DNA of 32,058 bases from NCBI GenBank assembly GCA_018057825.1, contig JAGPCY010000062.1, forward strand, positions 1 through 32,058, read 5' to 3'. Source of the DNA: Kofleriaceae bacterium. GTDB lineage: Bacteria > Myxococcota_A > Polyangia > Haliangiales > Haliangiaceae. Positions 1-32,058 of this stretch are shown here, piece by piece. The notes beneath the pieces were generated by a model. It was not told the DNA's origin, did no database searches, and saw only the letters and a program-made list of their open reading frames with translations. Position numbers and translations under genes: made by a program. Numbering within the stretch: the stretch's first letter is position 1; every line of letters starts with the position of its first letter.

Positions 1-739
1 GACCGGCGAGGAAGCGGTCGCGCAGGTAGCGGATCGCGCGCTCGACCTTGCCCTTGTCCTCGGGGCGCGCGACCGCGCACAGCCGCGGCTCGACCCGCAT
101 CGCGGCGCACAGCGCGAGCAGCGTCGGGTGGAACCGGACGGCGGTGCCGACGCGCTCGAGCACGACGGTCTTCGGGTTGTCGAACAGCCACTGCCGGGGC
201 GCGCCGCCGAGCGCGACCGACGCCCGCACCAGCGAGCGGCACAGCGAGTGGACCGACAGATCGAGGACGCACTCGGCCCACAGCGCGCGCGAGTGCGCCA
301 GCACCATCACGAAGAGCCAGAGCTGTCGCTCGCCACCAGGGAACGGCAGCTTGCCGACGAAGGCCCAGTCGACCTGCGCCTGCTCGCCGGGCAGCGTCTC
401 GGTGGTCAGGTAGACCTCGCGCCGCCGGCGAGGCCGGACGAGCGCGACGTGTTCGCGCAGCGTGCGGACGCCGCCCGTGAAGCCGCGCTCGCGGACCATG
501 TCGTAGAGCCGCGTCGCCAGCAGCTTCGGATAGCGGGGCAGCGTGTCGTCGATGAATTCGCGGTACGGGTCGATCATCCTGGCCTTTAGCTGCGACGGCG
601 TCTTCGCGACACCAAGCCCGAGCACGCGCTTGACGACGTCGGGATGCAGCGCGAGCTGGGTCGCGATCGTGCCGACCCGCCAGTGCTCGACGTAGTGCAG
701 GCGCACGACCTCCGCCTCGACCTCCGCTGTGGTCTTCAT
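1..739 (-). CDS. istA: IS21-family transposase IstA, C-terminus cut by window edge
   Basis: Reading the minus strand from ATG at 739 gives an open frame of 246 codons that leaves the window without a stop. It starts with a short helix-turn-helix-like region (residues about 8-45, with HPDVVKRVL) and continues into an rve-type integrase core. The three DDE residues are visible: D124 in QVDWAFVG, D187 in FDNPKTVV and E233 in KGKVERAI, with the spacing expected for IS21 IstA. In this family IstA does strand cleavage and transfer, and needs the helper ATPase IstB. IstB would lie beyond the left edge and is not seen. The gene follows the zinc-ribbon gene on the same strand after a 15-nt gap, so the two are probably co-transcribed. 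Only the 3' part is missing, and no frameshift is visible. Confidence 0.9.
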   Translation of the reverse strand, partial: MKTTAEVEAEVVRLHYVEHWRVGTIATQLALHPDVVKRVLGLGVAKTPSQLKARMIDPYREFIDDTLPRYPKLLATRLYDMVRERGFTGGVRTLREHVALVRPRRRREVYLTTETLPGEQAQVDWAFVGKLPFPGGERQLWLFVMVLAHSRALWAECVLDLSVHSLCRSLVRASVALGGAPRQWLFDNPKTVVLERVGTAVRFHPTLLALCAAMRVEPRLCAVARPEDKGKVERAIRYLRDRFLAG

Positions 740-754
740 CGTGCACCGCCAGGA

Positions 755-1357
755 TCACGCACCCGGTCCGTGACGCGGATGACCGCGGCTCCGCGGGCGG
801 GTTCGTCGACGCGGCCACGCCGTGACCACAAGCCCCGCGCGCTGGCAGTGCTGGCAGCGTGCGCCATCGCCGGGCGCCACGCGGCCCACGTCGCACGACG
901 CATGGACAGCGCGCGCCGGCGTGGCCAGGAGCGCCGCGGCAAGGCGGCTCGCTCGATCCCATCGTCGTCGACCCGGGGTGGGTTCGGGGTGGTCCTGGGG
1001 CGCAGCGTCATCGTCGGGTCTTTCGCCGACGGTCACGTGCACGTCGTCCATCGACGTGGGCGGATCCTCCGGCGGGCACACGCTGCCCGACGGGGCAACT
1101 TCGGCGGAACCTTGATCCCTCACGCGGTCGCGTGCGGCCCGGTGCCGGGCACGCCACGCCCGATTGTGGTCGCGGTTGTCGGCGCGGCCCTCCGGACTGC
1201 GCCGGTGACGCGCCTTGGCAGCTCGCACCTGCGCGTCACGCGCCGTCACCTGGTGCGCTGACACGCAGTAGACCTGGCCCCGGTAGCAGGCCCGACAGAT
1301 CGCAAACAGGCCCAGGCACTGGGCGCACCTCTCGAGGAGAAGGCCGACGTCGTCCAC
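755..1357 (-). CDS. Cys-rich zinc-ribbon-like protein associated with the IS21 element
   Basis: A 200-residue protein starting at GTG. Cysteines at 11, 14, 21, 24 and 31 (CAQC, CRAC, YC) look like a zinc-binding cluster. A basic Arg/Ala-rich stretch follows (about 40-80), and a second CQHC pair lies near residues 168-171. I recognise the general type from memory as a small protein found beside IS21 istA genes in myxobacteria and relatives, but its function is unknown to me. It ends 15 nt before istA on the same strand, which suggests a passenger or accessory of the element. Other strands and frames here are also open because of the high GC. This one is chosen for its clustered cysteines and its spacing to istA. 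The exact start is uncertain because no clear ribosome site precedes the GTG. Confidence 0.6.
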   Translation of the reverse strand: MDDVGLLLERCAQCLGLFAICRACYRGQVYCVSAHQVTARDAQVRAAKARHRRSPEGRADNRDHNRAWRARHRAARDRVRDQGSAEVAPSGSVCPPEDPPTSMDDVHVTVGERPDDDAAPQDHPEPTPGRRRWDRASRLAAALLATPARAVHASCDVGRVAPGDGARCQHCQRAGLVVTAWPRRRTRPRSRGHPRHGPGA

Positions 1358-1629
1358 GTTGAACGAGGACGGCGATCGAATACTTGCCCGCAGCGCCCAC
1401 CTCGCGCATCGTGCGCGAGCCGTCGTCCACGGCGAGGGTTCCGGCTGCCACCGGGCCCTCTTCTCATTTTCGGCGTCCTCGGTCCGCGGATCTACGGCGA
1501 GATCCTCGCTGGGTCGACTTTCTCGCCGACCGACCCGACCGTCAGATCACGACGTCTTCAGGCTGCCGTTAACACCTGTATGTCCCTCGCAACGGGCGAC
1601 GAGCCGCCCTGCGGAACGCGAGGACGACG

Positions 1630-1932
1630 ATGCGGACCACGAGCCAGAACACGCAGACGACGAAGACGGTGAGCCAGGGCGAGAGCCGCTACGGGACCGC
1701 CGAGCCGCAGATCGAGATCCGGCTCCCGAAGGGCACCAGCCACCGCCTGGTGAGCGCCGCGCTCCACAAGCTCGCCGCCGACGTCGAGCTGGCCACGCCC
1801 GAGCGGGAGCGCTGGATCGTCCAGACAGAGAGCTTCTACGACGCTCGCGGCCGCGTGTACCTCGAGCTGGCTGACGCGACGCCCGCCGAGGCCGAGCGGG
1901 GGATGGCGCTCCTCAAGAAGCTGGCGGGCTGA
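1630..1932 (+). CDS. Small hypothetical protein
   Basis: A 100-residue protein that I do not recognise. The first 25 residues are Thr/Gln/Ser-rich and probably disordered. Residues 27-100 look like a compact alpha/beta fold (IEIRLPKGTSHRLVSAALHKL, then a strand around RVYLELAD and a final helix). There is no signal peptide, membrane segment or metal ligand cluster. GAGG lies about 7 nt before the ATG. The codons have strongly G/C-biased third positions, and the frame is more protein-like than the overlapping minus-strand frame. It converges on the CDF transporter gene, with a hairpin between them. It lies just outside the probable IS21 end and could be part of the metal island or unrelated. 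Confidence 0.55.
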   Translation: MRTTSQNTQTTKTVSQGESRYGTAEPQIEIRLPKGTSHRLVSAALHKLAADVELATPERERWIVQTESFYDARGRVYLELADATPAEAERGMALLKKLAG

Positions 1933-1960
1933 GCCGCGGCGTCCGGGGCGTGGGCGAATA

Positions 1961-1981
1961 GCCGCTTCTCCCCAAAGCGGC
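1961..1981. terminator. Hairpin between convergent genes
   Basis: Perfect 7-bp arms GCCGCTT (1961-1967) and AAGCGGC (1975-1981) enclose a 7-nt loop. The hairpin sits between the stop of the small gene at 1932 and the stop of the CDF gene at 1991. Neither side has a strong T-tract, so it may be a Rho-independent-like or attenuating structure that serves both directions. Confidence 0.45.
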
Positions 1982-1990
1982 AATTCGACC

Positions 1991-2668
1991 TCAGCAGCAG
2001 GCGTTGCCGTTCCAGGCTTCCCGCCCTTCGCGCACAACGAGAGCCGCGATCACGAGCCCAGCGACCGGGTCGGCCCACCACCACCCGAGCAGGCCGTTGA
2101 GCCCGACGCCGACGAGCGCGGCGACGGACAGCCACCAGCATGCGGTCGTCTGGAACGCGTCGGCCTCAAGGGCTTCGCTCCCAAGCTCGCGAGCAAGCTT
2201 CCGCTTCGCCCGCGCCAGCCAGAGCATCACCGCGATCGAGAGCGCGAGGAGCGTCACGCCGACGGCGCTGAACGCCGGCTTGTCGCCGGTCCACAGGGTC
2301 TGTGCCGCGTCGAAAGTGATGTACGCCGCGAGGAGGAAGAGCGAGCCGGCGACGAGCCGGCGCGCGCGGTGTTCGATGGCCTCGAGCTGGTCGCCGCTCA
2401 TCCGATGGTCGCGCTCTGCGCGCAGGCGCCAGATCATCACGAGCGCCGAAGCGCACTCGACGAAGCTGTCGATGCCGAACCCGAGGATGGCGACGCTGCC
2501 GGCGAGGAGGGCAGCCGTCACCGCGACGATGCCCTCGACGACGTTCCAGCCGACGGTCAAGTACTCGAGCCGCAGCGCGCGGTTCACCGACTCCGGCCGG
2601 AGGTCGGGTTCCGACGCAGCGCAGGCCGTGTGGCATCCGCAGGACGTGGCTGGGGCAGTGGTCTCCAT
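1991..2668 (-). CDS. CDF-family cation efflux transporter with Cys-rich N-terminus
   Basis: A 225-residue inner-membrane protein of the cation diffusion facilitator superfamily, likely exporting Zn/Cd/Co-type divalent ions in exchange for protons. About six hydrophobic segments are visible. Acidic residues sit where CDF sites are expected: D67 and E71 in GIDSFVEC, D170 in LEADAFQTTAC and D200 in WWADPVAG. The usual cytoplasmic C-terminal domain is absent, so this is the short subtype. The tail ends in a CC pair, and the N-terminus carries CGCHTAC (C10, C12, H13, C16), a likely metal-binding handle. The start at 2668 is preferred over an upstream in-frame codon because GGAG lies about 5 nt before the ATG and the longer form has no conserved look. 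It diverges from the blaI-like gene across a shared palindromic operator. The exact substrate is inferred. Confidence 0.88.
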   Translation of the reverse strand: METTAPATSCGCHTACAASEPDLRPESVNRALRLEYLTVGWNVVEGIVAVTAALLAGSVAILGFGIDSFVECASALVMIWRLRAERDHRMSGDQLEAIEHRARRLVAGSLFLLAAYITFDAAQTLWTGDKPAFSAVGVTLLALSIAVMLWLARAKRKLARELGSEALEADAFQTTACWWLSVAALVGVGLNGLLGWWWADPVAGLVIAALVVREGREAWNGNACC

Positions 2669-2699
2669 GGTGCTCCGGTCCGGCCGCGACGAGTCGCAC

Positions 2700-2728
2700 T
2701 CGACATCGGCCACCTTCGCAGCTACTAT
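2700..2728 (+). promoter_or_regulatory. Sigma70-type promoter of the metal operon
   Basis: TCGACA (2700-2705, five of six matches to TTGACA) and TACTAT (2723-2728, four of six matches to TATAAT) are separated by exactly 17 bp. They lie 38 bp upstream of the blaI-like start. The -10 box is also the left arm of the palindromic operator, a classic layout for repression by occlusion. The promoter is predicted from sequence only. Confidence 0.6.
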
Positions 2729-2740
2729 AGCGGATAGTAG
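2722..2740. promoter_or_regulatory. Operator O1, probable BlaI-like repressor site
   Basis: A perfect palindrome, CTACTAT-agcgg-ATAGTAG, with 7-bp arms and a 5-bp centre. It lies between the divergent CDF and blaI-like genes and overlaps the predicted -10 box. BlaI/MecI/CopY repressors bind inverted repeats of TACA/TACT type, and the same palindrome recurs at 4246-4262 in the same operon. Together these make it the best candidate site for the adjacent repressor. Confidence 0.75.
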
Positions 2741-2766
2741 ATGAGAAGCCACCACAGGAGCCAGCA

Positions 2767-3183
2767 GTGACGTTCCGCCTTCGCTCAGGGAAGAAGGGCC
2801 TCGAACTACGTCTTCACGACCTCGAGGCGACCATCATGGACGTGGTGTGGAGCAAGCGACTCGCGTCCTTTGCCGTCGGCGACGTCCTGGCCATCCTCGA
2901 GAAGCAGCGGGACATCGCGTACACCACGGTGATGACGACCGTGACGCGTCTCTACGAGAAGGGGATCCTCGAGCGCGAGCGCGATGGGAAGCGCTACCTC
3001 TACTCCCCGAAGCTCGCGCGCGAGGAGTTCATGGAGTCCACCGCGCGCGAGGTGCTGGACGAAGCGGTCGGTGGCCACAAAGCGATGGTGATGCTTGCGG
3101 AGAAGGTCTCGGAGGCCTCGGCCGGTGAGCTCGACGACCTCGAGGCGCTCATCCAGAAGCGACGAGAGGAACTCGACGCGTGA
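2767..3183 (+). CDS. BlaI/MecI/CopY-family transcriptional repressor
   Basis: A 138-residue protein with the winged-helix N-terminus of the family (about residues 14-95), seen in LEATIMDVVWSK, then AYTTVMTTVTRLYEKGILERERDGKRYLY, and a C-terminal dimerisation helix region. Family members dimerise on inverted repeats and are inactivated either by a BlaR1/MecR1-type protease or, in CopY, by metal. The GTG start is set by AGGAG six nt upstream. The stop overlaps the start of the M56 protease gene (GTGA), giving the usual repressor/protease pair. Its neighbours are all metal-efflux genes, not a beta-lactamase. The sequence itself has no cysteines, so direct thiolate metal sensing of the CopY kind is unlikely, and release through the protease is more plausible. 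Confidence 0.92.
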   Translation: MTFRLRSGKKGLELRLHDLEATIMDVVWSKRLASFAVGDVLAILEKQRDIAYTTVMTTVTRLYEKGILERERDGKRYLYSPKLAREEFMESTAREVLDEAVGGHKAMVMLAEKVSEASAGELDDLEALIQKRREELDA

Positions 3184-4202
3184 TCGAGGCTACCTTCCCA
3201 CTGCTCGGCACGGCGTTCGTCGTGCTCATCGTGCTCCCCGCATTCGCGCTGCTCGCAAAGGCGGGGCTCGTGATGCTCGAGCGCGACGAGGTGGGGGGGC
3301 CGCTCCACGGACTCAACCTGCGCTACGTGCTCCTCACGGGATCGAGCGTGCTCCCGCTCGCGTGGCTTCTCTCAGCCGGTCTTCACCAAGCCGAAACGGG
3401 CAAGTCCGCGTTGGCGTGCCTATTCGATCACGACACGGCCGAGCTGTGTTTCGAGCCGGGCTTCTTCGCGCTCGTACTTTCGGTTGCAGTTCTCGCCTCG
3501 TCGCTTGGTGTGATCCAGCGGCATCGCGGGGTGCGATCGTCGTCGTCCGAAGTCGCCGTTGCACTTCTTCGCCGAGTCACACGCATCGTCGAGAGCGATT
3601 CGGGGCTTACGTGCCTCCGTCACCGCGTCGTCGTCACCGACGACAGGACCTTCGCGCTCGGCACGCACGGGTGGATCAAGCCTCGCGTGTTCCTCGGATC
3701 GGCTTTCGCCAGTGGTCTCTCCGACGAGATGCTCGCGAGCGCACTCGGTCATGAGGCCGAGCATGTCCGTGCCCTCGACCCGCTTCGCTACCTGATCCTT
3801 CAACTCGCGCTCGCCGTGAATCCGTTTGGGCGGTTCTTGCTCGAACCGCACGCGGCTCGATGGCAGGCCGCGCGCGAGGCTCACTGCGACCGCGAAGCGG
3901 TCATTCACGGCGCCGCTCCGCTTCCGCTAGCGGACGCGATCGTCAGGGCGGCCCGGCCCGGCGTTCGCGAAGCCGTCGCGCTGGGAGCGCGTGACACCGC
4001 CGTCCTCAAGTTCCGTATCGGAATGCTGCTCGCCTTCGCCGAGCGCGCGCCCGCGCGCTGCTGTCACCAAGGGCCCTCAGCCTTCCCGGTGGCGTTCGTC
4101 CTCCTGCTCATCGCGTTGCTGTTGCCGCACCAGACCGGCACTGCTGCGCTCGATGTGCTCCACACGGGCGCGGAGCACGCGCTCACCTACTTCTGGCGCT
4201 GA
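3180..4202 (+). CDS. M56-family (BlaR1-like) membrane metalloprotease without penicillin-binding domain
   Basis: A 340-residue inner-membrane protein. Predicted membrane segments lie at about 5-30, 47-68, 93-112 and 301-317. The zinc protease motif HEAEH is at 191-195 on the cytoplasmic side, with E233/D237 in REAHCDREA as the likely further ligand region. BlaR1 and MecR1 share this layout but carry a large extracellular transpeptidase-like sensor after the fourth membrane segment. Here only about 23 residues follow it. The loop expected to face the periplasm (69-92) holds H69, C80, D83, H84, D85 and C90. CCH at 294-296 precedes the last segment, and the tail has H317, H328 and H333. I infer that it senses metal and triggers removal of the BlaI-like repressor. 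The GTG start overlaps the repressor stop. Confidence 0.85.
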   Translation: MIEATFPLLGTAFVVLIVLPAFALLAKAGLVMLERDEVGGPLHGLNLRYVLLTGSSVLPLAWLLSAGLHQAETGKSALACLFDHDTAELCFEPGFFALVLSVAVLASSLGVIQRHRGVRSSSSEVAVALLRRVTRIVESDSGLTCLRHRVVVTDDRTFALGTHGWIKPRVFLGSAFASGLSDEMLASALGHEAEHVRALDPLRYLILQLALAVNPFGRFLLEPHAARWQAAREAHCDREAVIHGAAPLPLADAIVRAARPGVREAVALGARDTAVLKFRIGMLLAFAERAPARCCHQGPSAFPVAFVLLLIALLLPHQTGTAALDVLHTGAEHALTYFWR

Positions 4203-4210
4203 GGAACTCG

Positions 4211-5647
4211 ATGACCCGATCGCGACGTGCACGCTTGCCCTCAACTACTATCGCGCATAGTACCACCGCGGTCGCAGTAGCGTTCTCGCTGCTCGTCGGC
4301 GCCTGCGCTCACGCGCAGACGAGGACCGCAGCGGATGCTCGCGAGGCGCCGCCCCCGCATCTTCGAGGTCCTGCAGACGGCGGCTCGGTGAGCGGCCATG
4401 CCGAGCACACCGATCCCATCCCGGATCCTGCTGCGGGGTCCGAGGTCTCGCTTGGCGGCATCCTGGCGTTCGCTGATCAACGTTCGCCCGTCCTCACGGT
4501 CGCGCGAAGCACGCGCTCGCGCGCCGAAGCCGCACGCGTGGCTGCGTCGATCCTCCTCCCCACGAACCCCGAGGTGTCGGTCGCTGCCGGCCCGCGCTTC
4601 GGCATCTCCGGTACAGGGGTTGATGTCGACGTCACGCTGATGCAGCAGATCCAGATCGCGGGTGAACGCGGCCTGCGTATCGACGCCGCGGACGCCCTTC
4701 GGGACCTCACGGACGCCGAAATCGAACAGATGCGTTGGGCCGTGCACTGCGACGTGCATGCTGCTTTTCATCGGGCTCTCGTCGAGCAGGAGCGCGCCCG
4801 ACTGGCTGAGCGAGTGGTGACATTTCAGCAGGAGGTGCTGCGCGTCGTCGAGCGCCAGATCTCGGCGGGCGAGGCTGCGCCACTCGCGCTTCGACTGGCG
4901 CAGGCTGAGGTGGCCCAGTCGCAGCAGGTGCTCGTCGCGTCGCAGCAGTCGTTTCTCGCCTCGCGCATCCGTCTCGCGCAGCTTTCGGGATGGCCCGTTG
5001 CTACCCCGCCGATGCCAGCAGGGGCCGTCGACAGCCCGCGCGACCCGCCGCCACTCGATCGCCTGAGCGCGGTCGCTCGGGAACGCCTGCCAAGCCTTCG
5101 CGCTGGCGCCGCCCGGATTCGAGAGGCCGAAGCCCGATCAACGCTCGCCGATCGTGAGGCGTGGCCGCGTCCCTCGCTCGGCCTGCAGTATCGGCGTGAA
5201 GGCAATCCGACGAGCGAAGGCGCGTACGACATCGTGATGGGAGTCATCTCGATCCCCATTCCGAGCTTCCAGCTGAATCAAGGCGAGCGAGCGAGGGCGC
5301 GAGCAGACGTGACTGTCGCGGAGGCCGAGCTCGACGCTTCACGACGCCTGCTCGAGGGCCAGATCGCCGAAGCCCGCAGCGAGGTCGTCGCCGCCGCGGC
5401 CCGCACGCGTGCCTACGGTACTGAGATTCTCCCGCGCTTCGAGGAGAACCTTACGCTGCTGCGCCGCTCCTTCGAACTCGGCGAGATCGACATCCTCGCG
5501 CTCTCCACTGGGCGCGAACGCTTCCTGCGCATTCAGAGCGACGCGCTCGGCGCTCAGCAGGACTACTTCGTCGCGTTGGCCGGACTCGAGCGGGTCGTCG
5601 GCGTCGACCTCTGGCGCGATGACCACCACGAGGAGAGCACCCCATGA
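4211..5647 (+). CDS. czcC: Outer-membrane efflux factor, TolC/CzcC family lipoprotein
   Basis: A 478-residue protein. A basic n-region and a hydrophobic stretch lead to a lipobox, LVGAC, with C32 as the predicted acylated residue. The mature part has two repeats of long amphipathic helices typical of the OEP fold (about 85-265 and 290-465), including QISAGEAAPLALRLAQAEVAQSQ and SFELGEIDILALSTGRERFLRIQSD, the two equivalent 'GE...L' segments seen in TolC relatives. It would form the trimeric exit duct for the adaptor and RND pump encoded next. The start at 4211 is supported by GAGGAA 6 nt upstream and by a basic n-region, even though operator O2 lies inside codons 12-18. It begins 8 nt after the protease gene, and its stop overlaps the adaptor start (ATGA). 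Confidence 0.9.
   Translation: MTRSRRARLPSTTIAHSTTAVAVAFSLLVGACAHAQTRTAADAREAPPPHLRGPADGGSVSGHAEHTDPIPDPAAGSEVSLGGILAFADQRSPVLTVARSTRSRAEAARVAASILLPTNPEVSVAAGPRFGISGTGVDVDVTLMQQIQIAGERGLRIDAADALRDLTDAEIEQMRWAVHCDVHAAFHRALVEQERARLAERVVTFQQEVLRVVERQISAGEAAPLALRLAQAEVAQSQQVLVASQQSFLASRIRLAQLSGWPVATPPMPAGAVDSPRDPPPLDRLSAVARERLPSLRAGAARIREAEARSTLADREAWPRPSLGLQYRREGNPTSEGAYDIVMGVISIPIPSFQLNQGERARARADVTVAEAELDASRRLLEGQIAEARSEVVAAAARTRAYGTEILPRFEENLTLLRRSFELGEIDILALSTGRERFLRIQSDALGAQQDYFVALAGLERVVGVDLWRDDHHEESTP
4246..4262. promoter_or_regulatory. Operator O2 inside the start of the outer-membrane factor gene
   Basis: TACTAT-cgcgc-ATAGTA is a perfect palindrome that matches O1 in both arms and in the GCG core (consensus TACTAT-N-GCG-N-ATAGTA). 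It falls 35 nt after the ATG of the outer-membrane factor gene, inside codons 12-18. No good -35 box precedes it; the best is GACG around 4224-4227. It could act as a roadblock, a looping partner for O1, or the operator of a weak internal promoter. Confidence 0.65.
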
Positions 5648-6810
5648 ACCGCATGCTTCTAACTTCCTTCCTACTCGCCCTGCTGACCTCGGCCTGCAAC
5701 AAGGGCGGCGGCAATGATGGGCACGCCGAGGAAGGTGGGCACGCCGAAGAGGCCGGCCATCGCGAAGGCGAGCATGAGAATGAGGTGCATCTCTCGGCGG
5801 AGGCGCTCGAGCGTGCTGGGATCCGGCTCGCTGCTGCGGAACGTCGCGCGCTGACGGGTGGCGTCGCCATCCCCGCCGAAGTCCAGTTCGAGCCGAGCAG
5901 CACTGCACACGTCGGGCCGCTCGTTCCGGGACGCATCACCCGCGTCTCCGTCGCGCTCGGCGACAGGGTGCGACGCGGGCAGCTCCTCGGCGTGGTCGCG
6001 TCGAGCGACGTGTCGACGGCGCGCGCTCGCCTCGACCAGGCTCGCGCACGACTATCCGCAGCCGAATCCACGCTCCGTCGTCAGCAGCAGCTCTCGACGG
6101 AAGGTATTGGCGCGCAACGGTCGCTCATCGACGCGGAGGCGCAGGTCCGCGAGCTGCGAGCCGAAGTCGAAGGTTTGCGGCGTCAGCTCTCGGTGTTCGG
6201 GTCCGGGAGCGCGGGTGAACTCGCGCTTACCGCCCCCATCGACGGTGTCGTTGTCGCAGTTCACGGAACACTCGGGGAGACCGCGACGCCTGACCAACCC
6301 GTCTTCATCGTGACTGACCCGACGAAGGTCTGGGTGCGCGGCAACGTGCCGGAGCTGGAGCTTGCGCGGGTGCAGGTGGGCTCGGCTGCTGTCGTCCGCC
6401 TGCATGCGTTTCCCGACGCCACGATGCCCGGCACGATCACCTACGTCGCGCCCGCGCTCGACGAGCGCACGCGCTCGCTACCCGTTCGAGTGACGCTACA
6501 AGCGCCCGACGCACGCCTCCGCAGCGGCCTTTTTGGAAGCATCGAGCTGGTGGGAGGGAGCGTCGACGAGCGCGTGCTCGTCGTTCCGGCCGACGCGGTG
6601 GCGACACTCGACGGGCAGACGGTGGTGTTCGTCCCCGCTGACCAGCCGAACAGCTTCCGCCCTCAGCCCGTCGCGCTCGGCCGTCGCGCGGGCGGCTTCT
6701 TCGAGGTGCGCTCGGGCCTTGAGGAGGGAGCGCGTCTCGCCGTCAGCGGGGCCTTCACGCTGAAGAGTGCGCTGCGCAGCGGCGAGCTCTCTGAAGGTCA
6801 CGAGCACTGA
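5644..6810 (+). CDS. czcB: RND periplasmic adaptor (membrane fusion protein), CzcB/CusB family
   Basis: A 388-residue protein with a lipoprotein signal (LLTSAC, C18). A His/Glu-rich metal-binding linker spans about residues 25-50 (GHAEE, GHREGEHENEVH). The lipoyl halves (around 88-120 and 195-230: GPLVPGRITRVSV and APIDGVVVAVHG) flank a short helical hairpin, and beta-barrel and membrane-proximal domains follow. The tail ends in GHEH. The protein should bridge the RND pump and the outer-membrane duct, and may hand periplasmic metal ions to the pump. The His-rich N-terminus is the family feature of CzcB-like proteins. Translation is coupled to the upstream gene by a 4-bp overlap, with GAGGAG preceding the ATG. 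The pump gene starts 10 nt after its stop. Confidence 0.92.
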   Translation: MNRMLLTSFLLALLTSACNKGGGNDGHAEEGGHAEEAGHREGEHENEVHLSAEALERAGIRLAAAERRALTGGVAIPAEVQFEPSSTAHVGPLVPGRITRVSVALGDRVRRGQLLGVVASSDVSTARARLDQARARLSAAESTLRRQQQLSTEGIGAQRSLIDAEAQVRELRAEVEGLRRQLSVFGSGSAGELALTAPIDGVVVAVHGTLGETATPDQPVFIVTDPTKVWVRGNVPELELARVQVGSAAVVRLHAFPDATMPGTITYVAPALDERTRSLPVRVTLQAPDARLRSGLFGSIELVGGSVDERVLVVPADAVATLDGQTVVFVPADQPNSFRPQPVALGRRAGGFFEVRSGLEEGARLAVSGAFTLKSALRSGELSEGHEH

Positions 6811-6820
6811 GGGATACGCC

Positions 6821-9800
6821 ATGAAGAAGCTTCTCGAACTTTGTCTCAAGTCGCGGCTCCTCGTCTTCGCCTTCGTCGTCATCGTCGCGGCGGTCGGCGT
6901 GCGCAGCGCGCAGCAGCTGCCCATCGATGCCGTCCCGGACATCACCAACGTCCAGGTGCAGGTGCTGACGAACGTGCCGGCGCTCGGTCCGGTCGACGTC
7001 GAGCGCACGATCACCTTCCCGGTCGAGTCGTCCATGAGTGGGCTCCCCGGCGTCGAGGAGATCCGCAGCGTCTCGCGCTTTGGGCTCTCGGCAGTGACGA
7101 TCGTGTTCGAAGAGGGTACCGACCTGCTGCGCGCGCGACAGCTAATCTCAGAACGTCTCGTTCAGGCGCGTGAGCGTCTTCCCGCTGGTGCTTCGCCGGA
7201 GCTTGGCCCCCTCAGCTCGGGCCTCGGAGAGATCTTTCAGTTCGAGGTGCGTGCCGACAACATGTGCCCCGCTGGTCAGCCCGACACGGAGCAGTGCTAC
7301 ACGCCGATGGAGCTTCGCTCCGTGCTCGACTGGTTCGTAGCCTACGAGCTGCGCTCAGTGCCCGGTGTCGTCGAGGTCAACTCGTTCGGCGGCGAGCTGA
7401 AGACCTACGAGGTTGAGGTCCTCCCAGACCGGCTTCGGGCGCTGAACGTCTCGCTCAACGACCTCTTCGAGGCGATCGAACGCAACAACGCCACGGCGGG
7501 TGGTGGCTATCTCGTTCGCTCCGGCGAGCAAGTGCTCGTGCGTGGCGAGGGCCGGATCCAGAGCCTCGACGAGATCGGCGACGTGCTGATCGAGACGCGC
7601 GAGGACGGCGTGCCTGTGCGGGTCCGCGATGTCGCCCGCGTCCATTTGGCGCCCCTCATTCGCCAGGGCGCAGTCACGCGCGACGGGCGAGGCGAGGTGG
7701 TGACCGGTATTGTGATGATGCTCGTCGGCGCCAACGGCCGCGAGGTCGTGGAGAACGTGAAGGCGAAGATCACGCAGATCGCGCCTTCGCTTCCGCCCGG
7801 AGTGCGCATCGACGTCTTCTACGACCGCTCCGACCTCGTGAACCGGACCATCCACACCGTCGGGAAGAATCTCGCGGAGGGCGCGCTCTTCGTCATCGCG
7901 GTGCTGTTTCTGCTGCTCGGCAGCATTCGTGGCGGACTCATCGTCGCCGCAGCCATCCCGTTCGCGATGTTGGTCGCGTTCACCGCCATGAGGGCACTCG
8001 GGCTCTCGGGAAACCTTATGAGCCTCGGAGCCATCGACTTCGGCATCGTGGTCGACGGCTCCATCATCGTCGTGGAGAACGCCGTCGTGCACTTGGCGGC
8101 CGCAGCACGCGGGCAGAAACGCCCGATGACCTACGGCGAGGCGGCGGATGTGGTGCTCAACTCCACGCTCGACGTGCGCAAGGCCGCGCTCTTCGGCGAG
8201 GCAATCATCGTGATCGTCTACATCCCGATCCTCACCCTCGCGGGAGTCGAGGGGAAGATGTTCAAGCCGATGGCCATCACGGTGCTGTTCGCGCTGCTCG
8301 GTGCGTTCGTCGCCTCCCTGACTTTCGTGCCGGTGCTGGTGGCCACGTTCCTGCGGCAGCACACCGAGGAGAAGGAGCCGTTCATCGTGCGGCTTCTACA
8401 CCGAGTGTACCCGCGCCTCCTCGCCCCGCTGATGAAGGCCCCGAAGAAGGTCATCGCCGTGTCGCTCGTCTTGCTCGCGGCGAGTGGCGTCTTGGCCTCG
8501 CGCATGGGCGCAGAGTTCGTTCCGCGACTCGACGAAGGAGCCATCGCGATTCAGATCCTCCGACTGCCGAGCGTTTCGCTCGAGGAGAGCGTGCAGAGCG
8601 CGACGCGCTTCGAGCGGGTCATTCGCGAGTTTCCCGAGGTCGTCACCGTGGTATCGAAGACCGGGCGAGCGGAGATCGCGACTGACCCCATGGGCGTGGA
8701 GCTGTCGGACTGCATCGTCATTCTGAAGCCCCAGGACCAGTGGACGACGGCGCACACGCGCGAAGAGCTGATTCAACGCATGTCCGCGCGCTTCGCTGAC
8801 GCGCTGCCTGGGCTCGGGTTCTCGTTCTCTCAGCCCATCGAGTTGCGCATGGCCGAGCTGATCAGCGGCACGCGCTCGGACGTTGCGATCACGATCTACG
8901 GCGACGACCTCGCGACGCTCGAGCGGCTCAGCCTGCAGGTGCAAGGCGTCGTTCGCGGCATTCCCGGTGCGTCCGACGTACGTGGTGAGCAACTCGCCGG
9001 GTTGCCGACGCTGGAGGTGACCGTCGACCGCGCAGCCGCCTCACGCTACGGCATCTCGGTGCGCGATGCCCTCGACGCCATCGAAGCACTCGGCGGACGG
9101 AACGTTGGTGAGGTGTACGAGGGCGAGCGCCGCTTCCGCCTGCAGGTGCGGGTACCGTCGGGGCTGCGAGACGACATCGACCAAGTGCGAAACCTCCCCG
9201 TGAGCGGCCAGAGCGGCCCGCTGGTGCCGCTTGGACAGATCGCGAGCATCCAGATCGTGGACTCGCCAGCCAGCGTGAGCCGCGAGGCCGTTCGTCGGCG
9301 CACGAACGTGGAGGCCAACGTGCGCGGTCGCGACCTGGCGTCGTTCGTCGGTGAGGCGCAGGCGCGAGTGCGCGACCAGGTGCAGATGCCACCCGGCTAC
9401 GTCGTGCAATGGGGTGGGCAGTTCGAGAACCTGAGTGCCGCGTCGGAACGCCTCGCAGTGGCTGTCCCCGTCGCACTCGGGCTCATCTTCATCCTGCTCT
9501 ACATGGCGTTTGGTCAGCTCAAGCCCGCGCTGCTCATCTACCTCAACGTGCCGTTCGCCGCCGTGGGCGGCGTGTTCCTTCTGGCCCTGCGGGGCATGCC
9601 GTTCTCCATCAGCGCCGCGATCGGGTTCATCGCGCTCTTCGGCATCGCGGTGCTCAACGGCGTCGTGCTTCTCACGACTATCAAGAAGCTACGAGAGCAA
9701 GGCAAGTCACCGCTCGAAGCTGCGCAGGAAGGGGCGGAGTCTCGGTTGCGAGCCGTCGTGATGACGGCGACCGTTGCCGCCCTCGGCTTCATCCCCATGG

Positions 9801-10015
9801 CGCTCTCGTCCAGCGCCGGCGCGGAGGTGCAGCGGCCTCTCGCCACCGTGGTCATCGGTGGTCTCGTGAGTGCGACCTTCCTGACCTTGTTCGTCCTTCC
9901 GACCGTCTACGCTTTCGTCTACCGCAAGGAGCAACTGCCACCTCCGGACGGCGCGGCGGGCGGCCCGCCGCTCGAGGAGTCGAGCGGCATCGCGCTTGCC
10001 GGGGGACCGGCATGA
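6821..10015 (+). CDS. czcA: Heavy-metal efflux RND pump, CzcA type
   Basis: A 1064-residue inner-membrane proton antiporter of the HME-RND family, the usual length. Twelve membrane segments and two large periplasmic loops are apparent. The diagnostic motif in the fourth segment reads DFGIVVDGSIIVVEN (D406, D412, E419), which matches the divalent-cation (Zn/Co/Cd) class rather than the Cu/Ag CusA class. N-terminal PIDAVPDITNVQVQVLT is also typical. A Cys pair, C149 and C159, lies in a small insertion of the first periplasmic loop. The start at 6821 is chosen because MKKLLELCLKSRLLVF is the normal RND N-terminus and GAGGGA precedes it. A longer in-frame form would overlap the adaptor gene. The stop overlaps the next ATG (ATGA). 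Substrate class is inferred from the motif. Confidence 0.95.
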   Translation: MKKLLELCLKSRLLVFAFVVIVAAVGVRSAQQLPIDAVPDITNVQVQVLTNVPALGPVDVERTITFPVESSMSGLPGVEEIRSVSRFGLSAVTIVFEEGTDLLRARQLISERLVQARERLPAGASPELGPLSSGLGEIFQFEVRADNMCPAGQPDTEQCYTPMELRSVLDWFVAYELRSVPGVVEVNSFGGELKTYEVEVLPDRLRALNVSLNDLFEAIERNNATAGGGYLVRSGEQVLVRGEGRIQSLDEIGDVLIETREDGVPVRVRDVARVHLAPLIRQGAVTRDGRGEVVTGIVMMLVGANGREVVENVKAKITQIAPSLPPGVRIDVFYDRSDLVNRTIHTVGKNLAEGALFVIAVLFLLLGSIRGGLIVAAAIPFAMLVAFTAMRALGLSGNLMSLGAIDFGIVVDGSIIVVENAVVHLAAAARGQKRPMTYGEAADVVLNSTLDVRKAALFGEAIIVIVYIPILTLAGVEGKMFKPMAITVLFALLGAFVASLTFVPVLVATFLRQHTEEKEPFIVRLLHRVYPRLLAPLMKAPKKVIAVSLVLLAASGVLASRMGAEFVPRLDEGAIAIQILRLPSVSLEESVQSATRFERVIREFPEVVTVVSKTGRAEIATDPMGVELSDCIVILKPQDQWTTAHTREELIQRMSARFADALPGLGFSFSQPIELRMAELISGTRSDVAITIYGDDLATLERLSLQVQGVVRGIPGASDVRGEQLAGLPTLEVTVDRAAASRYGISVRDALDAIEALGGRNVGEVYEGERRFRLQVRVPSGLRDDIDQVRNLPVSGQSGPLVPLGQIASIQIVDSPASVSREAVRRRTNVEANVRGRDLASFVGEAQARVRDQVQMPPGYVVQWGGQFENLSAASERLAVAVPVALGLIFILLYMAFGQLKPALLIYLNVPFAAVGGVFLLALRGMPFSISAAIGFIALFGIAVLNGVVLLTTIKKLREQGKSPLEAAQEGAESRLRAVVMTATVAALGFIPMALSSSAGAEVQRPLATVVIGGLVSATFLTLFVLPTVYAFVYRKEQLPPPDGAAGGPPLEESSGIALAGGPA

Positions 10016-12459
10016 AGAAGCACAAGCTCGACCTCGAACTTGTTCTTCCCAACGAGGGCGCTGGCTGTGACGCCTGCGTTGCGCGCCTCGTCGACACTGT
10101 TGGTGCCGCGCATGGCATCGTGCGTGTTCACGTGGATCGCGATGATCCCCTGCGCCCTAAGCTGTGCCTCCACTACGACCCTACGTCGGTGCGTCTCGAG
10201 GAGATTGAGGCGCTCGTTCAGAGCGCGGGTGCCTCGCTGAAAGCACGCTACGAGCATCTGTCAGCGCCTGCGGTTGGTCTGCGACACGAACGGCAGGCGA
10301 GGCTTGTCGAGGGTGTATTCGCCAAGCAGCCGGGCGTGTGGCACGCGTCAGTGGCCTTCGGCTCGAGGCGCCTCTACGTCGAGTTCGATCCCGCCAAGAC
10401 CAATCGAGAGACGCTGTTCGCGGTCGCCGCCAAGGCAGGGATTGTCTCGTTCACTGAGACGGCGTCTCCGGCGGCGGCCGCTGCGGAGCACGACGAGCAC
10501 GAGCACGAGCATGGGGGACCGTTCGGCGAACGCTCCGAGCTCGTCTTCAGCCTCGCCTGCGGTGCGCTGACCGGCATCGGCTGGGGCCTCGAGAAGGCGG
10601 GCATCGCCCCGGCCATCACGACAAGCCTCTTCGTGCTTGCGTACGTCCTCGGGGCCTGGTTCACAGTCAAGGAGGTCGTCGTCGCGCTCCGTGCGCGCAA
10701 GTTCGAGATCGACTTCCTCATGCTGCTGGCGGCGATCGGCGCGGCCATCCTCGGCGAGTGGTTCGAGGGTGCTCTCCTGCTGTTTCTCTTCACCCTCGGT
10801 CACGGGCTCGAGGGCTACGCGATGCGCCGCGCCCGCAATGCCATCGGTGCGCTGGCGAAGCTCGTCCCGGAGACTGCGCTGCGCATCGATGACGACGGCC
10901 GCGAGGCAGAGGTGGGAGTTGCCGAGCTCGTGGTGGGTGATCGCATCTTGGTCAAACCCAACACGCGCATCCCAGCGGACGGGTTCGTTAGCGCTGGTTC
11001 GAGCAGCGTGAATCAAGCACCGATCACGGGAGAGAGCGTCCCCGTCGACAAGCGCTCCGTTCCTGATGTCGAGGCTGCTTTGGTCGCGCCCGAAGCGCTG
11101 GACGCGGAGCACCGCGTGTTCGCCGGCACCATCAGCGGGGCAGCGGCGCTCACCGCCGTGGTCACGAAGACCGCGAGCGAGAGCACCCTCGCTCGCGTCG
11201 TGAAGTTGGTCGCCGAGGCCGAGACGCAGAAGTCGCCAACGCAGCAGTTCACGGACCGCTTCGAGCGGGCGTTCGTCCCCATCATCCTCGTGTTCGTCGT
11301 AGGGCTACTCTTCGCGTGGGTCGTGGTCGACGAACCCTTCGCGCGCAGCTTCTATCGGGCCATGGCGGTACTCGTGGCCGCGAGCCCATGCGCACTCGCC
11401 ATCGCGACTCCAAGCGCCGTGCTGTCGGGCGTTGCGCGAGCGGCGCGGGGAGGCGTGCTCGTGAGGGGCGGCGCACACCTAGAGTCGCTCGGGTTGGTTC
11501 GCGCGATCGCCTTCGATAAGACCGGGACGCTCACCGAAGGAAAACCTCGTCTCACCGACGTGATCACCGTCGACGGTGCGCCGGAGGATGAGTTGCTCGC
11601 GGTGGCGGTGGCGGTCGAGAGGCGCTCCGACCATCCGCTCGCGAGCGCGATCGTGGAAGGCGTGGGTGCGCGGCGTCCTGGGCTCCCGGCGATGGAAGCC
11701 TCGGGTGTGGAGGCAGTGATCGGCTATGGAGTCCGCGCGACGGTGGGCGGTGCCGAGGTGGCGATCGGCAAGCCGGGCCTGTTCACGCGGGACGGTGCGC
11801 TGCCGCAGAGCGTCGCCGACGCCGTGCGCAAGCTGCAGAACGAGGGTCGTACGGTCATGGTCGTTCGATTGGGAGGCCGCTTCCTCGGCGTCCTAGGCGT
11901 GATGGATACCCCTCGTGAGAGTGCCCGGGCGGTTGTCACGGAGCTGCACGCGCTCGGCATCGAACAGACGATCATGCTGACCGGCGACAATCAGCGAGTG
12001 GCGGATGCCGTCGCGAAGCACGTCGGCATCCGCGTCGCACGCGGGGACCTGTTGCCGGAGCAGAAGGTCGCTGCCATCGCGGATCTGGCAAAGTCGAAGA
12101 GCCGAGTCGCGATGGTGGGTGACGGTGTGAACGACGCGCCGGCGATGGCCAACGCCACGGTGGGGATCGCGATGGGTGCGGGCGGGTCCGACGTCGCGCT
12201 CGAGACCGCTGACGTCGCACTGATGGCTGACGACCTCCGCGCGTTGCCCTTCGCCGTGGGGCTCAGCCGCGCCGCCCGCAGCATCATCCGGCAGAACCTC
12301 TGGGCGAGTCTCGGCATGGTGGCGTTCCTCGTCCCCGCGACCATCTTCGGCTTCGCCAAGATCGGCGTCGCGGTCGCGCTGCACGAAGGCTCGACCTTGC
12401 TCGTCGTCGCGAACGCGCTGAGGCTCCTGGCGTACGAACATCGACCTGGAGCAACATGA
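10012..12459 (+). CDS. P1B-4-type heavy-metal translocating P-type ATPase
   Basis: An 815-residue inner-membrane pump that exports divalent metal from the cytoplasm using ATP. The first HMA domain keeps its metal pair in GAGCDAC (C19, C22). A second HMA-like region (about 91-150) has lost its CxxC. A His-rich linker, HDEHEHEHGG, is at 160-169. The actuator motif TGES is at 339-342 and the phosphorylated D502 is in DKTGTLT. The hinge GDGVNDAPA follows. The membrane metal site is SPC (458-460) with HEGST near 791-795, the signature pair of the P1B-4 group (CzcP/CoaT-like; Zn, Cd, Co or Fe). It is translationally coupled to czcA and to the methyltransferase by 4-bp overlaps. It probably feeds periplasmic metal to the RND pump. 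Confidence 0.94.
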   Translation: MKKHKLDLELVLPNEGAGCDACVARLVDTVGAAHGIVRVHVDRDDPLRPKLCLHYDPTSVRLEEIEALVQSAGASLKARYEHLSAPAVGLRHERQARLVEGVFAKQPGVWHASVAFGSRRLYVEFDPAKTNRETLFAVAAKAGIVSFTETASPAAAAAEHDEHEHEHGGPFGERSELVFSLACGALTGIGWGLEKAGIAPAITTSLFVLAYVLGAWFTVKEVVVALRARKFEIDFLMLLAAIGAAILGEWFEGALLLFLFTLGHGLEGYAMRRARNAIGALAKLVPETALRIDDDGREAEVGVAELVVGDRILVKPNTRIPADGFVSAGSSSVNQAPITGESVPVDKRSVPDVEAALVAPEALDAEHRVFAGTISGAAALTAVVTKTASESTLARVVKLVAEAETQKSPTQQFTDRFERAFVPIILVFVVGLLFAWVVVDEPFARSFYRAMAVLVAASPCALAIATPSAVLSGVARAARGGVLVRGGAHLESLGLVRAIAFDKTGTLTEGKPRLTDVITVDGAPEDELLAVAVAVERRSDHPLASAIVEGVGARRPGLPAMEASGVEAVIGYGVRATVGGAEVAIGKPGLFTRDGALPQSVADAVRKLQNEGRTVMVVRLGGRFLGVLGVMDTPRESARAVVTELHALGIEQTIMLTGDNQRVADAVAKHVGIRVARGDLLPEQKVAAIADLAKSKSRVAMVGDGVNDAPAMANATVGIAMGAGGSDVALETADVALMADDLRALPFAVGLSRAARSIIRQNLWASLGMVAFLVPATIFGFAKIGVAVALHEGSTLLVVANALRLLAYEHRPGAT

Positions 12460-13082
12460 CGGACGGGGACCGCAGCTACTGGGACAAGCACGCGAAGAAC
12501 TACGACCGCTCGATGTCGCTCCTCGGACGGCCGATCCCCAGAATGGTCGAACTGGCCGGGGAAGCGACTCGCGGCCTGGGCCGCGTGCTCGAGGTCGCGG
12601 CCGGCACCGGCCTCGTCACACCCGCGCTCGCCGCTGGCGCAGAGGAGGTCATCGCCACCGACTACTCGGCGGCGATGGTCGCCGAGCTTGAGCGGCGCGT
12701 GCGGGGCGCCGGGGTGGCGAACGTGCGATGCGAGCAAGCGGACCTCTACGCCCTCCGCTTCGACCACGGATCGTTCGACGCGGTCGTCGCGGCGAACGTC
12801 CTCCACCTCGTGCCGGACCTGACCGGGGCCCTGGCTGCGCTTCGACGCGTGGTGAAGCCGGGCGGGCGGGTCATCGTTCCGACCTTCTGCCACGACGAAA
12901 CGGCCCTCTCGTGGGTCGTCTCGAGGGCGCTGGCCGTGACCGGCTTCCCGGGCCACCGGCGCTTCACGGCGAGGTCCCTCCGGCAGGCCGTCGAAGATGC
13001 CGGCGTTCGCGTGGCCCGGAGCGAAACGCTGCCAGGGCTCATCCCGATCGGCTACGTCGAGGGGACGTTCGGGCCGCGGTGA
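12456..13082 (+). CDS. Class I SAM-dependent methyltransferase (UbiE/Methyltransf_11 type)
   Basis: A 208-residue cytoplasmic enzyme with a Rossmann-like SAM fold. Motif I is LEVAAGTGLV (about 45-54), the acidic residue after the second strand is in IATDYSAAM, the DxF/DxV-type motif is DAVVAANVLHLV, and the post-motif loop is KPGGRVIVPTF. It resembles small-molecule methyltransferases, but the substrate cannot be read from sequence. The ATG overlaps the stop of the metal ATPase gene by 4 bp, so it is the last translationally coupled member of the metal operon. It might methylate a metal, a metalloid, a metallophore or a quinone. No arsenite-methyltransferase cysteine set is visible. Confidence 0.85.
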   Translation: MTDGDRSYWDKHAKNYDRSMSLLGRPIPRMVELAGEATRGLGRVLEVAAGTGLVTPALAAGAEEVIATDYSAAMVAELERRVRGAGVANVRCEQADLYALRFDHGSFDAVVAANVLHLVPDLTGALAALRRVVKPGGRVIVPTFCHDETALSWVVSRALAVTGFPGHRRFTARSLRQAVEDAGVRVARSETLPGLIPIGYVEGTFGPR

Positions 13083-13203
13083 CCGCGCGGCCGTTTCGCC
13101 CGTGTGGCGCCCACCGCCGCCGTGGCGCCGATCAGGCCGAACCTCGCTCAGGAGCCGCGCGAGCGGCCAACGTGCGCGCAGCAGTCGCGCTTGGCCCCGC
13201 ACC

Positions 13204-13223
13204 CGCGACGGGACGGCGCGAAC
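13204..13223 (+). repeat. Candidate left inverted repeat of the IS3 element
   Basis: CGCGACGGGACGGCGCGAAC read inward. Its partner, the complement of 14641-14660, shares the first 11 bases and the final GAAC. It lies 84 bp before orfA. Confidence 0.45.
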
Positions 13224-13307
13224 TGGAGAGAGCGTCCCGGCCTGTGTCCTGCCTCGGTCGGAACGTGACGGGCGAGCAGCCGTGCTACTCACACGGCGAG
13301 GAGCCCG

Positions 13308-13640
13308 ATGGTCATGTCGAAGAAGCGAACCCGCCGCAACTACACGATCGAGCAGAAGGTCGAGATCCTGCGCCGCCACCTGGTCGACAAGGTGCCGGTC
13401 TCGGACCTGTGCAACGAGCTGGGGATCCAGCCCAGCGTGTTCTACCAGTGGCAGCGCCAGGTCCACGACAACCTGGCCGGCGCGCTGATGCCACCGCCGG
13501 CGGTCGGGCCGAGCCAGCGCGAGAAGGAGCTCGCGGCCGAGAATGCGCGGCTCAAGGCCCAGCTCGCGAAGAAGGACGGCGTGATCGCCGAGATCGCGGC
13601 GGAGTACACGCAGCTAAAAAAAGAGCTTGGGGAGCCCTGA
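13308..13640 (+). CDS. IS3-family transposase OrfA (DNA-binding subunit)
   Basis: A 110-residue protein with an N-terminal helix-turn-helix of the HTH_Tnp_1 type (RNYTIEQKVEILRRHL through DLCNELGIQPSVFYQWQRQ) and a C-terminal leucine-zipper-like coil (about 72-105: KELAAENARLKAQLAKKDGVIAEIAAEYTQLKKEL). In this family OrfA binds the element ends and modulates transposition. GAGGAG precedes the ATG, and a second ATG two codons later is also possible. The A7 run near its end feeds ribosomes into orfB. Confidence 0.9.
   Translation: MVMSKKRTRRNYTIEQKVEILRRHLVDKVPVSDLCNELGIQPSVFYQWQRQVHDNLAGALMPPPAVGPSQREKELAAENARLKAQLAKKDGVIAEIAAEYTQLKKELGEP
13616..13622 (+). other. Programmed -1 ribosomal frameshift site
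   Basis: A run of seven A, read in the OrfA frame as A-AAA-AAA and followed by G. Slipping back one base here joins OrfA (..QLKK) to the OrfB frame (RAWGALTGRW..). OrfB has no good start codon of its own before its conserved region, so frameshifting is the likely way to make the OrfAB transposase, as in other IS3 elements. Confidence 0.75.
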
Positions 13641-14608
13641 CCGGCCGCTGGGTTCCCCATGACACGCGCGACACCGTCGTCGACTTCGTCGGCGAGTGGT
13701 CGGCCAAGACCGAGCTCCCGTCCGACCGCTTCGTCGCCTGGATCGGCATCGCCCGCGGCAAGTTCTTCGCTTGGCGCAAGCGCTACGGCAAGGCGAACGA
13801 GCACAACGCCCTGGTGCCGCGCGATCACTGGCTCACCGACGAGGAAAAACAGGCGATCATCGCCTTCCACGACAAGTTCCCGCTCGAGGGCTACCGCCGT
13901 CTGACCTTCATGATGATCGACGCTGACGTCGCCGCCGCCAGCGCGTCGAGCGTTTACCGCGTGCTCTCCCGGGCCGGTCTGCTCGACCGGTGGAACCCCA
14001 AGCCGACCAAGAAGGGCACCGGCTTCGTGCAGCCGCTTCGCGCACACGAGCATTGGCACATCGACGTCGCGTACCTGAATCTCGGCGGCACGTTCTACTA
14101 CTTGTGCTCGATCCTCGACGGTGCGAGCCGTGCGATCGTCCACTGGGAGATCCGCGAAGCGATGACCGAGGTCGACGTCGAGTGCATCTTGCTTCGCGCG
14201 CGCGAGCGGCACCCCGACGCGCGCCCGCGCGTGATCTCCGACAACGGACCGCAGTTCATCGCCAAGGACTTCAAGGAGTTCATCCGCCTCACCGGCATGA
14301 CCCACGTCCGCACCTCGCCGTACTACCCGCAGTCCAACGGCAAGATCGAGCGCTGGCACAAGACCATCAAGTCCGACGCGATCCGGCCCGGCCAGCCCGC
14401 CACTCTCGACGAGGCCCGCGCGCTCGTCGCCCGCTGGGTCGAGCACTACAACACCATCCGCCTGCACAGCGCGATCGGCTACATCACCCCGGCCGATTTC
14501 CTCGCCGGCCGTTCGGCTGCCATCTGGGCCGCCCGCGACCGCAAGCTCGAGGCCGCGCGCGAAGCCCGCGCTGCCCGCCGCGCCGCCGCCTACCAAGAGG
14601 CGGCATGA
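13622..14608 (+). CDS. IS3-family transposase OrfB (catalytic part of OrfAB)
   Basis: About 328 residues downstream of the frameshift point. An HTH_21-like segment (LEGYRRLTFMMIDADVAAASASSVYRVLSRAGLL) precedes the rve integrase core. The DDE triad is visible as HIDVAYL, SDNGPQF and SNGKIERWHK. The frame stays open through a basic, Ala/Arg-rich tail, so the enzyme looks intact. The start given is the frameshift point, not an initiation codon. Confidence 0.9.
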   Translation, partial: RAWGALTGRWVPHDTRDTVVDFVGEWSAKTELPSDRFVAWIGIARGKFFAWRKRYGKANEHNALVPRDHWLTDEEKQAIIAFHDKFPLEGYRRLTFMMIDADVAAASASSVYRVLSRAGLLDRWNPKPTKKGTGFVQPLRAHEHWHIDVAYLNLGGTFYYLCSILDGASRAIVHWEIREAMTEVDVECILLRARERHPDARPRVISDNGPQFIAKDFKEFIRLTGMTHVRTSPYYPQSNGKIERWHKTIKSDAIRPGQPATLDEARALVARWVEHYNTIRLHSAIGYITPADFLAGRSAAIWAARDRKLEAAREARAARRAAAYQEAA

Positions 14609-14640
14609 ATTCCTCTCCATCCACCTTCGATCTGCGTATC

Positions 14641-14660
14641 GTTCAACCTGTCCCGTCGCG
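14641..14660 (-). repeat. Candidate right inverted repeat of the IS3 element
   Basis: Read on the minus strand it begins CGCGACGGGACAGG and ends GAAC, pairing with 13204-13223. It lies 32 bp after the orfB stop. Confidence 0.45.
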
Positions 14661-14665
14661 TTCAC

Positions 14666-14830
14666 GCCGAACCTATACAGGAGCTTCTGGGGCCGATAAG
14701 CAGTCCCTACCGTTACGAGGGAATCTGGGGCCTCCCCATCCCTATCGGGCAGCTCATCCTCACCTACCTGCGTGCCCTGCTCGGTGACCCGGCCGAGGCA
14801 TCGCCGCCATCGTCGCCGCCCACCCCCTGA
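14666..14830 (+). pseudogene. Possible C-terminal remnant of an unrecognised gene
   Basis: A short frame ending at TGA (14828-14830) reads AEPIQELLGPISS, then YEGIWGLPIPIGQL and ILTYLRALLGDPAE. It looks protein-like but has no start codon, because it begins at the right end of the IS3 element. I cannot name it. It may be the 3' end of a gene cut by the insertion; no matching 5' part was recognised on the left side. Confidence 0.25.
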
Positions 14831-15091
14831 CGTTGTGCACGGTCTCGGTTCGGCGACGCAGCCGGCCGGCTTGCGAGGACGACGCGATCGGGCGCTGACT
14901 GCGGCGACGGCCGTGGTCCGCGGCGTCCGGGACGCGTATGGGTTCGTCGACGAGTCCGACCCGGCGCTTGGGCCGGACGCCGGATCGATGCCGGTGCCAT
15001 CGCACGCGGCGGCGGCGCGGCAGCCCGGGATGCTCACGGCCGCGGGGGAAGGCGCGTGCTGCTGCCGCCCGGCGGACCTCGCCAGGGCCCG
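14831..15091. other. Stretch without a supported gene
   Basis: GC-rich sequence between the IS3 region and the end of the kinase/pseudokinase gene. Several frames are open only because stop codons are rare at this GC. I see no conserved motif, RNA gene or clear hairpin. Confidence 0.4.
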
Positions 15092-17038
15092 TCAATGCGA
15101 CTCAGGCCACAGGACGTGGTAGGCGCGGTGGCTGAGCACGAGCTGGGCGTACTCCTCGAGGTCGCCGCCCGAGTCGCGGAGCACCGAGAAGTTGAAGTCG
15201 ACCAGGGCGAAGCCGTCGGAGATGACGGCCAAGAGCTCGTCGATGCGCGGCGCGGCGTTGCGATCGGTGGCGATCATGGTGAGGCGGGAGCGCAGGGCGT
15301 CGAAGTGCGGCCGGGTGCGGGCGTTGAGCTGGAGGATCCGGGCCGGCCGCAGCCACGACAGCACCATCGCCGCGATCGCGCGGGTGTCGGCGATCATCGC
15401 CTCGAAGGCCAGCGACGGCTCGACCAGGCCGATCATCGCCGGCTGGGCCATGTGGGTCTCGGTCGCGGCCTTGAACAACAGCGCCCCGGGGTGGACGTTG
15501 TTGTGGGCCATGCCGTTCTCGTGGAGCAGCGCGACCTGGCGGGTGATCAGGAAGGCCAGCGCCAGCGCGCCGTCGACGTGGAGGTCGACCTCGGCGAGCT
15601 GGGCCCCGAACTTGGGATCGTCGATGAACTCCGAGAACAGGAGCAGCGAGCCGGTGTTGGTGTCGAGGATGACCTTGTGCAGCGTGGTCATCATCCCGCG
15701 CCGCACCTTCTTGAGCGTCGGCAGGTAGACCTGCTGCCAGGCGTCGACCAGCCCGCGCGGATCGGGGAGCTGGTGCAGATCGATGACCGTGACCAGCTTG
15801 GGGAAGGTGTTGGCGTCGGGGAACTTGCCTGCCGCCAGGAGATCGGGACGCGGCGTGGCCACGTAGATCGGGTGGCCCTTGACCCGGCCCAACGACTTCT
15901 GCAGCTCGTAGCCCCAGGTGTGGAGCGCGGCGTCGCCGAGCTCGATCTCGGGCTTGGTCACCGACTCGTCGCGCCGGCGGTTGAACACCCCCTGGACGCG
16001 CGCCGGCCCGTCGAGCTGCGGCGCGCCGACGGTGGACGAGGCGAAGAACCGGGCGTCGGCGTTGCGGTCATCGAGGTCGGGCAGGATCGCGCGCAGGTCG
16101 GCGATGATCGACGCCACCCGCAGATAGCGCTGCCCGGGATCGCGCTCGAGGCAGCGCTCGATGATCGGGCGCAGCGGTCGCGGCACCGAGTCGGGGTAGT
16201 GGACCCGGCTCTTGCCGTCGATCACCAGGCCCTCGCCGATCCGCATGAGCAGGCCCCACATATCGTCGGCCTTGCCGTAGGGCAGCTCGTCGGTGAACAG
16301 GCCGTGGAGGGCGCCGCCGACCGCGAAGATGTCGAGGGCCGGCGTCACCGGCAGCTCGGCCAGGCCGGGATCGACGGTCTCGGGCGGCACCGAGTACCCG
16401 GGCGAGCCGAACACCCGGCCGCGGTAGTGGCTGGCGTAGGTCCCGCCGGTGACGTCGTCGAGGGACAGCGCCAGGTCGAAGTCGAACAGGTAGGCGACCG
16501 CGGCGCGATCGTCGAGGAGGATGTTGCGCAGGGTGAAGTCGCGGTGGAGCAGCCGGACCTCGTGGAGGTGGCCCAAGGCGTCGAGGGCCTGCATGAGGAG
16601 CGTCGTGCGCTGGCGCGGGGTCAGCTTGTGGCGCGAGATCGCCTCGAGCAGGGTCACCCCCATGCGCGGGGTGATGAACAGGTAGTTGTCGGCGATCGGC
16701 GAGACGCAGTAGATCGGCAGGAGCCCAGGGTGCGACAGGCCGGCGATCCGGCTCACCGCGCTCAGGTTGGTCGCGTGGTCGCGGCGGGTGACCTCGTCGG
16801 ACCGGAGCTGGTTCAGGTACTGGACCTGGAAGGTCTTGCCGACCACCGCCTCGATCGGGCCGACGTTGTCGAGGCGCCGCTCCATCTCGGAGACCGTGCC
16901 CATGCCGCCGGCCGCCAGGTGGATCCCGGTCGTGCGATAGAAATACCGCCCGTACCGGAACACCAGGTCGGCCTGGTTCAGGTCGTCCGCGCGCAGCGCG
17001 CCGAGTTGGGTGTTCTCCACCCAGGGAGGGGGAATCAT
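15092..17038 (-). CDS. Tandem protein kinase / pseudokinase, cytoplasmic
   Basis: A 648-residue protein from ATG 17038 (an upstream GTG at 17101 is possible). Residues about 28-320 form a Ser/Thr-kinase-like domain. It has a glycine loop AAGGMGTVS (42-50), a probable K68, the catalytic loop HRDFTLRN (D167, N172), DFD (186-188) instead of DFG, and PPE instead of APE. Residues about 372-640 look like a second, degraded kinase fold: AHNNVHPGALLF (511-522) sits where HRDxxxxN should be, and the equivalent of DFG is lost. There is no membrane segment. Kinase-pseudokinase tandems use the second domain as an allosteric or scaffold part. Substrate unknown. The gene diverges from ctaA across 234 bp. 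Confidence 0.8.
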   Translation of the reverse strand: MIPPPWVENTQLGALRADDLNQADLVFRYGRYFYRTTGIHLAAGGMGTVSEMERRLDNVGPIEAVVGKTFQVQYLNQLRSDEVTRRDHATNLSAVSRIAGLSHPGLLPIYCVSPIADNYLFITPRMGVTLLEAISRHKLTPRQRTTLLMQALDALGHLHEVRLLHRDFTLRNILLDDRAAVAYLFDFDLALSLDDVTGGTYASHYRGRVFGSPGYSVPPETVDPGLAELPVTPALDIFAVGGALHGLFTDELPYGKADDMWGLLMRIGEGLVIDGKSRVHYPDSVPRPLRPIIERCLERDPGQRYLRVASIIADLRAILPDLDDRNADARFFASSTVGAPQLDGPARVQGVFNRRRDESVTKPEIELGDAALHTWGYELQKSLGRVKGHPIYVATPRPDLLAAGKFPDANTFPKLVTVIDLHQLPDPRGLVDAWQQVYLPTLKKVRRGMMTTLHKVILDTNTGSLLLFSEFIDDPKFGAQLAEVDLHVDGALALAFLITRQVALLHENGMAHNNVHPGALLFKAATETHMAQPAMIGLVEPSLAFEAMIADTRAIAAMVLSWLRPARILQLNARTRPHFDALRSRLTMIATDRNAAPRIDELLAVISDGFALVDFNFSVLRDSGGDLEEYAQLVLSHRAYHVLWPESH

Positions 17039-17272
17039 CGACGCGCGACGGCTGGCCGCGCTGCCAGACTCTACCCTCGGGGCCGGCCGACCGGCAATCA
17101 CCCGACCGCGGGGAAGTCAGGGCCGCCGGCCGAAGCCCAGGCGCTCCAAAGACCCCTCGGTTTCGGCCGGTTCGCGCCCGGCGGCGGCGAATTGTCGCAG
17201 CCGATGACGATCCGCGCGCCAGCTCGCGCCGGCCGTGATACCCGTGCACCGGTTCGCTGCATCGAACCCGCC

Positions 17273-18201
17273 ATGCTGGAGCACCGCCTCGCCAAAGCCA
17301 CCGCCGTCATGGCGTTCCTGATGCTGGTCATCGGCGGCGCCGTCAACGCCACCGGCTCGAGTCTGGCGTGCGAATGGAGCGTGCGGTGTAACGACCAGCT
17401 CTTCCCGAAGATGACCGGCGGGGTGCTCTACGAGCACGGCCACCGGCAGTTCGGGTGGATCCTCGGCCTCCTGCAGATCGCCCTGACCGTGGTGCTGTGG
17501 CGGCGCCGCCCGGCGGCCCGGCGCCTCGGGGTCCTGGCGCTGGTCATGGTCTGCGTCCAGGGCGCCCTCGGCATGATCACGGTGGCCTTCCAGCTCCCGT
17601 GGATCGTCTCGACCGTCCACCTCCTGCACGGCCTGGCGTACTTCGGCCTCCTGGTCGGGATCGCGTACCTCACCCGGCCGGTGACCGGGCCGCTGCCCGA
17701 AGAGGCCAACCGCCACCACGACCGCAAGGCCGGCCTGGGCCCGGCGCGCCGGTGGATCGGCTTCGCCTTCGTCGTCGTCCTGGTGCAGATCACCCTCGGC
17801 GGACTGGTCCGCCACTTCGAGGCCACCCTGGCCTGCGTCGACATGCCGGCGTGCACCGCCGGCTCCTACTGGGCCGACACCTTCCCGCAGCAGCTCCACA
17901 TGATCCACCGCGGCTTCGGCTGCGTGGCGGCGCTGGTGGTGGTGATCGCGGCGATCCAGGTCGGCCGGCGGGCCCGGGGCTGGCCGGCGCTGCGGGCGCT
18001 GGCGATCGCGGCGCCGCTGGTGGCCGCCGCCCAGGTCACGCTCGGGGTATATACGGTCCTCACCATGCGCTCGGTCCCCATCGCGGTCGCTCACTTCGCG
18101 GGCGCCGCCAGCTTGTTCGCGATCTGGCTGGGCGCCTGGTTGGTGACCGGGTCGGGCCGGCGGGCGCTCCGTGGGGTCGGCGGTGAGGGGGCGATGGTTC
18201 C

Positions 18202-18205
<4 letters not shown>
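17273..18205 (+). CDS. ctaA: Heme A synthase, CtaA/COX15 family
   Basis: A 310-residue membrane protein that oxidises heme O to heme A for aa3-type cytochrome oxidase. Eight hydrophobic segments are seen. The four family histidines sit in EHGHRQFGW (H57), VHLLHG (H116/H119), HMIHRG (H212) and VAHFAG (H274). Two cysteine pairs, CEWSVRC (33-39) and CVDMPAC (188-194), fall in the external loops, as in Bacillus-type CtaA. The start at 17273 gives a proper N-terminus. The frame stays open far upstream, but that part is antisense to the kinase gene. Its stop overlaps the ctaB start by 4 bp (ATGA). Confidence 0.93.
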
Positions 18206-19061
<856 letters not shown>

Positions 19062-19065
<4 letters not shown>

Positions 19066-19589
19066 GCGCGCCGACGACGCGTCCGTTTTTCGGACAGCCC
19101 TTCGGGTGGCTGGTCCTGTCGGTGGCGCTGGCCATGGTGCCGCTGGGCGCGGCCCTGGCCCAGACCGGCTGGACCTGGACCCGGATGCACCCGGCGGTGA
19201 ACGCGATCCTGAACGGAACCTCGGCGGTGTTCGTGATCGCGGGTGGCATCGCGATCAAGCGGCGGGCGATCGACTTCCATCGCCGGTGCATGCTGGCCGC
19301 GGTCGGATGCTCGGCGGTGTTCCTGGTGAGCTACCTCATCCGGTTCGCGACCACGGGCGCGCACCGCTACCCGGGGACCGGCGCGGCCAAGACCGTCTAC
19401 CTGATCATCCTCGGCACCCACACCGTGCTCGCGGCGATCGCGCTGCCCTTGGTGCTGCGGGCGCTGTGGCTGGCGCTGACCGATCGGGTCGATCGCCACC
19501 GCCGGCTGGCGCGCTGGGCCTATCCGGTGTGGCTCTACGTCGGAGTCACCGGCGTCGTCGTGTACCTGATGCTCTATCACTTCGCGTAG
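19062..19589 (+). CDS. DUF420 membrane protein, CtaM/YozB-like oxidase assembly factor
   Basis: A 175-residue protein with four or five hydrophobic segments. The conserved histidines of the DUF420 family are visible in [27 protein letters not shown] and [15 protein letters not shown]. YozB/CtaM of Gram-positive bacteria belongs to this family and is needed for active heme A oxidases. Placement directly after ctaA and ctaB supports the same role here, although that is inference for this organism. The GTG start at 19062 overlaps the ctaB stop. Confidence 0.85.
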
Positions 19590-19632
19590 CGCGAATCTGG
19601 TCGGCGAGGCTCGCGCGTCGAGGCTGGGCGCG

Positions 19633-19638
19633 TACGAT
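19633..19638 (+). promoter_or_regulatory. Possible -10 box giving a near-leaderless transcript
   Basis: TACGAT ends 7 nt before the ATG of the propeller kinase gene, so a transcript starting at the usual distance would begin at or next to the ATG. No Shine-Dalgarno sequence lies in between, and no convincing -35 box is seen. Confidence 0.35.
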
Positions 19639-19645
19639 CGGTGCA

Positions 19646-22300
19646 ATGGCCGCGCAGACCATCGGCGAGTACCGCGTCGTCCGCGAGCTCGGTCGCGGCG
19701 GGATGGGCGCGGTGTACCTGGCCGAGGATCCGCTGCTGGCTCGGTCGGTGGCGATCAAGGTGATCGACGGCTTCGCCGACGATCCCAGCGCCCGGGCGCG
19801 GTTCCTCATCGAGGCCCGCGCGATCGCGCGGCTCAACCATCCCAACGTGGTCGCGATCTACCGCATCGCCGAGCACGACGGGCAGCCGTACCTGGTGTCG
19901 GAGTACGTCGACGGCGTGGCCCTCGATCGGACGATCCACGCGATCGCGCCCGACCAGCGCGCGGCGATCGCGCGCGGCCTGACCGAGGGCCTGGCGGCCG
20001 CGCATCGCCAGGGCATCCTCCACCGCGACGTCAAGCCGAGCAACGTCGTGGTCGCCGCTGATGGCACCGTCAAGCTGCTCGACTTCGGGTTGGCCAAGCT
20101 CGACCTGACCGACCGCTCCGCCGAGTCGAGCGCCGAGTCGACCGCCGAGTCGACCGACGACCCGGTCGCCCCCACCCGCGCGCGCCGGTCGCGCACCGAC
20201 GACCTCGACGCCACCGCGACCTTCACGCCGCCGGCGCCGACCCCAACGCCGGCCGGCCAGGTCGGCGAGCTGACCCGCGCGGGCAGCCGGCTGGGCACGC
20301 CGCGCTACATGTCGCCCGAGGCCTGGCGCGGCGAGCGGCTGACCGCCGCGAGCGACGTGTACTCGCTGGGCCTGGTCTTGTGGGAGCTCTACGCCGGCCG
20401 GCACCCGCTGGCCGGCCTCGCGCCCGAGGCGCTGGCCGGGGCGGCCGCGCAGGTTCCGCCGATCGCGGGGGCCGCGCTGATCGAGCCGGCGCTGGCGGCG
20501 GTGATCGATCGCGCGACCGCGGCGCGGCCCGAGGCGCGCTTCGCCGATGCCGGCGCGCTGGCCGCGGCGCTGACCGCGGCGCTGGCGGCGCCACCGCGCG
20601 AGTCGTCCTCGGCGGCGCCGCGAGACGATCGACCGTCAGCAGCCTTGGCCGCGACGATGTTGGCCGGCGGCCTGGCCGCGGTGGTCGGGCTGACCTGGAT
20701 GGTGTGGCCGTCGTCGTCGTCGTCGTCGCGGCGCCCGGCCGCGTCGGCCCCGGCGGTGGGGCCGGGCTCGGTCCCGGACCCGGCGATGCGGCGGCGCCTG
20801 ACCTCGACCGACGGTTGCGCGCGCGATCCGCTGTTTGTGCCGGGCGACCGCCTGCTATTCACGCGGCGCGCCGATCAGACAAGCGCGCTGGTCGTGCTCG
20901 GGACCAACGGCCAAGAGCGCACCGTGGTCTCGGAGGCCGCCTTCGCCTCGATGCCGACGCCGGGCCTCCATCCCGGGCAGGTCGTGTACTTGAGCGACGC
21001 CTCCGGGGCGACCTCGATCCGCGCCTTCGAGCCGACGATCGGCTCGACGACCGCCCTCAGCGACGGCATCGCGGTCACGACCAGCGAGCAGACGCTCTAC
21101 TACGTCACCGACGCCGATCGCGGCCAGATCTGGCGGCGGCGGGCGGGCGTCAGCGCGCCGTGGGCCCGGCTGCCGGCCGGCCTGCAGGCCTACGCGCTCG
21201 CGAGCTCACCGACCGGGACCCACCTGGCGGTGGTCACCGGGACGCCGTCGGTGTTGCCCGAGCTGTGCGTGATCGAGGTGGCGATCGCGACCGCGACCTG
21301 CCCCGAGACCGACGAGGCCCAGAACGGCCGGCCGGCGTTCGCGCCGGATGGGCGCGCGATCTACTACGCCTCGCGCACCGGGGTCCGTCGCCTCGACCTG
21401 GCGACCGGCGCCGACGCGCTGGTCATCCCCGAGGTCCGCGCCGGCGGCGGCCTCGCCATCTCCGACGACGGGACGCGCCTGGTGCGCTCCGAGTGCCGGA
21501 CCTGGGGCTCGATCGTGGCGATCGGCGACGGGCCGCCCGAGGTGCTGGTCCCGCTGCCCTACGTCACCCGACCGACGGTCGGCCCCGACGGGGCGCTGTA
21601 CCTGGTCGCCAAGCGGGCCGGGCGCGGCGGGACTCGACTGGTCGAGTGGCGTCCCGGTCAGGACGTCGACGCCGCGCCGACCTTGTTCGAGCACGCTGGC
21701 GAGATCGGGGCGGCCGATCTCGCCAGCGATCAGCAGCGCCTGGTGTTCACCGTCGATGGCGCCGACGCTGGCGTGCTGGTCCTCGCCCGCGCTGGCGGTA
21801 CACCCGAGCGCTGGCACGCGGCGACCGACACCTACGATGCCCACTGGCTGATCGACGGCAGCGTGATCTACACGCGCGAGGAGCGCGGCTATCGCGTCGA
21901 GCGCGTCGAGCGCCCAGGGGCCGCGCCCGAGCTCCTGGTCGAGGACGCCGAGGTCGGCGACGTCGACCTCGCCAGCGGGCGGGTGCTGCTGGTCCGCGAC
22001 ACCACCTTGGCCTGGCTCGATCCGACGACCCGCGCTGTGACCCCGCAGGCAGCCCAGCTCGACGGCAAGCCGATCACCGACGCCCGCATCACCCCTGACG
22101 GCCAGTTCGCGATCGTGGTCACGGCCGACGATGAGACCACGGTGGTTCGGGTCGAGCTGGCCACCGGCGCGTCGCGCGTGTTGCACCGCCTGGCGCGAGG
22201 TGATGGCGCCAGCCGGGTCGCGGTCCTGCCCGACGGTCGAGCGGTGTTCCGTGCTCTGCGCTGGCTCGGCGATCTCTACGAGGAGCGCGGCCGCTTTTGA
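19646..22300 (+). CDS. Membrane Ser/Thr protein kinase with predicted beta-propeller ectodomain
   Basis: An 884-residue PknB-type receptor kinase. Kinase domain about 8-315: GRGGMG loop (16-21), K38, E56, HRDVKPSN (D128, N133), DFG (147-149), MSPE (222-225). The activation segment is about 79 residues, roughly 50 more than usual. The extra part is a low-complexity insert with SAESSAESTAEST repeats, an RARRSR patch and a Pro/Thr-rich run. A single membrane segment lies at about 334-352, followed by a Ser/Pro linker. Residues about 395-884 contain repeated short beta-rich blocks with PDG, SDDG and TPDG turns, like TolB/WD40 propellers, probably outside the cytoplasm as a sensor. It lies 56 nt after the heme operon but likely has its own promoter. 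The ligand is unknown. Confidence 0.9.
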   Translation: MAAQTIGEYRVVRELGRGGMGAVYLAEDPLLARSVAIKVIDGFADDPSARARFLIEARAIARLNHPNVVAIYRIAEHDGQPYLVSEYVDGVALDRTIHAIAPDQRAAIARGLTEGLAAAHRQGILHRDVKPSNVVVAADGTVKLLDFGLAKLDLTDRSAESSAESTAESTDDPVAPTRARRSRTDDLDATATFTPPAPTPTPAGQVGELTRAGSRLGTPRYMSPEAWRGERLTAASDVYSLGLVLWELYAGRHPLAGLAPEALAGAAAQVPPIAGAALIEPALAAVIDRATAARPEARFADAGALAAALTAALAAPPRESSSAAPRDDRPSAALAATMLAGGLAAVVGLTWMVWPSSSSSSRRPAASAPAVGPGSVPDPAMRRRLTSTDGCARDPLFVPGDRLLFTRRADQTSALVVLGTNGQERTVVSEAAFASMPTPGLHPGQVVYLSDASGATSIRAFEPTIGSTTALSDGIAVTTSEQTLYYVTDADRGQIWRRRAGVSAPWARLPAGLQAYALASSPTGTHLAVVTGTPSVLPELCVIEVAIATATCPETDEAQNGRPAFAPDGRAIYYASRTGVRRLDLATGADALVIPEVRAGGGLAISDDGTRLVRSECRTWGSIVAIGDGPPEVLVPLPYVTRPTVGPDGALYLVAKRAGRGGTRLVEWRPGQDVDAAPTLFEHAGEIGAADLASDQQRLVFTVDGADAGVLVLARAGGTPERWHAATDTYDAHWLIDGSVIYTREERGYRVERVERPGAAPELLVEDAEVGDVDLASGRVLLVRDTTLAWLDPTTRAVTPQAAQLDGKPITDARITPDGQFAIVVTADDETTVVRVELATGASRVLHRLARGDGASRVAVLPDGRAVFRALRWLGDLYEERGRF

Positions 22301-22316
22301 CCGCGCGCCGCGGTCA
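22298..22316. terminator. Palindrome spanning both stop codons of convergent genes
   Basis: Perfect 8-bp arms TGACCGCG (22298-22305) and CGCGGTCA (22309-22316) with a 3-base loop. The left arm begins with the TGA of the kinase gene, and the right arm ends with the stop of the minus-strand ADYC gene. Neither side has a T-tract, but the position suggests a bidirectional transcription barrier. Confidence 0.5.
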
Positions 22317-24152
22317 GGGCGAGAGCACGAACGACCACAGGTTGTGGCCGGCCGGGGGCGGGTAGCCACCGGCGGCGCAGGTCGGCAGGGTGCGGGGCGG
22401 CACGACGAACGAGCCGGTCGCCGGGTTCCAGACCGCCCGCGTCGGATCGCCGGGGCACCAGACGGTGCCGCCCTGGTAGCCGCCCGAGCGTCGGCCGGTC
22501 TGATAGAGCTGGCTCACCATCTCGGCGTCGATGCACACCGGCCCGCCGGCGTGCCAGATCGCCTCGAAGTCGTCGCGCAGCGGCGCGCCGTCGTCCCACG
22601 ACTCCTCGTCGACCCCGCCGACCTCGAGGCGGACGCCATTTACCGTGTGGGGCGCGCCATCGCCGCAGTAGTCGGCCCGGACCATGCGGACGCAGGCGGC
22701 GCGCTGGTCGGCGCCGCGCGGCGAGCCCGTGCCGTCGGTCAGCCGCTCGCACTTGTGGATCGCGCCCTCGGTCGACGCGAACGTCAGTAGCTCGTCGCCG
22801 ACGTAGCGGGCGGCGTCGTTCCATCCCCCGGCGGCGGCGGTGCTGGCGGTCCAGCGACCGCGCACGACGGTGAGCAGGCGGCCGTCGTTGGTGCTCTCGA
22901 CTGCGCCGGTCGACCGGCGCTTGACCTCGAGGCGGTACAGCGCGACGTCGGGGTCCATGGGCGCGAGGCGGTAGGGGGCCTCGACGTACGTCGCGCCCTG
23001 GGGCGTCACCGCGACCGGGCGCACGATGGTCCCGGTCTGGGGCGACGCCTTGGCCGCGGTCATGACGGTCGCGACGCCGCTGGCCGGGCAGGTGAACCGG
23101 ACCAGCGCGCCGGTGGTCGCGGGACAGGTCGCCGGTGCGTCGCCGGCGATCGCCGCGTAGTCGTCGGAGTCGCCGAGCATGCCGGTGGCGACCGTGCCCT
23201 TGTTGCAGGCCCCGACCCCGGTGCACACCCGCAGCATCGGGTTGGCGTTGGTCTCGCCCAGGCTGCAGGCGCCGACCGCGACCCGGGTCGCCTGGCCGGG
23301 GTTGCAGCCGATCACGTGGGCCGCGCGCCACCCGCAGTTCGACGACAAGGACGTCGGTTGGCCCCAGAGCGTGAGGGGACACGGCGCGGTCGAGGGATGG
23401 CTGGGGATGCGATCGACGTAGGTCGCGACCCGTCCCTCGTGGGTGTCGGTGCGGAACCGCAGGGCTCGGACCTCGCTGTCGGTCAGGAGCACGGGGAAGC
23501 TGCCGCTGGAGGCGACCACGTCGACCTCGAGGCGGCCGTGGCGGTCGGCGGCGAAATAGGGCGTCGCCAGCACGTTGTACCGACCGGAGGCCGGGCAGGT
23601 GAACGTGACCGCCGGCGCCAGGCCACAGGCGTCGTCGTTCTGCGCCAGCGCGCCGGCGCCGTCGCAGGCCGCGGTGTCTTCACACACCCGCAGCATCAGG
23701 TCGGGGGTGCGGTAGCTCGGGGCCAGCTCCGAGCCGGTGGCGAGCTGGGCGCCGCCGCCGATCGCGGTGCCGCCCGGTCCACAGCCGCCGGCGGCGACGG
23801 TGACCTGGGTGGTCGGCGTGCACGCCCCGATCCCCTCGGAGCGCCAATCGCAGTCGCGCCAGCCGTTCGTGCCGTTGCCCGGACACGGCGTCAGGCTGGG
23901 CGCGCCGGCGGACACGAGCTGGCGGAACCGAGTCCCCTCGAGGCGCACCGTGGTCGGGGCGCCGTTCAGGTAGACGCCGGTCGCGCCGGCGTCGCCCATC
24001 GCGATGCCGTTGCCGAGCGGGATGCCGTTGCCGAGCGGGATGCCGTTGCCGAGCGGGATGCCGTTGCCGAGCGGGATGCCGTTGGCCAGCTCATCGGCCG
24101 CGGCGCCGCGAGCCAGGGCCACGATCGTGACAAGAGCGACGGTTGCGCGCAT
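22314..24152 (-). CDS. Secreted ADYC-domain protein with NGIPLG repeats
   Basis: A 612-residue exported protein. A signal peptide (about 1-19, ending ARGAAA) is followed by NGIPLG repeated four times plus NGIAMG. The middle is Cys-rich with beta-type blocks. The motif VRADYCGDG with PHTVNG (around 492-505) marks the ADYC domain that I know from myxobacterial secreted proteins of unknown function. Two Cys-rich blocks (about 90-180 and 270-350) share ADxC/LMLRVC and TCPASG phrases (MLRVCE..CDGAG and MLRVCTGVGACN; FTCPASG twice), which suggests an internal duplication. A role in extracellular matrix, adhesion or binding is possible but not shown. It converges on the propeller kinase gene. Confidence 0.85.
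   Translation of the reverse strand: MRATVALVTIVALARGAAADELANGIPLGNGIPLGNGIPLGNGIPLGNGIAMGDAGATGVYLNGAPTTVRLEGTRFRQLVSAGAPSLTPCPGNGTNGWRDCDWRSEGIGACTPTTQVTVAAGGCGPGGTAIGGGAQLATGSELAPSYRTPDLMLRVCEDTAACDGAGALAQNDDACGLAPAVTFTCPASGRYNVLATPYFAADRHGRLEVDVVASSGSFPVLLTDSEVRALRFRTDTHEGRVATYVDRIPSHPSTAPCPLTLWGQPTSLSSNCGWRAAHVIGCNPGQATRVAVGACSLGETNANPMLRVCTGVGACNKGTVATGMLGDSDDYAAIAGDAPATCPATTGALVRFTCPASGVATVMTAAKASPQTGTIVRPVAVTPQGATYVEAPYRLAPMDPDVALYRLEVKRRSTGAVESTNDGRLLTVVRGRWTASTAAAGGWNDAARYVGDELLTFASTEGAIHKCERLTDGTGSPRGADQRAACVRMVRADYCGDGAPHTVNGVRLEVGGVDEESWDDGAPLRDDFEAIWHAGGPVCIDAEMVSQLYQTGRRSGGYQGGTVWCPGDPTRAVWNPATGSFVVPPRTLPTCAAGGYPPPAGHNLWSFVLSP
24004..24085 (-). repeat. 18-bp in-frame tandem repeat coding for NGIPLG
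   Basis: Four identical copies of an 18-bp unit (24004-24021, 24022-24039, 24040-24057, 24058-24075) and a partial fifth. Nucleotide identity, not just protein identity, points to recent slippage expansion. Changes in copy number would stay in frame. Confidence 0.95.
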
Positions 24153-24229
24153 GGCGCGACGTAGAGCAAGCGCGATGCCGGCGCGCGGCGCGCCAGGGCG
24201 GGGGCCGGTCGAGGACGATGCGCGTCGAC

Positions 24230-24250
24230 GGTGAGCAAGTTCGGCTCACC
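24230..24250 (-). terminator. Hairpin downstream of the kinase-nSTAND gene
   Basis: Arms GGTGAGC (24230-24236) and GCTCACC (24244-24250) with a 7-nt loop. The hairpin lies 14 nt after the stop of the minus-strand kinase fusion and upstream of the ADYC gene on the same strand. It has no T-tract, so it is a weak or Rho-assisted terminator candidate. Confidence 0.4.
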
Positions 24251-24264
24251 TGCGCCAGCGCTGC

Positions 24265-27200
24265 TCACGGCGTCGCGCACAGCCGCAGCCCGACCGTGAC
24301 GTCGCGGGCCGTGCGCGCCCGGTCCTGGTGGTTGACGATCCAGGCCGCGATCGATCGCCAGTACCAGGCGCCGCCGCGCGCGACGAAGCGCCGATCGTCG
24401 ACCCGCACCAGCTCCCAGGCGTTGCCGGCCAGATCGTCCACGTCGAAGGGGCTGCGCGAGGCCGGGTGCTGGCCGACCGGGTCGGGGCCGCTCTGGTCGC
24501 CGCTTCGGCTGTGGGCCTCGTAGGTGTTGGCGTCGCCCGGGACCAAGGTCGGCCCGTGGGGGAAGCGCCGGCCGTCGGCGCCGCGGGCCGCCCGCTCCCA
24601 CTCGCGATCGGTGCACCAGCGGATGCCGGGCTGGCGCCGAGCCCGCCATGCCAGGTAGGCCTCGGCGTCGTCGACCGAGATCCCGACCACCGGCAGCTCG
24701 CGCCAGCGGGCGAGGCCGTGGTCGCGGCGCCCCGGGTAGTGGATCCGGCCGGCGTCGTCGCTGCGCAGGACGAAGCGACCGCGGTCGAGCGCGAAGTCCC
24801 AGCGCCCCGGGGTGCGCTCGCGCAGGGTCAGGGCGGCGGCGTCGAGGATCGATCCACTGCCCACGGTCGGCGTGTGGCGGGCGCGGTCGGCCGGCGCCAG
24901 ATCGTCGAGAAAGGCCAGCCAGTCGGCGAAGGTGACCTCGGTCTGGCCGATCAAGAACGCGTCGGTGTAGGCCTCGTGCTCGGGCGGCGCGGCGAAGAAC
25001 GCCTGGCGCAGATCTTCGTCGCCGCGGAAGCCGTAGCGGAAGCGACCGGCCGGCACGTAGACGAAGCCGGGCGGGAACGTCGTCGGATCGGGCAAGGCGA
25101 CGTCGGCGACGAAGCGCTCGCCGCGGGTGACGACCAGCGGGTAGCGGATCGCGGTGGCGCCGACGGTGAAGGTCACGCGATACGAGCCGGGCGGCAGCGT
25201 CAGCTCGCGCAGCGGCGTGGTCGTCGGCGCGGCTACCGCGGCGAGCGTCAGGCGGCCATCGCGCTCGTCGTAGCGCTCGACCGCGACCGCGACTCGCGCC
25301 GCGCCGGTGGTCAGGGTGACGGTGGCCGGCGCGAGCCAGCGCCGTTGGCGGGCGCCGTCGAGGTCCCACAGCGGCAGGCGGCGCGCCAGGTCGTCGAGCT
25401 GGGCGGCGTCGCCGGCCTGTTCGGCGGCGAGCATGCGCTGGTAGGTCAGCTCGGCGAGGGCGGCGCGGACGTCGGCCCGCGCCGGATCGGCCAGGACCGC
25501 GGCCTCGAGGGCGCGAGCGCCGCGCGCGCGCTCGGCGTCGGCGGCCGCGGCGGCGGCCCGGGCCTGGGCCCACGCGGCCTCGGCCGGCTCGAGGGCGTCG
25601 GCCGCGAACCCGGCCAGCGCGGCCTGGGCGGCCCGGGCGGCGCGCTCGGCGTGGGGCCGCTCGGCGTCGGCGGCCGCGGCGGCGATCGCCTGATGGCGGG
25701 CGACCGTGGCGCGGCGCGCGCGCGCGTCGGCCAGGCGCAGGCCGATCCAGACCGCGGCGATCGCGGCGGGGATCGCGATCGCCAGCGCGCGCCGGCGCCA
25801 CCGCCGACGGCGATGCTGGCGCGCCGACGCGGCCACGAACGCGCGGGCCTCGGGCGGCACCGCGCTCGGGTCGAGCTCGGCGAGCTGGCGTTCGCTCCAC
25901 AGCCCGTCGGTGCGCGCGCCCAGGCGCTGCCAGTCGGCGGCGGCGCGGGTCAAGCGCTCGGCGGTGGCGCGGACCCCGGCGCTGGCGTCGAGCCAGCCGC
26001 GCAGGGTCGCCCAGGCGCCGACCAGCGCGTCGTGGGCCAGCTCGTAGGTCGGGTGGTCGCCGCCGCGCGCGACCACCAGGCGGCCGCGGACCAGCGCGTC
26101 GAGGGCTCGGCGGGCGTCGTCGCCGTCGACCAGCTCGGCCTCGGTCCGGCGCGCCCGGGTGTCGTCGCTGGTCACCAGGGCGATCGCGAGCGCGCGCGCG
26201 GCCCGCCGCGGCCCAGGCAAGAGCGCGTCGAGGACCGCGTCGGCGTGCTTGGCCAGGGCGCCGCCGACGCCGCCAAGGGCCGCGAGCGCGGCGTGGGGGA
26301 TCACGCCGTCGGCGGTGCGGGCTTGCCACAGCTCGGCCAGCGCGAACTGGAGCAGCGGCAGCGCGCCGTCGCCGCGGCCGCCAGCGGCGACCAGCTCGTC
26401 GACCATGGCCTCGGTCTCGAACCGGGTCGAGGCCCGGCGCGCCGGCTCGGTGATCGCGGCCCGCAGCTCGGCGCGGCCGGGCGGCAAGAGCGGGACGATC
26501 GCGCGGGCGACGGTCTCGCCGCCGTCGAGGAGCGCCGCCACCCGGGCCAGGAAATCGCTGCGCACGGTCGCCAGCACCCGGACCGCCGGCCCGGGGTGGA
26601 GCAGGGCGCGCAAGACCCGGGCCGCGGCGGTCGCGGTCGCCGGCGGCGCCAGGGTGATCAGCTCCTCGAGCTGATCGAGGAACACCACCAGCGGCCCGAC
26701 GGCGGACGCCCGGGCCCGGATCGCGGCGGCCGCGGCCTCGGGATCGTCGGTCAGGGTCCGGGTCACCGCGTCGACCGATTCCTCGAGCCACGGCGCCAGC
26801 TCGGCGGCCAAGGCGGCGAGGGGATCGGTCCCCGGCAAGACCACCAGCGCCCGCCAGCGCGGCCCGGCGCCGCCGTCGACCAGCCGGGGCAGCACCCCGG
26901 CCCGGCACAGCGACGACTTGCCCGAGCCGCTGTCGCCGGTGACGAGCACCAGCGGGGCGTGGCGCAGGCGATCGAGCACGGTCGCGATCGCGGCGTCGCG
27001 GCCGAAGAACAGCGCGCGGTGCTCGGCCTCGAAGGCGGCCAGGCCGCGGTACGGGTTCTCGCGCACCGGGGCGTCGAGGTCGGCGGCCAGCGCCTCGAGC
27101 GCGACCCGCAGGGCCTCGCCGTCGGCGAACCGGTCGGCCGGCGCGCGGCGCAGGCAGCGATCGACGACCGCGATCAGGGCCGTCGGCGCGTCGGCGCAGC

Positions 27201-28098
27201 GGCTCGCCAGGCTGGGCGCGTCGGTGGTGGTCACGATCCGCGCGAGCTCATCGAGGTTGACGCCCAGGCCCGCGAACGGCGGCGCGCCGGCGCACAGCTC
27301 GAACACCAGCGCGCCGAGGGAATAGACGTCGGTGGCGGTGGTCGCGGGCTGCCCTCGCCAGCTCTCGGGAGCCATGTAGCTCGGTGTCCCGAGGACCGCG
27401 CCGTCGGCGGTCACCAGGGCGTCGTCGCTCGAGCTCGGCGGCGCGACCCGGATGGTCGGATCGTCGTCGGGCTTGGCCGCCATGCCCGGCCGCCCGGGCA
27501 GGGTCACGATCTGCCGGGGATCGGCGACGGCGGGGCCGGGCGCGGCGGCCGGCGCGAGGGCCGGCGTCGGGATCGGGGTCGGTGGCCGCGGCGCCGCGGT
27601 GGCGACCTCGGCGGCGGTGTCGCGCAGCTTGGCCAGGCCGAAGTCGAGCAGCTTGACCGTGCCGTCCTCGGTGACCATGGCGTTCGACGCCTTGATGTCG
27701 CGGTGGAGGACGCCGGCGCCGTGCGCGGCGGCAAGCCCGCGAGCCAGGCCGATCGCCAGCTCGACGGCGCGCCGCCACGGCAGCGGCCGCGCCATCTCGG
27801 CCAGCGTCTGGCCGCGGATCAGCTCGGACACCAGGTACGGCCGGCCCGCGGCCTCGCCGGCGCGATGGACCATGACCACGTTGGGGTGGTGCAGGCGGGC
27901 CAGCGCCCGGGCCTCGATCCGGATCCGCTCCGGCGCCGGTCCTGCGCCGCCGTCTTCGACGAGGAACTTGACCGCGACCAGCCGGTCGAGGGTCAGGTCG
28001 CGCGCGACGAACACCTGGCCCATACCGCCATGGCCCAGGGGCCGCACCACGCGGTACTCGTCGAACTCGTCGGGGGGGCGCCACGGCGGCGTGGCCAT
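24265..28098 (-). CDS. Ser/Thr kinase - nSTAND ATPase - SUMF1-like fusion protein
   Basis: A 1277-residue protein. Kinase about 12-340: GHGGMG (22-27), K44, HRDIKASN (D134, N139), DFG (152-154), MAPE (242-245). The activation segment is about 94 residues, with a Pro/Ala-rich insert. An nSTAND-type P-loop module follows (about 348-730): NPYRGLAAFEAEHRALFFGRD, Walker A GDSGSGKSS (388-396) and Walker B VVFLDQLEE (471-479). One membrane segment follows an RRRRWRRR patch (about 760-785), then an Ala-rich helical region, a short PEGA-like beta unit, and a C-terminal SUMF1/FGE-like domain (VYVPAGRFRYG, DAFLIGQTEVTFADWL, WCTDREWERAARG, DDLAGNAWELV, RGGAW). The active-site cysteine pair of true FGE is not seen. 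Start ATG 28098. It diverges from the FHA activator with a 60-bp gap. Confidence 0.9.
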   Translation of the reverse strand: MATPPWRPPDEFDEYRVVRPLGHGGMGQVFVARDLTLDRLVAVKFLVEDGGAGPAPERIRIEARALARLHHPNVVMVHRAGEAAGRPYLVSELIRGQTLAEMARPLPWRRAVELAIGLARGLAAAHGAGVLHRDIKASNAMVTEDGTVKLLDFGLAKLRDTAAEVATAAPRPPTPIPTPALAPAAAPGPAVADPRQIVTLPGRPGMAAKPDDDPTIRVAPPSSSDDALVTADGAVLGTPSYMAPESWRGQPATTATDVYSLGALVFELCAGAPPFAGLGVNLDELARIVTTTDAPSLASRCADAPTALIAVVDRCLRRAPADRFADGEALRVALEALAADLDAPVRENPYRGLAAFEAEHRALFFGRDAAIATVLDRLRHAPLVLVTGDSGSGKSSLCRAGVLPRLVDGGAGPRWRALVVLPGTDPLAALAAELAPWLEESVDAVTRTLTDDPEAAAAAIRARASAVGPLVVFLDQLEELITLAPPATATAAARVLRALLHPGPAVRVLATVRSDFLARVAALLDGGETVARAIVPLLPPGRAELRAAITEPARRASTRFETEAMVDELVAAGGRGDGALPLLQFALAELWQARTADGVIPHAALAALGGVGGALAKHADAVLDALLPGPRRAARALAIALVTSDDTRARRTEAELVDGDDARRALDALVRGRLVVARGGDHPTYELAHDALVGAWATLRGWLDASAGVRATAERLTRAAADWQRLGARTDGLWSERQLAELDPSAVPPEARAFVAASARQHRRRRWRRRALAIAIPAAIAAVWIGLRLADARARRATVARHQAIAAAAADAERPHAERAARAAQAALAGFAADALEPAEAAWAQARAAAAAADAERARGARALEAAVLADPARADVRAALAELTYQRMLAAEQAGDAAQLDDLARRLPLWDLDGARQRRWLAPATVTLTTGAARVAVAVERYDERDGRLTLAAVAAPTTTPLRELTLPPGSYRVTFTVGATAIRYPLVVTRGERFVADVALPDPTTFPPGFVYVPAGRFRYGFRGDEDLRQAFFAAPPEHEAYTDAFLIGQTEVTFADWLAFLDDLAPADRARHTPTVGSGSILDAAALTLRERTPGRWDFALDRGRFVLRSDDAGRIHYPGRRDHGLARWRELPVVGISVDDAEAYLAWRARRQPGIRWCTDREWERAARGADGRRFPHGPTLVPGDANTYEAHSRSGDQSGPDPVGQHPASRSPFDVDDLAGNAWELVRVDDRRFVARGGAWYWRSIAAWIVNHQDRARTARDVTVGLRLCATP

Positions 28099-28158
28099 CG
28101 CGGGCGAATCGTAACGCCGCCGCGCTCGTCCGCGCGGCCGCTTGGCTACAATCGTCGA
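28099..28158. promoter_or_regulatory. Compact divergent promoter region between kinase fusion and FHA activator
   Basis: Sixty bp separate the two divergent starts. On the plus strand TACAAT (28147-28152) ends 6 nt before the GTG of the activator. On the minus strand TACGAT ends 9 nt before the ATG of the kinase. Both imply very short or absent leaders. No strong -35 boxes, sigma54 -24/-12 site or Shine-Dalgarno sequences are visible. Confidence 0.4.
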
Positions 28159-29931
<1,773 letters not shown>

Positions 29932-30061
29932 GGGCGGGTTCGGGTTCGGGTTCGGGATCGGGCTCGGGCTCGGACTCGGGCTCGGTCTCGGACTCGGTCT
30001 CGGACTCGGTCTCGGACTCGGTCTCGGTCTCGGACTCGGTCTCGGTCTCGGTCTCGGTCTC
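29932..30061 (+). repeat. G-rich hexanucleotide array, unit A
   Basis: It begins 1 nt after the stop of the activator gene with GGGCGGG, then GGGTTC units, then GGGATC, GGGCTC, GGACTC and GGTCTC units, about 21 hexamers in all. Unit sequence drifts from GGGTTC on the left to GGTCTC on the right. The first 37 bases hold seven G3 runs with loops of one to three bases, a strong G-quadruplex pattern on the coding strand. Confidence 0.9.
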
Positions 30062-30360
30062 GGGGCGTCGCAGAGCCCTCGGAAGATTGTCCGGGAATGT
30101 CCGAATGTCGGACAGAGCGGCCGGATCTCGGACGAAGCCGGACAGGCGTTGCCCGTGATAGCGCGCAGTTGGCGTTGGCAAGGCGCTTGCTGGTGCGGCG
30201 CTGGCGATGTCGCTCCCACGGCAGGTGTTGCCCGGTCGGTTCCTGATGATCAACCGGCGGTGCGTGCAGCGAGAACTCTTGCTGCGGCCGGACGAGGAGA
30301 CCAACCAGACGTTCCTGTACTGCCTGGCGGTGGCGGCGGCGCGATACGAGATCGAGCTCA
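30061..30360 (+). repeat. Long direct repeat, copy A
   Basis: It matches 31759-32058 base for base as far as the window shows (300 bp, offset 1698). It covers the region upstream of the transposase gene and its first 51 codons. Each copy is preceded by a CTCGGT-type hexamer array. Confidence 0.95.
30088..30144. promoter_or_regulatory. Ten-bp phased TGTCCG/CGGACA array with central hairpin
   Basis: TGTCCGG at 30088, TGTCCGA at 30098, TCGGACA at 30108, TCGGACG at 30128 and CCGGACA at 30138 are spaced in exact multiples of 10 bp. CGGCCGG at 30118 fills the gap. The centre TGTCCGA-atg-TCGGACA is a perfect hairpin. It lies about 65-120 bp upstream of the transposase start and recurs at 31786-31842. 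Confidence 0.7.
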
Positions 30361-31100
30361 TCCTGCCGTCGGCGATGTCGAACCATCACCACGACGTGCT
30401 GTACGACCGGCATGGGCGCGAGGTGGAGTTTCGGGGGTATTTCCACGGCCTGATCGCGCGGGCGATGAACTCGCTGCGAGGGCGGAGTGAGAACTTCTGG
30501 TCGTCGGATGAGCCGTGCGTCGTCGAGCTGGTGGACCCGGCGGACGTGATGGACAAGCTGGTGTACGCGGCGACCAACCCGGTGGCCGGGCTGCTCGTCG
30601 AGCGGGTGCATCACTGGCCGGGCGTGAACGGGCTGGGCGCGCTCCTGGCGGGGCGGACGCTGACCGTGAAGCGGCCGAGGCACTTCTTCCGCGCCGACGG
30701 CACGCTGCCGGAGGAGGTGACGTTGACGCTGACGATCCCGCCGGAGCTCGGGGATGCCGCGGTGGTGCGGCGCGAGCTGCGGGCGCGGGTGGCGGCCGTC
30801 GAGGAGGCCATGGCCGCCGAGCGGCGGCGCACCGGCGCGCGGGTGCTGGGGCGGCGGGGCGTGCTGCGGCAATCGTGGCGGTCGAGCCCGAGCCGGCCGG
30901 CGCCGCGAGGTGGCCTGCGGCCGCGGGTCGCCGCGCGCAGCCGGTGGCAGCGGGTCGCGGCGCTGCAGCGCAATCGGGACTTCATCGACGCCTACCGCGC
31001 CGCGCGGATGCTGTGGCGGGCCGGTCTGCCCGCGGTCTTCCCGCCCGGCACGTACTGGCTCGCGCGCTTCGCGAACATCACGGTCGCCGCCGTCGCGTGA
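30207..31100 (+). CDS. REP-associated-type Y1/HUH transposase (TnpA_REP-like)
   Basis: A 297-residue protein. The HUH histidines are in SNHHHDVLY (H60, H62), and the single catalytic tyrosine is Y120 in KLVYAATNPVAGLL, the usual YxxxNPVxAGLV motif of REP-associated tyrosine transposases. PGRFLMINRRCVQREL at the N-terminus fits the first strand and helix of that fold. The C-terminal half (about 150-297) is a basic, Arg/Ala-rich extension that is longer than in typical RAYTs. Such enzymes nick and join single-stranded hairpin ends. There is no left/right partner gene. The last 39 codons are duplicated just downstream, and the whole upstream region recurs 1698 bp on. Confidence 0.85.
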   Translation: MSLPRQVLPGRFLMINRRCVQRELLLRPDEETNQTFLYCLAVAAARYEIELILPSAMSNHHHDVLYDRHGREVEFRGYFHGLIARAMNSLRGRSENFWSSDEPCVVELVDPADVMDKLVYAATNPVAGLLVERVHHWPGVNGLGALLAGRTLTVKRPRHFFRADGTLPEEVTLTLTIPPELGDAAVVRRELRARVAAVEEAMAAERRRTGARVLGRRGVLRQSWRSSPSRPAPRGGLRPRVAARSRWQRVAALQRNRDFIDAYRAARMLWRAGLPAVFPPGTYWLARFANITVAAVA

Positions 31101-31278
31101 CGACCGCCCCGGTCCGCCGCCCAGCGCGTGCCCCCCGCACGCGCCGTCGCGGCGTGGCCGATCCGGCAGTTTCGCCGCCGCCGCGCCCCGTCGCCCCCGC
31201 CCCTCGCCCGGCCCGCCGCGCCGCCCGCGCCCTCGCTTTCCGCACGTGCCTCCAAAGAACCCCCGGTCCGGCCGCCCC
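30983..31278 (+). repeat. 296-bp tandem repeat, first copy
   Basis: It begins inside the transposase gene (codon 259 on) and continues through the stop into GC-rich noncoding DNA. It is followed directly by a second copy at 31279-31574. The coding parts are identical. A few single-base and one-base length differences occur in the noncoding part. Confidence 0.92.
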
Positions 31279-31574
31279 CATCGACGCCTACCGCGCCGCG
31301 CGGATGCTGTGGCGGGCCGGTCTGCCCGCGGTCTTCCCGCCCGGCACGTACTGGCTCGCGCGCTTCGCGAACATCACGGTCGCCGCCGTCGCGTGACGAC
31401 CGCCCCGGTCCGCCGCCCAGCGCGTGCCCCCCGCACGCGCCGTCGCGGCGTGGCCGATCCGGCAGTTTTGCCGCCGCCGCGTCCCGTCGCCCCGGCCCCT
31501 CTCCCGGCCCGCCGCGCCGCCCGCGCCCTCGCTTTCCGCACGTGCCTCCAAAGAACCCCCGGTCCGGCCGCCCC
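31279..31574 (+). repeat. 296-bp tandem repeat, second copy with duplicated transposase C-terminus
   Basis: Positions 31279-31396 repeat the last 39 codons of the transposase gene and its TGA without a start codon, so this is a decoy 3' end rather than a gene. Confidence 0.92.
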
Positions 31575-31662
31575 CCGCTTTCCGCACGTGCCTCCAAAGA
31601 ACCCCCGGTCCGGCCGCCCCCGGTCCGGCCGCCCCGCCAAAGAACCCCCGGTCCGGCCGCCC
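31530..31662 (+). repeat. 46-bp nested repeats and shorter CCGGTCCGGCCGCCC units
   Basis: A 46-bp unit beginning CGCTTTCCGCACGTGCC occurs at 31530 and 31576 in tandem, and also at 31234 in the first 296-bp copy. After 31620 the array decays into copies of a 15-bp CGGTCCGGCCGCCCC element and a truncated CCAAAGAACCCCCGGTCC piece. Confidence 0.85.

Positions 31663-32058
<396 letters not shown>

Follow-up and report, generated by a model that had tools for sequence, protein, structure and literature searches.

A probable metal-triggered BlaR1-like protease and BlaI-type repressor at a toxic-metal pump locus of a soil bacterium

Organization and distribution of the locus

The window, that is, the whole stretch of 32,058 nucleotides analysed, carries a repressor gene and a protease gene at the head of a run of exporter genes. 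The blaI gene (positions 2767 to 3183, plus strand) encodes a BlaI/MecI-type repressor of 138 amino acids, starts with GTG with an AGGAG six bases upstream, and overlaps by 4 bases at its stop the start of a gene for an M56 membrane metalloprotease of 340 amino acids without a penicillin-binding domain (3180 to 4202, plus strand). Divergent from blaI lies the gene for a CDF-family cation exporter (1991 to 2668, minus strand; Pfam Cation_efflux, 58.2 bits), whose frame opens at 2755 and whose likely start is the ATG at 2668, a start kept in the loci L010, L011 and L018. Downstream of the protease gene, all on the plus strand, are genes for a CzcC-like outer-membrane efflux protein (4211 to 5647; Pfam OEP, 128.7 bits), a CzcB-like periplasmic adaptor (5644 to 6810), a CzcA/ZneA-like heavy-metal RND pump (6821 to 10015), a P1B-type ATPase with SPC and HEGST motifs (10012 to 12459) and a methyltransferase (12456 to 13082) that also closes the operon in several orthologous loci. 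The CzcA protein scored 1238.6 bits against TIGR00914, the CusA/CzcA family model, which is above the cut-off of 701.45 and places it among the CusA/CzcA heavy-metal RND pumps; its TM4 motif is DFGIVVDGSIIVVEN and its nearest solved relative is ZneA. Since a ZneA-like CzcA, a CDF exporter and an SPC-type ATPase occur in one locus, the exported metals are, judging by these families, most likely divalent (Zn, Cd or Co). The initial annotation had described all surrounding genes as metal exporters, which holds for CDF, CzcC, CzcB, CzcA and the P1B ATPase but not for the methyltransferase and an insertion-sequence-like frame. This frame (12728 to 14608, plus strand), which contains an rve integrase core and follows the operon directly, suggests an insertion sequence. 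Elsewhere in the window, a frame of 1984 amino acids (24265 to 30219, minus strand) combines a Ser/Thr kinase, an nSTAND1 NTPase and a formylglycine-generating-enzyme-like domain.

Related loci were sampled as 13 close loci and through a survey of the phylum, in which 57 of 379 genomes gave a match, leading to 40 larger regions. The order blaI-M56-czc was kept in 13/13 close loci, and blaI-M56-czcC-czcB-czcA was found again in most of the 40 larger regions. Outside Myxococcota, a protein of the window type was present in 3/193 genomes of one phylum and 1/395 of another, with two further weak matches, and its occurrence there is therefore sporadic. No match indicating plasmid spread was found among 72,556 plasmids. 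In L012 (positions 1 to 8600 of a contig titled Alphaproteobacteria), a block of S8-protease-like, AAA and McrC-like frames, as read by eye, seems to interrupt the divergent CDF gene some tens of codons from its start; the operon of this contig is close to the myxobacterial ones, and therefore either transfer or mis-binning may account for it.

The BlaI-type repressor

The repressor belongs to the BlaI/MecI family, as it matched Penicillinase_R (PF03965) with 95.5 bits against a cut-off of 22.6, and MecI/BlaI crystal sequences matched it at E about 1e-11. The best NCBIfam model was CopY/TcrY (TIGR02698), with 66.1 bits, under its cut-off of 121.95. The protein has no Cys, as the initial annotation had noted, and no C-terminal CxC, the metal motif of CopY/TcrY; the few Cys found in its orthologues are not conserved. 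A role as a CopY-like direct metal sensor was rejected on account of the missing Cys. Two histidines, H17 and H104, are invariant in the BlaI alignment.

The P1' Phe is nearly invariant among known BlaI cleavage sites (PMC9834060). It is not kept in the window BlaI, which in this narrow sense departs from the BlaI of BlaR1 systems: the cleavage-site stretch reads MLAEK where known BlaI has NFVEK, with L110 or A111 at the site. The nearest equivalent of the Phe is L110, which was found to be invariant in 13 close BlaI sequences.

Domains and fold of the M56 protease

The protease carries HEAEH at residues 191-195, and E233-A-H-C236-D237 completes an HExxH + E-x2-C-D gluzincin motif; H191, E192, H195, E233, C236 and D237 are invariant in 14 close M56 proteins. 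The window protein matched Pfam PF05569 (M56) weakly, with 20.3 bits against a gathering cut-off of 31, which is a library threshold and not a biological feature, and 14/14 close orthologues matched the same model at E 0.01 or better. No other Pfam domain was found in the protein, the penicillin-binding domain being absent, and only 24 residues follow the last membrane segment, where BlaR1 and MecR1 have a sensor domain. The initial annotation had proposed a BlaI-type repressor overlapping an M56 protease that lacks the penicillin-binding domain of BlaR1, and both parts of this proposal were borne out by the domain matches, the motif and the 4-base overlap.

The AlphaFold2 model of the protease had a mean pLDDT of 74.5 and a pTM of 0.74, with pLDDT below 50 at residues 76-91 (loop) and 316-322 (tail). 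Four hydrophobic segments and helices are seen in the sequence and the model; the predicted membrane orientation is N-out/C-out, as in BlaR1. BlaR1 was the best solved relative of the model in Foldseek at E 0.02, a value that is weak by itself, and BlaR1 8exs was the top match in VIA-align (Z 12.7, 5.5 A rmsd over 229 residues), so that in the fold search BlaR1 came ahead of other gluzincins (Ste24p and BepA). A sequence-profile search against solved structures gave no match for M56.

Promoter and predicted operators

Two perfect predicted operators of the form TACTATnnnnnATAGTA, overlooked in the initial annotation, are present in the window at 2723-2739 (operator 1, TACTATAGCGGATAGTA) and 4246-4262 (operator 2, TACTATCGCGCATAGTA). 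The pattern was first spotted by eye upstream of blaI. Its chance expectation is 0.09 matches in the window even at three mismatches; at one mismatch or fewer, the 8.9-Mb genome holds no copies but these two, and none of the reversed pattern that served as a control. Both operators were present within two mismatches in 13/13 close loci from other genomes.

The left half of operator 1 is the -10 box of the blaI promoter, and a -35 box, TCGACA (2700 to 2705, plus strand), lies 17 bases ahead of TACTAT. Either TCGACA or TTGACA was found exactly 17 bases before TACTAT in 11/14 loci (5-6/6 match to TTGACA), whereas random positions scoring at least 5 against TTGACA amounted to 0.3%. Operator 2 lies within the first 18 codons of czcC in the window and within the czcC frame in 33/40 loci examined. 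No good -35 box was found at 16-18 bases from operator 2 in any of 14 close loci, and a promoter at this position was thus ruled out. We infer that BlaI binds both palindromes, stopping transcription before it starts at operator 1 and during elongation at operator 2, where the lack of a -35 box points to a probable role as a roadblock. Among the 33 loci with the operator embedded in czcC, those read by eye apparently have it in a constant reading phase; one of the other phases would give an in-frame TAG stop.

Conserved Cys and His residues in the periplasmic loop and tail

The conservation of Cys and His residues was followed in a non-redundant set of 31 M56 proteins with identities as low as 25%. 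As expected, the active-site residues H191, H195 and C236 were fixed. Outside the active site, all conserved Cys and His were found in two stretches predicted to face the periplasm. The TM2-TM3 loop (codons 67-92, positions 3378 to 3455, plus strand), at the position of BlaR1 EL1 and immediately before TM3, holds H69, E72, C80, H84 and C90, which were kept in 30, 29, 29, 27 and 27 of the 31 proteins, respectively. The C-terminal tail after TM4 (codons 317-340, positions 4128 to 4199, plus strand) holds H317, H328, D/E325 and D/E332 and lies next to P316; P316, H317 and H328 were kept in all 31 proteins and E/D332 in 30. The tail histidines are located where the BlaR1 sensor domain would attach. 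One or more of the loop ligands were lost in the single members L054, L074, L078-L080 and L082.

The initial annotation had named H69, C80, H84 and C90 together with two Asp, and the four Cys and His were found at these positions and kept in 27-30/31 orthologues; the loop did not prove absent where orthologues share this gene order. D83, one of the two Asp, was kept as D/E in 25/31, but the other, D85, was not conserved. It had further pointed to Cys and His flanking the last membrane segment, which stood for H317 and H328 after the segment (31/31) but not for C294, C295 and H296. The residues that varied among the 31 proteins were H43, H115, C145, H148, H163, H224, H235, H243, C294, C295, H296 and H333. 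The C294/C295/H296 cluster was ruled out as a metal-sensing site and H43, C145, H163, H235 and H243 were discarded as ligands, since none is conserved; C236 was set aside because it is part of the M56 active-site motif.

Association of the loop with heavy-metal RND pumps

The association of loop and pump was counted in a sample in which M56 genes from 193 genomes of the class were drawn by the Pfam protease model and not by the loop, and the count was limited to genes with enough flanking DNA. A Cys/His-rich loop was present in 15/15 M56 proteins encoded beside a heavy-metal RND pump. In contrast, it was present in 0/40 of those without a pump (Fisher P 8e-14, a value that overstates independence because the M56 genes share ancestry and the 55 genes do not represent as many independent events). 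In four further M56 genes with a Cys/His loop, the contig ended within about 2 kb downstream, before any pump could show.

In the protease-domain tree, the window type (support 100/95) and a second metal type (97/89) each formed a group of their own, as did most M56 proteins without a pump (96/94), and the labels could be placed with only seven changes. The second loop type is marked by DHC-x2-H-x2-(H)-x-H-L-C-x2-H in the loop itself and by HH-x2-E in the tail. The pumps next to it are also of the CusA/CzcA family, with [GT]xIAxGxLVDDAxIDVEN replacing DFGxxxDG, so that the loop type goes with the pump subclass; several second-type loci also carry paired operators of the same form.

Some loci are of interest in their own right. 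Both metal-type BlaI-M56-pump systems, differing in loop and in RND subclass, stand in tandem on one contig in L164 (positions 4837 to 14903; genome G437, of the window's genus; the same locus as L007). In L129 (G086), the M56 falls inside the group of the second loop type, yet it is accompanied by a DFG-type pump and has a rewritten Cys-rich loop, CLHHLAFGLEDGCLAHGRPNFFFC, which is possibly a natural swap. An exception was L086 (G230), where two tandem BlaI-M56 pairs with no Cys or His in the loop lie beside czcCBA. Short M56 proteins (313-350 amino acids) paired with BlaI were found in L119 and L122-L127; they lack both a sensor domain and a Cys/His loop and are not accompanied by a heavy-metal pump, and a missing sensor domain was thus rejected as a sufficient mark of metal sensing.

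Interpretation of the switch and weighing of alternatives

Taken together, the comparisons point to a locus at which a metal-triggered BlaR1-like protease probably clears BlaI from toxic-metal pump genes. Metal rather than an antibiotic is the probable trigger because the penicillin-binding part is gone and conserved residues of a metal-binding type lie outside the membrane. The metal-triggered M56 switch put forward in the initial annotation gained support from this comparison at the level of sequence, with the four loop residues kept in 27-30 of 31 orthologues and Cys/His-rich loops tracking heavy-metal RND pumps. In S. aureus BlaR1, which has an N-out/C-out topology, the active site of the sensor holds EL1, the loop of residues 56-96 that joins helices 2 and 3. 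Displacing this loop, where signalling starts, shifts helix 3 together with the protease, which becomes active in the cytosol and cleaves BlaI directly (PMC9834060). For the window, the proposal would run as follows. At rest, BlaI on operator 1 would cover the -10 box of the blaI-M56 promoter, near the divergent CDF gene, and BlaI on operator 2 would probably act as a roadblock to read-through into czcC. Excess periplasmic metal, most likely Zn, Cd or Co, would bind H69, C80, H84 and C90 of the loop and H317 and H328 of the tail, and this metal bridge may stand in for the contact of loop and sensor in BlaR1, activating the protease. By analogy with the family, the activated M56 would then cleave BlaI, the probable site being L110 or a position adjoining it. 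With BlaI cleared, the CDF, CzcCBA and P1B exporters would be made.

The same proteolytic switch might operate with the conserved outside residues holding a structural zinc or joined in a C80-C90 disulfide, the trigger being redox or envelope stress. Two conserved Cys in an oxidising compartment could indeed pair, a structural site would also be expected to be conserved, and the loss of loop ligands in single members fits this reading. We nevertheless consider it unlikely, as loops spelled differently but equally rich in Cys and His were confined, within the sample, to M56 genes neighbouring pumps, and metal exporters make up most genes of the locus. It is considerably less likely that BlaI itself senses metal as CopY does, with M56 merely tuning repressor turnover: CopY/TcrY was the best NCBIfam profile, below its cut-off, and H17 and H104 are invariant, but neither Cys nor a C-terminal CxC is present, the Cys of orthologues are not conserved, and M56 was kept in every collected locus, a weak point as the loci were found through M56. 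The least credible reading, and a very improbable one, is that M56 receives a cell-wall or beta-lactam signal, the metal pumps being accidental cargo. The history of the family favors it, BlaR1 and MecR1 being sensors of beta-lactams; against it, the sensor domain is absent, and pumps and operators stay with M56 down to 25% protein identity. The recurrence of gene order, loop and operators in dozens of loci is more than chance would give, and a metal-triggered M56 is the reading we prefer.

A broader proposal, to which we give an even chance, is that a family of BlaR1-type proteases exists in myxobacteria and related bacteria whose signalling loop itself receives the metal, is linked by a bridge to the short C-terminal tail and has a chemistry suited to the pump under its control. 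Loops of at least two types would go with two subclasses of pump, and a swap between them could alter which metal is sensed.

Comparison with known systems

BlaR1 is known as a receptor for beta-lactam resistance. The window pair resembles BlaI/BlaR1 and MecI/MecR1 of Staphylococcus in being a repressor-protease pair with an M56 gluzincin motif, four predicted membrane helices, a fold match at the Z score given above and putative dyad operators. Unlike BlaR1 and MecR1, the window M56 has a Cys/His signalling loop and a 24-residue tail instead of a penicillin-binding sensor domain, and unlike the BlaI/MecI systems, the presumed target genes encode metal pumps, its BlaI is without the P1' Phe, and its predicted operator is TACTATnnnnnATAGTA where those systems have TACAnnTGTA. 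The sensor appears to be built into the loop that relays the signal in BlaR1.

A metal-responsive switch of the BlaI/BlaR1 type is not unprecedented, as PetR/PetP is already known for copper: in the cyanobacterium Synechocystis, copper is reported to make a BlaR1-like protease remove a BlaI-type regulator (PMC7896320, PMC12292863). At the level of protein families, the window likewise has a BlaI-type regulator and a BlaR1-like protease. In contrast to the window locus, PetR/PetP senses copper and controls plastocyanin and cytochrome c6, with PetR both repressing and activating; petE/petJ linkage, a feature of PetR/PetP, was not found in the window, where the neighbours are metal exporters. The window pair would be a metal-export counterpart to PetR/PetP; no other pair of this type that responds to metal turned up in the literature searched. 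No report of a BlaI-M56-type pair for metal exporters or from Myxococcota was found in a search that missed most subscription journals and is therefore weak evidence.

CopY binds copper directly via a C-terminal CxC (PMC7253601). The window BlaI shares with CopY/TcrY the repressor fold family and the presumed control of metal exporters, and unlike them it is free of Cys and paired with a protease. Pumps of the Czc type are regulated by two-component systems and ECF sigma factors, with periplasmic metal sensing. The pumps in the window are of the same kind, but the regulator is a repressor-protease pair, which would give Czc pumps a regulator other than a two-component system or an ECF sigma factor. 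The loci suggest that the BlaR1-type protease-repressor chassis commonly serves metals in Myxococcota, and they represent a small natural experiment on the activation of M56 receptors and a testable route to altering the signal that is sensed.
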